A program made the translations under genes and the position numbers. Below, piece after piece: positions 1-64,000 of a stretch of 64,000 bases of DNA; within the stretch, counting starts at the first letter, position 1, and each line of letters begins with the position of its first letter. The stretch comes from Pseudanabaena sp. GTDB taxonomy: Bacteria; Cyanobacteriota; Cyanobacteriia; Pseudanabaenales; Pseudanabaenaceae. A model generated the notes under the pieces. The model was not told where the DNA came from. It worked only from the letters and a program-made list of their open reading frames with translations, and did no database searches. Location: contig QBMK01000031.1 in the NCBI GenBank assembly GCA_003249035.1, positions 1-64,000 of the forward strand, written 5' to 3'.

Positions 1-9
1 GATAATTTA

Positions 10-66
10 ATAAAACCCAAAATTGGTTCGGCGGGCGAAGCCCGCCGAACCAATTTTGGGTTTTAT
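10..66. repeat. Perfect palindrome (27-bp arms, GAA loop), dispersed copy 1
   Basis: Two perfect 27-base arms flank the trinucleotide GAA, with GCGAAGC at the tip. An inverted copy lies at 45683-45739, and even the asymmetric flank GATAATTTA on its left is reproduced there in inverse orientation, so this is a copied element and not a chance terminator. No gene is visible on its left within the window, so a terminator role cannot be judged. Confidence 0.9.
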
Positions 67-307
67 ATGCACATGTTATTTAATTTTCATTCCTAAATTC
101 CCAAAGTGTGTTTCATTTAATCCACCAGGACTGACTGTTGCTAGAATTTTGAACTTTCCATTCTAAATATGTTCAATTCTCAAGTTTTGTCTTTAAACAT
201 TTCTTAACAAAGAAGAAATGTTTACTGTTTTGTTAAGAAACCTGTGCGGTTGCCCTACAATGCCAATCCTTTCCTTTGCAGGGCTAAAAACAAACAAGAA
301 ATAATTT

Positions 308-475
308 TTAATCTTTAGGTAAAAATTGAGGATTTAAAACATCCCTTCGATCAAAGGGACAAACCTCTGGCAAAACGTCAAGATCTAAGCCTGTCTCCTG
401 AGCCGTTATCAATCTCGCATCTTGATAGCATCCGATAAACACATCTTCAAAATAAGGCTTAAGACTAGGACTCTT
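308..475 (-). pseudogene. DUF29-family C-terminal relic
   Basis: Read on the minus strand this stretch is open for 55 codons up to a TAA at 308-310. It encodes a segment beginning SPSLKPYFEDVF and continuing CYQDARLITAQETG, with PEVCPFD and a NPQFLP end. That matches my memory of the C-terminal tail of cyanobacterial DUF29 proteins. A TAA codon (476-478) immediately precedes it, and no start or N-terminal half is present, so it is a decayed fragment. DUF29 has no established biochemical role. The rest of the 67-544 interval shows no other coding signal. Confidence 0.65.
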
Positions 476-544
476 TTAGAATTATTTTTTTGAGCATGCC
501 ACAAATGCGCGTTACTGTGTCATAATTACAAAGCGTTAAAAAAC

Positions 545-616
545 GCCCTCATGGCTCAGGGGTAGAGCATTCCCTTGGTAAGGGAAAGGTCACGGGTTCA
601 AATCCCGTTGAGGGCT
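545..616 (+). tRNA. tRNA-Thr (anticodon GGT)
   Basis: A cloverleaf can be drawn. The acceptor arm GCCCTCA (545-551) pairs with TGAGGGC (609-615), followed by a discriminator T. The D-arm contains GCTCAGGGGTAGAGC. The anticodon stem TTCCC/GGGAA closes the loop TTGGTAA, which gives anticodon GGT. The T-arm contains GGTTCAAATCC. CCA is not encoded. Threonine identity follows from the anticodon. Confidence 0.95.
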
Positions 617-667
617 TAGCTAGGAATAAATCATAGATCGGATTATTCACAGAATCTACTCAATCTA

Positions 668-964
668 ATGATAGAAAGACTAGATAGAATCGAAGCGGAG
701 CGTATAGAAGAAATCACCGCTCAAAATGCTATTAACTGGCAAGAAACCAAAGCAGTAGCAACCTCAAACGCCCGTGCAGTTGATGTAATGTTGCAACAAA
801 TGGCAATGGACAGAGAAGAGAGAAATGCAGTTTTAGAAGTGATTGCTAAACAGCAAAGGCAATTAGACCGACATCAGCGCATCCTCAAAGGATTGCAAAC
901 CGAGAACCGCCGTATTTTAGATTTATTGCTCAACGACCCGCCCGAACTAGATGACGAAGAATAA
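668..964 (+). CDS. Small coiled-coil protein of unknown function
   Basis: 98 aa, very rich in Glu, Arg, Gln and Ala, with heptad-like spacing across most of its length and an acidic tail (PPELDDEE). No catalytic motif, signal peptide or membrane segment is visible. It resembles the many short cyanobacterial coiled-coil proteins that begin with a run such as ERLDRIEAERIEE, sometimes found beside toxin or NTPase genes. No convincing ribosome binding site precedes the ATG. It lies 51 bp after tRNA-Thr and is convergent with the TPR gene. I do not recognise a function. Confidence 0.6.
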   Translation: MIERLDRIEAERIEEITAQNAINWQETKAVATSNARAVDVMLQQMAMDREERNAVLEVIAKQQRQLDRHQRILKGLQTENRRILDLLLNDPPELDDEE

Positions 965-1013
965 CGAGAAAGGCGATCGCTTCCCGATCTAATCTCTTTG
1001 AAGGAAACCTTTT

Positions 1014-2303
1014 TTATTTCCGATCGCTTTCAAGATCAAAGATAACTTTCTGCCAATACCAGACTTCAGGCATATTCGGATGCTCTTGTTTGGCAATATC
1101 GATCAGGCGCTGGGCGATCGCCATATTGCCGCCGACTAAACCGAGTAAGCGCTGCTGTAATTCCAGACTTGGCATTTGCATCAAATCCACAGTTGCCGCA
1201 GCATTTGCCTGCTGGCGCTTACCCTCTTTAGTTTGTTTTTCGAGTTCCGATTGCCAAAGATTAACCCGATCTAAGACATACCGATACCGCTCCATGTTCG
1301 ACTGATTAAACCAAATATTCGCGGCTTGTTGATAATCATCGATCGCACCTTTGAGATCGCCAAATTCATACCTTGCCTCAGCCCGATCGCAATATAGTTG
1401 GGGACTATTGTGATTGAGAGACAGCGATCGTGAAAAGTCTTCGATCGCTGTGCGATAGTCCTTAAGTTTTAGATGAGCTTTAGCGCGATCGCTGTAGATT
1501 TCCGCCATGCTGGGATATTCGCTGAGTAATTCATTAAAATCGGCGATCGCTCCTTGAGCATCACCAATTTCAAGACGGATTCTGCCACGACTGATGCGCA
1601 CTTCAATATTTTGTGGTTCGAGGAAGGTTGCTTGGTTGAGGTCTTTGATCGCTGCTTCAGGATCGCCAAGCTTACCTAGGGTCAAGCCTCGCAAACAAAA
1701 AGCTTTAACATTTTTAGGATCGATTTGCAGCATCCAATTAAGATCGATCAAGGCATTGGTATAGTCGCTCTTATCGATTTTTTGCTGGACATTGGCAAAA
1801 ATATCTGCCGTAGATGGTGGCAACATTGCCTCTAGTGGTTTATAGCTCTCGATGCAACGGCGACAATTATCTTCATCCCGTAGTTCTAAAAATAGGCTTG
1901 CAGCTTTTTTATAGGTAGCGATCGCCTTTTCGATTTGATTTTGTTGTTTATAGGTCAAGCCTAATAATTGATGGGCGATCGCGGATTTGGGCTTAATTAC
2001 TAGCGCTTGAGCAATGTCAGATTGAGCCGCCACGATATCGTTAATTGCAATGCGAGTGATGCTTCGAGCAATATACACATCGATCGCATCAGGTTTGAGG
2101 CTAAGAGCTTGGTCATAGTCGGAGATCGCTCCTTGGCGATCGCTCAAATCAAATAGGACTAAACCACGCTGATAATAGGCTTCAGCCAGTTGAGCATTAG
2201 CAGAGATCGCACGACTAAAGGCTTGTACAGCACCATAGCGATCGCCAGCCTTTGCCTTTGCTAAACCCTGCCGATAGAAATCTTCTTGAAAATCTTGTAT
2301 CAT
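1014..2303 (-). CDS. Tetratricopeptide (TPR) repeat protein
   Basis: 429 aa. TPR units begin near residue 6 (the stretch with AKAGDRYGAVQAFSRAI) and repeat about every 34 residues to about residue 335, with the canonical pattern of W/L-G-Y-A-F-A-P positions. One block (about 140-190) is degenerate and contains a CRRC pair. The C-terminal about 60 residues are non-TPR and end in a stretch on which I see no known domain. There is no signal peptide, so it is probably cytoplasmic. TPR arrays bind other proteins, and the partner here is not indicated by context. Many HIP1 sites lie inside the gene. The ATG at 2303 is the only good start. Confidence 0.85.
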   Translation of the reverse strand: MIQDFQEDFYRQGLAKAKAGDRYGAVQAFSRAISANAQLAEAYYQRGLVLFDLSDRQGAISDYDQALSLKPDAIDVYIARSITRIAINDIVAAQSDIAQALVIKPKSAIAHQLLGLTYKQQNQIEKAIATYKKAASLFLELRDEDNCRRCIESYKPLEAMLPPSTADIFANVQQKIDKSDYTNALIDLNWMLQIDPKNVKAFCLRGLTLGKLGDPEAAIKDLNQATFLEPQNIEVRISRGRIRLEIGDAQGAIADFNELLSEYPSMAEIYSDRAKAHLKLKDYRTAIEDFSRSLSLNHNSPQLYCDRAEARYEFGDLKGAIDDYQQAANIWFNQSNMERYRYVLDRVNLWQSELEKQTKEGKRQQANAAATVDLMQMPSLELQQRLLGLVGGNMAIAQRLIDIAKQEHPNMPEVWYWQKVIFDLESDRK

Positions 2304-2385
2304 GGCTCTACTTGCTATCCCAGCTATAGCGATTATGATAAATGAAACTCATACTTTTGCAGTGCATTACTAAGGAGTTATCGCG

Positions 2386-2673
2386 ATGTCCAAAAAGTCG
2401 AAAGATATCAAGCATCAGATCGAAAAAACGCTGCATACAGTCGCTGACGTAGCTCAACAGCAGTACGAAAAAAATTTAAAAAAAGCCCATAAAAATGTTG
2501 ACAAGCAGGTTGGCTCAGTACGCGATCGCCTTGAAGAATTTGATAGCTGGGCAGTTGAGTCGGTTAATGAGGCTTTAGAAAATGTCGAGAAAAAACTAGA
2601 GAAAAAAGTCTCGAAAACCCTGAACCGTTTTCAAAAAGCAGCGAAATCGGCATGGGAAAAACTAACCGATTAA
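2386..2673 (+). CDS. Lysine-rich helical small protein, unknown
   Basis: 95 aa, almost entirely Lys/Glu/Ala/Val helical sequence with a predicted coiled coil, starting MSKKSKDIKHQIEK. AAGGAG, about 10 bases upstream of the ATG, is a strong ribosome binding site, and a hairpin terminator begins at the stop codon, so this is very likely a real expressed gene. Composition resembles cyanobacterial apolipoprotein/phasin-like or YtxH-like helical proteins, but there is no diagnostic motif. It is divergent from the TPR gene at 1014-2303, with an 82-bp gap that must hold both promoters. Function unknown. Confidence 0.7.
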   Translation: MSKKSKDIKHQIEKTLHTVADVAQQQYEKNLKKAHKNVDKQVGSVRDRLEEFDSWAVESVNEALENVEKKLEKKVSKTLNRFQKAAKSAWEKLTD

Positions 2674-2745
2674 CAAAAAAGAAGCGCGAAGTGCTTCTTA
2701 TTTGTTAATCGGTGGTAGAGGCAATTCATGAATTGCCTCTACCAC
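2668..2745. terminator. Double hairpin between convergent genes
   Basis: The first stem, 2668-2710, pairs GATTAACAAA with TTTGTTAATC around a GCGAA tip. The second, 2712-2745, is a perfect 15-bp-arm palindrome with a CATG loop. They separate the plus-strand small protein gene from the minus-strand hisG. The first overlaps the stop codon of the upstream gene. Confidence 0.75.
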
Positions 2746-2748
2746 GTT

Positions 2749-3381
2749 CTAAACAGTAACTTGCATCTGGCTCATTAACTGACCAAAGCGATCGCTATGG
2801 AGGCGATAACTAAGTGGATGCCCGATTAATCGGGCTGTGCTTTGATATAAAACTTCAATTTCAATCAGCCCATTATCTTTAAGAGTTTTGCCTGTGGATA
2901 CTAAATCCACAATCGCTTCCGCCATGCCTGTAATGGGACCAAGCTCGACGGAGCCATACAGGGGAATAATCTCGACGGGTAGATCGATGCTGTCAAAGTA
3001 GGCTTGGGCGCAACCGACATATTTTGAGGCGACACGACTATGGGGTGGCAGGTCTAGTGGCGATCGGTAGCGGCTCTCTCCTGAAACTGCGATCGACATC
3101 CGACAGCCGCCAAAGCCCAAATCAAGCAACTTTGCTACTTTAGGAGTTTTTTCGCGCAATACATCTTCACCGACAATGCCAGCTTGCGCCTGTCCATATT
3201 CCACATATACAGGCACATCTTGTGCTCTTACTAGCAGAGCCTTGGCAGTTCCTGTGGGATCGGTGATTTGGAGTTGGCGGTTCGATGCATCGAGAAATGC
3301 GCTAAAGTCAAGCCCGACTCCTTGAAGCAAGCGGATCGAGTCTTTTAACAGTGAGCCTTTGGGCAGTGCGAAGGTGAACAT
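2749..3381 (-). CDS. hisG: ATP phosphoribosyltransferase, short form (HisG-S)
   Basis: 210 aa. Catalyses the first step of histidine synthesis, joining ATP and PRPP to give phosphoribosyl-ATP. Visible motifs are the N-terminal [20 protein letters not shown] near residue 68, and the C-terminal SELGPI-type region followed by [14 protein letters not shown], which is the PRPP/product site. Length equals the short HisG family, which lacks the C-terminal regulatory domain and needs HisZ; no hisZ is visible here. The longer open frame up to 3486 is rejected because its extra 35 residues translate a palindromic intergenic element (3424-3472). MFTFALPKG is the family-typical start. Confidence 0.95.
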
Positions 3382-3423
3382 GGAATGGTTAGAGCGTTTG
3401 TCATAGTCCATTCTATAGCTATA

Positions 3424-3472
3424 ACTCCCCAATAGAGTTGCGACGCGAAGCGTCGCAACTCTATTGGGGAGT
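3424..3472. repeat. Perfect palindrome, 23-bp arms, GAA loop
   Basis: The arms 3424-3446 and 3450-3472 are perfectly complementary, with GCGAAGC at the tip. It lies 43 bp upstream of the hisG start, in the 5' leader, so it could form a strong RNA hairpin in the leader or act as a terminator for minus-strand readthrough. It belongs to the genome's GAA-loop palindrome class. Confidence 0.85.
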
Positions 3473-3587
3473 ATGAGATCGCCCAAAATGTCAAAACTTG
3501 AAGCTTAAAAATTGAGCAAATCAAAAATCTGCGTAACCGTCCAAGTTAAATCAACTCCATTAAGAACAGGTACAGACTGCTCTCAGT

Positions 3588-3812
3588 GTGAACAACGGTA
3601 TCGCTGTTCACACTGAGATGGGTGATGGGTTTGGACAGGCTAAACGACGGTTCAGTTTAAATCGCATCATGACCAAGTTAGCAAATACTTCGGAAACGGC
3701 GATCGCTATCACTTTCTTGGTGATGAATTTGGAAGCCCTGCTCAGGCGGCTTGTTTTTTCGATTTTTCTTTGGTTATGCTTTGCTCCCAACTTTTGTTTC
3801 TTCCTTCATTAA
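3588..3812 (+). pseudogene. C-terminal relic of an IS transposase
   Basis: The open frame encodes GFGQAKRRFSLNRIMTKL, followed by a hydrophobic tail with TSETAIAITFLVMNLEALL. This is the typical extreme C-terminus of DDE transposases of the IS5/IS1182 type: the KRRF..NRIM..L arm after the catalytic Glu. No catalytic core precedes it, so only the end of the gene survives. The sequence TCAGGAAGCCCTA about 100 bp downstream (3916-3928) resembles the terminal inverted repeat also seen at 56040-56068, supporting IS origin. Confidence 0.6.
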
Positions 3813-3924
3813 AATCAATCCTTAACTTTAATTCTCTTGCTTGGCAATGTCCTAGTAGACTGTTAAAGTACCCTCCTCTTCCTCTTTACCCACTACTTTC
3901 CGCTTAGCCTCTTTTTCAGGAAGC

Positions 3925-4102
3925 CCTATTTACGAGGAAAGTACTGCTAGGGATTTGATAAAGAAACAACTTGCCGATCTCATTGATACTAAACAATCTA
4001 CGATCGCTCTTGTTTAAGGATGCTGATTGTGATTTGCCTTCGCTGTCAATGTTACAGAAAATTGCTGGCGCTCTCGATCGAAGGTTGAGATTAAGTTTTT
4101 AG
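3925..4102 (+). pseudogene. Decayed XRE/HTH antitoxin gene
   Basis: Two pieces in different frames are readable: STARDLIKKQLADLIDTKQ with STIALV, then after a stop and frame change ADCDLPSLSMLQKIAGALDR, ending in TAG at 4100-4102. In intact XRE-type antitoxins these are the HTH and the closing segment, normally joined through an ARLEDADYD-like stretch. The gene is therefore frameshifted and lacks its N-terminus, which abuts the IS remnant. A second decayed relative lies at 20914-21084. Confidence 0.65.
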
Positions 4103-4191
4103 CGATCGCTCCTTGAGTCAAGTTTGGTGTAGTTGCTGTGTTAGTTTTCAGGAAATTAAGCACGATCGCTTGTCAAAATTTGAAAACTTTA

Positions 4192-4210
4192 GGCTATACT
4201 TGGGCTATAC
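4192..4210 (+). promoter_or_regulatory. Direct repeat GGCTATAC upstream of mazE
   Basis: Two identical octamers GGCTATAC lie at 4192-4199 and 4203-4210, spaced 11 bp (one helical turn), 30-48 bp before the mazE start. AbrB/MazE antitoxins usually repress their own promoters, so this is a plausible autoregulatory operator that overlaps a -10-like TATACT. Inference only. Confidence 0.4.
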
Positions 4211-4239
4211 ATATTTTGCAAAAATAATCGTCAAAAGCT

Positions 4240-4488
4240 ATGTTGGTCAAAGTCCAGAAATGGGGAAATAGTCAGGGAATTAGACTCAGTAAAGAGGTTT
4301 TAGCTGAGGCTAATATTCTGGTTGGTGATGCACTAGAGATTATCACCACTAAGGAGCATATTGTGATCAAACCTGTTCGTAAAATTCGATGTAAGTACGA
4401 TCTTAAAGATCTAGTTTCCAAAATTCCTTCTAACTATAAGGTTCAAGAAGAGAATTGGGGATCGCCTGTAGGTTTGGAAGTTTGGTAA
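4240..4488 (+). CDS. mazE: MazE-type antitoxin (AbrB/SpoVT fold)
   Basis: 82 aa. The N-terminal half has the swapped-hairpin DNA-binding signature VQKWGNSQGIRLSKEVL, followed by VGDALEI and a IVIKPV strand, as in MazE. The C-terminal tail (about 50-82) is the toxin-binding flexible arm. It would neutralise MazF and repress the operon. The stop codon TAA is immediately followed by the ATG of the mazF frame (TAAATG). Because the partner toxin carries a premature stop, this antitoxin may now be unpartnered or act in trans. Confidence 0.9.
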   Translation: MLVKVQKWGNSQGIRLSKEVLAEANILVGDALEIITTKEHIVIKPVRKIRCKYDLKDLVSKIPSNYKVQEENWGSPVGLEVW

Positions 4489-4824
4489 ATGGCTAGTTAT
4501 ATTCCCAAAAAGGGCGATTTGATTATCCTCACTTTCGATCCGCAGTCTGGACATGAGCAGAAAGGGCGGCGACCTGCTTTAGTGGTGAGTAATACGCTGT
4601 TTAATCAGCATACGGGCTAGGCGATTGTCTGTCCGATTACAAATACGAAGCGTGATTTTCCTTTTCATGTGGAAATTTCTAGAAGTAAAACACTAACTGG
4701 CTATGTGATGGTTGAGCAAGTGAAATCTATCGATTACAAGTCAAGAAAGGTGAAGTTGATAGAGGCTGCTGCGGATGATATTTTGGCTGAGGTTTTGAGT
4801 ATTTTGGATGCTTGTATTTATTGA
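4489..4824 (+). pseudogene. mazF: MazF-type endoribonuclease toxin, interrupted by TAG at codon 44
   Basis: The frame encodes MASYIPKKGDLIILTFDPQS, then GHEQKGRRPALVVSN, the core of the MazF/PemK mRNA interferase. A TAG stops it at 4618-4620, where the family reads a hydrophobic residue (TG-x-AIVCPIT). After the stop, the same frame continues without other lesions through AIVCPIT, GYVMVEQVKS and a DILAEVLSIL tail to TGA at 4822-4824. Total 111 codons, the normal family length. A single T-to-A change in a TTG codon would explain it. Sequencing error is the main alternative. Confidence 0.85.
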
Positions 4825-4868
4825 ATGTCACCTCTCATCAAGCCAAACCAAAACCCAATAATCGCGTT

Positions 4869-4911
4869 GGGACTAAACAATCAGCGATCGCTTCTTGAGA
4901 CGAATTTGGTG
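4869..4911 (+). repeat. Short XRE-antitoxin 3'-end fragment
   Basis: GGGACTAAACAATCAGCGAT translates as GTKQSAIAS in one frame, the HTH recognition stretch of XRE antitoxins. The following CTTGAG-N-CGAATTTGGTG matches the sequence after the relic stop at 4103-4130 and, in inverse orientation, 20901-20920. It is a third scrap of the same repeat family. The rest of 4825-4925 shows nothing else. Confidence 0.5.
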
Positions 4912-4925
4912 TTCCTCCTTAATAG

Positions 4926-5345
4926 TTATTTTAAAATTAGATTCTGAAAATGTTGATATGAAATAATTTCTACACCTTGAAAAGGGTTTAATATCAACAA
5001 ATCTGCATCGCCTGTGACTAGGTAATTTGCATGACCTGACACGGCTAAATCCAAGAGGAAGTTATCTTTTGCATCTCGACAATCATCAAAATGGTGAGTG
5101 ATTTCGATCAATTCAACTTTTTCATAGAGAAGTGCCACTAAATTCTCAATGGCAGTTTCTGAAAAATATTTTTTAAATTTTGGACGTTTCAAAACTTCAA
5201 TTAATTCGCCAAATAGGTCATCGCTAAATAGAACAATTACCTGACCGCTAATAATGGCTTCGCTAAGACCCCTAATTGATTTGCCGATGAGAAAGCTAAT
5301 CCAAATATTCGTATCAATAACAACGCGAAGTGGATTACCGTGCAT
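4926..5345 (-). CDS. PIN-domain toxin (COG1569-type)
   Basis: 139 aa. PIN domain: RVVIDTNIWISFLIG supplies the first acidic residue, DCRDAKDNFLLDLA gives the central acidic cluster, and YLVTGDADLL the third, with EIISYQHF closing. These acidic residues bind metal for single-strand RNA cleavage. Length and motif spacing fit the 'putative toxin-antitoxin system toxin component, PIN family'. It overlaps the upstream antitoxin gene by 11 bp, which suggests translational coupling. No damage is visible, so this module is probably active. Confidence 0.85.
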   Translation of the reverse strand: MHGNPLRVVIDTNIWISFLIGKSIRGLSEAIISGQVIVLFSDDLFGELIEVLKRPKFKKYFSETAIENLVALLYEKVELIEITHHFDDCRDAKDNFLLDLAVSGHANYLVTGDADLLILNPFQGVEIISYQHFQNLILK

Positions 5346-5553
5346 GATAATTTGCCTGTCTTACGGCTTCGACTTCTTCAGTAATATCTTCAAAACTTAG
5401 TTCGTCAGTTTGCACTGAACTTAAAAATTTATTGAATCTCGCTGAAAATGTGTCTTTTTCTAGTAACTGCAATAATTCCAGCTTTTCTTGTAGATTGCAT
5501 TGCGCGATTACTGTTTTAAGTTGAGAAAAGTCTATGGAGATGGACACATTCAT
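5335..5553 (-). CDS. Antitoxin partner of the PIN toxin
   Basis: 72 aa from the ATG at 5553, which is preceded by a strong AGGAAGG ribosome binding site; the longer frame to 5583 lacks one and is rejected. It is a small helical, acidic protein starting MNVSISIDFSQLKTVI, with a C-terminal acidic stretch (SFEDITEEVEAVRQ) typical of a toxin-wrapping arm. I see no clear DNA-binding fold. The call rests on the 11-bp overlap with the PIN toxin gene and its size. Confidence 0.65.
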   Translation of the reverse strand: MNVSISIDFSQLKTVIAQCNLQEKLELLQLLEKDTFSARFNKFLSSVQTDELSFEDITEEVEAVRQANYHAR

Positions 5554-5746
5554 TTTTGCCTTCCTACAAAAAATCACTAGCATTTGGATATTGCTAATAT
5601 TGTACAGCGATCGCCTAATTCATCAGTATCTAATCGCTCTACAAAACTTGGAGGCGATCGCCAAACCTCAACAAAATCCTAATGTATATCCAGATCCCCG
5701 ATTTTTTGTTAATGTCATTATCTATCCTCGCCCATAAAGTTGAACT

Positions 5747-5929
5747 GTAGGGGCAGTGCATTCCCGCAGGAATTTCTAATTTTTTAGATCGTCTTCTTTT
5801 GGGAATGCTCTGCCCAAAACTTCGCAACGTTGGGACAAATTGTCTGTAAAAGCAAAGAGGGCGTAGCATTTGTGGATCGAGATTTCTGTGCTGGGTTTTA
5901 AAATTGTGGCGCAAATGCTAAGCCCCTAC
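5747..5929. repeat. 183-bp MITE-like element, copy 1
   Basis: The element starts GTAGGGGCAGTGCATTCCCG and ends GCAAATGCTAAGCCCCTAC, with terminal inverted repeats GTAGGGGC/GCCCCTAC. Internally two hairpins can be drawn: a GCATTCCC/GGGAATGC pair, then GTAGCATTTG/CAAATGCTA. A second copy of exactly the same length is at 27466-27648, and a partial copy of the second hairpin at 27346-27421. No target-site duplication is obvious. The right end abuts the stop codon of the NTPase-TPR gene. The preceding 5584-5746 holds nothing I recognise. Confidence 0.85.
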
Positions 5930-8900
5930 TTATTGCACTTTCGCAATCGCCTGACGCAGCATCTCAATCATAGTATCAATGCCCTCAAGTTTAGTAGGAA
6001 ATTGCGCTATAAGTTCTGCATCTTTAAGAACATCTGACAGAATACCCAATGGCGTTTTCTCTGTTGCTAAAATCTCTCGTAAGCTGTTTGTGCCACGCTC
6101 GATTTCACCAATTCCAACTTCATGTAATGATCGAAAGAGGCGATCGTATTGAGAATTACTAGTAAGAAGTTCTAATCCTTGTTTCCATAAAGTAATTGCT
6201 TCTTCTTTTTTACCTTGTCGTCCCATTACAGTCCCAAGATTGAATCTTGGAGGTGCAGATTCTGGGGGAAGATTGATTCTCTGTTGATAGGAAGAGATCG
6301 CTAATTCGTACTTCCCTTGAGCTTGGTAGACATTGCCTAAACCGTTGTGAGGAGGGGCAAGTTTTGGGTCGAGGTCGATCGCCTGTTGATAGGATGCGAT
6401 CGCTAATTCGTATTCTCCTTGTGCTTTGTAGACATCGCCTAAACCGTTGTGGGGATAGGCATCTTTTGGGTCGATGTTGATCGGCTGTTGATAGGATGCG
6501 ATTGCTAATTCGTATTCTCCTTGATAGGAGTAGACATTGCCCAAACCGTTGTGGGGAGTGGCAGATTTTGGGTCGAGGTTGATCGCTTGTTGATAGGATG
6601 CGATCGCTAATTCATATTCTCCTTGGGCTTGGTAGACATTGCCCAAACCGTTGTGGGGAGTGGCAGATTTTGGATCGAGGTCGATCGCCTGTTGATAGGA
6701 TGCGATCGCTAATTCATATTCTCCCTGAGCTTGGTAGACATCGCCTAAATCACTATGAGGATAGGAAAATTTTGGGTCGAGGTTGATCGCCTGTTGATAG
6801 GATGCGATCGCAGATTCAAACAGATCTAATTTTTCGAGACTCACCCCTAACCCTCGCCATGCAAGGGAATTATCAGGATTTAATGAGCAAGAACTTTGAT
6901 AAGCCGTCTGTGCTTCAGGCGATGCGATTGGTTTACCATCTTTCCAGAGAAGTTTATTGCCAATTCCACTAAATTCTTCTGCTAAATCTTTTCGTAAATG
7001 TAGTGCAGTTTCAGGAAGTTGTTTTTCTGCTTCAAGATACATCTGAAGACATTCTGAATAGCGTTCAAGTTCATAAAGTAATCGCCCACGTTGTAAAAAG
7101 AGAATTACCATGCGTTCGTTCTTACGATCGCCATCAAGCCAACCCCGTTTTGCCAACTTCTCCAATTCATCCAGTAAAACCTTCCGACTATCAGAATCAA
7201 AAAAGTAATAGTCTAAATCTTTAGCAAAAGTTCGCAAACGCTTTTTACTATCCCCATCAAACCGCACCTGAAAAGCCTCAATAACTCCCAAAAGTTGCTC
7301 TTGCCATTCGCGATCATATTGCCAACTTTCCACAAAAAGTGGCACTGCATAGCGCCAGCCAACCTCCACATCTTGCCAAAACTTAAACTGCACCAAATCC
7401 AACAACCCATTCGCAATCCGATCCGACTCGAAATAATCCGCCGTATCCGTAAACTCTTGAGTCCATTCACCCAAGCGCGGTTCCAAATAAGCCACAGCCC
7501 GATCGCTCAACTCCCGCACCATTGGCGACTGTCCCGCCAACCCACAACGCAGATAATCTTGCAAAAAGCTCTCTAGCTTGTCATGCAGCCTAATGCCCTT
7601 ACCCTCCAACAACACAAACGAATGCCTTGCCTTCAGCGATCGCATTTCTGGCTCAAGGTCAGTCACCCCCAGCATCGCCTTTAATAGCTCATTATCAGGA
7701 CGACGCATCATTGCCATCGCATACACCGCCTTTTGGTCGCACTCATCCAAGCAATACCGCAAAAAGCGATCGCTCGTTGCCCTAACCACCGCCTCACGGG
7801 GCGACTCATCATCACGATCCGCCGATGGAGCGCTAAGAATCGTAGCAAGATCGATCCCCTGTTGACGCATCGCTGCAATTTGCTGCACCACAAAGGGAAT
7901 CCCCAAACTAAACTGCTTCACCAACTCCGCCGCCTCATCACTCAGAGGCACATTGATTTGAGGATGCGCGAAATATTCACTCACCTGCTCCCGACTAAAC
8001 TCACTCATCGGGTAAACATAGAGATTTTCCGAAAATATATCCCGATAGCCCTGAAAATAATCCTGAAATACCTTTTTGCTATCCGCCAGATTTGCCCGAC
8101 CTGCGATCGCCCAAACCACCCGTCGCCCCGCCGCCTTGATCACCATCCGCAACACGCGATCGCACTCAAGGCGATCGACAATCTCATAGGTATCCAACAA
8201 CAGCACCAAGGGTTTCTGAGCAGAAATTGCCTGTAAACCATGTCCCAAAGCCTCAGCCAATTGTCGATGGGGAGTCGCAAAAATCCTGCGTTCCTCCAAG
8301 GACAACCGCTTTTTCATCAAACCCACCAAAGCACTCACCGCCCCATCCGCGATCGTCTCATCCACCTTGCCATCTCCCGCCCCCAGAATCGCCTCCACCT
8401 GTGGCAGTTTCCGCAAGGCTCCCAACGACCAACTCAAACCCTTTTTCAAAATCGGCGCATATTCCGCCCCCTCTCCCTGCCTTGCTTGCAGTTCCTTATC
8501 CACCTTATCCTCAATTTGCTTCAGCGTTTTCTCCACCTGCCGATACTTCTCAAAAATCCCCTCCCGCCCCTTACTCACCGTCAAATAAATTGTCTCCAAT
8601 ACTGACTCAGGACGAATGGATTCATGTCCCACATTGAGCGATGGATACTCATTCTTTGCCTCTTCCCAATCCAACCGCAACACCTGAAAGCGATCGGGAA
8701 ACTCTTCCCCAGCCAATTCACAAAACCGCCGCCCCAGAGTCGTTTTTCCCATTCCCCCTTCGCCATAGAGCAAGAAAATATGTGGTGATGTACTGACCGT
8801 TTCTTTCTTCGCAGGTAAATATTTCGCCACCGTTGGCAAATTTTGCGAGAACCATCCAACATTTGGTTGCAGCGATCGCAATACTTCCCGAAATCTTTTC

Positions 8901-8935
8901 TGCTCCTCAGTCCTCGCCAAAAAGATTCTTGTCAT
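5930..8935 (-). CDS. STAND-like P-loop NTPase with C-terminal TPR array
   Basis: 1001 aa. The N-terminal NTPase has a Walker A GEGGMGKTT at 58-66 and a Walker B-like LVLLLDTYE at 243-251, followed by a winged-helix-like region (about 380-470) and a helical middle. About residues 690-905 hold TPR units, of which five or six are nearly identical (GEYELAIASYQQAI with LDPK). This is the architecture of STAND signalling ATPases: the repeats sense a ligand, and nucleotide exchange triggers oligomerisation. No effector domain is seen at either end. It sits among toxin-antitoxin genes, which suggests but does not prove a defence or stress role. It is probably cytoplasmic. Confidence 0.8.
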   Translation of the reverse strand: MTRIFLARTEEQKRFREVLRSLQPNVGWFSQNLPTVAKYLPAKKETVSTSPHIFLLYGEGGMGKTTLGRRFCELAGEEFPDRFQVLRLDWEEAKNEYPSLNVGHESIRPESVLETIYLTVSKGREGIFEKYRQVEKTLKQIEDKVDKELQARQGEGAEYAPILKKGLSWSLGALRKLPQVEAILGAGDGKVDETIADGAVSALVGLMKKRLSLEERRIFATPHRQLAEALGHGLQAISAQKPLVLLLDTYEIVDRLECDRVLRMVIKAAGRRVVWAIAGRANLADSKKVFQDYFQGYRDIFSENLYVYPMSEFSREQVSEYFAHPQINVPLSDEAAELVKQFSLGIPFVVQQIAAMRQQGIDLATILSAPSADRDDESPREAVVRATSDRFLRYCLDECDQKAVYAMAMMRRPDNELLKAMLGVTDLEPEMRSLKARHSFVLLEGKGIRLHDKLESFLQDYLRCGLAGQSPMVRELSDRAVAYLEPRLGEWTQEFTDTADYFESDRIANGLLDLVQFKFWQDVEVGWRYAVPLFVESWQYDREWQEQLLGVIEAFQVRFDGDSKKRLRTFAKDLDYYFFDSDSRKVLLDELEKLAKRGWLDGDRKNERMVILFLQRGRLLYELERYSECLQMYLEAEKQLPETALHLRKDLAEEFSGIGNKLLWKDGKPIASPEAQTAYQSSCSLNPDNSLAWRGLGVSLEKLDLFESAIASYQQAINLDPKFSYPHSDLGDVYQAQGEYELAIASYQQAIDLDPKSATPHNGLGNVYQAQGEYELAIASYQQAINLDPKSATPHNGLGNVYSYQGEYELAIASYQQPINIDPKDAYPHNGLGDVYKAQGEYELAIASYQQAIDLDPKLAPPHNGLGNVYQAQGKYELAISSYQQRINLPPESAPPRFNLGTVMGRQGKKEEAITLWKQGLELLTSNSQYDRLFRSLHEVGIGEIERGTNSLREILATEKTPLGILSDVLKDAELIAQFPTKLEGIDTMIEMLRQAIAKVQ

Positions 8936-9125
8936 AGCTCAGCATCCTCCACATCTGTTGCCATTCTAACGAAAACTTATGTCTATCTACCTAAACTATT
9001 AAATTAAATATAGTTTTAGGAGAGCTTTATTCTTTATCATGTGCGGCTGTTAGCGATCGCGTAAATATACACTTGCAACCATCTTGCTATAATAGCCGCA
9101 TAATCTTAGCTCACCAAAAACTTCT

Positions 9126-9338
9126 ATGCTCTCCCAACAGCTTGAAGACAAATCTCAACATCTAGAAACTAGAGTTTCTGCATTAGAAACAGAACTCGCA
9201 CAAATGCGACAGATGCTATCTGTCTTTGTTCAGAAAAAAACACCTTGGTGGTTAAAAGTCGCAGGTAGCTTTGAAAACGATCCTACCTTTGACGAAGCAA
9301 GTCGTCTCGGTCAAGAATGGCGCAAATCTGCTGAATAG
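9126..9338 (+). CDS. Probable antitoxin of a VapBC-type pair
   Basis: 70 aa. The N-terminal half is a coiled coil (LETRVSALETELAQMRQML). The C-terminal half, with PWWLKVAGSFENDPTFDEA and then GQEWR, is the toxin-interacting tail common in small cyanobacterial antitoxins preceding a PIN toxin. It ends 6 bp before the vapC start, and the pair is evidently co-transcribed. I do not see a DNA-binding motif, so autoregulation is uncertain. Confidence 0.7.
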   Translation: MLSQQLEDKSQHLETRVSALETELAQMRQMLSVFVQKKTPWWLKVAGSFENDPTFDEASRLGQEWRKSAE

Positions 9339-9344
9339 AGCATC

Positions 9345-9764
9345 ATGTATATTTTTGACACCGATCATCTCAGCCTGATTCAGCGCAATGGACAAGAAGG
9401 AAAGCGAATCTTAGCCAAACTTTCAGAGATAGAAGATCCTGAGGTTGCCGTTACCGTCATTACCTACGAAGAGCAGATTAGAGGAAGAATCGCTTTTTTA
9501 GCTAAAGCAAAAACATTAGACGAACAAATCTTTGCCTATCAAGGATTACAGCAACTAGCAACCAATTACCAAGCGATCGCCATTATCCCTTTTAGCCGCG
9601 CATCTGCCATAGAACATCAACGCCTACGCAAAGCCTATCCCCGTCTAGGAAATATGGATCTCAAAATTGCCGCGATCGCCTTAACAAACAATGCAATCTT
9701 AGTCACCCGTAACAAATCAGATTTTGGACAAATTGTAGAGTTGTCCATAGATGACTGGTCATAA
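9345..9764 (+). CDS. vapC: VapC-type PIN ribonuclease toxin
   Basis: 139 aa PIN domain: MYIFDTDHLSLIQ gives the first Asp, VAVTVITYEEQIRGR the conserved Glu, and LGNMDLKIAAIAL with LVTRNKSDFGQI the remaining acidic positions. VapC toxins cut tRNA or rRNA. Length and motif order match the tRNA(fMet)-type VapC subfamily, though the substrate cannot be read from sequence. No lesion is visible, and the adjacent upstream antitoxin completes a normal module. The same frame stays open for 26 more codons after the stop (to a TGA at 9846-9848), which I take as decayed sequence. Confidence 0.85.
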   Translation: MYIFDTDHLSLIQRNGQEGKRILAKLSEIEDPEVAVTVITYEEQIRGRIAFLAKAKTLDEQIFAYQGLQQLATNYQAIAIIPFSRASAIEHQRLRKAYPRLGNMDLKIAAIALTNNAILVTRNKSDFGQIVELSIDDWS

Positions 9765-9928
9765 GTACCCAAGACTCAAGACCTAATCACCGCAGTCGAT
9801 AACTTTGCCAATCAAGCAGGACAGACTCTTGCCATAGAAGGCACATGACGATCTCAACTTCCCACATCCTAATCAAACCCAAAAATGTCGAGTAAAATCA
9901 TAATCAAGCTTTCTTAAGACAGATCCCC

Positions 9929-10228
9929 ATGCAAGTAGAGATATTAAAACAGCAGATTGTAAAACTAGATAAAGGTTCCTTTGCAGAATTGCGAGATTGG
10001 TTTTTCGAGTTAGATCAAGCTTGTTGGGACAAACAACTCGAAGCAGATGTCAAAACTGGAAGACTAGATCTTTTAGGTAATGAAGCGATCGCCGAAGCTC
10101 AAAAAATTACACGAAACAGCAATGATACTAGCGCTATAGAAGCTCTTGATCGAACAGTTGAGAAAATTTTATTAGAAACTGGCATGACAGAGGATGAATT
10201 AGTGGAAGCTTTTTGCAGTGATTTGTGA
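9929..10228 (+). CDS. Orphan RelB-like antitoxin with C-terminal extension
   Basis: 99 aa. Residues about 10-55 (LDKGSFAELRDWFFELDQACWDKQLEADVKTGRLD then LLGNEAIAEA) match the short antitoxins that pair with RelE/ParE toxins. No toxin gene follows: the next gene is the CHAT protein, in the opposite direction. The C-terminal about 40 residues (IEALDRTVEKILLETGMTED onward) go beyond the usual end of these antitoxins, so the gene may be fused to an unrelated tail or have lost its partner. Complete and undamaged as read. Confidence 0.6.
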   Translation: MQVEILKQQIVKLDKGSFAELRDWFFELDQACWDKQLEADVKTGRLDLLGNEAIAEAQKITRNSNDTSAIEALDRTVEKILLETGMTEDELVEAFCSDL

Positions 10229-10292
10229 CGTTGTGCAATTAGAGGCGATCACTACATTTATCCGTCCTTTTGGCTATGGATGCGCCAGTGTC

Positions 10293-12944
10293 TTAGAGCC
10301 AGTTACCTAGCAATACAAAAGGAGCCCAAAAATAAGGATGATTATATTGGGAATCTTTGAGTAAAGCCTGTTGTGCTGTTCTTAGAGATGCGGCTCTAGT
10401 AACATTCACCGAAGATAAACTTTGATAGAGTGCAATCATAAACTTTGAAGTAGCAGCATCATCGACTGACCATAGCGAAGCGATCGTACTTCTAGCTCCT
10501 GCTCTTACCGCCATTCCCGCCAAGCCCAGTGCTGCCCGTTTATCTCCCACCGCAGTTTGACAAGCACTTAAAATCAATAACTCAACAGGTTCAGGATTGC
10601 TACGGCCAGAAGAGCGCAATAATTGATAGAGATTCTCAATCGTCAACTTGCCATCGTAAGTTAGTAAATAAGTTTTTTCAGCTTCAGAACTGAAGTTGCC
10701 ATGGGTGGCAAGATGAATAATGGGGACAGGTAATGATACAAGCGTTTGCGCGAGGTTTTGTTTGGTAAAGCTAGAGTTAAGAAAAATGGAACTTAAGGGA
10801 ACTTGTTTGTTGATTTCTTGTAACTCGCCTTTTACATTAGGTAAAGCCGAAAAGCCCTGTCTTGCCTCAGTCAAGCCTCCAATTAAAGCCGAAACTTTTT
10901 GTTTAGCGATGGGTTTTGGATCGAGTAACTGTAGGCTCGGAGTGAGTGCGATGTCGTAATTCTCAATTAAGAATTGCTTACCATCATGTAAAACAGACAT
11001 GGGAATATTTCTTAAAGAACCGTCTAAGACAAAAACAATAGTTTTGATCTGGCTTTGAGCGATCGCACTTGCTGCAGGACGAATTAACCAGTCATAAATG
11101 CGTTGAGCACTGGAAAGATAATCTTCCGAAGAGTAATCTCGAAGATTCACTCGTAAATCGGTTACCATATCATCAATTTTTGCAGCTGTAACGTTGCTGG
11201 CATAGTGACGCAGTGGTTGATTAGGCAGACTGAGTATCACTTCTAAGCGATCTTTGAGAATGATCGGGTAAATGACAGCAGCAGTTTTGTCTACTTGGCT
11301 AATATCAACTTGTGCAGCATTAAGACAGTCTGAACGGAAAAAATTCACTAGCTCGGCAATTTGGAGCGATTCGATCGCTGCTTGAGCTTTGACTAAGTTT
11401 TTCTGTTTGTCTCCTGCATTGTCTTGTAGCAATAAACTCACAAGTTGCCGATAAACTGGCTCGACAGTTTCTCGAAATGAGAACTGCACATTGGGGTTTA
11501 CAAATACAAGATCGCTGCGTAATTGCCTCAAGCCATTGACAGCTTCTGTATAAGCAAGGATTGCATTTTGGGTATCCCCTTTTGCACTAAGTAGTCTGCC
11601 TAGCTGCCATTGCCAACGATAGGCGATGTCATTAGCGTTGATGCTTTGAGCGATCGCTAGAGCTTGCTCGGTCAGATTTTGGGCTGATTCAGTTTGTTGA
11701 CTTTGTTCGTAGGCATTTCCTAGAGTGCCGAGCGCATAGGAGAGAGTGCGACTATCGTTGATTGATTTAGCTTGTTGCGCCGAAACTGCTAACATTTTTG
11801 CGGCTTCAGCTAATAGTGAATCGGCTACAGTTTGAGGGACTAACTTAGTGAGTCTTAGTAGGCTATCTCCATAATTGATTTTTACAAAAATTGCCTCGCG
11901 ACTGTTTTCCAGCTTTGATAATTCTGGTGCAATTTGCGATCGCATTGCTAAAGCCTCTGAGAATTTATCAGAAGGATTCTCAGATTCAATCAATAAACTA
12001 AATAAATTTAGTTGGGCTTGCAAGTTTGTCAGCAATTGCCCCGATATCTGTGATGATTTTCGATAGAATTCGCTAGCTTCTTTGGTTTTACCTTCAAGTC
12101 GCGCCAGATTGCCCATTCTTAGTAAAACAATACTTTTTTGATCGTTATTTGCAAGACGATTGAGAATTTCCAAACTATCTGCTAAAGGTTGATACGCGAG
12201 TTTAAGATCGCCAACTGTGGTCAACATATCTCCATAGTGATGAAGAGCGATCGCCGTAAGAAGACTATCCGATGTTTTTGGCAATAGTACTTGAACAGAT
12301 TCTAAAATTTGCAATGCGCGTCGATAAAAGCCTTGAGATTTTAAAGCTTGAGATTGATTGATCGCATTGCGAATCTGATGATCGAGATCGCCGATCTGGG
12401 AATGTAAAAGAGCAGCTTCTTTCCAAACAGCGATCGCCTCTTCGTTTTTACCTAGGTTTAAATATAAATTTCCTTGAGTATCAAGAGCCTGAGCGATCGC
12501 TCTTTGACCTGCTGCATTGCTTTCTAGCGATCGGGCTATTTTAAGGCTTTGAGAGATCGTGCGATCGGCTTCTTGCCATTGTCCTAATTTTTGATGAGCT
12601 AAGGATAGATTGCTTAAAGTTATCGCTAAATCTAGGGAATTATTTTGCTGTTGATAGATTTTTACGGCTTGCTCCCATACTTGAATTGCATCTTGCCACT
12701 GTCCTAATTGATAAAAAGACTTGCCGCGATTAAATAAAGTATTTGGTTGTTCTGAGTTTGTTTGGACTGCTTGAGAACTCTGCCATGTCGTCATGGTAGA
12801 TGCCAACATTGGCTGAGCAAGTGCAGTTAGAAAAAATAAAAGAAAAACCAGCCCTGAATTTCCAATAAAAGCTAGGCTTTGCTTTGCTTTTGTTAAAAAT
12901 TTAGTGATTCGGATTTTTGACGGACTTTGAAATAATCGCTTCAT
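10293..12944 (-). CDS. Exported TPR-CHAT domain protein (caspase-like peptidase fold)
   Basis: 883 aa. The N-terminus has a basic region and a hydrophobic stretch (GLVFLLFFLTALAQPMLAS), which is a signal peptide or anchor, so the protein is probably periplasmic or on the membrane. Residues about 65-480 are TPR-like helical repeats. The C-terminal third is a CHAT domain with the catalytic pair His748 in HLATHGNF and Cys795 in ILSACQTAVGD, followed by GLAGMAVRAGARSTIASLW. CHAT proteases include the separase-like TPR-CHAT of type III-E CRISPR. The gene begins 13 bp after tpsA stops and is surely in its operon. Confidence 0.9.
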   Translation of the reverse strand: MKRLFQSPSKIRITKFLTKAKQSLAFIGNSGLVFLLFFLTALAQPMLASTMTTWQSSQAVQTNSEQPNTLFNRGKSFYQLGQWQDAIQVWEQAVKIYQQQNNSLDLAITLSNLSLAHQKLGQWQEADRTISQSLKIARSLESNAAGQRAIAQALDTQGNLYLNLGKNEEAIAVWKEAALLHSQIGDLDHQIRNAINQSQALKSQGFYRRALQILESVQVLLPKTSDSLLTAIALHHYGDMLTTVGDLKLAYQPLADSLEILNRLANNDQKSIVLLRMGNLARLEGKTKEASEFYRKSSQISGQLLTNLQAQLNLFSLLIESENPSDKFSEALAMRSQIAPELSKLENSREAIFVKINYGDSLLRLTKLVPQTVADSLLAEAAKMLAVSAQQAKSINDSRTLSYALGTLGNAYEQSQQTESAQNLTEQALAIAQSINANDIAYRWQWQLGRLLSAKGDTQNAILAYTEAVNGLRQLRSDLVFVNPNVQFSFRETVEPVYRQLVSLLLQDNAGDKQKNLVKAQAAIESLQIAELVNFFRSDCLNAAQVDISQVDKTAAVIYPIILKDRLEVILSLPNQPLRHYASNVTAAKIDDMVTDLRVNLRDYSSEDYLSSAQRIYDWLIRPAASAIAQSQIKTIVFVLDGSLRNIPMSVLHDGKQFLIENYDIALTPSLQLLDPKPIAKQKVSALIGGLTEARQGFSALPNVKGELQEINKQVPLSSIFLNSSFTKQNLAQTLVSLPVPIIHLATHGNFSSEAEKTYLLTYDGKLTIENLYQLLRSSGRSNPEPVELLILSACQTAVGDKRAALGLAGMAVRAGARSTIASLWSVDDAATSKFMIALYQSLSSVNVTRAASLRTAQQALLKDSQYNHPYFWAPFVLLGNWL

Positions 12945-12957
12945 TGGTTTATTCTCT

Positions 12958-15900
12958 CTACTGGTTAACGCAATGTAGTTGTCTCGCCCAAACGGGAGAA
13001 GGTAAAACTTTGGGAACTTCTGCTACAAGAGCGACTTCACCATAGGGGTTAATTGTCCAGCCTTGAGCTTCAACTATGCGATCGGGCAATTCATCAGTAT
13101 TTTGATTTGATTGTATTTGTTTAGCCCAAGATGGAGTTGGCAGAGCCTGTGAAGTATCCCTAACAACCGCAACTTCACCATAGGGCTGAACTGTTTGGCT
13201 CTGACTCTCAGCTACATTCACTGAGGTAGTCTTCACACCCAGATTTTCCTGCAAGCTATTACCACTAATCACATCAGCAGGACTGGAAGGAATACCGCCT
13301 CGCCCAGTGATTACAAATGTACTGCCTTGGCGATCGGCTAAGCATTTCTGTGTGACTAATTTACTCGCGTCACCAAAATCTACTGGTAAATTGTTTAATC
13401 CTTTACTAGGGTCAACTCCTGGAGTATTAATATTAACTGTTCCATTAATGCCTAAATCAGAACTAGCGGTAATATCGCTTAAAGCAGTCAACCGCGGACG
13501 AAACTGCAATCCAAAAATTGCTTGGGTAGTAAGGTTGATATTTCCACCATTCCCCGTAAAGGCATTGGCAAAGATATCGCTATTTTCATTGGGGAGAGCC
13601 ACAATAAAACCAGCAGTAATATTTATATTTCCACCGTTACCCCCAGCTAGGGCTGTACCTGCGGTGGTACTGATTTGACTACCATTGCGCAATAGTAAGA
13701 TAGAGGGAATGTTAAGGGTAATATTCCCACCATCAGCGCTAGCTGTTTCGGCAGTGATGGAAGAACCATTTAGCAACGTAAGGAAGTTAGATATAAGGGT
13801 GATATTGCCGCCAATACCAGCACCGAGACTACCAACAGCAATCTGCGCTCCATCCCGAAGAGTAACAGATATTGGGTCAATAAAGATATCTCCGCCTCTA
13901 CCTGTAGAGTTTGGTAAGGTATTAGCAAATAAGCCTGTTTTTGAGCCAGAAAGATTAAATTGATTGACCACTCTCACGTCGATTGTACCTGAGTCGCCAA
14001 TACTAGATGTTGCAGTTTGGATCTGTGCGCCATTAGAGATTGTAAAGTCATTCGCCCTCACAAAGATGTCACCTGCTTTTCCTCTTCCTGAAGTAGAAGC
14101 TGATACTAAAACTCCATCACTGAGCGTAAGCTGTTTGGTCGTAAATGTGATATTTCCTGCTTTGCCTGCATTTTCCATCTGTCCTGTTGTTTCGACAGCG
14201 AGTTTTCCTTGTCCTGCGATCGCAATTGATTGTGGAGCAGTGATAAACAAGTCACCGCCATTACCAATGCTAGAAGTGGAAGCTGAGATTTGGGAATTAG
14301 GTGCTAAGGCAATGTTGAGATAGCCAAGATTGTTGTAGGGATTGAGTCTTAAAGTTCCTGCGGGAGATATTCCTTGGGTTTCAGCAAATACACCGACTGT
14401 GCCGAAAAGATTCATCTGAGAAGCGTTGAGGGTAATGCTGCCACCACCGTCAGGATTAGTGGCGGTGGCGCTAGCAGTAGCGGTAATTCTTGCCTGATCT
14501 GTGAGGGTGAGGATCGGCGTGTTAATGACGATATTCCCTGCTTTGCCTGCGTTATTGGTTTGGACGGATAGAACTGGGAATGCATCGAGTACTCGCGTTA
14601 AGTCAACAGATGTTGGAGCATTGATTGTAATATTGCCGCCTGTTCCTGTGCCATTGGTCTCTGCTAATACTTTGGAATTGTCGTTAATTTTGACTATGGG
14701 TGCATTAATAGTTATGTCTCCTGCTTTGCCTTGATTATTGGTTGTTGCCGTGACCTTGCTATTGTTTTGGAAGGTAATCATGGTGGGGCTAGTGATCGAG
14801 ATATTGCCCGCAGGATCTTTACTTTGGGTGACAGTATTGATCGTGGTTTGATCAAAGGTGAGGCTGCCTAAAGTATTAGCGATCGCCACATCTCCCGATA
14901 TGCCACTTTTTCCAATTTCAAAGGTGATTGGGGTGCCAAAGGGGAGTTCAACAATTAAATCTTGACTAGTACTAATTTGCACATTTGTAATAACTAGATC
15001 TCCCAATCCATTAATTGTTACTGCCCCTGCTTTCCCTGTAGAAGATTGAGTAAAGATCTCAAAATTACTGATTTTGTCTTTAGCATCTATTTTAATGTCA
15101 CCACCAGCACCACTTTCTCCCAGTTTTGATATTGAGGTAGCAAGCAAGTAGCGCCTAGGATCGAACCCAGTTGTGATAATGCTGCCATTGGATGCAGATA
15201 AGGAAATGTTTCCCGCATTTCCTACATTGCCACTAGTCGAATTGGTATATGAAGATGATGCTGATCTATTGAAAGAGATATTGCCGTTAGAGGTTAAGAA
15301 AGCAATTTCTCCTCCATTTCCCGCATTGCCAGTATTTGAGAGCGAGTAAGCAAATGATGTCGATCTTCTGAGCGAGATATTACCGTTAGGGGTATAAAAA
15401 GAAATCTTACCCCCGTTTCCAGCATTGCCAGAGTCAGATAGTGAGTATGCGGTAGAGAACGAGTTAGCTAGTGATATATTGCCATTAGAGGTAATGAATG
15501 AGATTGCCCCAGCATTCCCCGCATTGCCAAATTTTGAGCTTGAGTATGATGATGGGCTTGAGCTTTCTAGTGAGATATCACCATTGGAGGTAGAGAAAGA
15601 TATTGCACCACCATTTCCTGCATTGCCAGAGTCAGCTTGCGAGTATGAGGATATTAATATTGAGCCATTGATCGAGATATTACCATTGGTATTAGAGAAT
15701 GATATCGCACCACCATTTCCTGCATTGCCAGAGTTAGAGCTTGAATTTGAGGACAATATAGAGTTGTCTAGCGAAATATTACCGTTGGTATTAGAGAAAA
15801 ATATCGCACCGCCATTTCCAGAACTAGAAGAAGATGAGTTAGTAATCGTCCCTGCAAGAGAAATATTGCCATTGTTGTTAGAGAGAGAAATTGCTCCCCC

Positions 15901-18288
15901 ATTTCCCACATTGCTAGAAGACAGGTTTGAAGTAGAGATTAAAGATAATCCTGAAAGTAAGATGTTACCGTTAGAGTTATTGAAAGAAATTGCGCCCCCG
16001 TTTCTCCCGTAAGCGATCGCACCAGATCTAGTGAGCGAGATATTACCGTTGGAGTTAAAAAAAGAAATCGCACCTCCGTTTCCTATATTGCCTGAATTTG
16101 AGAGCGAGATCGCCACCGATGTCGAATTGTCAAGGGTAATATTGCCGTTGGAGGTAAAGAAAGAAATTGCACCTCCGTTTCCCGCATCACCTGAACTTGA
16201 CTGCGAGATCGCTTCCGATGTCGAATTATCAAGGGTAATATTGCCATTCAAGGCGAAGAAAGAAATTGCACCTCCATTTCCCGCATTACCAGAGCCAAAT
16301 TCAGCACGCGATCGAGTAACTGTTGTTGAATTAATTAACGAGATATTACCATTAGAAGCAGAGAAAGAGACAGCCCCTCCATTCCCAGCATTGCCTGTGC
16401 CTGTTCTTGTTGTCGAATACGAAGAAGGGTTGGAATTGTTAAGCGATATATTGCCGTTAGCAGATGACAAGGAGATCGCTCCTCCGTTCCCAGCATTGTC
16501 AAAGATTGATTGGGAGTATGATTTTAAATCAGAGTCAGTAAGGGATATATTGCCATTATTTGTTGATAAGGAGATCGCGCCTCCCTCTCTAGAACTGTTG
16601 CCAAAGACTGAGGACGAGAATGAATTCAAGTATGAGTTAGTTAACGCAATGCTACCATTTGATGCAGAAAAAGAAATTGCTCCTCCATTTCCCGTGTTAG
16701 AGGAAACAGATGCATATGTATCTAAATTCGTATTAGTAAGTGAGATAGTCCCATTACTAGTAGAGAGAGAGAGATCCCCTCCATTTCCAGCATTAGCGGA
16801 GACAGATACATAGGATCGCAATGAAGCATTTGCGATCGCAATATCACCACGCCCATCAACACGAATATTTCCACCATTAGCCCCAGCCAAATTAGTACTA
16901 GTATCAATGTCTTTAGCCGAGATTATCCCTGTTAAAGTATTCGGGAGAAACTGGTTAGTCAACAACACCAATCCGTTTGGCTGTGATACCCGAATATTGC
17001 CATTTATCGTAATATCTGCACTACTAGGAGTCGCATAAGTTGGGTCTGTATTTGGTATCGTAAAAGCTCCCAGAACCTGATTAGTTGACAAACCTCCCAA
17101 CCGTGCCCAATCTACACCTGCCCTTACATCCAAAGTCGCCTGCTGACTGCCATCAATTGTTATTGAAGAAGTGCCTAACGCTACATAGGTCGCAAGATCA
17201 GCATATGTATTCGTGGCATTAAATGGCGTTGTATTATTTGGATTAATTGTAGTCGCAACAGCCCCAGTACTATTAATCGTTACATTAGCAAGGGTAACGC
17301 TTCCTCCTGCCAAAATATGTAGCGATGCTCCTGTATAGTCACCTAAAGACACATCTCCATTCGCCAAAATCACTGGATCGTTAGGACTAATTAAATTACC
17401 CAAACTTCCATCTAGTTTCTCAATCTTTAAATTCTTACCCACATAAAAATGTGCGTCACCGATAACAGGATTCTGCGATCGCAGCACTATATTCCCACCC
17501 GACCAAAAACCACTATTACGATGATTTAAAGTAAAGATGTCAACGGATTGATTACCCTGAATCAGTAAATCGCGCCCAGCAACAGCAAAAAAAGGAGTAG
17601 TAGAAGTGTCGCGAATCTTTACTGAATCCTGAGCTTGGAGCGTCAAGTCTCGCTGCGATCGCAAAGTCCCCTGCAAATCCAATCTATCGGCATTCAGCAC
17701 TAAATCTTGACCAGCCGAGAGATCACCTCGATTACTAATCGTTGCTCCTGTATTACTTTTGCCATACTGCAAACCTAGAGGCACATTTACATTTAACAAA
17801 GGCGGTGATTGGGGATTGGTCGCACTAAACTCACTACCATCAGAAAACTTAATGCTATTAGCAGTACTAGCGCTAAAAGTACCAGCAATATCGAGCTTGG
17901 CATTAGCCCCAAAGATAATTCCATTAGGATTAATTAAATATAAATTTGTTGTTCCATTGGTTCTTAAGATCCCATCAATATTCGAGATACTGGAGCCAGT
18001 TACCCGCCCGATCGCATTAACTATAGTTGGTGCAGTATCAAAATGCGCGGTATTACCAGTCGGCACTGAAAAATCTTGAAAGCTATGAAATTGGTTTCCC
18101 CCAACCTGAGTACCACCTGTGATCGTATAGGTTTTATTTGTACTATTAAAATCAACTGCGGTATTGATGGGGAGAGTGTTGTCAGAGGAGATGGCAGTTT
18201 GAGCATATCCCGCGTAAATCGGAGAACTACAGCTAACTATAGACAGCACAGAAGCTAAAGCTACCAAGCGAAAATTATTATTGCTCAC
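12958..18288 (-). CDS. Two-partner secretion exoprotein (TpsA, filamentous haemagglutinin-like)
   Basis: 1776 aa from a GTG at 18288, which has GAGG just upstream; an in-frame GTG at 18306 is the alternative. A signal peptide (about 1-30) is followed by the TPS secretion domain with LYLINPNGIIFGANAKLDI at about 117-135. Next come about 17 tandem units of about 31-34 aa (GNAGNGGAISF then a S-NGNISL core) encoded at about 15150-16800, then more beta-helix and a C-terminal region with two copies of a YGEVA motif. TpsA proteins fold outside as long beta-helices and act as adhesins. It should be exported by the divergent TpsB pore. Confidence 0.93.
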   Translation of the reverse strand: MSNNNFRLVALASVLSIVSCSSPIYAGYAQTAISSDNTLPINTAVDFNSTNKTYTITGGTQVGGNQFHSFQDFSVPTGNTAHFDTAPTIVNAIGRVTGSSISNIDGILRTNGTTNLYLINPNGIIFGANAKLDIAGTFSASTANSIKFSDGSEFSATNPQSPPLLNVNVPLGLQYGKSNTGATISNRGDLSAGQDLVLNADRLDLQGTLRSQRDLTLQAQDSVKIRDTSTTPFFAVAGRDLLIQGNQSVDIFTLNHRNSGFWSGGNIVLRSQNPVIGDAHFYVGKNLKIEKLDGSLGNLISPNDPVILANGDVSLGDYTGASLHILAGGSVTLANVTINSTGAVATTINPNNTTPFNATNTYADLATYVALGTSSITIDGSQQATLDVRAGVDWARLGGLSTNQVLGAFTIPNTDPTYATPSSADITINGNIRVSQPNGLVLLTNQFLPNTLTGIISAKDIDTSTNLAGANGGNIRVDGRGDIAIANASLRSYVSVSANAGNGGDLSLSTSNGTISLTNTNLDTYASVSSNTGNGGAISFSASNGSIALTNSYLNSFSSSVFGNSSREGGAISLSTNNGNISLTDSDLKSYSQSIFDNAGNGGAISLSSANGNISLNNSNPSSYSTTRTGTGNAGNGGAVSFSASNGNISLINSTTVTRSRAEFGSGNAGNGGAISFFALNGNITLDNSTSEAISQSSSGDAGNGGAISFFTSNGNITLDNSTSVAISLSNSGNIGNGGAISFFNSNGNISLTRSGAIAYGRNGGAISFNNSNGNILLSGLSLISTSNLSSSNVGNGGAISLSNNNGNISLAGTITNSSSSSSGNGGAIFFSNTNGNISLDNSILSSNSSSNSGNAGNGGAISFSNTNGNISINGSILISSYSQADSGNAGNGGAISFSTSNGDISLESSSPSSYSSSKFGNAGNAGAISFITSNGNISLANSFSTAYSLSDSGNAGNGGKISFYTPNGNISLRRSTSFAYSLSNTGNAGNGGEIAFLTSNGNISFNRSASSSYTNSTSGNVGNAGNISLSASNGSIITTGFDPRRYLLATSISKLGESGAGGDIKIDAKDKISNFEIFTQSSTGKAGAVTINGLGDLVITNVQISTSQDLIVELPFGTPITFEIGKSGISGDVAIANTLGSLTFDQTTINTVTQSKDPAGNISITSPTMITFQNNSKVTATTNNQGKAGDITINAPIVKINDNSKVLAETNGTGTGGNITINAPTSVDLTRVLDAFPVLSVQTNNAGKAGNIVINTPILTLTDQARITATASATATNPDGGGSITLNASQMNLFGTVGVFAETQGISPAGTLRLNPYNNLGYLNIALAPNSQISASTSSIGNGGDLFITAPQSIAIAGQGKLAVETTGQMENAGKAGNITFTTKQLTLSDGVLVSASTSGRGKAGDIFVRANDFTISNGAQIQTATSSIGDSGTIDVRVVNQFNLSGSKTGLFANTLPNSTGRGGDIFIDPISVTLRDGAQIAVGSLGAGIGGNITLISNFLTLLNGSSITAETASADGGNITLNIPSILLLRNGSQISTTAGTALAGGNGGNINITAGFIVALPNENSDIFANAFTGNGGNINLTTQAIFGLQFRPRLTALSDITASSDLGINGTVNINTPGVDPSKGLNNLPVDFGDASKLVTQKCLADRQGSTFVITGRGGIPSSPADVISGNSLQENLGVKTTSVNVAESQSQTVQPYGEVAVVRDTSQALPTPSWAKQIQSNQNTDELPDRIVEAQGWTINPYGEVALVAEVPKVLPSPVWARQLHCVNQ

Positions 18289-18614
18289 CAAAGCCTCTTC
18301 TAACACTAATTAAACAAACATTCTGAAGCTTTATAGTAATACTAAATAAACTTAATTTGCAACTAAATGTTGGTAAGAGTAGACAGACCTTATACATTCC
18401 TTACATTTTTATTGAAAGCCACCAAATCCATACCAAGTAATACTATTAAGTAAAAGAGAAGAGTCAATTCAATTCTTTATCATGAAAATGTCAAGAGATC
18501 TATTGTTGAAATTCAGAATCTCTAATTTATAGATTTAACTTAATAGAAATGTTGAAATCGACATGAAGAAAGTCGCATTTATTTTCTTTTTCTAATATTT
18601 TATTTTTAAGAAAT

Positions 18615-18703
18615 AAGTCTGATATATTTGAAAACATTTTTTGATCATAAATCTGACATATTTAAAGGTGTATTTTGAAATTAAGTTTGACATTCTTTAA
18701 AAC
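18615..18703 (+). promoter_or_regulatory. Three 34-bp-phased direct repeats in the tpsB promoter region
   Basis: Copies start at 18615, 18649 and 18683, exactly 34 bp apart, with consensus AARTYTGAYAT followed by a T-rich stretch and AAA. The third copy contains TTGACA (18687-18692), and a -10-like TACAAA follows 17 bp later (18710). That layout suggests an activator or repressor array over the tpsB promoter. The 18307-18614 part of the intergenic region is AT-rich and must hold the tpsA promoter, but I see no repeat there. Confidence 0.6.
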
Positions 18704-18819
18704 ATAAAATACAAATGATATGGCGTTCTTAATTCATTAATTTAAGATTAAGTGATTTGCTATATAGTCTGATTTTTTGCCATTACTATCGATTCTTATC
18801 AGTTTTAGGAATTAAGGCT

Positions 18820-20574
18820 TTGAGTAAGCATAGATTCAAAGGGGATTTCATTTCTAATTTTTACGTTTTGAACTTGTTAGGAATAGTATGGATAGGACTA
18901 ATTCCATCACAAGTTTTTGCTCAAACAACAAATTTACCAGCAACAGCTCCAGTTCTAACACCAAGAATTATAGCGCCAACCACGCCACCACCCTTACCCC
19001 AAGGCATTCCTGCGCCTTTACCATCCCCTGACGAATTACTAAAATCTCCTAGCCAAATTGCTCCACCAGTCGATACTAAACCACCTCAAACAGGTGCGAT
19101 CGCTGTTAAACAATTTCAAGTATTAGGAAGCACCGTATTTAGTACCGCAGAATTGAATGAAGTACTTGATAAATTTACCAAGCGATCGCTAACCTTTAAT
19201 GAGCTTCTACAAGCCCGTTCCGCAATTACAGATCTCTACATTAGCAAGGGCTATATCACTTCTGGCGCTTTTATCCCACCTCAAAATTTACAATCAGGCA
19301 TCGTCAAAATCCAAGTTATCGAAGGTGGACTAGAAGAAATTATAGTCACAGGAACCAATCGACTCAGCCCTGACTACATCCGATCGCGCATTAACATCGC
19401 CACAGGTGCGCCACTCAACCGCGATCGTCTGATCGAAGCATTACAAGTACTGCAAATCAATCCTCTGATCGCCAGTCTGTCAGCCGAACTCTCAGCAGGC
19501 GATCGTCCAGGCAAAAATATTCTCGAACTAAAAGTCTCAGAAACGCAAACCTTTAACTTGCAGCTATCTTTGGACAACAACACTGTCCCAAGCATTGGTT
19601 CCTTCAGTCGCGGTCTTCAGATTAGCGAAGCGAACCTTACTGGGCTTGGAGATTCTTTAACAGTTGCCTATAGCAATACGGACGGCAGCAACGTCTACAA
19701 TCTCAACTACAGTATTCCCATCAATCCATACAATGGCACACTTGCTTTCGCTTTTAGCAATACCAACAGCAACGTAATTGAAGCACCCTTCAATGTACTC
19801 GATATCTACGCAAACTCTACTACCTACTCCCTCACCTTCCGACAGCCAGTTTTGCAAACCCCCAACCAAGAATTGGCATTTGGAGCCATAGGCTCCTATA
19901 GTGACAGCCTTACCAGTCTGCTCGGAATTCCTTTCCCTCTTTCAGCAGGCGCAAATGACAATGGGGTAACTAAAGTTTCAGTTTTAAGCTTCTTTCAAGA
20001 CTACGTTCAACGCTCTAGTCAATCGGTTTTGGCGTTTCGCAATCAAATTAATATCGGTCTTGATGGCATTGGTTCTACCGTAAATGCTAGGTTCCCTGAT
20101 AGCCGATTTGTTTCTTTTCGAGGACAGGCACAATATGTTAATTTGCTTGCTCCTGAGACCCTTTTGCTATTTCGTAGCGATATTCAACTGAGCGATCGCC
20201 CTCTTGTCCCAATCCAGCAAATTTCTTTTGGTGGACAAGACACCCTGCGCGGTTATCGTCAAGATCTACTCTTGGGTGACAATGGAGCTTCATTATCAGC
20301 AGAATTGAGGGTTCCAGTTTTGCGCGTTCCCGAAATTGAAGGGATTCTGCAAATCGCGCCATTTATCGACTCAGGAATGGTGTGGACAAGTTCAGGTGAA
20401 GCTAACCCGCCTCAAAACCTTCTCGTTGGAACAGGGATGGGCTTACGCTGGCAAATGGGAACGCGTATGACTGCTGTATTAAATTATGGTATTCCTCTGA
20501 TGAATGTGCCAAATCGTCGCATAAATTGGCAAGAAAACGGTATTTATTTCTCTGTGATTTACAATCTGTTTTAG
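18820..20574 (+). CDS. TpsB outer-membrane pore (ShlB/FhaC/HecB family)
   Basis: 584 aa. I choose the TTG at 18820 because AGGA lies about 9 bases before it and it gives a good signal peptide (MSKHRFKGDF then a hydrophobic core ending QVFAQ); the open frame extends to a TTG at 18757. A proline-rich linker precedes POTRA domains (FQVLGSTVFSTAELNEVLDK; KGYITSGAFIPPQNLQSG). The C-terminal half is the beta-barrel, with SFGGQDTLRGYRQDLLLGD near the end and a terminal Phe (VIYNLF). It exports TpsA across the outer membrane. Confidence 0.93.
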   Translation: MSKHRFKGDFISNFYVLNLLGIVWIGLIPSQVFAQTTNLPATAPVLTPRIIAPTTPPPLPQGIPAPLPSPDELLKSPSQIAPPVDTKPPQTGAIAVKQFQVLGSTVFSTAELNEVLDKFTKRSLTFNELLQARSAITDLYISKGYITSGAFIPPQNLQSGIVKIQVIEGGLEEIIVTGTNRLSPDYIRSRINIATGAPLNRDRLIEALQVLQINPLIASLSAELSAGDRPGKNILELKVSETQTFNLQLSLDNNTVPSIGSFSRGLQISEANLTGLGDSLTVAYSNTDGSNVYNLNYSIPINPYNGTLAFAFSNTNSNVIEAPFNVLDIYANSTTYSLTFRQPVLQTPNQELAFGAIGSYSDSLTSLLGIPFPLSAGANDNGVTKVSVLSFFQDYVQRSSQSVLAFRNQINIGLDGIGSTVNARFPDSRFVSFRGQAQYVNLLAPETLLLFRSDIQLSDRPLVPIQQISFGGQDTLRGYRQDLLLGDNGASLSAELRVPVLRVPEIEGILQIAPFIDSGMVWTSSGEANPPQNLLVGTGMGLRWQMGTRMTAVLNYGIPLMNVPNRRINWQENGIYFSVIYNLF

Positions 20575-20740
20575 AAAATCAGGTTCTTCTGGATCTCCCG
20601 TGGTAGACCCTAGATATAGCGTACCGCTATGAAGAGGATTCCCCCAGAGGGAAAACCGATCATATCCGCTAATATCGAGGGTCAATCGTAGGATTTCGTT
20701 GCGATTTGGCGATCACCTCCAAGTTTTTGTAAGGCGATTA

Positions 20741-20844
20741 TACCAATTCACGAAAGTGTACCAACACTTTTGTGAATTACAAACCAAACCCAGTAAGGGT
20801 TCTCAAAACTAAAAATGGCGAAGCCATTTTTAGTTTTGGTATTA
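20741..20844. repeat. 104-bp dispersed element, copy A
   Basis: Begins TACCAATTCACGAAAGTG with a 9- to 10-bp inverted repeat (CACTTTTGTGAATT), has an internal CAAACCCAGTAAGGGTT, then a second hairpin around AATGGCGAAGCCATT, and ends TTTTGGTATTA. Copies B (24585-24688) and C (44460-44562) share this organisation. TACCAA and TTGGTA at the two ends are an inverted repeat. The flanking 20575-20740 holds nothing I recognise. Confidence 0.85.
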
Positions 20845-20913
20845 GATACTGAATATTTTAGGCGATTGAATTAGATTTATTGAAACTAAAACAGCGATTA
20901 CACCAAACTTGAC

Positions 20914-21084
20914 TCAAGACGAGATCGCTGAGAACTTAATCTCAACCTTCTGATTGAGAGTGCCAGCAATTCTCTGTAACATTGACAACGAAGGCACATC
21001 ATAATCAGCATCCTCAATAATCAGATTCTCCATTTCAGAATCATCACCAGTCAAACTATCAATAAGTTTAAGCGTATCACTTGC
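20914..21084 (-). pseudogene. Internally deleted XRE/HTH antitoxin relic
   Basis: The minus strand reads ASDTLKLIDSLTGDDSEMEN, LIIEDADYDVPSLSMLQRIA and then GTLNQKVEIKFSAISS to a TGA at 20914-20916. The two halves are the N-terminal and closing segments of XRE-type antitoxins, but the HTH block that should lie between LI and EDADYD is missing. Sequence after the stop (CTTGAGTCAAGTTTGGTG) is shared with the relic at 3925-4102. 21085-21166 shows no gene. Confidence 0.65.
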
Positions 21085-21166
21085 GGGGCGGCGTAGCTCA
21101 TATCCTTACTTGCAAGCTTGCGATCGCTTAACATGACTTATCCATGCGCTATCCATATAAAATCAT

Positions 21167-22774
21167 TTAAGATTTTGTACATCGCACAGTAGATAGAAGT
21201 CCATACTCTAAGCCTTCTGCAAGAGCTTTACAAGAAGCATCGATGATATTATTTGATACTCCAGCCGTTGACCAACGACTTTTCCCATTACTGAACTCGA
21301 TTAATACTCTGGTAATTGCATTAGTTCCAGAATCACTATTGAGAATGCGTACTTTATAGTCGGTAAGATAGAAATTAGCAATTTCAGGATAGAAGCTAAC
21401 CAGAGCTTTGCGAAGTGCAATATCAAGAGCAGCAACTGGCCCATTGCCTTCGGCGGCGGTCAGATGCTCTTCGTGATTGACCATCACTTTAACTGTCGCT
21501 TGGGAATTGACCAATCCAGTATGGTGAGACGATTCCGTAGAGCAGTAAACATGAAAACTGCTAATTGTAAAAAATTTTGGGCGATCGCCTAATGCTTCGC
21601 GAACCAATAGTTCAAAACTTGCTTCCGCTGACTCAAACTGATAGCCGAGCTGTTCGAGATCCTTAGTCATTTGCAAGATTTGCCGACAGGCGGGATCTTC
21701 TTTTCGTAGACAAATGCCAAAGGTTTCTACTTTGGAGATCACATTGCTAATTCCTGCCTGTTCAGAGATAATGATGCGGCGATTGTTCCCGATACTTTCA
21801 GGAGCAATATGCTCGTAGGTGAGGGGATTGCGCTGTACGGCACTGACATGGATGCCACCCTTATGGGCAAAAGCCGAAGCACCTACAAAAGGCGCATGAT
21901 CGTCTGGCGCAAGATTAACAATCTCGCTAACTTGACGTGAGACTTCAGTGATCTGGGCTAACTTTTCTGAGTCAATGCAGTCATAACCCATTTTTAGTTG
22001 CAGATTAGGAATCACCGTACAGAGATTGGCATTACCGCAGCGTTCACCATAGCCATTAATTGTGCCTTGCACCATCGTTGCGCCATGTTGCACAGCAGCG
22101 ATCGCATTAGCGACAGCCAAGCCCGCATCATTATGGGTATGAATGCCAATTTGTGGGCTACTTCCCCAGTGACGTAACGACTCATTTACAACTTCGGTAA
22201 TCTTCGCCACTTCATCGGGCATAGTGCCGCCATTGGTGTCGCAGAGGACAAACCACTCAGCTCCAGCATCAAGCGCTGCTTTTAGCGTTTGTAAGGCATA
22301 GTCAGGATTGTTTTTGTAGCCATCAAACCAATGCTCAGCATCATAGATCAGACGGCGATCGCAACTTTTTAGATAAGCGATCGTATCGCCGATCATGGCA
22401 AGATTTTCTTCAAGGGTTGTCCGCAATCCCTCAATGACGTGGAGATCCCATGATTTACCAAAAATAGTGATCCACTTAGTCTCCGCAGCGATAATTGGCA
22501 CGAGCATCGGATCGTCCTTGGCTTTGATTCCTGCACGTCTTGTCGAACAGAAGACGACGAGTTCAGCATTGCTGAGGCGATACTCTTGCATTCGTCGAAA
22601 AAATTCACCATCCTTAGGATTTGCACCTGCCCAACCACCTTCGATAAAGGCAACTCCCATCCGATCGAGGCGAACTGCTATGCGCACCTTATCTTCAACT
22701 GACAGTGACAACCCTTCGCGCTGTGTGCCATCACGAAGGGTTGTGTCGTAGATCAAAATGTTTTGATTTTCCAT
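21167..22774 (-). CDS. cimA: (R)-citramalate synthase
   Basis: 535 aa. Condenses pyruvate with acetyl-CoA to give citramalate, the threonine-independent entry to isoleucine. The N-terminal LeuA/HMGL TIM barrel has DTTLRDGTQREGLSLS, EGGWAGANPKD, the metal-binding IHTHNDAGLAVANAI and NGYGERCGN. Residues about 400-535 form the regulatory LeuA dimer domain (ALDIALRKAL; VRILNSDSGTNAITRV), which suggests isoleucine feedback. Length fits CimA (about 530) and not the shorter homocitrate synthase. TatC lies directly upstream in the same direction, but the 22797-22827 hairpin between them probably ends that transcript. Confidence 0.95.
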   Translation of the reverse strand: MENQNILIYDTTLRDGTQREGLSLSVEDKVRIAVRLDRMGVAFIEGGWAGANPKDGEFFRRMQEYRLSNAELVVFCSTRRAGIKAKDDPMLVPIIAAETKWITIFGKSWDLHVIEGLRTTLEENLAMIGDTIAYLKSCDRRLIYDAEHWFDGYKNNPDYALQTLKAALDAGAEWFVLCDTNGGTMPDEVAKITEVVNESLRHWGSSPQIGIHTHNDAGLAVANAIAAVQHGATMVQGTINGYGERCGNANLCTVIPNLQLKMGYDCIDSEKLAQITEVSRQVSEIVNLAPDDHAPFVGASAFAHKGGIHVSAVQRNPLTYEHIAPESIGNNRRIIISEQAGISNVISKVETFGICLRKEDPACRQILQMTKDLEQLGYQFESAEASFELLVREALGDRPKFFTISSFHVYCSTESSHHTGLVNSQATVKVMVNHEEHLTAAEGNGPVAALDIALRKALVSFYPEIANFYLTDYKVRILNSDSGTNAITRVLIEFSNGKSRWSTAGVSNNIIDASCKALAEGLEYGLLSTVRCTKS

Positions 22775-22796
22775 TTCTTAATATAAAATCCCAAAC

Positions 22797-22827
22797 CCAG
22801 TACTGCCTGAGAATCAGGCAGTACTGG
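22797..22827. terminator. Hairpin (14-bp arms, GAA loop) between tatC and cimA
   Basis: CCAGTACTGCCTGA pairs perfectly with TCAGGCAGTACTGG around GAA. It lies 7 bp downstream of the tatC stop on the minus strand and 23 bp before cimA. No long U-run follows in the tatC direction, so efficiency is uncertain. Confidence 0.6.
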
Positions 22828-22834
22828 CTATTGT

Positions 22835-23659
22835 TTATTTGCCCATAGCCTTGACTAAGAAAATGCCACCAAAGTACAAAAGTGCAACTGCACCAGCGAG
22901 CAAACTTTGCGTCATGGGATCGGTGGATGGAGTTAACACCGCACCGAGGATAACTGCACCAAGAACAACATAGCGCCATCCAGCAAGCATTCGGGCGGAG
23001 TTGACAATGCCTGTCATCGCTAACAGGGCTTGAATTACAGGGATTTGAAATGCTAAGCCAGTACTAAATAACAGCAATAGTACAAATTCAAAATAGCGAT
23101 CGATTGACCAAAATTGCTCAACCACATCGCCGCCATAGCTAATAAAGAAATTAAGTGCAGCAGGGATCAGTAACTCATAGGCAAACACAATGCCGAGAAC
23201 AAATAAAATGCTAGAGCCAAACACAATCGGCGCGATCGCACGTTTTTCTTTGCGGGTTAGTCCTGGCAGAATGAATCTCACAATTTGATACAAGATGGCA
23301 GGGCTTGCTACCAATAAGCCACTATAGCCAGCAACTTTAATCGATACAAAGAAATATTCACCAGGTGCAAGCTGTAAAAATTTTACTCCTTGGGCAGGAA
23401 TTTCAAGTAATGCCACAATTTTGTTGACAAACGCAAAGCAGCCAACTATGGCGATAAAAATGGCAATTAAGGCATAAAAGATCCGCGATCGCAATTCTTC
23501 GAGGTGATCGAATAAAGACATCTCAACATCTTCAGGTACTTCGAGGTCTTCTTCAATGACCGGCGGATCGACGATTGCGATCGCAGCTTCACTTACTTCC
23601 TCAATGGCCTGCGCGGATAAATCCTTTGGTTGCTCTGCTTCACTTACCGTCTCTAGCAT
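22835..23659 (-). CDS. tatC: Sec-independent translocase subunit TatC
   Basis: 274 aa. An about 45-residue acidic N-terminal extension precedes the TatC core [20 protein letters not shown]. Six membrane segments follow, with the conserved [11 protein letters not shown], the [18 protein letters not shown] loop and [10 protein letters not shown] region, and [14 protein letters not shown] near the end. TatC binds twin-arginine signal peptides and exports folded proteins to the thylakoid lumen or periplasm. TatA/B genes are not in the window. Confidence 0.96.
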
Positions 23660-23855
23660 GGTGTCGTTACTAAAATCTACTTGTCGATTGCTTAACCCGA
23701 TTGCTTAACAAACTATCAAATAATCGAAGTATATCGATACTATAGCAACCATATCCAACTTTGGAGTTTTCATCACTACAGAATAGTTACAGTGCAAAGT
23801 GCCTTAACTATACTAATTGGACGGCTATATATTGCTGTCGGCAGTCTTGATTAAG

Positions 23856-23908
23856 CAATAAAAGCCAAAAGATGAGAAACGCCTTTTCTCATCTTTTGGC
23901 TTTTATTG
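23856..23908. repeat. Perfect palindrome, 24-bp arms
   Basis: CAATAAAAGCCAAAAGATGAGAAA (23856-23879) is perfectly complementary to 23885-23908 around a 5-base loop. It lies in the 390-bp gap between tatC (minus) and the secreted-protein gene (plus), which are divergent, so it does not terminate either gene. The rest of 23660-24049 shows only AT-rich sequence and a GGAGGAAG motif at 23991-23998, too far from the ATG at 24050 to be its ribosome site. Confidence 0.8.
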
Positions 23909-24049
23909 CGTTCTAAGGCAAGTGACTATACATCTATGTAAAATATTCTGACATTTAGCTGTATCGATAAAATATCAATGTTAGGTTTAATGGAGGAAGT
24001 TAAGTATTTCGTGTTGTAGTTCATCATTTTAAATTCCAGGGGAAATAAA

Positions 24050-24445
24050 ATGGCTTCATTCAAAAGTTTAGGATTATTGGCAATCTCTTGTGCTGCATTT
24101 TCATTGAATGCAACAAGTATTAATGCTCAAGTGAATATTAGTAATAGTAAGTCGAGTGGATTGTCACCTGCCCAGCAAATGTTAGTAGATATGCGGCAGA
24201 CTAATGCACCTGCTGTTGGTGCTGGGAGTATGCAGTTATTTCGAGTTACAGACAAGAATGTCTCGTTCGTGCCGCTCGAAGGTATAGACCGATTGTTCAA
24301 TTGGCAGCCTTCAACAGATAAAGGCGTCTCAGCTGATAAAACCATGGGCGATCGCGTAGAACAATTCAAGTCAGATCAGCGGCAACAGGTAGCTTCTGGT
24401 AGTGAGATGTTTCAAGTTATGAATCGCATTAATAGCAATAAGTAA
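24050..24445 (+). CDS. Small secreted protein of unknown function
   Basis: 131 aa with a clear Sec signal peptide (MASFKSLGLLAISCAAFSLN, cleavage probably after INAQ). The mature part is hydrophilic, has no cysteine and shows no domain I know (GLSPAQQMLVDMRQTNAPAV; LFNWQPSTDKG). CAGGGGA lies about 8 bases before the ATG, and a rho-independent terminator follows at 24480-24522, so it forms a single-gene unit. The ORF is certain; the function is not recognisable. Confidence 0.75.
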   Translation: MASFKSLGLLAISCAAFSLNATSINAQVNISNSKSSGLSPAQQMLVDMRQTNAPAVGAGSMQLFRVTDKNVSFVPLEGIDRLFNWQPSTDKGVSADKTMGDRVEQFKSDQRQQVASGSEMFQVMNRINSNK

Positions 24446-24479
24446 CGGCATTACTTTGAACTGAGATAAAAAACAAAGT

Positions 24480-24522
24480 AATTTGTTGAGTGTGTTGGTT
24501 GGCAATACTCAACAAATTTTTT
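24480..24522 (+). terminator. Rho-independent terminator
   Basis: AATTTGTTGAGT (24480-24491) pairs with ACTCAACAAATT (24507-24518), followed by a T-run. It lies 35 bp after the secreted-protein stop codon. Confidence 0.85.
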
Positions 24523-24584
24523 GATGAGAATTGCTAATCTTTGTAAGCCCGCCACATCAATCTCGCCCCGCATCTGAGACAGTT

Positions 24585-24688
24585 TACCAATTCACAAAAG
24601 TGTGACAACACTTTTGTGAATTAAAAATCAAACCCAGTAAAGGTTTTAAAAAAACAAAATGGCGTAGCCATTTTGTTTTTTGGTATTA
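24585..24688. repeat. 104-bp dispersed element, copy B
   Basis: Same length and layout as copy A: TACCAATTCAC at the left end, CACTTTTGTGAATT, CAAACCCAGTAAAGG, a hairpin around AATGGCGTAGCCATT, and TTTGGTATTA at the right end. The hairpin tip is GCGTAGC here instead of GCGAAGC. It lies just after the bestrophin stop codon on the minus strand. Confidence 0.85.
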
Positions 24689-24700
24689 ATCTTATATTTT

Positions 24701-25582
24701 TTATTTTGGGGAATAAGCGATTACTTGTTCTACATTAGCTGTCACACCTTCGCAAATTGTATCGATTGGTAAATCGTTCAAGTCATATCCAAACGGATTT
24801 TCGATTTCACTGCCAATTTGTTCTATTCCTAAAAGGATAAAACTAACCAACCCAACTGCGATCGCAGTTAGCCAATCTATCTCCATAGCAAGATGGAATG
24901 GTAACCCAAGACAGTAAATCAAAATTAAGTTCTTTAAATAGATACCATAGGCGATCGGTAGTGGGGTTCTGAGAATACGTTCACAACCTGTTAGCCCTTC
25001 TACTAGAGCATTGATCTGACTATTCATGGCTACAAAATAATTGGTGTCAATGCGATCGCGTTGTACTTGCTTTTGTAGATAGTCCCCTAACCATAGTGTT
25101 AATTCTAAAGGAGGATGTTTAACGCTTCGTAGCTTGATGATTGCATCTTCACTAAGAAGTCCATCAAGATCCTTCTCGATCGCTTCACTACGGAGATGGA
25201 GCTTTGTCGCGATCGCAAAAGCTGTTAACAACTTGATCGTTTCTTCTTTTTGTTGTTGTTCGCTCTCAGGGCAGTTAGTCGAGATTTGGATTAATCTAGA
25301 TAAATTGCGAATATTAACTACCAAAGCTCCCCATGCTTTGCGTCCTTCCCAATAGCGATCGTAAGCAGTATTTGTCCGAAAAACTAAAAGCAAACCCAAA
25401 ACTAGGTTGAAGACAACATTGTTAGTCAGATCTCCAAACATTTTGAGAGATATCTGTGGTTCATAATAGTGAAAAAGAGAAACTCCAAAAGCAAATCCCG
25501 CAAAAATCAGCACTCTTGGTAAAATAATAGGTGCAACCGATCCTTGAAACTTAAATGCAAGATTGAACCACTTCAAAGTCAT
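24701..25582 (-). CDS. Bestrophin-like anion channel protein
   Basis: 293 aa. The family signature RTNTAYDRYWEGRKAWGALV is at residues 69-88, preceded by two membrane segments, with further membrane helices at about 205-250. The C-terminal DWLTAIAVGLVSFILLGIEQ followed by GSEIENPFGYDLNDLP is the bestrophin cytoplasmic turn. Cyanobacterial and plastid homologues carry chloride or bicarbonate across thylakoid or plasma membranes and help tune proton motive force; the transported ion here is inference. It stands alone between two repeat elements. Confidence 0.93.
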   Translation of the reverse strand: MTLKWFNLAFKFQGSVAPIILPRVLIFAGFAFGVSLFHYYEPQISLKMFGDLTNNVVFNLVLGLLLVFRTNTAYDRYWEGRKAWGALVVNIRNLSRLIQISTNCPESEQQQKEETIKLLTAFAIATKLHLRSEAIEKDLDGLLSEDAIIKLRSVKHPPLELTLWLGDYLQKQVQRDRIDTNYFVAMNSQINALVEGLTGCERILRTPLPIAYGIYLKNLILIYCLGLPFHLAMEIDWLTAIAVGLVSFILLGIEQIGSEIENPFGYDLNDLPIDTICEGVTANVEQVIAYSPK

Positions 25583-25628
25583 AATCTTGATAGGCGTGAA
25601 AAATTGATAGGCTCAAAAATTGTATAAC

Positions 25629-25679
25629 GCTTTGTAATCTTAAAGTTGGCACTTAGTGCCAACTTTAAGATTACAAAGC
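25629..25679. terminator. Perfect palindrome overlapping the GH57 stop codon
   Basis: 24-bp arms (25629-25652 and 25656-25679) around TTA. The right arm supplies the last two codons and the stop of the GH57 gene (EAL then TAA), so the hairpin begins inside the coding end. It separates the GH57 gene from the bestrophin gene, both on the minus strand. Confidence 0.75.
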
Positions 25680-27155
25680 TTCACCGCGTCGATAGAGTTC
25701 ACGCACATAGTCTGTCCAAGTTCCCTGTCCCCAATAGCGGAAGCAACTGGTTTGGACTAAGAGATTGTAGAGCAGAGCTTGTTGGTAATCCGATCGCTTA
25801 GTAACTGAGGGATCTTTTGCCACAAGCGGATCGTATTTTTCATGGAACTTGGCACTGAGCTTATTCATTGGCTCCAATACGTTTTCGTAGCCATGCACCC
25901 AACTCATACTATTTGTCCATGACGCACCATCCATGTGGAATTGATGGTCAGTTGCTTTCAGCTCGGTAATGGCACTTTCTAAGGCGGCGGTATTGAGATT
26001 ACTGCGATCGCCGATTTGAGAAACCTTTTGCCAGACCTTGTGCTGTTGTACTGCTTGAATAGTTGGATAATCAAGGGGACTAACTCCTGCCGCCTCGATC
26101 ATTTCTAGATATTCAGTTCCATTTAGTCCGACCACGCCAGAACTACCGCGACCGTTATTTTTCAGTTGATCCCATACCAATGGATAATCTCGGGGGAATT
26201 CATTCATCATCACGCCACCATTCTCCCCATCGGCGATTTGAGAAACTAGAGAAGGGACGGAAATATTCCCTAGCATCTGTCTCGCTCTTCCTTTCGCCTC
26301 ATGATAAGGCTGCATTTGCGCGACTAACTTAGTGTCAGATCCTTGAGTTTTGATTAACGCAGTGATACTAATCGATTCGCCATTGGAATTCATGGCAACG
26401 AGTCGATTTGGCAAATATTTCTGATCTTGGGTGAGTCCAGAACCATCTAGGCATTCTACAGAGTGCTCTTGAACCATGAGCCAACGATAGCCGCATTCTT
26501 TGAGGGCTTTGATGTATTCGTAGAGCGTGTCGGGATGATTGGGAAGATGCATCTCAGGTGGAGAAAACCCTTTAACTCTTTTCAGGGCTTCTATGCCAAA
26601 AATCGAAGCAAAATGACTTTGCCATGCTTGAATATGTAGCTTCACATCGGGGATGGGTGTAGATGGAATCACTGCATGACTCCACATTGTCCCTAGCCAT
26701 TCTACATAGGGCTGATATTGGCGATCGCAGGTAATGCGCTTGAGATTATCTAAAATGTCATGGCGCTGCATTTGCTGCAAGCCCCAGAGCAGATTTCCTG
26801 AGTAGTCCAACATAATTCGAGGGTTGCTGCCCTGTGCGACCAGTTGGGGGATAAAATCTCCCATACGGCTATAGCACCATGCAAACACTGAAGCGTTGTG
26901 ATTGTCTCCTTCGCCTTGATGTTCAAACATGTTTTGGAGGTTACAAATTAGCGCTCCATTTGCTCCTTCGGGAATTGTCGGCTGGTGCATATGCAACGCA
27001 CAGGCAAAAGCTGAGGTAATCTCATCAAGACGTAGATTGTTATTAGGTAGAAATACTGGCGCATCATCTTGCACAGCGCGTTGAATTACGTCTTCATTTC
27101 CACAAATGGCTGGGAAGTCAGAGGCGACAAGGCTTGACGGTGTAGTTATAATCAA
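25671..27155 (-). CDS. Glycoside hydrolase family 57 protein
   Basis: 494 aa from a TTG at 27155 (no ATG or GTG upstream keeps the frame; AGGT lies 9 bases before). FACALHMHQPTIP is the conserved GH57 strand 1 with its His. GFSPPEMHLP gives the catalytic Glu, DYSGNLLWGLQQM the conserved Asp region, and NEFPRDYPLVWD another conserved block. GH57 enzymes cleave or transfer alpha-glucans (amylopullulanase, branching enzyme or 4-alpha-glucanotransferase). The specificity of this short cyanobacterial branch is unknown. No signal peptide, so it is cytoplasmic. Confidence 0.88.
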   Translation of the reverse strand: MIITTPSSLVASDFPAICGNEDVIQRAVQDDAPVFLPNNNLRLDEITSAFACALHMHQPTIPEGANGALICNLQNMFEHQGEGDNHNASVFAWCYSRMGDFIPQLVAQGSNPRIMLDYSGNLLWGLQQMQRHDILDNLKRITCDRQYQPYVEWLGTMWSHAVIPSTPIPDVKLHIQAWQSHFASIFGIEALKRVKGFSPPEMHLPNHPDTLYEYIKALKECGYRWLMVQEHSVECLDGSGLTQDQKYLPNRLVAMNSNGESISITALIKTQGSDTKLVAQMQPYHEAKGRARQMLGNISVPSLVSQIADGENGGVMMNEFPRDYPLVWDQLKNNGRGSSGVVGLNGTEYLEMIEAAGVSPLDYPTIQAVQQHKVWQKVSQIGDRSNLNTAALESAITELKATDHQFHMDGASWTNSMSWVHGYENVLEPMNKLSAKFHEKYDPLVAKDPSVTKRSDYQQALLYNLLVQTSCFRYWGQGTWTDYVRELYRRGEAL

Positions 27156-27345
27156 AACTTGTAAAACCTGAATATTAAATTTATAATGACTCTCAGATTA
27201 GCCTACATCGCTTTGCGAACAAACAGTAAACAAACAGTACTATTTTAAAAACTTGAAGCCATCTAATTGACTCCATTAGCCAAATCTGTTTACTCAATCT
27301 TCTATCGATGAAAGTGGCGAGGAGAGGGCAGGGATAATTCATCGC

Positions 27346-27421
27346 TGAAAGCGGAGAGGGCGAAGCATTTGCGGATTGAGGTTGATCTGTTGAGTTTTAA
27401 GATTGTGGCGCAAATGCTTGC
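27346..27421. repeat. Partial copy of the 183-bp element
   Basis: GAGGGCGAAGCATTTGCGGA through TTGTGGCGCAAATGCT matches the second hairpin of the 183-bp element but lacks its ends. It is 45 bp from the complete copy 2. Together they fill the 27156-27688 gap, where no gene is visible. Confidence 0.75.
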
Positions 27422-27465
27422 AACGGAGGGACAAATTAAAGGAAAATGGAAAAAGGAAAAATTTG

Positions 27466-27648
27466 GTAGGGGCAGAGCATTCCCGCAGCGATTTATGAAA
27501 TTTGGGGACAACCTTTCTTCGGGAATGCTCTGCCCAAAACCTCACAACGCAGGGACAATGTATTGGTGAAGGCGGAGAGGGCGTAGCATTTGCGGATTGG
27601 GGTTATCTGTTGGTGTTCGAGATTATGGCGCAAATGCTACGCCCCTAC
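27466..27648. repeat. 183-bp MITE-like element, copy 2
   Basis: Starts GTAGGGGCAGAGCATTCCCG and ends AAATGCTACGCCCCTAC. Length is identical to copy 1 (5747-5929), and the two halves again form a CATTCCCG/CGGGAATG hairpin and a GTAGCATTTGCG/CGCAAATGCTAC hairpin. Short spurious ORFs run through it, encoding a peptide with PQMLRPL that is seen also in copy 1; these are translations of the repeat, not genes. Confidence 0.88.
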
Positions 27649-27688
27649 GTGATGGAATACTCAATACAAATTTTTTCCTTTTTACTTT

Positions 27689-30600
27689 CTACTTTTTACT
27701 TTCCAAAAGTTGTCTGTCGCTTTCAGAAACATTGGGGTTATTGGTGAGGTAAGGACGTAGCCAATCGCAGGCTTGAGAAATTGCGCGATTGTAGTCTATA
27801 TCCCATAATTTAATCGTATTATATTTGTGCTTATTGCTGGCAGAAGCAATCATTTTGCCGCTGGGTGAAAAGACTACACTCCGAAATGATTTGTAATCAA
27901 TATCCTCAATCGTAAGTAGTTCCTTGCCATCCAAATACCATAATTTGATAGTGTTGTTAAAACTACCAGATATTATCGTTTTCCCATCTGGAGAGAAGGC
28001 TACACTCACAACTCCACTACTATGACCATCGATAGTAAGAACTTCTTTACCTTGTAAATCCCACAATTTAATGGTGTTATCGTTACTGCCAGAGGCAATC
28101 ATTTTGCCATTAGGTGAGAATGCTACACTCAAAACTCCACTACTGTGACCATAAATAGTAAGAACTTTTTTACTTTCTAAATTCCATAATTTAATAGTGT
28201 TATCGTTACTGCCAGAAGCAATCATTTTTCCATTAGGTGAAAAGATAACGCTCCGAATTTCTTTATTATGACCGTTTAGGGTAAGTAGTTCTTTACCATC
28301 TAAATTCCATAATTTGAGTGTTTGATCAAAGCTACTAGAGACAATTTTTTTGCTGTCTGGGGAAAATGCTAAACTTAAAACCCCTCCGCTATGTCCATTA
28401 ATCGTAAGTAGTTCTTTACCTTTTAAGTTCCACAACTTAATTGTTTTGTCACTACTTCCAGAAACTATTGTTTGACCATCGGGTGAGAATATTACACTTC
28501 TAACATCCTCTGTATGCCCTTTAAAGGTAATTAATTCTCTCCCTTCAAGATCCCACAATTTTACAGTTTTATCAAAGCTACATGAGGCAATAGTTTTACT
28601 GTCAGGAGAAAATACTACACTCCAAATCTTCTCGTTGTGACCCTTGAAAATAGTACATTGTTCTCTATCTTTCAAGTTCCATAACTTGACTGTTTTGTCA
28701 TTACTTCCAGAAGCTATTGTTTGACCATCGGGGGAAAAAGCTACACTCCAAATTTTATTGCTATGACCTTCCAGTGTAAGAATTTCTTCACCTTCTAAAT
28801 TCCACAATTTTATTGTTTTATCGTCACTACTAGATAAAACTATTTTGCCATCAGGACTAAAGGAAACACTCCTAACTCCAGCATAATGACCTTTGAATAT
28901 GCGTAATTCTTGTCCTTCTAGATCCAACAATCTGATTGTATGATCATCAGATGCAGAGATAATATATTTACCGTTTGGAGCAAATGCCACGCTCAAGACT
29001 GCACCCATATGGCTTTTAAAAGTTAATAATTCTTTCCCTTCGAGATCCCATAACTTGATAGTTCTATCTAAGCTTCCAGAAGCAATCATTTTACCATCTG
29101 GAGAAAATGATAGGCTTCTAACTCCAGCATGATGTCCTTCACAAATAGATAGTTCTTTCCCTTCTAGATTCCATAATTTTATAGTCTTGTCAGCACTGCC
29201 AGAAGCAATAAGCTTACCATCTGGAGAAAATGCAACACTTCTTACTTCTTTGCTATGTCCCTTAAGAGTATATAATTCTTTACCTTCTAAGTTCCATAAT
29301 TTTAGTGTATTGTCAAAGCTTCCAGAAACTATAACTTTGTCATTTGGAGAAAATGCCACGCTTAAAACATCACTGGTATGACCTTTTAAGGTTCGTAATT
29401 CTTTACCTTGTAAATTCCATAATTTGATTGTTTTATCACCACTGCTAGAAATAATTATTTTGCCATCGTGACTAAATGCTACACTTCTGACCCAGTTACT
29501 ATGACCTTCAAGACAATTATATTCATAAATGTTGTGCGTAAATTTCCATAGCTGTCCAAAACTTTTCTTAGCTAGATATTCAGGAATTATTTTACTAGTG
29601 CTTGGACTAAGAATCCGTTGTCCAGCCTTCACTCCTGCTATCATGGCTTCAAGTTGATGATGTGCCAACCAGTAAGACTCGCAAGAGATACTCAAAGCTT
29701 CGATTTCGGCAATTTCTGCTCGTTGGAGTTCTTGTTCTTTATCTGCTAAAGCCGATCGCAATTGTTCTTTGGTCATTCGCAACTCTTCCGCCATACCAAA
29801 GACATACTTCTTCCGAATAAAGCTAACCAAATAATCATGAATCAACTGAAAGCGATCATCAGGCGAACTACTCACCCGAAAAGCAAGCCCAGAGCCAACG
29901 AGAACTGCTAGTACCAGCGAGAGATTTTCTGCTTCGTTGAGAGGTTCGATCCCCCTGCCTTCGTCATCCCCATTAAAAAGGGGGACTTGGCTTAACTCTT
30001 CTCCCCCCTTTATAAGGGGGACTGGGGGGGATCGAAACCCCAATCCATCGCCAGAAACCTCACCCAACAACTCACCAGCAAGCTCTGCTTGCGTCTTTTG
30101 CGGACGCTTCTCCTCATTCCCCGTCAACGCATACAACACCCTCTCCGCCAACTCCTGATTCGCCACCCCACAATCCCGCACCACATTCTCCAACCACCGC
30201 TCCACCAACACCTCACTCGGCTTGCGATGCGGATCGCTCGTTAAGGCAAGATACTGCTGAAGATTCGCGATCGGCGGAACCTCAGACTCCAACTGCGCCC
30301 CCACCACCTGCAACTCAATCGGCAAAATCCGCAACTGCTCACCACTCAAATCCGTCACAAGTCGCTCAATCAACTCAGGCTCCAAACGTAACTGCGATCG
30401 CTTAGTCAAAGCATCGATCACCTTTCGCGCCTGATCCTGCGTAAAATCCCCCAAATAATAACGCACCTGCTTACCGAGAATGTCATTCTCTACTTTCTCC
30501 AAATCCACAGCGCGATCGCATTCCAACAAATAATGCAGATAGTCCTCCCGCAGCGACAACACCACCCGCACAAAATCCGTATGCAAACAAGCCTTGAGAA

Positions 30601-32518
30601 ACTTGTAAAACGGCAGGCGATCGCGAAAATCTTCCTTCTTAAAAAAGAAATCTTCAAACTGATCGAAAATCAATACCGTCAAATAATTCTCATCGATATT
30701 CCGTTTGAAATGCTGAATCGGATCGAGATCGGGACGGCGATCGCCAAAATATTTTTGGAGCTTGTGTTTGACCGATCCACTCCAATCTTTGTAATCTTTG
30801 ATCGCAAAAACTAAAACCTTCCGCCCGTCAATTGTTCCCTTTGTGCGTAACGCAGGAACCAACCCACCACTAAGGATTGAGCTTTTCCCCGCCCCCGAAT
30901 CGCCATGAATTACTGTCAAGGGAAATCGCGCCTGACCGATGCGATCGGCCAAATTCTCCACATCCAGCATCCGCCCCGAAGCCTCAATCTCTTGAGCAAT
31001 GCTATCCGACTGATTCGCAACTTCTGTATATATATTTGGATTGTTCGCTTCCCGCTTAGGGTTCAGCGTACCCGCCCCAATAAATGCGCGTAGCCCATAC
31101 TGCTGCTCCACCGATCGCTGATGTTGCTTCGTCTCAAATGCTTCCAAATATAAACCTGCAGCGGTATAAAGCGATCTCAATTCCTCCAAAACCAACACAT
31201 AGATCTGCGCCTCATACTGATGATTCCAGCTAGCTCTTAAGGCTTCTAGTCTAGCGATCGCACCTTGGCGATCGCCCAATCCATCCAAGGCTTTTGCTAA
31301 CCATAGCTCATACTTCCCATAGACATACCGTTGTGAAAATGGAAAATTCGGTAGTTTTAGCGCTTCTCCTTCTCGATAAAGCCGCAATGCAGTCTCTGCC
31401 AACTCCCGCGCCGATGCATAGTCATGCTGCCAGAGTCTCACCGAGGCAAAGATTGCGCGATCGTGAGCCTCCCGCAATTGATTGGGATAGATTTTATGTA
31501 GTGCAAGTGCTTCTTGGACGAGAGCTTTTAGGCTCTCAATGGTTTCCCGACTCAACAAATCTTCCATTGTCGCTGTCAAAAAATTAATGTATTCCGCCAC
31601 CAAATCCCCACGTTCCAATTGGCGGAAAATTGCGAGACATTCCGTGAAATATTGCTGTGACGAAAGATAAAATATCTCCTTGTCAAAACGATGACGCAGA
31701 GCTTGGCTGCGATCGCACATTCCTAATTGCAACAGACAAACCGCCTGCTTGAGTTGATTCTTACCCCGCCAAATCGCGAGACTTTTCTCAAATAGTTCCT
31801 TCGCCAAATCAAGTTGCGACTCAGCAAACGCAATACAACCAAAAGCAAAATCAAGATTTGCTCTCAGTTCTTCATCTATTTCTATTTCTTGAATCTCCAA
31901 CTCCGAGATCGCCGTCTTTAGCTCAAACTGTTGCAACCGATCGGCGATCGCTGTACGTATCGATTCACGTTTGCGAACATCCTGAAAGCGCTCGAACATC
32001 TCCTCTGTCGAGGCTTGCACTAGCAGCTTTAGCTCCACAGGCTCCAACCGAAACTCAATCGCCCCCGCCGTAGTCCAGTTCGCCAGATCGCTTGCCTCAC
32101 GGGTGAGGATGTCCTGAGTGCGATCGCTCAACCATAGGATCATCGGAAATTCTAAACAATTCGCAAATTCCTCGCGTACTCGATTTGCTGACTTTAAAAC
32201 CGCTTCAATTTCTTTGACCGCATCTAATCCTAAAACCATCAGAACTTTTGGCTTTTGCTCTGACGGCGAATGATACACCATTTTAATTAATTCTTGAATT
32301 GGAGTCAGCAAAGTCTTAGCATCTGTTTCCAATTCGAGAATAGCGATTGCTGTTTCGGGCAATCCCTGAGCCGAAAGTCGCGATCGCAAGTCCTGCAACA
32401 CCCGCTTTTGCAATACGCGATAATTACATAAAACGATCGACAATGAAAATCCCTGCGCTAGCTGGACAATGCGCGTTAACCGCTTCAAAGCTTTTTGATT
32501 AATATCGGCAACACTCAT
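27689..32518 (-). CDS. nSTAND-type NTPase with 14 WD40 repeats
   Basis: 1609 aa from MSVADINQ at 32518; the extra 25 residues up to 32593 translate a repeat element and are rejected. Residues 1-165 form an alpha/beta domain resembling a P-loop-less AAA module, and 210-470 are TPR-like helices. The nSTAND1 NTPase follows, with Walker A GDSGAGKSS at 539-547 and Walker B LIFDQFEDF at 616-624. A coiled region (905-945) leads to 14 WD40 units from about 1003 (LxGHxxxVxSVAFSPDGK), enough for two seven-bladed propellers. The family senses ligands and signals by oligomerising. It follows the 434-aa ATPase gene on the same strand. Confidence 0.88.
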   Translation of the reverse strand: MSVADINQKALKRLTRIVQLAQGFSLSIVLCNYRVLQKRVLQDLRSRLSAQGLPETAIAILELETDAKTLLTPIQELIKMVYHSPSEQKPKVLMVLGLDAVKEIEAVLKSANRVREEFANCLEFPMILWLSDRTQDILTREASDLANWTTAGAIEFRLEPVELKLLVQASTEEMFERFQDVRKRESIRTAIADRLQQFELKTAISELEIQEIEIDEELRANLDFAFGCIAFAESQLDLAKELFEKSLAIWRGKNQLKQAVCLLQLGMCDRSQALRHRFDKEIFYLSSQQYFTECLAIFRQLERGDLVAEYINFLTATMEDLLSRETIESLKALVQEALALHKIYPNQLREAHDRAIFASVRLWQHDYASARELAETALRLYREGEALKLPNFPFSQRYVYGKYELWLAKALDGLGDRQGAIARLEALRASWNHQYEAQIYVLVLEELRSLYTAAGLYLEAFETKQHQRSVEQQYGLRAFIGAGTLNPKREANNPNIYTEVANQSDSIAQEIEASGRMLDVENLADRIGQARFPLTVIHGDSGAGKSSILSGGLVPALRTKGTIDGRKVLVFAIKDYKDWSGSVKHKLQKYFGDRRPDLDPIQHFKRNIDENYLTVLIFDQFEDFFFKKEDFRDRLPFYKFLKACLHTDFVRVVLSLREDYLHYLLECDRAVDLEKVENDILGKQVRYYLGDFTQDQARKVIDALTKRSQLRLEPELIERLVTDLSGEQLRILPIELQVVGAQLESEVPPIANLQQYLALTSDPHRKPSEVLVERWLENVVRDCGVANQELAERVLYALTGNEEKRPQKTQAELAGELLGEVSGDGLGFRSPPVPLIKGGEELSQVPLFNGDDEGRGIEPLNEAENLSLVLAVLVGSGLAFRVSSSPDDRFQLIHDYLVSFIRKKYVFGMAEELRMTKEQLRSALADKEQELQRAEIAEIEALSISCESYWLAHHQLEAMIAGVKAGQRILSPSTSKIIPEYLAKKSFGQLWKFTHNIYEYNCLEGHSNWVRSVAFSHDGKIIISSSGDKTIKLWNLQGKELRTLKGHTSDVLSVAFSPNDKVIVSGSFDNTLKLWNLEGKELYTLKGHSKEVRSVAFSPDGKLIASGSADKTIKLWNLEGKELSICEGHHAGVRSLSFSPDGKMIASGSLDRTIKLWDLEGKELLTFKSHMGAVLSVAFAPNGKYIISASDDHTIRLLDLEGQELRIFKGHYAGVRSVSFSPDGKIVLSSSDDKTIKLWNLEGEEILTLEGHSNKIWSVAFSPDGQTIASGSNDKTVKLWNLKDREQCTIFKGHNEKIWSVVFSPDSKTIASCSFDKTVKLWDLEGRELITFKGHTEDVRSVIFSPDGQTIVSGSSDKTIKLWNLKGKELLTINGHSGGVLSLAFSPDSKKIVSSSFDQTLKLWNLDGKELLTLNGHNKEIRSVIFSPNGKMIASGSNDNTIKLWNLESKKVLTIYGHSSGVLSVAFSPNGKMIASGSNDNTIKLWDLQGKEVLTIDGHSSGVVSVAFSPDGKTIISGSFNNTIKLWYLDGKELLTIEDIDYKSFRSVVFSPSGKMIASASNKHKYNTIKLWDIDYNRAISQACDWLRPYLTNNPNVSESDRQLLESKK
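29946..30035. repeat. 90-bp repeat inserted in frame in the nSTAND gene
   Basis: TCGATCCCCC (29946-29955) and GGGGGATCGA (30026-30035) are perfect 10-bp inverted ends. The interior carries the CCCCCTTTATAAGGGGG-type palindrome common in cyanobacterial genomes. It encodes about 30 residues (SPPVPLIKGGEELSQVP and beyond) at protein positions about 828-858, between the ATPase and the coiled region. 90 bp is 30 codons exactly, so the frame is kept. Confidence 0.8.
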
Positions 32519-32564
32519 AATTTTTGTCTGTTTATAGGTCAGCAAAAGAAAACTGTGAATGACC

Positions 32565-32630
32565 AGATCCCCGACTTTTTTAGTGACTAGCAAAACTGAT
32601 CTCTGATTGCAAAGAAAAAGTCGGGGATCT
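32565..32630. repeat. 66-bp inverted-repeat element in the nSTAND leader
   Basis: AGATCCCCGACTTTTT (32565-32580) is perfectly complementary to 32615-32630, with a 34-base interior. It lies between the ATPase gene stop (32660) and the nSTAND start (32518). As RNA it would be a stable hairpin that may act as terminator or attenuator between the two genes. Confidence 0.8.
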
Positions 32631-32659
32631 TAAACTTTGCATCTTTAGTTTATTTATGA

Positions 32660-33964
32660 CTAACTACTTAGCTTACTAGCCAAAATTGGATTTACATCAA
32701 ACCAGCCTTCATTTTGATATTCATACTCAAATACAAATTTGCTCCTGATTAGAGTCTGGTATTCAGATTCTCCACTCAATTGTTTATCTTTATGTACTTT
32801 CCTAATCAATGTCCACTCATCCACAGTGATTTTTTTGATGAGACTGTTCCGTTCCGATGCTATCGTATCCTCTAATAATTCCCTCGTAATTGGTGGATCT
32901 TCTTGTTGCAAGCAAGCTGATAGTAATCTAAACAAATCACGAACATGACCACCACTAACTTGACATAGGCGATCAAGGGTTTGCGAATTGTCAAAAACCT
33001 TGGTGACTAACTCATCATTAACACGCTGTACAGGATTAGCCGACGGAAAAGCCCTAGACATGACAATTTGCCTTAACAAAGCCATACCTGTAGCGCACTC
33101 GCCACCATCTGCCAAACTCGTAGGAATCATTGGTAAGGTTTTAATTTGAGTCCCAAAACGATCCTCAACGATCGCTGCATCATTGGAAAAAGTAAGCAAA
33201 AATGGAACCGTATATAAAACATGACATTTAAGTTCGCGCAGATCGCTGCGTTCTACAAATAAATAACCAGCCTTGTTGCGGTCTTTTTCATCAATACGAT
33301 TTTCAATGCGATCAAGGTTATCGACAATAACCACAAGTCCCTTCATTCCTTGGGATTGTAACTGGCGCTTGGCAGGCTCTAGTAACTCGTCATTAATCGC
33401 ATTAATGATTTTAGATATCCGTGATTCGAGTCTTTCTCTGATTTGTCTTCTTATAGAATCGTTCTTTTTGGATTGTGCGGTGATCTCGGCAATTCCGAGT
33501 GAAAGCTTGAAATTTACCCCAAAGTCCACTGGCGATTGCAATAAATCTTTTAATTCTCCCAGTATCTTTTTGAGTGTTTCAGGGGTTTTCATGATAACGT
33601 TTTTAGACTCAAGACTATTGCTAATTTGACCTGCGATCGCTAGCAACACATCACTCACCGCAACATCAGCCAACTCTAGAACGCGATCGCTCTCAAAGTA
33701 AACCACATGAAACTTTTGCTGTTCTAATAAATATTTCAATCGCAAGAGTTCCGTTGACTTTCCACAACCAATCCGCCCTGTAAATAATTGGCAGGTTGCT
33801 TTGTCAGGTGATAGTGTGGTAATTTGCCTTTCCATCCCCTGAAGCAGCCTAGCTCCTCTCACCTTTGAAAGATCGACATAGTAGTTACGTTCCGCTTCAA
33901 TGGCTGAATTCACAGGAAGCATGGGATTACAGGCATTATAAAATCGAGAAAGTTCGAGATCCAT
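32660..33964 (-). CDS. P-loop ATPase, upstream partner of the nSTAND-WD40 protein
   Basis: 434 aa. Walker A GRIGCGKST at 63-71, Walker B LVVIVDNLDR at 210-219, and a sensor-like GGHVRDLFRLL near residue 345 followed by a winged-helix-like C-terminus. The layout is that of KAP/ORC-like AAA+ ATPases of the STAND clade. No membrane or effector domain is seen. The N-terminus (MDLELSRFYNACNPMLPV) lacks any signal. It is 141 bp upstream of the nSTAND-WD40 gene on the same strand, and I have seen similar ATPase plus repeat-protein pairs in cyanobacteria. A conflict or stress-signalling role is inference. Confidence 0.75.
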   Translation of the reverse strand: MDLELSRFYNACNPMLPVNSAIEAERNYYVDLSKVRGARLLQGMERQITTLSPDKATCQLFTGRIGCGKSTELLRLKYLLEQQKFHVVYFESDRVLELADVAVSDVLLAIAGQISNSLESKNVIMKTPETLKKILGELKDLLQSPVDFGVNFKLSLGIAEITAQSKKNDSIRRQIRERLESRISKIINAINDELLEPAKRQLQSQGMKGLVVIVDNLDRIENRIDEKDRNKAGYLFVERSDLRELKCHVLYTVPFLLTFSNDAAIVEDRFGTQIKTLPMIPTSLADGGECATGMALLRQIVMSRAFPSANPVQRVNDELVTKVFDNSQTLDRLCQVSGGHVRDLFRLLSACLQQEDPPITRELLEDTIASERNSLIKKITVDEWTLIRKVHKDKQLSGESEYQTLIRSKFVFEYEYQNEGWFDVNPILASKLSS

Positions 33965-34029
33965 ATTTGAATTAATCGACGACTGAGCATGTCCTGATTA
34001 TTCACTATTGTAAGTCATCATCCACATCC

Positions 34030-34240
34030 CTGCGCTCAAGTGCGGGCTAAAAGCTCAAGTCTGCTGAAGCAGACTAAGAAATAATCGATCTCCAAAATAT
34101 TGCTGCGGGCTTTGCCCACAGCAATATTTTGGGGTTTTATATAAATCATTTTTTCTTGTAATGCCCTAGGCCACTTCAGTGGACTAGGGCTGTAAGCCCT
34201 GCAATTGAGTGGAGGGCTCACAAACATACTAATGCTATGA
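34030..34240. repeat. Cluster of short hairpin repeats
   Basis: Four adjacent stem-loops: AAGTCTGCTGAAGCAGACT; the 34092-34132 palindrome (19-bp arms, TTT loop, one mismatch); CCTAGGCCACTTCAGTGGACTAGG; and GGGCTGTAAGCCC. These match the short GCCACT/AGTGGC type hairpins scattered in many cyanobacterial genomes. They fill the gap between the ATPase gene (minus) and the riboswitch (plus), so the promoter of the riboswitch transcript must be among or just after them. Confidence 0.7.
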
Positions 34241-34249
34241 TGTGACATC

Positions 34250-34375
34250 AGCTTTCGGGTTTAGTGAGAAGCATTCACTAAAAGTAATGGGGAAAGATTG
34301 GTGCAAATCCAACGCTGTCCCGCAACTGTGATTTTCTGCCCATCAGCAGAAACAGTCAGAACACCCGCCGAAATC
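34250..34375 (+). promoter_or_regulatory. Cobalamin (adenosylcobalamin) riboswitch
   Basis: The conserved core is clear: GGTGCAAATCC at 34300-34310, then GCTGTCCCGCAACTGTGA at 34314-34331, and AACAGTCAGAACACCCGCC at 34351-34369. The outer stem pairs TTTCGGGT (34253-34260) with the ACCCG-CC-GAAA region (34363-34373). The 149-aa gene starts 39 bp after it with GAGG at 34404-34407, so the switch is probably translational or transcriptional control of that gene by B12. No other B12 gene is visible in the window. Confidence 0.92.
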
Positions 34376-34413
34376 TATATCGAATCCATTAATCTACATC
34401 TACGAGGTAATAG

Positions 34414-34863
34414 ATGAAGCTAAAAGATAGCGACTGGCAAGGAAACTTTGGCTATTGGCAAAAAGGTTTTATTCACTCAAACCTAATGATGATCGGCTAT
34501 TCCGCATGGTTAGGCTTTTTGCAGCATGGTCGCGGAGTCGTTATTTGTGATGTCGATCGCAGTGCGATCGCTCCCAGCAACACAGGATTAGAGGTAACTC
34601 AATTCAAATCTCAATTTATTGCTGAACAAGAATTAATCACTTCGATTCAGTCTTTTTCTTTGGATCAAGAATTGATTGCCGTGCTTGTACAAGCAGTGAG
34701 TAATTACGCTCCAGACAAAGAGATTGTTCTACTCATAAAAATGGAGCATCACCTCGAAATCAATCTTTTTCAAAATCTGAAGATTTTTCCTCCAGATTGT
34801 TACGCCCAAGTCAGCCGTCGTTGGGAAGAGTTTCAGCCTTGTTTAGAAACACATATTAAATGA
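34414..34863 (+). CDS. Unknown protein directly under the cobalamin riboswitch
   Basis: 149 aa. No family recognised. The sequence (MKLKDSDWQGNFGYWQKGFI; then GYSAWLGFLQHGRGVVICDV) has no signal peptide and no membrane segment; one central hydrophobic patch and a Cys-Asp pair (VICDVDRSAI) are the only notable features. GAGG precedes the ATG by 6 bases. Its position behind a B12 riboswitch suggests that it is made when cobalamin is scarce, for example as a B12-independent substitute or part of B12 handling. That is inference from position only. Confidence 0.7.
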   Translation: MKLKDSDWQGNFGYWQKGFIHSNLMMIGYSAWLGFLQHGRGVVICDVDRSAIAPSNTGLEVTQFKSQFIAEQELITSIQSFSLDQELIAVLVQAVSNYAPDKEIVLLIKMEHHLEINLFQNLKIFPPDCYAQVSRRWEEFQPCLETHIK

Positions 34864-34953
34864 GTTCTCGCAGAGTTCAAATTGGATAAGCGATTGTACA
34901 ATTTAATCAATATGGTTAATATATTGCCAATATAAGCTTTCTCGAGGGATTTT

Positions 34954-35760
34954 ATGCTTAAGCCAGCAATTGCTTACTTTAAGTCATTAGTAACTATTTG
35001 CTTACTTGTCTATTTCAGCTTTGTGACATTTGTTAGTCCCGCACAAGCTGGTAAGTTTATGGCTTCACTACCTTTTGATACTTCGACTAATGTTATTGAG
35101 GTTGCAGCTATCTATGAAACTTCCTACACAACCCAGAAAGCCATTGTCAAGTCCCTCAAGGTAAGCAATAAGCCCATGAAAAAGGCTTTAGGGTTTAAAG
35201 GATTTTCACTCCTACAAAGCCAAGATGGCAAACAAGTGATTGCACTCTCTCAATGGAACGATCTAGACAGCTATCAGGCTTACATTCCAGCTTCAGCCAC
35301 GGTCACTACTAGCAAGTCCAAAAGTCCAGATGGTGCAGTCACGATTCCAGAACCTAGTCAAACTCAAATATTTGAGATTGTGTCTGCCAAGACTTCGATC
35401 TCAGGAGCTATTCCTGCATTGCGCGGTAAAGAAGCCGTAGTCCGATTTACTCAACTAACGCCCAAAAGTCCTGAAATGCGATCGCAAGTTTTGACTAATC
35501 TTGAGGAGATGATTTCATCTACTATGCAAAATCAACCTATTCCTCAATCAGTGATTGTATTGAAAAGCTTGGATAGTGACGACGTGGCAATAATGACGAA
35601 TTGGAACTGTAGCGCTATGTTTGAAGATGTTGGAAAACCTGAAGCGATCGCACTAAGCAGTAGTCTAAACGAATTAGTAGACAACAAACAGAGCATTTAC
35701 AATGTTATGACCATTATCCCTTATGAAGTCAAAAAGGATAAAGAGAGCAAAAAAGACTAG
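34954..35760 (+). CDS. Exported double ABM-fold protein (antibiotic biosynthesis monooxygenase-like)
   Basis: 268 aa with a signal peptide ending near SPAQA (about residue 31). The mature part holds two ferredoxin-like ABM segments: one with KKALGFKGFSLLQSQDGKQV and then VIALSQWNDLDSYQAY, and one with VVRFTQLTPKSPEMRSQVL and VAIMTNWNCSAMFEDV. The ABM fold serves cofactor-free monooxygenases and haem-degrading enzymes, but the catalytic Trp/Asn set is not evident here. It starts 90 bp after the riboswitch gene on the same strand and could share its transcript. Role unknown. Confidence 0.7.
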   Translation: MLKPAIAYFKSLVTICLLVYFSFVTFVSPAQAGKFMASLPFDTSTNVIEVAAIYETSYTTQKAIVKSLKVSNKPMKKALGFKGFSLLQSQDGKQVIALSQWNDLDSYQAYIPASATVTTSKSKSPDGAVTIPEPSQTQIFEIVSAKTSISGAIPALRGKEAVVRFTQLTPKSPEMRSQVLTNLEEMISSTMQNQPIPQSVIVLKSLDSDDVAIMTNWNCSAMFEDVGKPEAIALSSSLNELVDNKQSIYNVMTIIPYEVKKDKESKKD

Positions 35761-35812
35761 TTACTTCTGGTAACCGTGAGAACAAAACAATAAAGGTTCT
35801 GAATCAATTGGA

Positions 35813-37084
35813 CTAGCAAACTGAGTTTATCCCCTGCGCAGCAATCCAAGCTGTAGTCCATGCACTCTGGAAATTAAAACCACCAGTCACACCATCAATA
35901 TCTAACACCTCACCCGCAAAAAATAAACCTTGGCAAATCTTACTTTCCATAGTCTGAAAATTAACATCTTGTAAGCGGATCCCGCCACAAGTTACAAACT
36001 CATCTTTAAACACACCCTTACCTGCGATCGCATATTCACTCGCGCTTAGTACATTCACAATTTGCTGAATTGCCTTATTAGAAACATCTGCCCAACGTTT
36101 CTCTAGTTCCACTTCAGCTTTATCTAGCAGATATTCCCATAGACGCAATGAGATATCGACAGGACAATAATTAGATATAAATTTCTTGGGCTGCTCAGTC
36201 TTCGCACTCAGCAAAATCTGCTTGATTGCCTCTACTTTAAGTGAAGGAATCCAATTAACCGCTAATTTTGCATGATAGTTGCAATCATGCAATTCTCGCG
36301 CTGCCCATGCTGACAACTTCAAAACGGCGGGCCCACTCAATCCCCAATGGGTAATTAACAGAGCGCCTGATTGTTCTAATTGATTACGAGCAGATTTTTT
36401 CTTTTCAGGACTAGGATTTGATGTTAACAGCTTAACTGTAGAAGGGTTAACGCTGACTCCAGCCAACTCATGCAGTTTAGAATCTTTAATATTAAATGTA
36501 AAAAGTGAAGGGACGGGAGGTTCCAATTCATGTCTTAGAGATCGCGCGATCGCATAGCCCGATGGACTGCTACCAGTGGCAAGCAAGAGGCGATCGCAAA
36601 TTATATTTTCGCCATTTTTGAGAATCACATCAAATTTGCTATTCCCTTTGTCACCTTCTAAACGCTCAATCTTTTGCACTAAAACATTATTGCGAAGCAC
36701 TACACCAGATTTCTTAGCGGCAAACATCAGTGCTTCCACAATTGTTCCTGAATCATCGGTAACGGGAAACATTCTGCCATCTGCTTCCGTTTTTAGCTTC
36801 ACTCCTTCTGCATTAAACCAGCGCACTACATCTAAAGCCTGAAACCGAGAAAATGCACCACGCAGAGCTTTGCCACCTCTAGGATAGTTCTGCACTAATT
36901 GCGAAGGTTCAAAGCAGTGATGGGTAACGTTACATCGTCCACCCCCCGAAATTCGCACCTTGGCAAGTGGCTGTCTTCCCGCTTCTAAAAGAGTTACGCG
37001 CGTATGTGGTGCTTGCGCTGCATGGATTGCCCCAAAAAAGCCTGCTGCCCCGCCACCAATAACTACAACCTCTATACTTGCCAT
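35813..37084 (-). CDS. BaiN/HI0933-type flavoprotein (NAD(P)/FAD oxidoreductase)
   Basis: 423 aa. FAD-binding Rossmann fold VVVIGGGAAGFFGAIHAAQ at the N-terminus, the family hallmark KVRISGGGRCNVTH at residues 42-55, then DGRMFPVTDDSGTI and a C-terminal GEVLDIDGVTGGFNFQ containing the second FAD contact with A/S-WTTAW. Members reduce or oxidise substrates that mostly remain unknown; BaiN itself reduces bile acid intermediates. There is no signal peptide. It faces the exported ABM-like gene in a convergent arrangement with a 52-bp gap. Confidence 0.9.
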   Translation of the reverse strand: MASIEVVVIGGGAAGFFGAIHAAQAPHTRVTLLEAGRQPLAKVRISGGGRCNVTHHCFEPSQLVQNYPRGGKALRGAFSRFQALDVVRWFNAEGVKLKTEADGRMFPVTDDSGTIVEALMFAAKKSGVVLRNNVLVQKIERLEGDKGNSKFDVILKNGENIICDRLLLATGSSPSGYAIARSLRHELEPPVPSLFTFNIKDSKLHELAGVSVNPSTVKLLTSNPSPEKKKSARNQLEQSGALLITHWGLSGPAVLKLSAWAARELHDCNYHAKLAVNWIPSLKVEAIKQILLSAKTEQPKKFISNYCPVDISLRLWEYLLDKAEVELEKRWADVSNKAIQQIVNVLSASEYAIAGKGVFKDEFVTCGGIRLQDVNFQTMESKICQGLFFAGEVLDIDGVTGGFNFQSAWTTAWIAAQGINSVC

Positions 37085-37127
37085 GCTTAATTCCTAATAA
37101 GACAGGCGGCGCGAAGCTCCACCTATC

Positions 37128-37439
37128 TTATATTTTACCATTTCGGCAAGATTGAAATATCTTGATTACTTCTGGAGGAACTTGCTTAGTTTCTCTGACA
37201 GATGTGTCAATCTTTACGAACTCTGCAAAGGTATATTCCGATCGCAGTTTGTCTATACTGCAACTACAATACGCTTTACTACTGGTAAATCCACAACCCT
37301 TCATAAAAGTTTTGATTACTTCTTGAGGATATTCATACTTCTCTTGATTGGCTGGTTTGGGTTCTTCTGCACTTGCAATAGAAATTCCATTAATGGTTAA
37401 GACAATTGTACTAAGAATGAATAATAGATGATGGCGCAT
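37128..37439 (-). CDS. Small exported cysteine-rich protein
   Basis: 103 aa. A signal peptide (MRHHLLFILSTIVLTINGIS, cut near SASAEE) precedes a mature part with four cysteines in the pattern C-x8-C-x-C and a C near the end (KGCGF, YCSCSIDKL, QSC). The helix after the CxC (SIDKLRSEYTFAEFVKI) and the spacing recall short cyanobacterial periplasmic proteins of unknown role. Cys could form disulphides or bind a cofactor. It lies 43 bp upstream of the flavoprotein start on the same strand and may be co-transcribed. Confidence 0.65.
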   Translation of the reverse strand: MRHHLLFILSTIVLTINGISIASAEEPKPANQEKYEYPQEVIKTFMKGCGFTSSKAYCSCSIDKLRSEYTFAEFVKIDTSVRETKQVPPEVIKIFQSCRNGKI

Positions 37440-37709
37440 ATTTACTTGTATTGTAATTTTTGCTATTCGTTTAGTCCATCATCATATTAGCAATGAGAGG
37501 CATGGTGTAGTGTAGCCCTTAAAAAACAGCAATCCTCATGATGAACCCGATTTTTATAATGAGAATTACTATAAAAAACAAGGGATAGTGCATTAAGTTG
37601 CGGCACGGAATCTTGATGTTTTTTACAATTTCTATCATCGGGATGACTGCATAGATTACGGTTTCATGACAACATCTATATGGCAATTCTGTTTTGATTG
37701 AGCATTTGA

Positions 37710-38792
37710 ATGAAATCTCCCGACCGTTTACTAATCGTTGATGATGTGCCAGACAATCTATTTCTTGTCCGCACGATCCTTGAGGAAGAGGGATATGAAA
37801 TTATCACATTGTCAAATGGTCAAGATGCACTAAAAGTTATAGAGACTGAGCCTCCAGACTTGATTTTGCTGGATGTAATGATGCCAGTGATGGACGGCTA
37901 CGAGGTGACAAGACGCATTAGGGCAATGAAAGATTTGCCATTTATTCCGATTTTGTTGATTACGGCTTACGATCGCGCCAATGCAGTCAAAGGTTTAGAT
38001 CTCGGCGCTGATGAATTTATTCGCAAGCCAATCGAAGCCGATGAGCTATTGGCAAGAGTAAGATCCTTACTGCGATTGAAACATAGTATTGCTGAGCGCG
38101 ATCGCATTGATCGTCAAAGACAAGATTTTGTCTCACGGTTAACCCATGACTTGCGAACACCATTAGTTGCAGCCGATCGGATGTTAGGGCTATTACAAGA
38201 TGGTGTACTGGGGGAGATTTCGCCCGAAATTTGTGAAGCTCTCAAAATTATGGGACGCAGCAATAGCAATTTACTGGAAATGGTAAATAAGCTCTTAGAT
38301 GTATATCGCTATGAATCTGGTAGTAAAACAATTAATTTGCAACCGTTAGATTTGAAAGAAATACTCGATCAAGTTTTACAGGAACTTAAGCCGATCGCTA
38401 TTTCTAAAAATCTTGAACTAATTGCTAATCTTGAAGATATTGGCATGGTTAAGGGAGATCGGTTAGAGTTATTGCGAGTATTTAATAATCTAATCGGTAA
38501 TGCTCTCAAATTCACCGAATCTGGCAACATTAGTGTTAGCTTGAAATCAGATCAATCCGAGGCTATTATAGCGATCGCGGATACAGGCGCAGGGGTTCCC
38601 ATAGAAGAGCAGGCGTTCTTGTTCCAAAGATTTAGCCAAGGCAATCATCAAAAACAAGGTAGTGGCTTAGGATTATATCTATCTCACTATATAGTCAGCG
38701 CCCATAATGGCAAAATCTTAGTAAAGTCGCCCAACTCTGACTCCCAAAAAGGTTCTACATTCTTCGTGCATTTGCCTATTATTACCCCATGA
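37710..38792 (+). CDS. Response regulator-histidine kinase hybrid (REC-HisKA-HATPase)
   Basis: 360 aa. A REC domain (1-120) with DD at 11-12, phospho-acceptor Asp55 in LLDVMMP and Lys in RKPIEA comes first, then a HisKA dimer helix with His146 in SRLTHDLRTPL, and an HATPase_c with NLIGNALKF, IADTGAGVPI and GSGLGLYL. There is no membrane domain, so it is cytoplasmic. REC before the kinase is the reverse of the usual hybrid order and suggests that it is a relay step receiving phosphate and then acting as a kinase. Its stop overlaps the next gene's start by 4 bp (ATGA). Confidence 0.93.
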   Translation: MKSPDRLLIVDDVPDNLFLVRTILEEEGYEIITLSNGQDALKVIETEPPDLILLDVMMPVMDGYEVTRRIRAMKDLPFIPILLITAYDRANAVKGLDLGADEFIRKPIEADELLARVRSLLRLKHSIAERDRIDRQRQDFVSRLTHDLRTPLVAADRMLGLLQDGVLGEISPEICEALKIMGRSNSNLLEMVNKLLDVYRYESGSKTINLQPLDLKEILDQVLQELKPIAISKNLELIANLEDIGMVKGDRLELLRVFNNLIGNALKFTESGNISVSLKSDQSEAIIAIADTGAGVPIEEQAFLFQRFSQGNHQKQGSGLGLYLSHYIVSAHNGKILVKSPNSDSQKGSTFFVHLPIITP

Positions 38793-39355
38793 GTACTCCT
38801 CAACTTCAGTACGACTCACTCCTAAGCCACTATAGCAATCCACTCGAAGCAATCCCTCTTTTGAGAGAATATCGTCCATATTTTGAGTTGATTCCCAGTC
38901 TACGCCGTCCCAGTGACAGCTTGATTTCAATCCCGTTTCCAGTCGTACAGCTTACTAGCCCTAACTTAACTCAGAGTCACGTTCAGTTGCAGTGCGATAT
39001 TGCCTTGATCATGTGCGATCCTGACTGGAAAGTAAAAACTGGTCAAGAAATTTTTGTATTTATCCATCGTCCTAATGAGGACTATTCAGCTTTATTAAAG
39101 CGTTGGCGGCAAGTGGAAGTCACTTTAGGGGAAGAATATTATTGGCTTTTACCTTGGAAGCATCGCAGCATCATTAGCGATCGCGGAGAATACCATTATC
39201 CGCTTTTTGTCACCCTAGATTATTCACCAGTCCGAATTAATAAAGGACTAGAAGGCGCGTCACTTCCGCATGTTAAAGCACTTAATCTAGAGATCGATCC
39301 TCCACCTGACAATGAAGAAAATCAAGAAGCTCCAATTTGCGATCCTACTCAATAA
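38789..39355 (+). CDS. Unknown protein coupled to the REC-HK gene
   Basis: 188 aa. Its ATG overlaps the kinase stop (ATGA), so translation is coupled. The sequence has conserved-looking aromatic and acidic positions (DWKVKTGQEIFVFIHRPNED; YYWLLPWKHRSIISDRGEYH), no signal peptide, and an acidic Pro-rich tail. I do not recognise a domain. The coupling suggests a dedicated partner or regulator of the kinase, but nothing in the sequence shows what it does. Confidence 0.65.
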   Translation: MSTPQLQYDSLLSHYSNPLEAIPLLREYRPYFELIPSLRRPSDSLISIPFPVVQLTSPNLTQSHVQLQCDIALIMCDPDWKVKTGQEIFVFIHRPNEDYSALLKRWRQVEVTLGEEYYWLLPWKHRSIISDRGEYHYPLFVTLDYSPVRINKGLEGASLPHVKALNLEIDPPPDNEENQEAPICDPTQ

Positions 39356-39514
39356 CTTAAACTTATTGTGCTTAGAAGGAATTTTTGCTGTAGCAGAAGT
39401 CTAGATCTGCCAAGAGAGCTAAGCTTTAGCATTTTCAAGATATCACTGGTCGGACAGGAACTGATTAGCAACCAGTGAAACTAAGTAGATGTGCATAATT
39501 CAAATTAATTACAA

Positions 39515-39567
39515 ACCCAAACCCGTAAAGTTGCGCCCCTTCGGGGCGCAACTTTACGGGTTTGGGT
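39515..39567. repeat. Perfect palindrome, 25-bp arms, TTC loop (GCGAAGC-class variant)
   Basis: Arms 39515-39539 and 39543-39567 pair perfectly; the tip is GGGGCGC with a TTC/GAA loop. The sequence after it, AATTTATTTTGCACAAGTAC (39570-39589), matches in inverse orientation the sequence left of the 45683 palindrome. It fills part of the gap between the 188-aa gene and upp. The rest of 39356-39782 shows nothing else. Confidence 0.8.
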
Positions 39568-39782
39568 AATTTATTTTGCACAAGTACTTAATAGCGATCG
39601 CAAGATTATTTTAAAACGATCTTTTGACAAAAATTCTCTTAAATTACTGGCTTACATCACCAATCCTTAAACTACTTCTTAAAAGCTCTACTAACAGAAA
39701 TCAAAATCACTGATAGGATGATTAAGATGCGCTGCAAGAAATGTTGCACATCTTAATCATCCTGAAATACTCAAATAAATCA

Positions 39783-40433
39783 ATGGCTTCCCAATTGCGC
39801 GTATATGTTCCTCCTCATCCCATCATCCGGCACTGGCTCACGATCGCACGAGAGAAACATACACCAGTTCCCTTATTCCGAACTGCGATGAGCGAAATGG
39901 GCAAATGGCTTACCTATGAGGCTGTTCGGGAGTTTCTGCCTGTACAAGAAGTAAATATAGAAACTCCATTGGGAAATGCATCAGGACAGTTGATCGATGG
40001 TTCTATCCCTTTAGCTTTTGTCCCGATTTTGCGGGCAGGCTTGTCAATGCTTGAAGGATGCCAAAATCTATTGCCAACAGCAAATGTTTATCATCTTGGC
40101 TTAGTACGTAATGAAGAAACTCTAGAAGCAGGTTGTTATCTTAATCGTTTGCCAGAGAGATTTGAGCCTCAAACACATATTTTCATTGTTGAGCCGATGA
40201 TGGCAACAGGTGGCTCGATTATTACAACCCTAAAAATGCTAACAGAGCGAGGAGCTGATGCTTCCTTAATAAGGATTATTAATGCTCTATGTGCTCCGCC
40301 AGCTTTACAACTAATCAACCAACAATTTCCTGCGGTACAGATCTATTCAGGTTGTATCGATGAAGTTGTGAACGAAAAGGGCTGGATTGTCCCTGGATTA
40401 GGTGATGCAGGAGATCGCTCGTTTGGAACTTAA
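39783..40433 (+). CDS. upp: Uracil phosphoribosyltransferase
   Basis: 216 aa from MASQLRVYVP, which is the family-typical start; the 14 extra residues of the open frame to 39741 are rejected. Motifs are FVPILRAGLSMLEGC, the PRPP loop VEPMMATGGS and the C-terminal PGLGDAGDRSFGT, all of the UPRT family. It converts uracil and PRPP to UMP in pyrimidine salvage. The terminator at 40430-40468 ends the transcript immediately. Confidence 0.94.
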   Translation: MASQLRVYVPPHPIIRHWLTIAREKHTPVPLFRTAMSEMGKWLTYEAVREFLPVQEVNIETPLGNASGQLIDGSIPLAFVPILRAGLSMLEGCQNLLPTANVYHLGLVRNEETLEAGCYLNRLPERFEPQTHIFIVEPMMATGGSIITTLKMLTERGADASLIRIINALCAPPALQLINQQFPAVQIYSGCIDEVVNEKGWIVPGLGDAGDRSFGT

Positions 40434-40468
40434 ACAAAAAGCCTCGCATAGCGAGGCTTTTTGTTTAA
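40430..40468. terminator. Bidirectional terminator holding both stop codons
   Basis: AAACAAAAAGCCTCGC (40432-40447) pairs with 40451-40466 around ATA. The upp stop TAA (40431-40433) and the stop of the minus-strand flavoprotein (40465-40467) both lie in its flanks, so the hairpin serves the two convergent genes with no spacer. T- and A-runs are on both sides. Confidence 0.9.
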
Positions 40469-41469
40469 ACCGTAGTAGCAACTTTGATGTTCTCTTCCCA
40501 TTTACGAGGGGGACTAGCACGACGAATATTACGCCAGATTTGGGTTGCGGCAACAGTGCCATCAGCAACTGCGATCGATACTTGATTCAAGCCCTTTTTT
40601 AAATCGCCTAGGGCAAAAATGCGATCGTGGCTAGTTTTTGCCATCTCATTGGTGACCAAATTCTGCCCATCCCATTCCAGACCCTCAATTCCTTTAAGAT
40701 AATGATTGTGATAAACAGAACCCATGCCAACTAGACCAGTTGTTGCTTCGACAACTGTGCCATCGGTAAGTTTGACCCCACTGAGTTTATGGTTATCACC
40801 TAAGAATTTAGCGATCGGGGCTTCATACAATGGATAACCATGTTCAGCAAGCTTCTGTTTCATTGCATCGCTGACTGTGCATAAACCGTGAGTCAGAACC
40901 GAAATATATGGTGTGAACCAGTTCAGTACAAAAGCAGCACCGATCTGAGATTCCGTATTCGCGATCAAAACTGCTTTCTGATCCCACATGTCATAGCCAT
41001 CGCAAATCATGCAGACATGCAGCGTATAACCTGCATAATCATAGACATTTTGCATATTTTCCAACTGTGGCAAATTGTCCATAATTCCAGAAGCAGCAAT
41101 CACATACTTACTGCGAAATACAGGATAAATACTATCTTGCTTACCAACCTTCACTTTTACAGCAAAAGTTTCGCCTTCATCGTTTACTTCCTCGACATAA
41201 CCACGCAGATGATCGGCTCCCCAATCTAAGGATGTTTTGGTTCCATGGTTTAAAATATCGCGCCCAGGAGTGTGAGGATCAAGACCGACATAGTTACGCA
41301 AATCTTGCATCCATAGCGATCGCCCTTTCCCTTTTTCGATCACTAGACACTTCAATCCATAACGAGCTAGATAGATCGCCGCCGATAGACCTCCCATACC
41401 ACCACCAACGACGATCGCATCGTAGAGAGTATCAATGCGTTGATTAAGATTTTTGCTAGAGAGTTTCAT
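40465..41469 (-). CDS. Thioredoxin reductase-like flavoprotein
   Basis: 334 aa from the ATG at 41469; the 6 extra residues to 41487 are less likely. N-terminal FAD site YDAIVVGGGMGGLSAAIYLA, then the redox motif CMICDG (usual CATCDG). The stretch where NADPH-using enzymes have GGGxSA reads VLIANTESQIGAAFVL, lacking the glycines. This resembles DDOR-type cyanobacterial enzymes thought to bind a second flavin, but that is inference. ALGDL and a SIAVADGTVAATQIW C-terminus are typical. It sits downstream of peroxiredoxin, separated by a palindrome. Confidence 0.85.
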   Translation of the reverse strand: MKLSSKNLNQRIDTLYDAIVVGGGMGGLSAAIYLARYGLKCLVIEKGKGRSLWMQDLRNYVGLDPHTPGRDILNHGTKTSLDWGADHLRGYVEEVNDEGETFAVKVKVGKQDSIYPVFRSKYVIAASGIMDNLPQLENMQNVYDYAGYTLHVCMICDGYDMWDQKAVLIANTESQIGAAFVLNWFTPYISVLTHGLCTVSDAMKQKLAEHGYPLYEAPIAKFLGDNHKLSGVKLTDGTVVEATTGLVGMGSVYHNHYLKGIEGLEWDGQNLVTNEMAKTSHDRIFALGDLKKGLNQVSIAVADGTVAATQIWRNIRRASPPRKWEENIKVATTV

Positions 41470-41493
41470 GGCAGTATAAATATACAAGTAGGA

Positions 41494-41546
41494 GATAAAT
41501 AATTTTTAAATGACTTGCTTCGCAAGTCATTTAAAAATTATTTATC
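41494..41546. repeat. Perfect palindrome, 25-bp arms, TTC loop
   Basis: GATAAATAATTTTTAAATGA plus CTTGC, then TTC, then the exact reverse complement. The other strand reads GCGAAGC at the tip. It lies between peroxiredoxin and the thioredoxin reductase-like gene, which are in the same direction. It would end or weaken the transcript that leaves peroxiredoxin. Confidence 0.8.
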
Positions 41547-41561
41547 TTTTGGAATAGAGCT

Positions 41562-42134
41562 TTAACCAACAAAGGCAAGGCGAGGAGCAGACACACCCGT
41601 AGCTTCAGCACCCTTGAGGTAAGCCAACATTGTGTCAGCATCAGATACTTCAAAAGGATCGCTACCAGCATTATCAGCAAAGCCGGGTTCTACAAAAATC
41701 TTCTCGATCTTAGAGTCGTTAACCAACATCGAGTAGCGCCAAGAACGAAGACCGAAGCCAATATTTGATTTGTCAACAAGCATTCCCATCTTGCGGGTAA
41801 ACTCACCAGCGCCATCAGGAAGCAAGAATACATTCTTAGAACCGATTTCCTTGCCCCATTTGAACATAACGAAAGCGTCGTTAACTGAGATACAAATAAC
41901 TGAATCAACGCCTAGAGCTTTAAATTCTTCGTAAAGCTCTTCGTAACGAGGGAGGTGATTGGATGAGCAGGTAGGAGTAAATGCACCAGGTAGAGAGAAA
42001 ACTACTACTTTTTTGCCAGCAAAAAGATCTTGAGTAGTCTTGTCTTCCCAACGATATGGGTTAGGACCTTCAACAGATTCATCACGTACACGGGTCTTAA
42101 AAACAACGCTTGGTACGGTTTCAATAACTGCCAT
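41562..42134 (-). CDS. Type II (Prx5-like) peroxiredoxin
   Basis: 190 aa. Peroxidatic Cys56 lies in [12 protein letters not shown], the conserved Prx5 motif. The active-site Arg lies in RSWRYSMLV further on, and [19 protein letters not shown] marks the C-terminal part. It reduces hydrogen and organic peroxides with glutathione or thioredoxin as donor. In Synechocystis the orthologous gene sll1621 is divergent from perR (slr1738), the same arrangement as here. A PerR-type box at 42172-42186 lies 38 bp before the ATG. Confidence 0.95.
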
Positions 42135-42171
42135 ATTTTTCTCTTGAGGTAAATACTTATCTGAACATTTT

Positions 42172-42186
42172 TAAGAATAGTTCTTA
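42172..42186. promoter_or_regulatory. PerR/Fur-type operator
   Basis: TAAGAA-TAG-TTCTTA is a perfect 6-bp-arm inverted repeat in an AT-rich context between the divergent peroxiredoxin and Fur-family genes. It is 38-52 bp before the peroxiredoxin ATG. This fits a PerR-type box, where PerR would repress and peroxide would release. The match to a specific box consensus is from memory. Confidence 0.6.
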
Positions 42187-42431
42187 TTTAGAAGTTAGTC
42201 AATACCCATAATTACTCAATTCTTTTAAAAAGTTTAATAAATTTGTGATTCTTAGATAGAAATGATATAGTTGCAAATCAAGTAAGTAAACATGCTCATT
42301 ACTTGTGAAATTTTTATTTGAAATCTTTTAGTTGAATTTTCCTATCTTATAGAGCAGATTACTAAATTCTTAAAACTGTAAATCTAGTCTGCAAGATCTT
42401 TACAAGAAAATTTGACGTGAATCAGGAGTAA

Positions 42432-42857
42432 GTGTATATGCAAAAGCAAGCGGATCGAGTTGTCCAAATCTTGAAATCTAAAGGGTTGCGTGTCACGCCA
42501 CAACGGTTTGCCGTATATGCAAATTTACTGGAACGCCTAGATCATCCAACCGCCGACCAAATCCTAAATGATTTAAACCAAGATGCGCCCACCTCATCTC
42601 AGGCAACAGTTTACCTTTCACTTCAGACTTTGTGTGATGCAGGATTAGTGCGAGAAGTTCTATTGGAGCAGGGTGTATGTCGTTATGATGCCAATGTAGA
42701 GCCACATCACCATTTTCGATGCAGATGTTGCGGCAAGATTGAGGATATTGAGTGGGATGCCTTTGAAGGTTTAAGTTTTCGGAAACTTCGTGCAGGTCTA
42801 AAAGTTGATAGCTACGAGGTAACTGTTAATGGTGTCTGCGATCGCTGTCAACATTAA
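42432..42857 (+). CDS. perR: Fur-family peroxide regulator (PerR-like)
   Basis: 141 aa. The winged helix (VVQILKSKGLRVTPQRFAVY) binds DNA, and PTSSQATVYLSLQTL is the recognition region. The metal-sensing part has VEPHHHFRCRCCGKIEDIEW with the CxxC zinc ligands, and the second CxxC lies in GVCDRCQH. It is divergent from type II peroxiredoxin, as perR is in Synechocystis, and that context favours PerR over Fur or Zur. An ATG at 42438 gives almost the same product (starting MQKQADRV). Confidence 0.9.
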   Translation: MYMQKQADRVVQILKSKGLRVTPQRFAVYANLLERLDHPTADQILNDLNQDAPTSSQATVYLSLQTLCDAGLVREVLLEQGVCRYDANVEPHHHFRCRCCGKIEDIEWDAFEGLSFRKLRAGLKVDSYEVTVNGVCDRCQH

Positions 42858-42890
42858 AAAAAGGTTGGTGAAAGCACCAACCTTTTTTTA
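42855..42890. terminator. Bidirectional terminator between perR and DUF948 gene
   Basis: TAAAAAAAGGTTGGTG pairs with CACCAACCTTTTTTTA around AAAG. Both stop codons (42855-42857 plus, 42888-42890 minus) are its outermost bases, as at 40430-40468. Confidence 0.9.
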
Positions 42891-43427
42891 ATCTTCATCT
42901 GGGGTCAAATCTCCCATAAATCCCTCAGAGCGAATTTCATCAGGAGTAACTAGCCGATTTTGTCTAGTAATGCCATTTTCGCTTTCATCTAAGTCGTCAG
43001 GAGGTAGATTACTAGAGCGTAAATTTTCTGGATATATATCTGTCGGCGATCGCTTTTGACGACGCGGACGGCCGAGAGATTTTAAGCCAGCTTTTAAGCC
43101 AGCAAATGCACTTTTAGTTGCGATCGATGCATTAGAAGCACCTTGGCGTACACCCTTGATTCCATCATTTACTTGCTTAACAGCCTCGCCAGCACTTTTT
43201 GCACCTTGGTTGAGTTCATCACTTAATTCACTTAGCTCTAGCCCTGTCATCCGGATTGCTTCGAGTGTCGCAGGTAACTCCCGCGTTAAGGTGTCAGCTA
43301 AGCGAATAATACTATTGGCAGCTTTTGCCAATTCCTGAAAAGCAGGGATTGCCGTTAGCAAAAGAATCGTCAGACAAACGACCACCAATAAAAATGATAA
43401 ACCTAGCAGAAAGATCGCTTCTGACAT
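42888..43427 (-). CDS. DUF948-like single-pass membrane protein
   Basis: 179 aa. The N-terminal membrane helix (about 5-30, LLGLSFLLVVVCLTILLL) is followed by a coiled-coil amphipathic region (about 35-110) that repeats ELSDELNQGA-like heptads, then a disordered acidic C-terminus. This resembles the DUF948 family of general stress membrane proteins that often neighbour YtxH genes. Here it follows a YtxH gene on the same strand with a 43-bp gap. Function is unknown, and it is probably a membrane-tethered envelope or stress protein. Confidence 0.75.
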   Translation of the reverse strand: MSEAIFLLGLSFLLVVVCLTILLLTAIPAFQELAKAANSIIRLADTLTRELPATLEAIRMTGLELSELSDELNQGAKSAGEAVKQVNDGIKGVRQGASNASIATKSAFAGLKAGLKSLGRPRRQKRSPTDIYPENLRSSNLPPDDLDESENGITRQNRLVTPDEIRSEGFMGDLTPDED

Positions 43428-43470
43428 AATTTCCTATAGGTGTTTACTCTTTCAAGACTGTTTTAAAGGT

Positions 43471-43830
43471 TTATTCTTCATCTTCAATAGCATGGTCACC
43501 TTCACTGATCGCACTATTTGGCGAACCACCCATTGATAGAGCTAATTCCTCCTGTAGCTTGCGACTAGCTTCTTGTCCTGTAGCGATCGCCTCCTGTAGA
43601 CGGACTAACGTTTCATCGATAGTTCGTTGGGCTTGCTCAGTAAAGCGATCAGCTTGATACTGCACATTAGAACCTAACTCTTCAGCTAGTTGCGGTAAGT
43701 CCTGAGCCGATCGCTTCAAAACTTGTCGAGTTTCTTTGCCTGATCTCGGCGCAAATAATACACCAACTGCCGCACCAATCGCAGTACCCACGATCAATCC
43801 ACCGAAAAATTTACCTGCGCCGTTTGACAT
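43471..43830 (-). CDS. YtxH domain protein
   Basis: 119 aa. The N-terminal YtxH signature is GKFFGGLIVGTAIGAAVGVL followed by FAPRSGKETRQ, a short glycine-rich membrane helix and a basic arm; the rest is a long helix. YtxH proteins are general-stress-associated and lack a known enzyme activity. The start overlaps the upstream gene's end by 20 bp, indicating translational coupling. Confidence 0.85.
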   Translation of the reverse strand: MSNGAGKFFGGLIVGTAIGAAVGVLFAPRSGKETRQVLKRSAQDLPQLAEELGSNVQYQADRFTEQAQRTIDETLVRLQEAIATGQEASRKLQEELALSMGGSPNSAISEGDHAIEDEE

Positions 43831-44233
43831 TATGCTTGCTCCCTGACGACTTGCTGCCTGACAAACGTTTGTTTGACTTGCCGTTTGGTTTGTTATTTAG
43901 AGAGTTTGACACACCATTAGATGTACCTTTCCGCGACTGTTGCCACCTACTCCTTAAAAAGGATACACCACGCACAAGTACAGACAATAATTTGCGGATT
44001 TTTTCTAATTGAATTTGCAACATTTGGTATTGCTTGCGTGCCGAACCAACACCACCAAGAACGACTTCAAGGTTAGGGGTAGATCCTAGTAAGCCATTTT
44101 CACAAGCTTCTGTCCAGCCATCTACAGTTTTTACTGTTGATCGTAGAGTACTGCGCAACATCCAGACCTGCCATGAAGCCCATAGCAATCCTACGCTAAG
44201 TATTAACTGTATGGAGATCGCGATCCAAATCAT
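43811..44233 (-). CDS. Membrane-anchored unknown protein of the YtxH cluster
   Basis: 140 aa. One membrane segment (MIWIAISIQLILSVGLLWAS), then helical sequence and a very basic C-terminus (NKPNGKSNKRLSGSKSSGSK). It overlaps ytxH by 20 bp, so the three genes at 42888-44233 form one operon. No domain recognised. The basic tail could bind nucleic acid or membrane, which is speculation. Confidence 0.7.
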   Translation of the reverse strand: MIWIAISIQLILSVGLLWASWQVWMLRSTLRSTVKTVDGWTEACENGLLGSTPNLEVVLGGVGSARKQYQMLQIQLEKIRKLLSVLVRGVSFLRSRWQQSRKGTSNGVSNSLNNKPNGKSNKRLSGSKSSGSKHNVKRRR

Positions 44234-44459
44234 TGTTTTTTTACAAAAACTTATGGAATTTATATGGTTTGTAATGTCAAGAAAATAAGTAACATATATT
44301 GCATTTCTCTCGCTTTGTTAATCAGTGTTGATAAAATTTTTCACTCATATAACAACCCTAAATCATCTGTGATTTTCTAAGTTTGTAGAAGCAAAGACCT
44401 ATTGGGTGAAATCTTCTGCAAAATATTTAGAATTCCTATATGAGTGAGTATAGCAATTA

Positions 44460-44562
44460 TATCAATTCACAAAAATGTGATCACACTTTTGTGAATTGAA
44501 AACCAAACCCAGTAAGGTTTTAAAAAAGCAAAATGGCATAGCCGTTTTGTGTTTTGGTATTA
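44460..44562. repeat. 103-bp dispersed element, copy C
   Basis: Same organisation as copies A and B: TATCAATTCACAAAAATG, CACTTTTGTGAATT, CAAACCCAGTAAGG, a hairpin around AATGGCATAGCCGTT, ending TTTTGGTATTA. One base shorter than the others and more diverged. It lies 5' of the TGTCA cluster (44567-44634). Confidence 0.8.
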
Positions 44563-44566
44563 CATA

Positions 44567-44634
44567 GAAAATTTAATGTCAGAAAATTAATGTCAGAAAA
44601 TTAATGTCAAAAGATATCGTGACAGAATATGTCA
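44567..44634 (+). promoter_or_regulatory. TGTCA motif cluster upstream of FHA-LuxR gene
   Basis: GAAAATTAATGTCA is repeated three times in tandem (44567-44581 with one extra T, 44582-44595, 44596-44609). It is followed by TGACA-N5-TGTCA (44620-44634), an inverted repeat of the same half-site. The array ends 88 bp before the FHA-LuxR ATG. It looks like a multi-site operator for an unknown regulator. The rest of 44234-44722 besides this and the 103-bp element shows nothing. Confidence 0.5.
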
Positions 44635-44722
44635 GCAAAAGCCATGAATTCAAAAAAGGAACTCAAAATTTATTAAAATCGTCCCACAATATATAAATAA
44701 GTTATATTGGCAATTGATTGAG

Positions 44723-45448
44723 ATGCACACAACAAAGTTGTCTAATAGTTCAGTGACACTTCTACACCCACATCCCTACCTGATCGTTCATGCAGATGAG
44801 GGGCAGCAAATGATTCCACTTATAAACGCAGATTTCTGGACAATTGGGAGAGGCTATGACAACTCAATTGTATTAACAGATAAATGGGTTTCTCGTTATC
44901 ACGCTACATTGCAAATCGTAGGAGCGCCAAAAAACGATGCATTTGATTCTTCTGTGAAAGGAGATCCCAAAAATCGTAGCAATAACAATGAGTCTGGTAG
45001 CTTCTACCTAGTCGATTTTGGTAGCCGCAATGGTTCTTTCATGCGCGGCCAGAGGATCACATTCCCCATTTTACTGAAAAGTGGCGATCGCATGACCATT
45101 GGCAAAACTGATATAGATTTCTTCTCGCCACATAAACGTGAACCACATCGACCTTCTAGTGAGCATATGCGGGTATTTCAGCAGCCCACTGCTCCAGTCT
45201 CTCGCACTACACTAACTCCTTCTGAAGAGAGGGTTTTTTGGCAAGTTGTCCAAGGCTTTACCAACAAAGAAATTGGCAAACGTCTTCAAATCAGCCCACG
45301 AACAGTTCAAACTCATCTCAGCAGTATCATGACTAAGCTGAATCTTGAGAATCGTTCGCAGATTGTTCGCTACGCCTTCGAGCAGAGCTATCGTCCTAGT
45401 GTCGATAATATTGATACTTCTGACAATGCTGATAGCAGCAATATCTAA
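44723..45448 (+). CDS. FHA-LuxR transcriptional regulator
   Basis: 241 aa from the ATG at 44723; a TTG at 44714 would add three residues. An FHA domain (about 35-140) with WTIGRGYDNSIVLTDKWVSR and then YLVDFGSRNGSFMRGQ reads phosphothreonine. The C-terminal LuxR-type HTH has LTPSEERVFWQVVQGFTNKE and then RTVQTHLSSIMTKL. This pairing suggests a regulator activated by binding a phosphorylated partner, probably from a Ser/Thr kinase. A terminator follows at 45449. Its own promoter region carries the TGTCA cluster. Confidence 0.93.
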   Translation: MHTTKLSNSSVTLLHPHPYLIVHADEGQQMIPLINADFWTIGRGYDNSIVLTDKWVSRYHATLQIVGAPKNDAFDSSVKGDPKNRSNNNESGSFYLVDFGSRNGSFMRGQRITFPILLKSGDRMTIGKTDIDFFSPHKREPHRPSSEHMRVFQQPTAPVSRTTLTPSEERVFWQVVQGFTNKEIGKRLQISPRTVQTHLSSIMTKLNLENRSQIVRYAFEQSYRPSVDNIDTSDNADSSNI

Positions 45449-45492
45449 TTTAGAAAAAGGGTCAGCTTTCTGAGCTAAACCCTTTTTCTAAA
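45449..45492 (+). terminator. Terminator after FHA-LuxR gene
   Basis: TTTAGAAAAAGGGT (45449-45462) pairs with ACCCTTTTTCTAAA (45479-45492), directly after the stop. A second hairpin, CATTAAGAAAGCCA/TGGCTTTCTTAATG with a T-run, follows at 45539-45580. 45581-45682 shows nothing more. Confidence 0.8.
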
Positions 45493-45682
45493 CTTTGCAT
45501 AATTTTTTTATATTGCATGAAGCGTAAAGCTCTGTAAACATTAAGAAAGCCAATCTACAATGGCTTTCTTAATGTTTTTTATTTAAAATTAGGTGAGTTT
45601 GATAGCTGCCATTTGTGCTACTCATTGCGTAAATGACAGAAAAGGTTGTTAAGTACTTGTGCAAAATAAATTACATGTGCAT

Positions 45683-45739
45683 ATAAAACCCAAAATTGGT
45701 TCGGCGGGCGAAGCCCGCCGAACCAATTTTGGGTTTTAT
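45683..45739. repeat. Palindrome with GAA loop, dispersed copy 2 (inverted)
   Basis: 27-bp arms (45683-45709, 45713-45739) with a GAA loop, identical to copy 1 (10-66). The right flank TTAAATTATC is the exact reverse complement of the left flank of copy 1, so copy 2 is an inverted copy with flanks. Its left flank AAGTACTTGTGCAAAATAAATT is also found, inverted, after the 39515-39567 palindrome. Confidence 0.9.
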
Positions 45740-45845
45740 TAAATTATCATTCCTTAACTCAAAGTGCGAACTACATTTTCCATTTTCGTCTAACTGACGT
45801 TAAAATATAAAAATCAGAATCATTATTATCCAAAAACCTGAAAAC

Positions 45846-45971
45846 ATGCTTGATCTAAAAGTAATTCTGCCGATATTGACCATCTTGTTTACAGTTAGCT
45901 GCTTGTTCTTCGGTACTCGTAATGGCTTTTACGATACCGACAAATATAATGGTAATGGCTCAGCTCATTAA
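45846..45971 (+). CDS. Single-pass membrane microprotein, conserved-looking
   Basis: 41 aa. One membrane helix (LPILTILFTVSCLFFG) followed by a soluble tail GTRNGFYDTDKYNGNGSAH. The tail looks like those of small thylakoid proteins of cyanobacteria, and I have a vague memory of a family with this NGFYD-GNGSAH ending, but cannot name it. A strong hairpin terminator begins at its stop codon, so it is expressed as a single gene. A photosystem-related role is a guess. Confidence 0.6.
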   Translation: MLDLKVILPILTILFTVSCLFFGTRNGFYDTDKYNGNGSAH

Positions 45972-46008
45972 CAAATAAGGCGGCGCTTTTCGCCGCTTTA
46001 TTTGTTTT
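45970..46008 (+). terminator. Rho-independent terminator
   Basis: AACAAATAAGGCGGCG pairs with CGCCGCTTTATTTGTT around CTTTT. It starts at the microprotein stop codon and ends in TTTT. Confidence 0.9.
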
Positions 46009-46031
46009 GCAAAATATGTATTCAATCATGA

Positions 46032-46244
46032 TAGGCTAGTATGTCTGAAAGCTAAAGCCTTAAGAAAGCATGGATGATCGCCATGCAATGTACTCAGAGA
46101 CTACTGAGAAACGGAAACCGCCTATGCAGTCGATCTGTCCAAGAGTGAGTAAATAACTGCTCTAGATAAGTGACGAAATCCCAAAACTGGGAATAACTAG
46201 GAATGCCCAATCGCGAGGTTGGGAAACCCGCACTGTAAAGCCTA
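46032..46244 (+). ncRNA. Structured RNA candidate, rpsO leader or independent RNA
   Basis: Outer closing stem TAGGCT (46032-46037) with AGCCTA (46239-46244). Inside are hairpins GCATGG/CCATGC (46068-46086), CTCAG/CTGAG (46093-46108), TCCCA/TGGGA (46179-46192) and CCCAA/TTGGG (46206-46223). The span is 213 nt, ends 72 bp before the rpsO start, and has no ORF of note. No riboswitch core that I know fits. It could be an autoregulatory S15 leader or a separate RNA. I have not proven transcription. Confidence 0.5.
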
Positions 46245-46316
46245 ATTAAAAATTAACTGGCATTTAGTGTCGAGTCTATGTCACGTACACCTCAAAACAC
46301 GTTTAAAGTTTTTATC

Positions 46317-46586
46317 ATGGCACTGTTGCAAGAACGCAAACTAGAAATTTTCTCTGAATATCAAAAGCATCCAACTGACACTGGCTCTTCAGATGTTCAA
46401 GTTGCATTATTGACCGAGCGAGTAACCCAATTGACTACTCACCTGAAGCTACACCCTAAAGATTTTTCCTCTCGTCGTAGTTTGCTGAAAATCATTGGTC
46501 AACGTAAGCGCTTACTTGCCTATGTTCGCAATCAAGATCGCGCTCATTACAAACAACTAATCCAAAGCCTCGGAGTAAGAGGCTAG
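46317..46586 (+). CDS. rpsO: 30S ribosomal protein S15
   Basis: 89 aa from MALLQERKLEIFSEYQ, the family-typical N-terminus; the 13 extra residues up to 46278 are rejected. TGSSDVQVALLTERVTQLT and the DFSSRRSLLKIIGQRKRLLAY region are the 16S rRNA binding core. S15 binds the central domain of 16S rRNA early in 30S assembly and in other bacteria represses its own mRNA by binding the leader. The PAM68-like gene follows 70 bp later on the same strand. Confidence 0.97.
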   Translation: MALLQERKLEIFSEYQKHPTDTGSSDVQVALLTERVTQLTTHLKLHPKDFSSRRSLLKIIGQRKRLLAYVRNQDRAHYKQLIQSLGVRG

Positions 46587-46656
46587 TCTAGATCGCTTCA
46601 CGCTGTACTTGCCCCTGTAAAGGTGTGAAAACAAGAAGCTAAATCAAGGAGCTAAC

Positions 46657-47169
46657 GTGAGTAAACCGACCACAGACCGTATCCCTTTCGAGCCAAATAA
46701 TCGCAGCAAGAAAACAAAAGAGTCTAAGGAGTCAAAGAAAACGCCTTCTGCTCCTGTTGCTGCGACGATAAATGCTAAAAAAAGTACTGTCAATCCAAAC
46801 TCTAATCCCAAAACCATTAATTCTCTAGGCATACCTGAGGAAGTAAACCGTCGAATAATCCGTCGGGCGGCTCTTTTCTGCGGTATTCCTACAGGGCTAG
46901 GGATAACAACATTTATCGTCAGCTATTTTCTTGTTAGTAAACACATTGTCGATCTTCCAACTTCAGCAGTTGTTTTATTGAGTATGTTGTTTCTGGGCAT
47001 AGGAGTTGTAGGCCTCAGCTACGGAGCCATTTCTGCTTCTTGGGATGAAGGACGATTAGGCAGTTGGTGGGGAGGCGAAGAGTTTAAACTTAACTTTGGC
47101 TATTTGAGGGAGGCTTGGAAGTCTCAGCAGCAAATAGTTAAAGCTACTCAAAACTCTAAAAACAAATAA
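46657..47169 (+). CDS. PAM68-like photosystem II assembly factor
   Basis: 170 aa from a GTG start preceded by AAGGAG. A basic, Ser/Lys-rich N-terminus (about 1-60) is followed by two membrane helices (about 70-93 and 105-130). Then SWDEGRLGSWWGGEEFKLNF marks the DUF3464/PAM68 family. PAM68 assists early photosystem II assembly steps and is found near rpsO in cyanobacteria, which supports the call. Confidence 0.93.
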   Translation: MSKPTTDRIPFEPNNRSKKTKESKESKKTPSAPVAATINAKKSTVNPNSNPKTINSLGIPEEVNRRIIRRAALFCGIPTGLGITTFIVSYFLVSKHIVDLPTSAVVLLSMLFLGIGVVGLSYGAISASWDEGRLGSWWGGEEFKLNFGYLREAWKSQQQIVKATQNSKNK

Positions 47170-47184
47170 AAAAATCGCAAACCG

Positions 47185-47243
47185 GTTTTTCTCCAACAAA
47201 AAATCAAGGTGCTTTGCACCTTGATTTTTTGTTGGAGAAAAAC
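47185..47243. terminator. Bidirectional palindrome, 28-bp arms, TTT loop
   Basis: GTTTTTCTCCAACAAAAAATCAAGGTGC and its exact complement lie either side of TTT. It lies 16 bp after the PAM68 stop and 65 bp before the minus-strand exopolysaccharide gene ends, so it serves both convergent genes. Confidence 0.8.
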
Positions 47244-47307
47244 AAAGTTAGAATGCTTTAGCTTAAGCATACTTCCACCTATTGAGAATGTCAGCTTTCT
47301 TTTTGGT

Positions 47308-49443
47308 CTACACCGCCTTATTCTTTTTGTCAAATAGAACTAGAAAAGTTTGAACAATCAATTTGAGATCGTACCAAATACTCCAATTTTTACGATATTC
47401 AATATCATAGTTAACTACTTCACCAAAAGATCTAACACTCGATCGCCCATTCACCTGCCATACGCCAGTAATTCCTGGTCTTACATCTAGACGATTCCAT
47501 TCTGTATAGCGCTCATTATGATATTCCACTTCTAATTCATAGGAGTTAATCTCATCAAATGTAGGAGGACGAGTTCCGACTAAACTCATATCACCGATTA
47601 AGACATTCCAAAATTGCGGAAATTCATCAAGGCTAGTCTTTCTTAGGAACTTACCGATTCTAGTTACACGAGGATCATTGGCATTCTTAAAAAATTTACC
47701 ACTTGCGGTCGTATCATCTCCTTCCGCAATAGGGATATTTGAACTTGCTTCAACCTGATTCTCAACCTTTATTTTAAGTTGCTCAGCATTCTGCACCATC
47801 GATCGAAATTTCCAGATTTTGAATGGCTTACTCAATAGACCACAACGAACTTGTCCAAACAAAACACCACCTTTACTTTCTAATGCGATCGCGATCGCAA
47901 GTGGAATAAATATAACAGCAGTAAAACTTAAGCCAATTAATGAGCCTACGATATCAATTATTCTTTTAAGAGGGTTGCGGACAGAAGGATGTACAGGCAC
48001 ACTGGGGTCGATATCAATGAAAGGGAAAAGAAATTTTAGGATTGGGTAGAAAATCCTGAGAACAGGGATTCTTTTGAGTAATTGCTGTGTCCGAAACAGA
48101 AATAACCCAAACATTGTAATATTTCTAACTTTAGTCATTTGGATTGAATTAGAATATCGGAAGGTATTGCTGGTTGGCTCAGTTATAAATAAATTGCTAA
48201 GAGAAGATAATCTAATCAAAGCGCCAACAGCTTCACCTACACTCCACAGAGCTAATTTGGTCTTGTTTGCAGTAGCTATTCTGAGGCAATTGGTTAAAGC
48301 TCCTAAGCCCGCACTGTCCATAACCGTAGTGTGACTCATATCTATCACAATCTTCTTATAGTGTTCATCGCTATTGCAAATAGTTTGAAAATCGATCAAA
48401 AACTCTCTGGCAGAAGAAAACACCAATCTTTCGGGACTAAATATAAATGCAACTTCATCAAAAGTCACTATTGACGCTTGTTTGTAATCTCTATTTTGAT
48501 TGATTTCGTTATTGCTTCCATCACTAACAGGAATATAAACAGCTTTGGGATAAAGATTTGCGATCGCCTTACTTCTGACAATAATTAGATCGAGTACCCG
48601 CAATTTTATTAATACCCATGCAGGTAACCCAATATCTTGAAAGCGAGTTTTTGATTCTATAAAAACAACTTTACTACCACAAAACCACTTGGCAATAAGT
48701 AGATAAGGAAGGGCAAATCCTGAGCCTGTAGAAACAACTAGATCTGGTTTCTGTCGAGGAACAACTCTGAAGGCTAGGGCTACATTACGGATAAAATTTA
48801 CGAAGTTATCTTTTACAGGAGCATATCCCCAATACCGATGAACATTTTCAATCTCGCGCTCAGTGGTATTCGTGCGTATAGATATCCATAGGCGATCGCT
48901 ATAATTTTCCCAAAAACTTTTTAGGCTTTTCATATAGCGGAAATAACCACCAGCACCACAAACAAGCATTAATTTTTGTGATGGATATCGATCTTTTAAA
49001 TATTCACATAATTGAGTCTCATCAAATTTAGGAATTACTGTAGATTGTTGTAACTTAATAAATTTGACTAAATCTCCCGGAGATCTAGCGATCGCAACTC
49101 CTCTGTGTTCAAATTCATCGGCAACTTCCATTTGACGATTATCAATATATTCTCTAAATCTTTGTAAACGAGGTACGAGAACAAATGGGGTATCTTTGTC
49201 TTCTAACAGCAGAGCCGTATTCTCATCGCAATGACTAATAATTAAACTAGCTCGATCAACAAAGTTTAAAAATTCATGCTCAGATAAATTCCGATAAGCC
49301 TTAGATCCATCAGGGAAATGAGTTGAAAAGCCGTATTGTACTAATACATCTTCATTGATTAGTTGGTACTTAATCAACAATTCTATCCAATGCATTAGAG
49401 CGTTAAATTGATATTGTTCTGTCCCAACTGTGATTAGAAGCAT
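47308..49443 (-). CDS. Four-domain exopolysaccharide enzyme: PssE-PssD-STAS-sugar transferase fusion
   Basis: 711 aa. Residues 1-130 resemble PssE/Alg13 ([25 protein letters not shown]). Residues 155-305 resemble PssD/Alg14 ([47 protein letters not shown]). Residues 325-425 are a STAS domain with [16 protein letters not shown]. Residues 490-711 are an undecaprenyl-phosphate sugar-phosphotransferase: a membrane helix (498-522), [24 protein letters not shown] and [13 protein letters not shown]. This puts the first two sugar additions of a repeat unit on one chain, with a regulatory STAS between. Genes with each part separately are known; I have not seen this full order described. Likely inner-membrane bound. 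Confidence 0.85.
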
Positions 49444-49777
49444 ATCTGAAGCCTTACTGGATCAAAACTAAAAAATTCAGCATCTCAAGTATTTTATACT
49501 TAGACCGTTATCGTATCGTTAAAGTTGTATAGCTAAGTCTATCAAACATTACAATAACAACTGAATCTTACGCAGAAATACCGGAAAATCTAATATTGCG
49601 ATTGAATGCAATTTATAAATTGTCCTTGTATTTTCTAGGGCTTAAGGATCGGCTAGATGTAACTTGTGCTTTGCCCGCGCTATGTCTAGCGAAATTCTGT
49701 AAATTCGTTAATCGTTCTGATTTCGTTCTTTTGCGTAAGTTCTAAATACATCAATTAATTCTACAAACCTCAAATTT
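49444..49777. other. 334-bp gap, no gene seen
   Basis: Between the divergent exopolysaccharide gene and the DUF427 gene there is AT-rich sequence with no ORF above about 40 codons, no hairpin of note and no repeat that I recognise. Both promoters must lie here. Confidence 0.7.
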
Positions 49778-50062
49778 ATGACAAAAGCTATTTGGAATGG
49801 AGTTGTGCTTGCGGAGAGCGATCGCTGTGAAGTTGTCGATGGCAATCAGTATTTTCCTGCCGATGCGCTGAATATGGAATATTTCAAACCTAGCAATACG
49901 CATACAACTTGTGGCTGGAAAGGGGTAGCGAGTTATTACAGTGTCGAAGTTAATGGCGAGACTAACAAAGATGCAGCTTGGTACTATCCTGAGCCAAAGG
50001 ATGCGGCAAAGCAGATCAAAGGTCATATTGCGTTTTGGCGTGGAGTAAAAGTTCAGCCATAA
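49778..50062 (+). CDS. DUF427 domain protein
   Basis: 94 aa. Signature elements are AIWNGVVLAESDRCEVVDGN, YFPADALNMEYF, TTCGWKGVASYYSVEVNGE and AAWYYPEPKDAAKQIKGHIA FWRG. DUF427 is a small beta-rich domain found alone in cyanobacteria and fused to other domains elsewhere; its function is unknown. The ATG follows a weak ribosome site. It is convergent with the PilB-like ATPase gene, with a 26-bp-arm palindrome between. Confidence 0.9.
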   Translation: MTKAIWNGVVLAESDRCEVVDGNQYFPADALNMEYFKPSNTHTTCGWKGVASYYSVEVNGETNKDAAWYYPEPKDAAKQIKGHIAFWRGVKVQP

Positions 50063-50087
50063 ATATAATTGTCGCCTATTAGTGCAT

Positions 50088-50142
50088 AAAACCCAAGAAG
50101 ATAATGGCGGAGCGAAGCTCCGCCATTATCTTCTTGGGTTTT
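50088..50142. terminator. Palindrome, 26-bp arms, GAA loop
   Basis: AAAACCCAAGAAGATAATGG with CGGAGC, then GAA, then the exact complement. It lies between two convergent genes and shares the AAAACCC start and GCGAAGC tip with the elements at 10-66 and 45683-45739, but the stem body differs. Confidence 0.85.
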
Positions 50143-50151
50143 GATTTTTAT

Positions 50152-51843
50152 TTATGAGTTAACAGCCTTGATATGTGCTTGGCGAGAAATAGGAGAATTG
50201 ACTCGGTATATAGCACTACGGGGTAAGACGCGCAAAATTTCTTCGGTCGTGGTTATACCAGAGTTAAGCTTGTCGATCGCTGCAAGTCGAAATGAATTAA
50301 AGTCAATTTCATTAAGATAACGATTCATTTGGGTAATCGTCCCTTCATAAATCATTTGGCGAAAAGCATCGTCAATATCGATCAATTCGACCACTGCTTC
50401 TCGCCCAATATAACCAGTGAAAAAGCATTTTTCGCAACCCTTCCCTTTACGCCAAAGACTGGGATCAATATCTTTGCGATCGAGTCTGAGAGATTGTAGC
50501 TCTGACAAAGTTGGATGATTGGGCGCTGAGCAATGAGGACAGTTTTTACGAATTAGCCGCTGAGCGACGACACCCAATAGAGCATCACTAATTAATCCTG
50601 GGTCTGGGCCAAGATCTCTGAGGCGAGGAATGGCACTAGCTGCATCATTTGTATGCATTGTCGATAATACCAAATGTCCTGTTAGAGCAGCTCTAACAAC
50701 GGTTTCAGCGGTTTCAGGATCTCTAACTTCGCCCACCATCACAATATCGGGATCTTGTCGCAAAATTGCGCGTAGCCCTGCGGCAAAGGTCATGCCTGCG
50801 GGTTCACAGACTTGAGTTTGAGTAATATTTGGCAGGATATATTCGACAGGGTCTTCAACGGTAATCACATTGACATGTTCTTGAGCGATCGCTTGCAAGC
50901 TCGTATAAAGAGTGCTGGTTTTACCTGAACCAGTTGGGCCAGTCATGATGATCAGTCCTTGAGGCTGTCGTAACCAACTGTCGTAAATTTTCAGAGTGCG
51001 ATCGCTGAATCCTAGATTTTCTAAATGGTTCGAGAAAGGATTGTCACGGGGCAAAAGCCTAATTACTGCTTTTTCACCACAGACACAGGGCAATGTACTC
51101 ACCCGCATATCGAGATTACGGTGCAGGCTTTCGTCGCTGGTATATTCTTTGCCAATGCGTCCGTCTTGAGGACGTCGGCTATCGGCTATGTCCATGTCGG
51201 ACATCACTTTCAGGGCGACAATAATTTTGCGGCTAATTTCGAGTGGTAAGGTTTTGATATCGCGCAAAATGCCATCAATGCGAAAGCGTACCCGAAGCCC
51301 TTTGGGAGTCGGCTCTAGATGAATGTCACTTGCCCGATGTTGTAATGCGATCGACATTAAGGCATTAATCCGACGGGTTTGATCGACAGCTTGAGATAGA
51401 TAAAGATCTGTAGCCTCGACAATATCAACTTGCTCTGTTTCCCCTGTGAGCGGATTGATCGCCTGTGCTGAATGGATCTCGTTTGGATTCGGAATATTTT
51501 GGCGACGAAACCATGTGCGATAACTAGTCGTTGCAATCTTGATCGTTTTGATATCGGTCAAGGTACGATCGCTAATCAGCTTGATATGGTCATCTGTTAG
51601 AGGCTTGGGACTTCCAATATAAAAACAGTTGCGCCAAAGTAATAGAGGAATTACTGGTGGCAATATGCTGCGGTCTTCAAATTCTCGAAAAAAACGGTGC
51701 GTAAGCTCTTGGTCAAGACAAGATAAATGCACATTGCCTTCAATATCTACTAAAAGCTGCAATGCTTCTTCGCAGGTTGCAATGTTGCCATGTCGCAGCC
51801 TTTTCCAGACTGATTCCCCTACATGTCCCGATGTTTCATTCAT
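50152..51843 (-). CDS. PilB/GspE-type secretion ATPase
   Basis: 563 aa. The N-terminal about 150 residues resemble a degenerate GspE N-domain. Walker A GPTGSGKT at 302-309 is followed by an Asp box (VITVEDPVEYILP), Walker B-like (DPDIVMVGEVRDPETAETVV) and the His box (GHLVLSTMHTND). Two CxxC pairs (NCPHCSAP and GCEKCFFTGY) bind zinc. It powers pilus extension or type II secretion. It is shorter than the usual PilB (about 670 aa), so it may be the second paralogue. No other pilus genes lie near. Confidence 0.9.
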   Translation of the reverse strand: MNETSGHVGESVWKRLRHGNIATCEEALQLLVDIEGNVHLSCLDQELTHRFFREFEDRSILPPVIPLLLWRNCFYIGSPKPLTDDHIKLISDRTLTDIKTIKIATTSYRTWFRRQNIPNPNEIHSAQAINPLTGETEQVDIVEATDLYLSQAVDQTRRINALMSIALQHRASDIHLEPTPKGLRVRFRIDGILRDIKTLPLEISRKIIVALKVMSDMDIADSRRPQDGRIGKEYTSDESLHRNLDMRVSTLPCVCGEKAVIRLLPRDNPFSNHLENLGFSDRTLKIYDSWLRQPQGLIIMTGPTGSGKTSTLYTSLQAIAQEHVNVITVEDPVEYILPNITQTQVCEPAGMTFAAGLRAILRQDPDIVMVGEVRDPETAETVVRAALTGHLVLSTMHTNDAASAIPRLRDLGPDPGLISDALLGVVAQRLIRKNCPHCSAPNHPTLSELQSLRLDRKDIDPSLWRKGKGCEKCFFTGYIGREAVVELIDIDDAFRQMIYEGTITQMNRYLNEIDFNSFRLAAIDKLNSGITTTEEILRVLPRSAIYRVNSPISRQAHIKAVNS

Positions 51844-51883
51844 ATTTGGTAAGCTCCGCGTAAGAACTTGAGCAAATCTTTCG

Positions 51884-51940
51884 TCAAATGAATTGAGAAG
51901 AATGAACCTCTTAGAGGCTCATTCTTTTCAATTCATTTGA
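51884..51940. terminator. Imperfect palindrome over the PCP_red stop
   Basis: 28-base arms with two mismatches around one T. The right arm includes the last three codons and TGA (51928-51930) of the PCP_red gene, so it would end that transcript before the pilus ATPase gene. Confidence 0.7.
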
Positions 51941-52116
51941 TCGTATTTTTTATTGAACACTTTTTTAGCTTGATCATAAACATCGACAGTGATTGGCGAG
52001 AAGCTATTATCCTGAGCATATTTTTCAATCTTTTTACGCGCAAATGGACGTACAAAGAAGGGAATATCTTTAAGCTTGGCTTCAGCTTCAGCAGTCCACA
52101 CGATCTTTTCGCTCAT
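51928..52116 (-). CDS. PCP_red domain small protein
   Basis: 62 aa. IVWTAEAEAKLKDIPFFVRPFARKKIEKYA is the short C-terminal domain found in ChlB/BchB and in free-standing small proteins (PCP_red). In ChlB it closes the active site of light-independent protochlorophyllide reductase; free-standing copies have no assigned role. A stop-overlapping palindrome follows. It is monocistronic, and no chlorophyll genes are near. Confidence 0.85.
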   Translation of the reverse strand: MSEKIVWTAEAEAKLKDIPFFVRPFARKKIEKYAQDNSFSPITVDVYDQAKKVFNKKYDQMN

Positions 52117-52195
52117 TGATTTTTAGAATTAATTTGTATTTTTTGTTTTACTTGTTACTTTACAAAGTTTAACCTAGCGATCGCCACTCGTACAG

Positions 52196-52735
52196 CTACT
52201 GCCAAGTTGTTAAAAGCTCTAAAGCTTCATCACACCAATCGATCCAGCCTTGCTCAAAGTTGATCCCTCGGCGGAGTGTTAAATAGGCAAAACGGGACTC
52301 TTTGGGACAATCTTGAGGTGAACTAAAAAAGTTACGCTCGATCGCTTGATAAATTTCTAGTTGTTTTTGATGTAGCTGGCGATGATGTTTGATCTTTTGG
52401 GCGATCGCTTCTTCAGGAATTAGATAACCCGCGTAAATTTTAAGCAGAAATTCATCTTTAACCAGCGCAACCTCACTCGATTGCAGTAACCATGTTTTCA
52501 AGTGAGATAAACCTAAGTCATTTACTGAAAATATTTTTTTGTCGGGTCGTCCTTCTTGGGCGATCGCTTCAGCCACAATCAAGCTTTGTTGCTCTAGTTT
52601 TGACAGCTCACGATAAATCTGTTGGTGTGTGGCTTGCCAGAAAAATCCCACCGTACCATCAAATTGTTTGGCGAGGTCGTAACCACTTTTTGGCTCACAA
52701 ATCAATGAAACCAAGATGGCGTAAGCAAGGGACAT
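52196..52735 (-). CDS. PadR-family transcriptional regulator
   Basis: 179 aa. The N-terminal winged helix has YAILVSLICEPKSGYDLAKQ and TVGFFWQATHQQIYRELSKLE, the PadR signature, and the C-terminal helix bundle (about 100-175) is the Vir_act_alpha_C dimer domain. It is divergent from the epimerase operon, with 21-bp inverted repeats in the 136-bp gap, so it probably represses that operon and itself. The ligand is unknown. Confidence 0.92.
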   Translation of the reverse strand: MSLAYAILVSLICEPKSGYDLAKQFDGTVGFFWQATHQQIYRELSKLEQQSLIVAEAIAQEGRPDKKIFSVNDLGLSHLKTWLLQSSEVALVKDEFLLKIYAGYLIPEEAIAQKIKHHRQLHQKQLEIYQAIERNFFSSPQDCPKESRFAYLTLRRGINFEQGWIDWCDEALELLTTWQ

Positions 52736-52767
52736 ATTTTTGAAAATTAACTAGACTTGAGGTTGAC

Positions 52768-52834
52768 ATATGCACTTAGTTGAGTATATATTATTTCCTA
52801 TATTCAATTAAGTGCATATTAGCTTAGTTGAATA
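52768..52834. promoter_or_regulatory. PadR operator with extra half-site
   Basis: ATATGCACTTAGTTGAGTAT (52768-52787) and its inverted partner at 52799-52819 match at 19 of 21 positions across a 10-bp centre. A third, shorter half-site CTTAGTTGAATA follows at 52823-52834. It lies between padR and the epimerase operon and is the only long dyad in the gap. Confidence 0.7.
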
Positions 52835-52871
52835 CAAGAAAACAAGCTAGCTATTGAAAGGAGACAAAATC

Positions 52872-53888
52872 ATGAATGCTTCTCAACAGGATTTTCAAGT
52901 TGTTTTTGGGACAGGGACTTTAGGTAAGGCGATCGCACAGCAACTTGTCGCACAGGGCAAACAAATACGGATGGTAAGTCGCACCAATCGGGAGAATTTG
53001 CCTCAAGGTGTGGAATTGGTTCTCGGTGATGCTGCCGATCCACGCTTTACGCAGAAAGTTTGCAAAGGTGCAGAAGTGATTTATCACTGTGCGGGTCCAA
53101 AATACAATTTCAAAGCTTGGGTGACAGAGTTTCCGCCCTTGCAGCAAGGTATTCTCGCAGGTGCTATCGCTAGCGGTGCAAAGCTGATTTACGGCGATAG
53201 TCTCTATGGCTATGGCAAAGTCAAAGACCCGATGCGCGAAGATATGCCCTATGCCGCAACTACAAATAAGGGTAAGATCCGCGCTCAACTTGCAGAAACC
53301 TTGATGACTGCTCATCGCGAAGGAAAAGCCCAAGTAGCGATCGCCAGAGCTTCTGATTTCTATGGTGAAGGCGTTCTCAATTCTGTATTTGGCGATCGCG
53401 TTTTTATTCCTGCCCTGCAAGGCAAGACCGCCGAAGCGATCGGCAACTTGGATCTACCTCATACCTATACCTACATTCAAGATTTTGCGAGAGCGATGAT
53501 CATTTTGGGAGAGCGAGATGAAGCGATCGGGCAAGTCTGGCATATTCCCAACGCGCCCACGATTTCCACAAGAGAAATGCTGAATATTCTTTTTGAAGAA
53601 TTGGGACTACCACCAAAAATGAATGGCATGGGCAAATTGATGATGCGAATTGGTGGATTTTTCATTCCTGAAGCCGCCGAATCGGTGGAGATGATGTATC
53701 AATTTGAGAATTCATTTGTTGTTGACAGTTCTAAGTTTGTCAGGGCTTTTGGCGATATTGCCACACCTCATCGCGAAGCAATTCGCAATACAATTGCATG
53801 GTATCGGCAATATTTACAAACTCAAGCTGAACAAGATTCAGTAAAAAATGAAGTTCGTAAATCTATGGAGAAAATTGCTGCAACTTAG
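52872..53888 (+). CDS. NAD-dependent epimerase/dehydratase family protein
   Basis: 338 aa from the ATG at 52872, preceded by AAAGGAGA; the open frame adds 6 residues upstream. Extended SDR Rossmann fold with VVFGTGTLGKAIAQQLVAQG, then VIYHCAGPKYNFKAWVTEFP and Y-x3-K-like YGDSLYGYGKVKD. Family members act on sugar nucleotides or terpenoid/steroid-like substrates. The atypical SDR with cupin and carotenoid oxygenase downstream suggests a substrate linked to apocarotenoids, which is inference. Confidence 0.8.
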   Translation: MNASQQDFQVVFGTGTLGKAIAQQLVAQGKQIRMVSRTNRENLPQGVELVLGDAADPRFTQKVCKGAEVIYHCAGPKYNFKAWVTEFPPLQQGILAGAIASGAKLIYGDSLYGYGKVKDPMREDMPYAATTNKGKIRAQLAETLMTAHREGKAQVAIARASDFYGEGVLNSVFGDRVFIPALQGKTAEAIGNLDLPHTYTYIQDFARAMIILGERDEAIGQVWHIPNAPTISTREMLNILFEELGLPPKMNGMGKLMMRIGGFFIPEAAESVEMMYQFENSFVVDSSKFVRAFGDIATPHREAIRNTIAWYRQYLQTQAEQDSVKNEVRKSMEKIAAT

Positions 53889-53909
53889 AAGAATTTCCAT
53901 CCTAAATTA

Positions 53910-54374
53910 ATGACTATCATCGATCCTAACCAAATCCCAAGCCGCACAGGCAGTAACTATCCCGATCGCTTTAAACCCGTAGTTGCAGGACGCGAGAAAA
54001 AACGTTTAGGTGAGGCAACAGGATTGAAAAACTTTGGTGTGAATTTAACCACACTTTTGCCAAAATCGCGATCGGCGCTTCGTCATTGGCATACCAAACA
54101 GGATGAATTTATCTATGTGATATCAGGTGAATTAACCCTGATTACCGATGAAGGCGAATCGATTTTATCAGCAGGGCAAGCGGCGGGATTCCCTGCGGGT
54201 GTTGCCAATGGGCATTGTCTTTATAATCATAACGAGCAAGTTGCGACTTATTTAGAAATTGGCGATCGCACTCCCAATGATGCAGGAACTTATCCCGATG
54301 ACGATCTCGTTGCCATTGCAACCGAACAAGGTTGGCAATTTACCCGTAAAGACGGAACCCCTTATTCTTCTTAG
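53910..54374 (+). CDS. Cupin domain protein
   Basis: 154 aa. The cupin barrel has motif 1 PKSRSALRHWHTKQDEFIYV (His, His and Glu metal ligands), then SGELTLITDEG, and motif 2 GFPAGVANGHCLYNH. It follows the epimerase by 21 bp and precedes the carotenoid oxygenase by 20 bp, in one operon. It could be an isomerase, dioxygenase or binding protein; the substrate is not evident. Confidence 0.85.
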   Translation: MTIIDPNQIPSRTGSNYPDRFKPVVAGREKKRLGEATGLKNFGVNLTTLLPKSRSALRHWHTKQDEFIYVISGELTLITDEGESILSAGQAAGFPAGVANGHCLYNHNEQVATYLEIGDRTPNDAGTYPDDDLVAIATEQGWQFTRKDGTPYSS

Positions 54375-54394
54375 AACCTATTAAAGAGAAAATT

Positions 54395-55831
54395 ATGAAT
54401 ACAACCATTGACAAACAAGTACAGCAAGCATCTTGGGCAAAGGCGATCGCTAAACCAGCTAGCGAATTTCCTCTCACCCAACTCTCGACAATCTCTGGAC
54501 AAATCCCTGAAAATCTCAAAGGTTCTCTCTATCGCAATGGACCCGCAAGATTGGAGCGTGGTGAATTTCATGTGGGACATTGGTTTGATGGCGATGGCGC
54601 AATTTTGGCGGTGCATTTTGCTGAGGGACAGGCGCGAGCAACCTATCGCTATGTCCAAACAGAAGGATATCGCGAAGAAGAAAGCGCTGGTAAATTGATC
54701 TATGGGAATTATGGCATGACCGCCACAGGTAAATGGTGGCAACGTTTCGGTAAAACTTCTAAGAATGTGGCGAATACCTCTGTTCTCGCTTTGCCTGACA
54801 AACTTCTCGCATTATGGGAAGGAGGATTACCCCATGCTCTCGATTTGGAAACTCTAGAAACATCTGGTATAGAGAATCTCGAAGGTTTGGAAAACCGACT
54901 TCCCTATTCGGCTCATCCTAAGCGCGATGCCAATACTGGTGAGATTTTTAACTTTGGGGTTTCCTATGGCAAAAATGCAACTTTAAACATTTATCGTAGC
55001 GATCGCCATGGCAATCTGCTCAAAAAGAATCAGACAACTTTGGCTGGTTTACCAATGATTCATGACTTTGTACTAGCAGGTGATTATCTAATTTTCTGCG
55101 TGCCGCCCTTACGCATGAATCCCTTTCCTTTATTGCTGAATTTGCAAAGTTACAGCGATTCATTGGCTTGGAAACCTGAAGAGGGAACAGAGATCTTGGT
55201 GTTCGATCGCCACAATCTCGAATTGGTCAGCCGCAACGTTGCCGAACCTTGGTATCAATGGCATTTTGGTAATGGCTATAGCGATCGCGATGGCAATCTT
55301 GTCTTTGATTTAGTGCGTTATCCAGACTTTGCGACCAATCAATATCTCAAAGAAGTTGCTTCTGGTAAAACGAAAACCACAGCCAAGGGAACTCTCTGGC
55401 AAATGCGCCTCAACCCAAACACAGGAGAATTTCTGGAGTCTTTGCAAATATGCGATCGCGGTTCTGAGTTTCCTAGCGTCGCTCCTTCTCACGTTGGTCA
55501 AAATTCTCGCTATACCTATCTTTCCATTCATCGCCCAGATGCAGTGATTAATCAAGAACTGTTTGGAACGATTGCCCGTTACGATTACCAAACTAATACG
55601 CTTACCGAAGCTAATCTCGGTGCAAATCGCTATCCAATGGAACCATTATTTGCGTCTGATTCCGTCAATCCAGATTCTGGCTATGTGATTACAGTAGTGT
55701 TTGATGGCGATCGCGAATGTTCGGAAGTGTGGGTATTTGATAGCGATCGCTTGGATTCTGAGCCAGTCTGTCGGTTAGAACTGCCGAGCATTGTGCCAAT
55801 GGGTTTTCATGGTACATGGCGATCGAAATAG
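54395..55831 (+). CDS. Carotenoid/apocarotenoid oxygenase
   Basis: 478 aa. The four iron-binding His are present: His174 in YSAHPKRD, His223 in PMIHDFVLAGDY, His290 in WHFGNGYSD and His472 in GFHGTW at the end. LYRNGPARLERG near the start is also typical. It cleaves C=C bonds in carotenoids or apocarotenoids; related cyanobacterial enzymes make retinal. There is no signal peptide. It ends the PadR-linked operon. Confidence 0.93.
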   Translation: MNTTIDKQVQQASWAKAIAKPASEFPLTQLSTISGQIPENLKGSLYRNGPARLERGEFHVGHWFDGDGAILAVHFAEGQARATYRYVQTEGYREEESAGKLIYGNYGMTATGKWWQRFGKTSKNVANTSVLALPDKLLALWEGGLPHALDLETLETSGIENLEGLENRLPYSAHPKRDANTGEIFNFGVSYGKNATLNIYRSDRHGNLLKKNQTTLAGLPMIHDFVLAGDYLIFCVPPLRMNPFPLLLNLQSYSDSLAWKPEEGTEILVFDRHNLELVSRNVAEPWYQWHFGNGYSDRDGNLVFDLVRYPDFATNQYLKEVASGKTKTTAKGTLWQMRLNPNTGEFLESLQICDRGSEFPSVAPSHVGQNSRYTYLSIHRPDAVINQELFGTIARYDYQTNTLTEANLGANRYPMEPLFASDSVNPDSGYVITVVFDGDRECSEVWVFDSDRLDSEPVCRLELPSIVPMGFHGTWRSK

Positions 55832-55839
55832 TATGTAAG

Positions 55840-56031
55840 TAGGGCTTGCTGAAAAAGTCTACAGAGCGAATTTAAAGGCAATATAGCTTTAAAAATAGTG
55901 TTTTGTCGCATATTTCCCCAATTTACCCAGCGATTTTCTACGGAAGTGCAAGGGTTTTGAGCCTCTAGGCGCTATAACCTTGCACTTGTTATGGCAAAAA
56001 AAGCTTGAAGTCCTTATTTAGCAGGCTTTTA
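55840..56031. mobile_element. Non-autonomous IS5-like remnant
   Basis: The left end TAGGGCTTGCTGAAAAAGTC and right end TTATTTAGCAGGCTTTTA are imperfect inverted repeats. The 190-bp interior has no ORF. The TAGGGCTTGCTGAA start is that of IS5-type elements in cyanobacteria, so this is a deletion derivative or MITE. Confidence 0.65.
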
Positions 56032-56080
56032 TCCCACATTCAGGAAGCCCTACTTAGGGCTTCCTGAATGTGGGATAAAA
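56027..56080. repeat. 54-bp palindrome made of two IS ends
   Basis: 26-bp arms around CT; each arm ends with the TCAGGAAGCCCTA-type sequence, facing outward from the centre. It looks like two element ends joined head to head. 56104-56135 is another palindrome, 15-bp arms around TG, just after it. Confidence 0.75.
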
Positions 56081-56103
56081 TGGCTACGCCATTTTATGTT
56101 TTG

Positions 56104-56135
56104 GAATTATTGGTGCAGTGCTGCACCAATAATTC
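56104..56135. repeat. Palindrome, 15-bp arms, TG loop
   Basis: GAATTATTGGTGCAG pairs perfectly with 56121-56135. It lies 22 bp beyond the CheW stop codon and may end the che transcript on the minus strand. Confidence 0.7.
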
Positions 56136-56156
56136 TTGGGTTTTGCTGTCTATGTC

Positions 56157-56666
56157 TTACTTCTTTAAGACGGATGCAATAAGGCGATCGCAGTCGATCG
56201 CAAATAGAGAAGGAATATCTTTAGCAGGGAGTGTCATAGACTTGATAAAGTCAACTTTCCAGCGTTGGCTATAGGTTGCTGGCAGCGGTACAAGTTGATC
56301 TTGTGCGATTTTTTGGAGTGCTGGTTGAGAATTACTAAGTATGCCAACTAAATCCTCATTTTGGCTCCGAACAACGATTAACGATGGTTTTGAAGCCACG
56401 ACCGCGCCATTGACAAATAGCTGTGGAATACTACTTGCTTTTAATTGCCCCTGACCAAATAATATTTTCCCAAGATCGATGATTGCGACATTCTGACCTG
56501 AAAAGGTAAGTTTAGGGATATGTTTGTCGAGGGAAATTACTCGGTAAATGGATTCGATTGGGACAATAAACCATGCGAGACGGAGTCGAAAAGCGATATA
56601 TTGCTGTTCGTTTTCAGGACGGAGTTCTAAAAGACGTTGCGATCGCAGAGAAGAAATAGCAGGCAT
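56157..56666 (-). CDS. cheW: CheW-like adaptor protein
   Basis: 169 aa. Contains the CheW fold with FRLRLAWFIVPIESIYRVIS at residues 28-47 and VAIIDLGKILFG, then a SLIVVRSQ strand and a short C-terminus. It couples receptors to CheA. It lies 32 bp downstream of CheA in the same operon. Sequence is divergent from classical CheW, so the call relies partly on operon position. Confidence 0.85.
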   Translation of the reverse strand: MPAISSLRSQRLLELRPENEQQYIAFRLRLAWFIVPIESIYRVISLDKHIPKLTFSGQNVAIIDLGKILFGQGQLKASSIPQLFVNGAVVASKPSLIVVRSQNEDLVGILSNSQPALQKIAQDQLVPLPATYSQRWKVDFIKSMTLPAKDIPSLFAIDCDRLIASVLKK

Positions 56667-56698
56667 AATTGATTAGTGATTAATTGGTTTTCGTTTTT

Positions 56699-59641
56699 TT
56701 ATTTCGCAACAAGTTGAGATAAAGTTTGCAAGAGTTCATTATCTTTAAAAGGCTTAGAGAAATAGGCTGAAGCTCCCAGACGCATCGCTAAATCTCGGTG
56801 CTTTGACCCACTCCGAGAAGTGAGCATCACCACAGGGATATTTTTGCAACTCTCGTCACCACGAGATTGAACTAAGAAGCCAAACCCATCTAGTCGAGGC
56901 ATCTCAATGTCACAGATCACTACGCTGACTCTATCATTTTGGGTTAGCGTTTGTAGTTTTCGCAATTTTTCCATTGCTTCCAGTCCATCTTTAGCCTGTT
57001 CGACCCGATAGCCAGATTTTTCTAAGGTCATCGCTAAGAACCTGCGGACATTAATTGAGTCATCAACGACTAGAACAGTAACTCGACGATCGCTTCTTTC
57101 AGATGGCAATGTAAGTGTTTTGCTGGGAGGTGCATCAAGATCATCGATCGCCCAAGTGAGCATGTTATCAATATCCACAAGTGGCACGAGCTTGCCGCCG
57201 CCAAGAATCGCACAACCCATAAAACCAGTTGGCATCGGGATCATACTCTGGACACCGCGAATGGTTACTTCCTGTTCTCCCCAATAGCGATCGACTTGCA
57301 ACCCAAAGGGAACGTTATTTCGCGCCACAATTAACATTAATGACTCATCAACAATTGGTCTATTTTCGTTCTCCACTTGTAGTCGATTACGAGAGAAATG
57401 TAAGCGATCGCCTAGTTTTAATAAAGGTACAGAATAGCCTTCCCAGTCTACTACTTCTTGATTAGCGACCGTATAGATTGCCGTGTCCTTAATTAAGAGA
57501 ATTTCTTCGACGGCACTGGTGAGAATTGCCATCTGCAAACCATTACTTTCAAACAGTAGAACGCGAGCAATGGAGAGCGAGACTGGGACAGTTAATATAA
57601 ATGATGTCCCTTTGCCAGCTTCCGTTTCGATGCGAATGCTGCCGCCAATGATATTCAGATTTGAGCGCACCACATCCATGCCCACGCCGCGCCCTGAAAG
57701 TTCAGTAACACGGTCAGCGGTACTGAAACCTGCTTCAAAAATCAGATCTAACATCTCGGTTTCACTAGAACCATCGAGATCGCTCTCGCTAAGTCCCATT
57801 TGCAAGGCGCGATCGCGTAGTTTCGCGAAATTGATCCCATTGCCATCATCACTGACGGTGATTACGGTTTGGTTGCCGCGATAACCTGCGGCAATTTCGA
57901 TCTTCCCTTTCGGTGGCTTACCAACAGCAATTCGAGCTTCAGGTGTTTCAATGCCATGATCGAAGGCATTGCGAATTAGATGTAAGAGCGGATCTTCTAA
58001 TATTTCTAAAACCGATCGCTCAACGAGGGTGGAACTACCGCGCACCACTAACTCAACTTGTTTCCCATGGGTAACTGACAAATCTCTCAATAAGCGAGGA
58101 AATCTGCCTAAGATTTCGCTGAGCATTCGCATTCTCGCTTGCTCGATCGCAGTCTGCATCTGTCGTGAGGCTCGTCCTAGTTCGCGTTCAGTACCTTCAG
58201 TATCTGTTAAGGCGGTTTCTAGATCGCTTGAGACTTCTTGCAACTGCACAACACTATCCATGATTTCCCGTGATAGCACATGCAACTCGCTATAGCGATC
58301 CATTTCTAGCAAGTCAAAACGACTGGTATAGGGCAAAAAGTCTTCGTTGCTTACGGTTTCATTGGCGTAGCGATCGCTTCTCATGATTTCAGATGGGATT
58401 TCTGAAGCAATTATTGTATTTAAGGGAATAAATGGCTCAGATGAGGTAACTACTCGATCGTAGGCTTCTCTAAGTTGAGAATTGGACTGTTCTAATCCAT
58501 GCATTCTTGCATTGAGAAGTTGCACCAAATCGCGCATTCGTCGTAGTTGTAGGCGCAATCCACTCCGTTCTGCATTTAACTCACCGAAGCGATCGCTAAG
58601 TGCTTCTAACTGGCGGAGAGGAATACGGATCGTAGCATCAAGATTTATGGCAGTGGCGGGTGCTGGCTCTACTGTGGTTGGCGCGATCTGGATATCTTGA
58701 TAGTTAGATTGCAATTCAACCAAGTCTAACGAAAACTCATTAAGTTCCGTAATGTCTTCATTATTATCTGCATTGAGATCGTTAACTAGAAATTCTTGCG
58801 GGTACTCCTCTAACTCATGGGATGGGGCGTTGGTGGTAACAACAGTTGGCGCAGTTTTTGGTGGCGATATCTGAAAATGGTCTGGTAAAGCTTGAAACTG
58901 TCCGACTAAAACAAGAGCTTGCGATCGCCGCCAGGCCTCTAAGGCGGCAGTTGTCACTTCGTGAATATTATTGTCCTGCTCGGCTAAGGCGCTGCTAATC
59001 TCTTGGCAAAGGCGACTAAATGCTGGCAGCTCTAACATTTCCCCTAAGCAGCCAAATTCTTGACTTGTGAGTTCAAATTCTTCGCGGAGCACTTGTGAAT
59101 CTCGATCGCCAATTACTTGGGTTAGCCGCTCCAAACAAGCATCTACTTCAGTCGCAAACATGAGGACACGCATATCCTGACCTGCTTCTTCAGATAGCAG
59201 ACTTGCTTCATCCTTTGTTGATAGTTCGCCGAGGATTTCCCGCAGATGTTTAAATGGAAGATTAACATTTTCTTCTAGCCAAACCTCATCGGGATTTTGT
59301 CGCTGCTTATGAATATTTGCGGTTTTCCCCATGTTATCGACAGCTGCTAGAAACAGGCTTTCCATTGCAGGGGCGATCGCAGTTTGATTGTTTACTTGGA
59401 GGATTTTAACAAAGTCTTCTAGATGGTGTGCGAGTTCGCTGAGTGCAAGAAAACCCATCATTGCCGCACCACCTTTCATGGAGTGAGCAGCACGTAAAAT
59501 CTTATCAGTTGCCGATCTCTGCAAACCGCGATCGCTCAGCCCGATAATTTCTGATTCAATATCTGCTAAGAAGTCTTTGACTTCATCAAGAAATAGTAAA
59601 CGAACTTCCCATTCGCGATCGCTTAATGTATCAATTGCCAT
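56699..59641 (-). CDS. cheA: Hybrid CheA histidine kinase (Hpt-CheA-CheW-REC)
   Basis: 980 aa. The N-terminal Hpt has His53 in RAAHSMKGGAAMMG. The middle (about 160-340) is poorly conserved. The dimer helix and HATPase (LLHLIRNAFDHGIETPEARI; VSDDGNGINFAKLRD; GFSTADRVTELSGRGVGMDV) follow, then a CheW-like domain (about 690-830). A C-terminal REC (about 855-980) has VVDDS, Asp in VVICDIEMPRLDG and SKPFKDN. This is the PixL/PilL-type hybrid kinase for cyanobacterial taxis. It follows the second MCP by 59 bp. Confidence 0.95.
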   Translation of the reverse strand: MAIDTLSDREWEVRLLFLDEVKDFLADIESEIIGLSDRGLQRSATDKILRAAHSMKGGAAMMGFLALSELAHHLEDFVKILQVNNQTAIAPAMESLFLAAVDNMGKTANIHKQRQNPDEVWLEENVNLPFKHLREILGELSTKDEASLLSEEAGQDMRVLMFATEVDACLERLTQVIGDRDSQVLREEFELTSQEFGCLGEMLELPAFSRLCQEISSALAEQDNNIHEVTTAALEAWRRSQALVLVGQFQALPDHFQISPPKTAPTVVTTNAPSHELEEYPQEFLVNDLNADNNEDITELNEFSLDLVELQSNYQDIQIAPTTVEPAPATAINLDATIRIPLRQLEALSDRFGELNAERSGLRLQLRRMRDLVQLLNARMHGLEQSNSQLREAYDRVVTSSEPFIPLNTIIASEIPSEIMRSDRYANETVSNEDFLPYTSRFDLLEMDRYSELHVLSREIMDSVVQLQEVSSDLETALTDTEGTERELGRASRQMQTAIEQARMRMLSEILGRFPRLLRDLSVTHGKQVELVVRGSSTLVERSVLEILEDPLLHLIRNAFDHGIETPEARIAVGKPPKGKIEIAAGYRGNQTVITVSDDGNGINFAKLRDRALQMGLSESDLDGSSETEMLDLIFEAGFSTADRVTELSGRGVGMDVVRSNLNIIGGSIRIETEAGKGTSFILTVPVSLSIARVLLFESNGLQMAILTSAVEEILLIKDTAIYTVANQEVVDWEGYSVPLLKLGDRLHFSRNRLQVENENRPIVDESLMLIVARNNVPFGLQVDRYWGEQEVTIRGVQSMIPMPTGFMGCAILGGGKLVPLVDIDNMLTWAIDDLDAPPSKTLTLPSERSDRRVTVLVVDDSINVRRFLAMTLEKSGYRVEQAKDGLEAMEKLRKLQTLTQNDRVSVVICDIEMPRLDGFGFLVQSRGDESCKNIPVVMLTSRSGSKHRDLAMRLGASAYFSKPFKDNELLQTLSQLVAK

Positions 59642-59700
59642 ATCGACCTCTTTTTTGTTTTGTCTTTTTGCTAAAGCGATTAGCTTTTAGTTAACTTAAG

Positions 59701-61557
59701 TTAAGCTGCGTCTACTTTAAAGGTTTCTACCGAAGCCTGTAGCTTGTTGGCAACATCTGCGGTCTCTTGGAGCGCGATCGCCACATCCCGCGAAGTCTCT
59801 GAAGAATGCTGTGACTGAGCAGAGAGATTTGCCATTAAAGATCGCACTGATTGCGAAGTTTGTACCTGCGAAGTTGTGGCGATCGAAATATCTTGGAAAA
59901 GTTGGTTGACCTGACGCGACACTTGGACAATTTGGTTCAAACTCTTACGAGCATCTTCGACTCGGTTTGTACCTTCAACCACCTGTACCGTACTAGCTTC
60001 CATCGCTTGTACCACTTCGCTAGTTTCTTTTTGAATAGTTTCCACCAGAATTTCGATTTCTTTTGTTGCTGTTGCTGACTGTGCAGCCAACGCTCCAACT
60101 TCTTCCGCAACTACAGCAAAGCCTCGACCTTGCTCACCTGCTAGCGATGCTTCGATACTGGCGTTAACTGCCAACATGTTTGTTTTTAGCGCAATTTGAT
60201 CGATCAGTACGACAATCTTAGAAATTTGTTGAGTAGCTTCCCCAAGCCGTTTTACCTTCTTGGCAGTCTCAGCAACAGTTTGGCGCAATTGCATAATACT
60301 TTGAACTGACTGCTCGATCGCTACGCTACCAGTTTCCGCCGAATCTGCCGCTGAGTTCGAAACATTGGCAGCTTGTTGGGCGTTACTAGCAACTTGCTGA
60401 ATTGAATTGGTCATTTGTTCGACCGATTGCAGTGCTTCCTCAAGTTGTTGAGTTTGGGAGATGGCATCTTCGGCAAGATTGCGAATTGACTGGTTATTAG
60501 TATCCACTGATGTATTTACCAACCCTGCCGACAGTTTTACTTGTCGCACAACGTCGCGCAGACTTTCAATAATTGAGTTAAAGAAGTCGGCAACAATGCC
60601 AATTTCTCCAGCCGAGAGCTTTGCTCGCACTGTTAAGTCACCGCTAGCCGCACCTTCAACATCAGCCAGCAATGTAATTAAGTCTCTTTGTAAAACAGCG
60701 CTCCGTTCGCTATCTTGAGCCGCAATGGATTGCTCTAATTGCATTCTTGCCCGTTCTTGCTCAGCTGTAGCCTGTTGTAGTTCGAGTCTTGCGCGTTCCT
60801 TATCGGTCTCAGCCTGTTGGATTAGCAATGAGGCAATATTTTTTTGTGCACGATCGCGATCGCTTAGATATGCGCGAATTAGCCTCAGCGCAATTAGATA
60901 AGCCCCAATCAATGCGGGTAAACTGAGGAGCGTAAATATTAGCGAAACAATCAAGCGTTGGCTAAAAGCATCTAGCTCTCCTCTCGTTTCAGTTTCAATT
61001 GCTGCCAGTGTCTTTGACGAGCCGTCAGCATAGATCTTCTTCAGTGCTTCGTATTCAGTACCAAATAAAATTTGTGAAGCTTCATTTTTTTTGCCTTGAC
61101 GGACTAATTCAAAGGATTTTTTTTCTAAGTCAACTAGCTTTGTATTTGCATCATTAACTTCTGCGGGCAAATTTTTATAAGTATTAGGCGCGATCTTTGC
61201 TGATTCCTCAAGCGCAGCTACGAGTTGAGGGTCGAACTCTAGATAGCGCTTTTCCCACCGAGGATCGCCAGTGGAGGCTGACATCCTTGCCGACATAGTC
61301 AGAACTTCGTCAAAATATACGATTTTGCCGCTTAGTTCTTGGAGGCGAAAATTTCTCTCGGAAATCGAGCGGAAACCTCGATAGATGTCAAAGAGGTTCA
61401 ATGCCGAAATCCCAAATACAACTAACCCGACTCCCACAAAAGCAGTCAAGCCGCGAATGATTTTACGATCTTCTCCAGTTCGCTCCATTACAGGCTCTAG
61501 AACAACTGGTATAGAAGGCTTGGGATCGGTCAAAACTGATTCTTTGTTTGCTAGCAT
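59701..61557 (-). CDS. Methyl-accepting chemotaxis protein with 4-helix sensor
   Basis: 618 aa from the ATG at 61557; an upstream ATG at 61620 is possible but less likely. A membrane helix (about 36-60) and a second (about 205-228) bracket a periplasmic four-helix sensor. The long helical HAMP/linker has repeated [16 protein letters not shown]-like text, and the C-terminal MA domain has [20 protein letters not shown] and [20 protein letters not shown]. It signals to CheA through CheW. Its C-terminal half is nearly identical to that of the MCP upstream, so the two genes are paralogues. Confidence 0.93.
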
Positions 61558-61652
61558 ATGTTTCTTTAAAAAGCCCCTGCTCTTAATTCGGTTATGGATA
61601 AAGCGATCGCCGCAACGCATTGATTGACGATCGATCGCTCAAACTTTAGAAC

Positions 61653-64000
61653 TTATTCGACCTTAAAGGTTTCGACGGATGCTTGTAGCTGACTGGTGAC
61701 ATCTGCGGTTTCCTGTAAGGCGATCGCAACATCTCGCGAGGTTTCCGAAGAACGCTGGGACTGGGTTGAGAGATTTTGCATTAGCGATCGCACTGATTGT
61801 GAGGTTTGCACCTGTGAGGTCGTAGCAAGCGAAATCCCTTGGAAGAGTTCATTTACCTGCTGTGAAACTGCCACAATTTGATTCAAACTCTTACGTGCTT
61901 CTTCGACTTGGCTTGTACCTTCAACCACCTGTATCGTACTGGATTCCATCGCTTGTACCACTTCTCGCGTTTCTGCTTGAATACTTTCAACCAAGCGAGC
62001 AATTTCTTTGGTCGCAGTTGCTGACTGCGCAGCCAAGGCTCCCACCTCAGCCGCAACTACCGCAAAGCTTCGACCTTCCTCACCCGCCCGCGCTGCCTCA
62101 ACACTGGCGTTTAGTGCAAGCATGTTGGTTTTTAGTGCGATCTGATCGATCAGTACGACTACCTTCGAGATTTGTTGTGAGGCATCTCCCAGTCGTTTTA
62201 CCTTTTTCCCAGTATCATCAACGGTCTGGCGTAGTTGCAAAATACTTTGCACCGATTTTTCGATTTCCACGCTACCTGTTTTCGCTGAGTTTGCAGCCGT
62301 ATTAGATGCTGATGCTGCCTGTTGAGCGCTACTTGCCACCTGTTGAATCGAGTCGGTCATTTTTTCAACGGAGATCAATGCTTCATCAAGTTGTTCTGCT
62401 TGTAAGGTTGACTCTTGGGCGAGATTACGAATTGCCTCGTTATTGGTATTTACGGAGGTGCTTACCAGCCCTGTCGTGTCTTTTACCTTACGCACAACGT
62501 CCCGCAAACTTTCCACGATCGCATTAAAAAAGTCGGCAACGATGCCAATTTCACCAGCCGAGATTTGAGCGCGAACGGTCAAATCTCCACTTGCAGCACC
62601 TTCTACATCTGTTAGCAAATTAATTAACTCGCGCTGAATTGATTCACTACGTTGGCGTTCTTGATCGGCAAATAGGCGCTGTTTCTCGAGGGCGGCTAGT
62701 CCCGAAATGGCACGTCCGATTTCATTGGCTCGTTTCTGTAGGGTGGCAATTTCTGATTCTTGCCAGTTGCGTTGGCGATCGCAAGAATGGGCGATCAGCA
62801 AGCTGTCAAGCTCATCGCCACGGATTACAGGCACGATTAAATTCGACTTGATTTGCAATTGGTGCATCATATTCACATGAGCAGGACTAATACAGCCTTC
62901 TTTAAAAACGTCATTGATTGCCATAATCCGCCCATTTCTGTAAGCTTCGAGGGTTTCTTGAGGAATACAAGGATCGCTCAAGCCTGCGGCTTTAGCATTA
63001 GTCAAATGAGCCAGCCCATCTTCAGCGACAATGATTCCTTTGGTTCCGCCCATACCATTATCCATAAAGCGATAAACCACCACCCGATCGCAATTAAACT
63101 CTTGGCGAATTTCTGCCATAAATTTATTCAATGGCGTTTCTAGCTCATCAAGGTCGCTCGATCGCGCCACTTCAGTAAGAAGCTCTGAGCGCCTTGCTTG
63201 CGCTTCTTGTAAAGCCAAGAAAGTCTGCAACTGCCCTGCCATCAAGTTGATGTTGTCACCCAACTGCGCCATTTCATCTTGACCTTTGACTTCAAGGCGA
63301 GTATCGAGATCACCTTTACCAAGTTTGACCACCGCTTGCGTTGCGTCAAGGATTGGTTTTGAAGCGCGTTGGGCGATCACGATCGCTAATACTGCCGCCA
63401 ATATACCCACACCACCAGTCGCAGCGAGCAAGATCAACAGCAATTGTTGCAATGGCTGGAGAGCTGTAATTTTGTCCGTTGCAATTACAGCTTCCCATTT
63501 TTGATCGGGTAATCCCTCGACTTTTGCCAAAGGAGAGTAACCAGCGAATAATTCTTTATTAGAGGCTGGATCAATTACTGTTGCCGAATGCTTTTCTCGT
63601 GTTTCTAGGTATGGAGCAAATGGAGGGAATACAGATTTTAGATCGCGCCCAATTAACTCTTGATTTAAAGATATAAATAATTTGCCATCAGACTCCGCCA
63701 AGTAATACTGTTCCCCAACAGGAATATAGTCTTTGTAGATATTTTCTAAAGCGGATGCGGGCATTCTAGTACGAACGATAGCAATAGTTTTACCAGTAGT
63801 AATATCTTTTACTGGGGCTGCCAAAAAAATACTAACTTTTTTGGTCACAACAGATGGCTCTGGCTGACTAATCGTTGGCTGATCAGTTGTCAGTACAGTT
63901 TGAAAATAGTCGCGTTTGAAAGCACTAGCTGGGGCTGGGTCTGATCCTGCATCAACAATTAATTTACCATCTAGCCCATACACAGCAATACTGTCATAAA
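61653..64000 (-). CDS. MCP with periplasmic Cache, HAMP and GAF domains (partial at window edge)
   Basis: At least 776 aa; the N-terminus lies beyond the right edge. A periplasmic Cache-like sensor comes first, then a membrane helix (about 181-205), HAMP, and a GAF (about 275-430). The GAF resembles phytochrome/cyanobacteriochrome GAFs ([23 protein letters not shown]), but the canonical bilin Cys position reads SPAH, while a DPC is present at about residue 337-339. An MA domain with [20 protein letters not shown] closes. It signals to the CheA/CheW below. Taxis role likely, light sensing uncertain. Confidence 0.92.

Follow-up and report, generated by a model that had tools for sequence, protein, structure and literature searches.

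A cobalamin riboswitch precedes a gene of an unnamed protein family with a predicted CcmS fold in Pseudanabaena and other cyanobacteria

Results

A complete cobalamin riboswitch aptamer lies upstream of a 149-aa gene

The window, which is the whole stretch of 64,000 nucleotides analysed here, represents one contig of a 4.55-Mb Pseudanabaena genome. Searching the window with Rfam yielded two matches, one tRNA and one cobalamin riboswitch aptamer (RF00174). The aptamer is located at positions 34240–34386 on the plus strand and scores 47.9 bits (E 6.8e-09), against a curated gathering score of 31.5 bits. It is complete, spanning model positions 1–189 of 189, and was recovered again when the whole genome was searched with RF00174. 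A first-pass annotation of this DNA had proposed a well-formed B12 riboswitch core upstream of the gene, which the full-length match confirms. An aptamer is likewise found 5′ of all 12 congener orthologues that are more than 70% identical to the downstream protein.

The open reading frame of this protein (149 aa; 34414–34863, plus strand) begins 28 bp after the end of the aptamer. A Pfam search identified no family up to E 1, and NCBIfam returned weak matches only, namely PRK14179 and the beta-carboxysome assembly chaperone CcmS (NF049993), the latter with 14.5 bits compared to an equivalog cut-off of 125 bits. The same holds for the protein together with its 26 relatives in our alignment, for which no convincing Pfam or NCBIfam family was found and the weak matches point to unrelated functions. 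The earlier description of the protein as belonging to no recognised family thus stands, and none of the Pfam or NCBIfam matches identifies it as a known B12-transport component or a B12-independent isozyme. The nearest named relatives are from Pseudanabaena biceps PCC 7429, P. frigida and other Pseudanabaena (74 to 92% identity); one record named Phormidium tenue is 90% identical.

Altogether, the genome contains three B12 riboswitches. The second precedes a second copy of the family, which is 39% identical to the 149-aa protein (C12:30575), and the third precedes a 240-aa protein that we take to be a HupE/UreJ-like metal transporter. The B12-dependent methionine synthase MetH is encoded in the genome, and MetE, the B12-independent one, was not found. 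A search for class II ribonucleotide reductase gave no TIGR02504 match in this genome, a result of little weight since the search also missed one of the controls, Synechococcus elongatus.

The next gene downstream (34954–35760, plus strand) encodes a protein of 268 aa and starts 90 bp after the end of the 149-aa frame. It had been annotated as an exported protein of the ABM fold. The spacing is correct, but the match to PF03992 (ABM) is below threshold (20.9 bits, gathering score 23.1), and the protein is apparently exported, judged by eye from the look of its N-terminus. On the left flank, the minus strand (27689–33964) codes for a 1634-aa WD40-type repeat protein and a 434-aa AAA-type NTPase, an arrangement kept in two congeners. 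A scan for promoters and terminators in 33950–35050 was uninformative, since it gave fewer matches than shuffled sequence.

A conserved hairpin could mask the start of the gene

Between the aptamer and the gene, a hairpin is formed by positions 34397–34416 of the plus strand, according to sequence and folding. Its arms are CAUCUA (34397–34402) and UAGAUG (34411–34416), and the loop reads CGAGGUAA. The Shine-Dalgarno sequence GAGG (34404–34407) is located in the loop and the start codon AUG of the 149-aa gene (34414–34416) in the 3′ arm. The exact loop core CGAGGT occurs close to the end of the aptamer or beyond it at 82 of the 91 family loci with an upstream riboswitch. Among the 84 loci with CGAGG(T/C)A, all six arm pairs are possible in 70 and at least five in 79. 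The loop is closed by G-C in 68 of these loci, by G-U in ten and by A-U in six, and at the outer end of the stem four loci have U-A in place of C-G. The hairpin is thus an expression platform that is able to mask the gene start and that is conserved with compensating changes across loci. It would correspond to the regulatory hairpin L13 of other cobalamin riboswitches.

Because the Shine-Dalgarno sequence lies in the loop and the AUG in the stem, control is likely to be at the level of translation. The element would then be an OFF riboswitch: a corrinoid (B12 or pseudo-B12) in the aptamer would keep the hairpin closed and thereby hide the ribosome-binding site and the start codon, and when corrinoid is scarce the hairpin would open and the 149-aa protein would be translated. 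Control at the level of transcription is also conceivable; passages of a review describe the riboswitch of Synechococcus PCC 73109 as transcriptional (PMC7007895).

At many other loci (L031 to L121) the AUG of the hairpin does not start the family gene itself. It starts a leader frame of about 18 to 62 codons, which runs into the next gene or stops shortly before it; a 16-bp overlap is seen at several loci and recurs in several Pseudanabaena copies. Such a short leader frame may be a translational-coupling device or code for a small protein.

The family and the riboswitch occur together across the class

To define the family we built a profile from 27 members, which had been gathered by protein similarity and not by riboswitch; the loci of these members were known to have riboswitches before the linkage was counted. 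With this profile, members were found in at least 118 of 388 genomes and at least 55 of 160 genera of the class, the 388 genomes being our sample of it. For the riboswitch scan we used the 97 of these family genomes with a match of E 1e-30 or better (referred to as strong), a threshold that was chosen after inspection of the match table. These genomes are not independent of each other.

All 97 genomes contain RF00174 matches, 275 in total. At 112 of the 122 strong family places the 4 kb upstream contain a riboswitch in the same orientation as the gene, and at three more there is one within 10 kb, whereas about 0.13 of the 122 would be expected by chance to have one within 4 kb. A riboswitch on the opposite strand within 4 kb was found at none of the 122 places, and one downstream on the same strand, again within 4 kb, at four. 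Riboswitch, hairpin and gene are retained jointly in the congeners and, as a family, across the class, so that their association exceeds chance. The homologue search bears out the linkage suspected from the window alone.

Ten strong places are without a riboswitch within 4 kb. Three of these (in G056, G072 and G208) are the ones located 5.6 to 6.3 kb downstream of a riboswitch, which leaves seven with none within 10 kb in the sequence at hand. Five of the seven are in three genomes with a contig that ends soon upstream: G086 and G184 have two such places each, after a MetE fragment at the contig start, and the place in G217 is 0.7 kb from the contig end. In G242 no riboswitch match was found in the roughly 3.2 kb of upstream sequence present. 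G260 is the one clear exception, with no riboswitch in the 12 kb examined (G260:C4:35000-47000). The member encoded there is plasmid-borne, and the same stretch contains a group II intron match.

Some loci carry two family genes in tandem. All 21 second copies of these pairs fall into one clade of 30 rows (SH-aLRT 98) that contains no first copy; the window protein is located outside this clade. If two old lineages (type 1 and type 2) have been retained side by side, the pairs would suit a heterodimer. A third group, of proteins about 156 aa long, comes from the same genus; its relationship to the family is weak, and it has the motif AW-x-GY...GRGA (L044:3337-3807, L045:3608-4111 and L046:3792-4262); an NCBIfam search with one of them gave no match.

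The predicted fold is that of CcmS

AlphaFold2 models were calculated from 27 and from 82 family sequences, with mean pLDDT values of 80.7 and 82.7, respectively. In a Foldseek search against the PDB each model had two matches below 0.001, both of which are CcmS: 9iur (1.2e-06 and 5.7e-07) and 8zlh (3.5e-05 for both models). The next, unrelated matches were at 0.045 and 0.078. VIA-align gave the same result: the Z scores for CcmS were 9.1 and 9.1 with the first model and 9.6 and 9.5 with the second, in alignments of 115 to 121 residues, and the next chain reached 3.9 and 4.5. Folds other than CcmS were discarded on these values (Z at most 4.5, Foldseek E at least 0.045). Both models hence match one and the same solved fold, with moderate TM-scores of 0.48 to 0.65.

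Comparisons at the sequence level point to a distant relationship. Aligning the family with 12 CcmS sequences by hhalign resulted in probabilities of 89.6 and 94.1. In a search of PDB sequences with the family profile the best match was the CcmS protein Slr1911 itself, with an insignificant E of 0.35. NF049993 matches 11 of the 27 members at E 1 or better, the best at E 0.006. The family and CcmS have the (Y/H)xPxxE and P-x-x-C columns in common as well as the order of helices and strands, and they are of similar length (138 model positions in CcmS, 149 aa in the window protein).

CcmS has been described, in passages of its structural study, as a monomer of five helices and four strands that forms a homodimer and binds the C-terminal tail of the shell protein CcmK1, with contacts that include H57, F58 and Y60 in a PHF-x-x-CP stretch (PMC11635287). 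PHFVxCP is also the consensus of our 12 CcmS sequences, and it has no counterpart in the consensus or the profile of the family. When we mapped the contacts with the CcmK1 tail (D51, H57, F58 and Y60 in Nostoc numbering; the mapping is our own), they were not found in the family, with the possible exception of D51, to which D46 of the window protein would correspond. The window protein is far below the CcmS cut-off and the CcmK1-contact motif is absent; therefore it is not CcmS itself. The family differs from CcmS also in being under a B12 riboswitch and in occurring beside CcmS in some genomes, among them G059 and G073. We conclude that the family is a remote relative of CcmS with, as modelled, a CcmS fold, and is not CcmS. 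A common fold proves no function.

Operon partners vary between lineages

The gene runs behind the riboswitch were surveyed at 96 loci including the window, leaving out six of the 12 congener orthologues, which lie on short loci of about 3.4 kb. Gene calls were the longest open frames without curation, and partner types were assigned from the Pfam and NCBIfam matches of cluster representatives. The most frequent partner is DUF1636 (37 loci), followed by a SAM methyltransferase (31), MetE (25), desaturases of two kinds (18 and 13), COG0523/CobW (14; a presumed label, assigned from the sequence) and a CMAS-type methyltransferase (6). No recognised partner is present in ten runs, and 56 of the 96 have neither DUF1636 nor COG0523. 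The family gene is the first of the run at 53 places and directly follows MetE at 24, often with a 16-bp overlap. Conservation applies to the riboswitch and the family gene, while the accompanying genes vary: the constant parts of these operons are the protein and the riboswitch, and the enzymes differ by lineage.

MetE was found in 38 of the 388 genomes. A strong family member is encoded in 23 of these 38 and in 74 of the 350 genomes without MetE (odds ratio 5.7, Fisher p 9e-07; the genomes are not independent). When the presence of MetE was mapped onto a tree of 116 family proteins, at least 20 changes were needed, compared to a mean of 30.9 and a minimum of 25 in 200 shuffles. Because this is fewer than in the shuffles and still at least 20, partners seem to be inherited for a time yet often exchanged.

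At two loci (L038 and L040) family genes flank a pair of other genes on both sides. The pair (L040:6180-8306, minus strand, and its equivalent in L038) is located between metE with its family gene and a second family copy, all behind one B12 riboswitch, and codes for a 465-aa ribonucleotide-reductase-like protein with a partial barrel-domain match only and a 239-aa protein without Pfam or NCBIfam match.

The 268-aa protein of the window has no relative in the gene runs of the other 95 loci, its cluster (c61) being of size 1 among the 96, and the shorter loci of the congeners likewise contained none. Two congener loci (L116 and L117) are syntenic with the window in the left flank, that is the NTPase and the WD40 protein, and there the gene after the family member encodes a methyltransferase. 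A search for this methyltransferase elsewhere in the window genome gave a weak match only (E 6.7e-4, 26% identity). The ABM-like gene is thus probably an accidental neighbour and not part of the system.

A metE operon of Picosynechococcus contains the family

On plasmids of Picosynechococcus PCC 73109 and PCC 7117 a cobalamin riboswitch precedes metE, and the family gene is annotated as hypothetical protein. The gene run in PCC 73109 consists of metE, the family member, a desaturase, a methyltransferase and an FAD-hydroxylase. It resembles the window in combining an RF00174 aptamer with a family member; unlike there, the family gene of the window comes first after the riboswitch, in a genome without MetE. 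The metE cobalamin riboswitch of PCC 73109 has reportedly been tested in vivo, by Perez et al. in 2016. Passages of a review describe an OFF cobalamin riboswitch of Synechococcus PCC 73109 with a 6-fold range and assign it to MetH (PMC7007895), which conflicts with the metE gene that we see behind it. In Limnospira under gamma irradiation the cobalamin riboswitch and metE rise together, according to passages that make no mention of the family (PMC8400943).

On the same Picosynechococcus plasmids a c-di-AMP riboswitch adjoins the metE riboswitch, upstream of genes of the nitrate-transport type (L209:2575-2738 and L210:2599-2762, minus strand).

Discussion

Communities to which cyanobacteria belong are shaped by the supply of B12, and the regulons of B12 riboswitches are a readout of the genes that matter when B12 is short. 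B12 riboswitches, the control of metE and the CcmS fold are already known; new is an unnamed family with a predicted CcmS fold that is tied to the B12 response. In the genomes that carry the family, about one third of the B12 riboswitches (97 of 275) are followed within 10 kb by a family gene to which no other upstream riboswitch is closer. One of the major outputs of this response therefore seems to have gone undescribed in the open-licence literature, where we found no description of a CcmS-fold family tied to the B12 response and no paper on Slr1911, DUF1636 with cobalamin, COG5469 or B12-limitation transcriptomes. The family thus appears to be a common part of the cyanobacterial response to B12 shortage.

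We propose that the 149-aa protein would be a small soluble protein of the CcmS fold, probably a dimer like CcmS, with an adaptor or chaperone role when B12 is scarce. As the protein is constant while the operon enzymes vary by lineage, it would most likely serve a client shared by all carriers and not one neighbouring enzyme. In our judgement the chances for such a starvation-induced adaptor or chaperone are evenly balanced: the CcmK1 motif is absent, the CcmS sequence scores are weak, and G260 encodes a member without riboswitch. More tentatively, the family could be a general cyanobacterial B12-starvation adaptor, often present as a type-1/type-2 pair and among the commonest targets of B12 riboswitches; it would either remodel a housekeeping enzyme that needs B12 or cobalt, MetH for instance, or recruit the replacement enzymes of the respective lineage. 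If true, the CcmS fold would serve cofactor economy in addition to carboxysome assembly. Our findings also suggest that this fold is shared by a broader group of small adaptor proteins.

The recurrence of DUF1636, a thioredoxin-like ferredoxin relative, and of COG0523 metal chaperones in the operons raises the question whether the protein itself handles corrinoid or cobalt, by capture, movement or re-allocation under shortage. Both partners have riboswitch operons in common with the family, to which they are unrelated in sequence, and a presumed metal transporter follows the third riboswitch of the window genome. In at least 90% of the 82 members aligned, a cysteine is kept at each of two positions, C45 and C129. 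These cysteines are not invariant, though, and CcmS has an equivalent of C129 that may play a structural part there. No histidine column reaches the same 90% level of conservation, and most gene runs have neither partner. We consider corrinoid or cobalt handling rather unlikely. True cobW orthologues of cyanobacteria are not under B12 riboswitches according to passages of Haas et al. (2009; PMC2770081), so that the COG0523 genes in the family operons may belong to other COG0523 subfamilies.

The position of the family gene directly behind metE, the enrichment of the family in MetE genomes and the ribonucleotide-reductase-like gene added at two loci would fit a dedicated chaperone for MetE or for B12-independent isozymes generally. 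As a general role this was rejected, because 74 of the 97 strong-family genomes are without MetE. That of the window is one of them, having MetH and no MetE, so that the protein does not serve MetE alone. Conversely, a strong family member is lacking in 15 of the 38 genomes with MetE. A MetE or isozyme chaperone is thus improbable. Still less probable is a B12-regulated carboxysome chaperone that acts on CcmK shell proteins as CcmS does. CcmS is indeed the only solved fold that stands out, but the stretch with the CcmK1 contacts is absent, which disfavours this role, and some genomes encode CcmS in addition to the family. No carboxysome genes were recognised among the recurring neighbour clusters, which were typed by representatives only, and we know of no link between carboxysomes and B12.

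The first-pass annotation was right about a genuine B12 riboswitch that controls an unrecognised protein, a link that is conserved, but the B12-linked pair that it added, with one partner in the cytoplasm and the other exported, is scarcely credible: the two genes share a strand and a 90-bp gap in which no terminator-like site was found, and yet the ABM-like gene is missing from all other loci and replaced by a methyltransferase in the syntenic congeners.

Upstream of the riboswitch, the intergenic region 34040–34225 of the window contains several short inverted repeats, as seen by eye, and may represent a mobile or repetitive element.

Follow-up and report, generated by a model that had tools for sequence, protein, structure and literature searches.

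PssD/PssE pairs (EpsE/EpsF, Cps14F/Cps14G and Alg14/Alg13) are second-sugar transferases, and in Wzx/Wzy pathways the usual argument for a coupling of priming to second-sugar addition is drawn from operons. The Asp-Glu dyad of phosphoglycosyl transferase (PGT) domains serves to transfer a sugar-1-phosphate onto undecaprenyl phosphate (Und-P) (PMC10942596). Bifunctional monotopic PGTs form the Bi-PGT class of O'Toole et al. (2021), as described in PMC10942596. Fusions of Alg13 and Alg14 in reverse order exist in Entamoeba and Dictyostelium, and the GGH histidine is essential in Agl24 and MurG (PMC8993221). In cyanobacteria, the STAS-glycosyltransferase all4160 of Anabaena is required for the heterocyst envelope polysaccharide (PMC4390870, PMC8256260), and XssP is needed for synechan production, which is abolished on its loss (PMC8205485). 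A search of openly readable papers found nothing relevant on a cyanobacterial PssD/PssE/STAS fusion.

The window analysed here, a stretch of 64,000 nucleotides from Pseudanabaena sp. (contig QBMK01000031.1), carries a gene in which these parts are joined (Table 1). The initial annotation had placed four domains in one frame of 711 amino acids, and the profiles of Pfam and NCBIfam together with the predicted folds confirm all four of them, in the order PssE-PssD-STAS-PGT. The frame is single and uninterrupted on the minus strand, while the plus-strand reading of 47308-49443 is riddled with stops; chance or a frame artefact is ruled out, because the full-length protein is kept in 22 of 26 genomes of the genus. 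Pfam places Bac_transf (PF02397, monotopic phosphoglycosyl transferase) at residues 493-704 (E=1.3e-63), STAS at 337-425, Alg14 at 214-304, where it passes the cut-off, and Glyco_tran_28_C at 1-129 with 21.9 bits, slightly below the cut-off of 22. The NCBIfam models match at 3-141 for PssE (E=1e-13; 51 bits, short of the equivalog cut-off of 120) and at 159-303 for PssD (E=9e-22; 78 bits, short of the equivalog cut-off of 110).

Table 1. Features of the fusion gene, in window coordinates.
Feature	Position	Strand	Basis
PssE-PssD-STAS-PGT fusion gene (Pseudanabaena paralog 1), 711 aa	47308..49443	-	ATG start, profile searches, orthologs
PssE/Alg13-like donor-binding half, residues 1-132	49048..49443	-	Pfam, NCBIfam, fold of part alone
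Degenerate PssE loop HCDEN, residues 71-75 (HCGEG in intact homologs)	49219..49233	-	
PssD/Alg14-like acceptor half, residues 156-305	48529..48978	-	Pfam, NCBIfam, fold comparison
Degenerate PssD catalytic loop GAGGY, residues 163-167 (SSGGH in intact homologs)	48943..48957	-	
STAS domain, residues 324-428	48160..48474	-	Pfam, fold comparison
STAS loop DSAGLG with Ser377	48301..48318	-	alignment
Linker of hydrophobic helix, residues 429-481, in the long form found in Pseudanabaena	48001..48159	-	
Monotopic phosphoglycosyl transferase (PGT) domain, residues 482-711	47311..48000	-	Pfam, PglC fold, WbaP alignment
PGT catalytic motif SLDEFPQ (D606-E607), intact	47614..47634	-	

An AlphaFold2 model was built with 42 fused homologs (mean pLDDT 71), the STAS and PssD parts being well modelled. 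The PGT part matches PglC; confidence is low in parts of this domain, so that its assignment rests mainly on sequence. Residues 155-306 match the N-domain of MurG (7d1i) with Z 14.8 over 145 residues, a GT-B N-terminal-type fold. Folded alone, residues 1-132 (pLDDT 89) match GT-B donor domains and thus have a donor-binding fold, with Z 11.5 to residues 194-333 of the same MurG chain (its C-domain) and further matches to UDP-bound YojK/YjiC. Since PssE corresponds to the C-terminal half of MurG and PssD to the N-terminal half, their order is swapped with respect to MurG. Residues 319-425 match STAS domains of the RsbV/TM1442 type (Z 16.6 to TM1442, 16.1 to RsbV). A sequence-only search of the PDB gave weak Alg13 matches for PssE (E about 0.08) and no match for PssD; the fold comparison settled the identity of both.

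Twenty-six Pseudanabaena genomes were compared. The window type (paralog 1) occurs in 22, and another full-length fusion, about 50% identical to it (paralog 2), in 21: 18 genomes have both, four the window type only, three the second only, and one neither. The window genome belongs to the group of four, the fusion being the sole one there and in G007, G013 and G024. An assembly gap is an unlikely reason for the missing second paralog, as this genome (a draft, 95.5% complete) also lacks the cluster-type Wza. In paralog 2, HCGEG, GGH and the PGT dyad are all present, and the gene adjoins Wza, Wzc, Wzx and glycosyltransferase genes (loci L041, L042, L063, L065-L067, L069, L071-L075 and L093-L095); the Wzc-like label is taken from position and from similarity between loci, Pfam giving no match for the Pseudanabaena member. 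The window type occupies a different, conserved site, where its neighbours are DUF427 and a gene for a T2SS/T4P ATPase. As the initial annotation had remarked, no flippase or polymerase lies nearby: none was seen among the scanned window proteins, nor any exopolysaccharide gene in the flanks of the orthologs. In one strain (M085S1, locus L115, 8001-8280) a frameshifted, mostly deleted remnant of the window-type gene lies at the conserved site, paralog 2 being kept, and the gene is therefore dispensable in some strains.

Upstream of the fusion in the window is the T2SS/T4P ATPase (T2SSE) gene (50152-51843), with DUF427 between them on the opposite strand, an arrangement found genus-wide. About 7 kb from the fusion are genes for a CheA hybrid kinase and two MCPs (56699-63983), possibly a motility chemotaxis locus. 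Elsewhere the window encodes a 1634-residue protein with many WD40 repeats (27689-32593) and a two-partner secretion pair (12958-20574), consisting of a 1782-residue TPS-domain protein on the minus strand and a ShlB/FhaC-type transporter on the plus strand, which adjoins a CHAT-TPR protein.

Beyond Pseudanabaena, fusions were detected in Oscillatoria PCC 10802, O. princeps, Leptolyngbya FACHB-36, Stenomitos and UBA11370, among others. The fusion is rare: of 386 cyanobacterial genomes in an evenly drawn sample, only four, all of them Pseudanabaena, had a fused PssE-PssD at E<=1e-40. A plasmid search gave no full-length match to it. In an unrooted tree all fusions fall on one side of a branch with 100/100 support, so that one fusion event suffices and several independent ones need not be assumed, long rows such as L039 (a fusion from another genus) being placed with little certainty.

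The PGT half of paralog 1 appears intact. KFRSM, SLDEFPQ (or SIDEFPQ), VGTRPP and PGITG are retained in all 22 orthologs, the alignment with WbaP runs through the Asp-Glu motif with SLDEFPQ aligned, and a hydrophobic stretch near residues 495-523 accompanies the dyad in the manner of the re-entrant N-terminal helix of monotopic PGTs. The PssDE half has been altered in every ortholog. GGH of PssD has become GGY, GNY or GGA (22/22), with the His lost in all and replaced by Tyr in the window protein; HCGEG of PssE has become HCDEx (22/22), with Asp for G73 in all; and the conserved SPTNRN stretch is likewise rewritten. The IES glutamate of PssD is kept. Among the columns at least 95% conserved in the other homologs, paralog 1 has replacements in 5/39 for PssE, 13/45 for PssD and 2/76 for the PGT. 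The dN/dS ratios, which are only approximate because dS is near 1, are 0.151 for PssD of paralog 1 against 0.058 for paralog 2, 0.083 against 0.062 for PssE, and 0.059 against 0.045 for the PGT. Judged by these ratios, the dead-looking PssDE half of paralog 1 is under relaxed, yet not neutral, selection. In the tree, a long stem (0.74 changes per site) leads to the paralog 1 clade, within which the sequence is conserved. L039 has also lost the PssDE motifs, like the window type, on a long branch of unsure position.

The fusions of Oscillatoria and of Leptolyngbyaceae (Leptolyngbya FACHB-36, UBA11370 and CRU_2_3 among those examined with Oscillatoria) show the reverse of paralog 1, with PssDE intact and the PGT decayed. 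Their Asp-Glu dyad is lost (GLEQ, QLDK, HLDK and NLDK) and the domain truncated, while the same column test leaves PssDE unchanged (0/42 and 2/52 columns replaced). Three of the genomes, when checked, have intact-looking PGTs elsewhere, some of them in frames of STAS-PGT size.

The unfused relatives are conserved within Wzx/Wza exopolysaccharide clusters. Their gene order in Nostocales, Synechococcus, Cyanobium and Acaryochloris is pssD, pssE, STAS-PGT, with Wzx and Wza- and Wzc-like genes upstream, together with GT2 genes and one that is pyruvyl transferase-like. A simple in-order fusion of such an operon is ruled out, the fusions having PssE before PssD. Free STAS-PGT proteins occur at 74 places in 66 of 292 cyanobacterial genomes. 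One of these, the 317-residue SGL_RS00260 on Synechocystis pSYSM, adjoins the regulators xssQ/R/S (named by position) and by its own position is most likely XssP, the priming enzyme of synechan. The STAS-PGT portion of the architecture is therefore known already, such proteins being common and reported before (all4160, and here also XssP).

The STAS domain of the window protein has been proposed as a switch operated by phosphorylation of Ser377, for which the case is weak here. The site is Gly in 7 and Thr in 1 of the 22 paralog-1 orthologs, and Gly again in L039; and no gene for an anti-sigma-type (RsbW-like) kinase was found near any of the fusion loci. Because the serine is Gly in about a third of the orthologs and no kinase gene lies nearby, phosphorylation is unlikely to be the conserved role of STAS in the fusions, and a protein-contact or nucleotide-sensing module is more likely. 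The split loci have a different neighbourhood: in 16 of 20 an RsbW-like HATPase_c_2 gene lies directly 3′ of STAS-PGT (for example L107:9961-10434, L054:9085-9549 and L048:8852-9463), and a solo STAS gene often comes next. There the serine and the RsbW-like gene are kept together, which makes a phosphorylation switch on STAS-PGT plausible from gene order and motif. The wider reading is that STAS is a partner-switch input in the split relatives and, by extension, in the window protein, an RsbW-like kinase phosphorylating the serine and so toggling the initiating transferase. It concerns the STAS domain alone and is compatible with any reading of the rest of the protein; paralog 2 also retains the serine, and genes for RsbW-like proteins exist at other places in the window genome. 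Against it stand the fusion loci, with their glycines and their kinase-free surroundings, and the degenerate STAS loop of XssP, and we consider it unlikely.

What, then, does the fusion do? The initial annotation had suggested that initiation and second-sugar addition are coupled on one chain. This fits the fusion family, in which paralog 2 retains every motif and belongs to a Wza/Wzc/Wzx cluster; it is unsupported for the window protein, because the catalytic His of PssD and the HCGEG of PssE are lost in all 22 orthologs, and the motifs argue against PssDE activity in this copy. From the computed domains, motif losses, phylogeny and selection we surmise that paralog 1 is probably a working PGT whose PssDE half, no longer catalytic but still folded, has become a scaffold. 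It would have arisen by duplication of a bifunctional enzyme whose PssE and PssD also added the second sugar. The PssDE half would then have lost its catalytic residues while staying folded under purifying selection, and may now anchor the PGT or recruit another second-step enzyme, to which the second sugar would be left. The membrane-bound PGT domain would still put hexose-1-phosphate on Und-P and so start the exopolysaccharide repeat unit. A fully bifunctional protein, in which the PGT primes the lipid, PssDE adds the second sugar and the altered motifs suit a new donor or acceptor, seems to us rather unlikely. In its favour, each GT-B half has its full length and is predicted to fold, both being under purifying selection, the IES glutamate is kept, and a fused paralog does lie in an exopolysaccharide cluster; the replacement of His by Tyr and of Gly by Asp could shift the substrate rather than abolish activity, and the low PssE ratio could reflect a retained reaction. 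However, the missing His is essential in the relatives that have been tested, and both its loss and the Asp at G73 are universal among the orthologs; the SPTNRN stretch is rewritten as well.

It is very unlikely that the entire gene, rather than PssDE alone, is a redundant duplicate heading for loss. Such a fate would agree with its being absent or broken in 4 of the 26 genomes, the frameshifted remnant included, and with the want of exopolysaccharide genes nearby, but the gene is full length at a conserved site in the other 22, the dN/dS of its PGT is 0.059, and it is the sole fusion in four genomes, that of the window among them. A broader scenario, which we put forward tentatively, takes in the mirror-image fusions as well: a bifunctional fusion of single origin would have lost either catalytic half, depending on the lineage, the dead half serving as a scaffold or regulatory pseudoenzyme, and in the split relatives the RsbW-like kinase of the cluster would target STAS and gate initiation directly, without a sigma factor.

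Four matched forms exist in nature: genes that are split, a fusion that is intact, and fusions in which either the second-sugar half or the priming half looks dead. With these the purpose of the fusion can be tested. The conserved pairing of STAS-PGT with an RsbW-like kinase gene suggests post-translational control of exopolysaccharide start-up, which would bear on biofilms, motility and blooms.

Compared with the described systems, the window protein resembles XssP and all4160 in having STAS immediately N-terminal to the Bac_transf/monotopic PGT domain, and differs in the PssE-PssD part, which is absent from their chain. With PssD/PssE and their counterparts it shares the fold of the two GT-B halves, and the split-gene relatives of these adjoin the initiating transferase; in the window protein they are fused in the order PssE-PssD, with GGH and HCGEG lost. 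The Alg13 half precedes the Alg14 half in Entamoeba and Dictyostelium also, but those are eukaryotic N-glycan enzymes, whose described fusions are without STAS and PGT. As in the Bi-PGT class described in PMC10942596, additional functional domains are fused to a PGT core; what sets the window protein apart is that these are a permuted PssE-PssD and a STAS domain.
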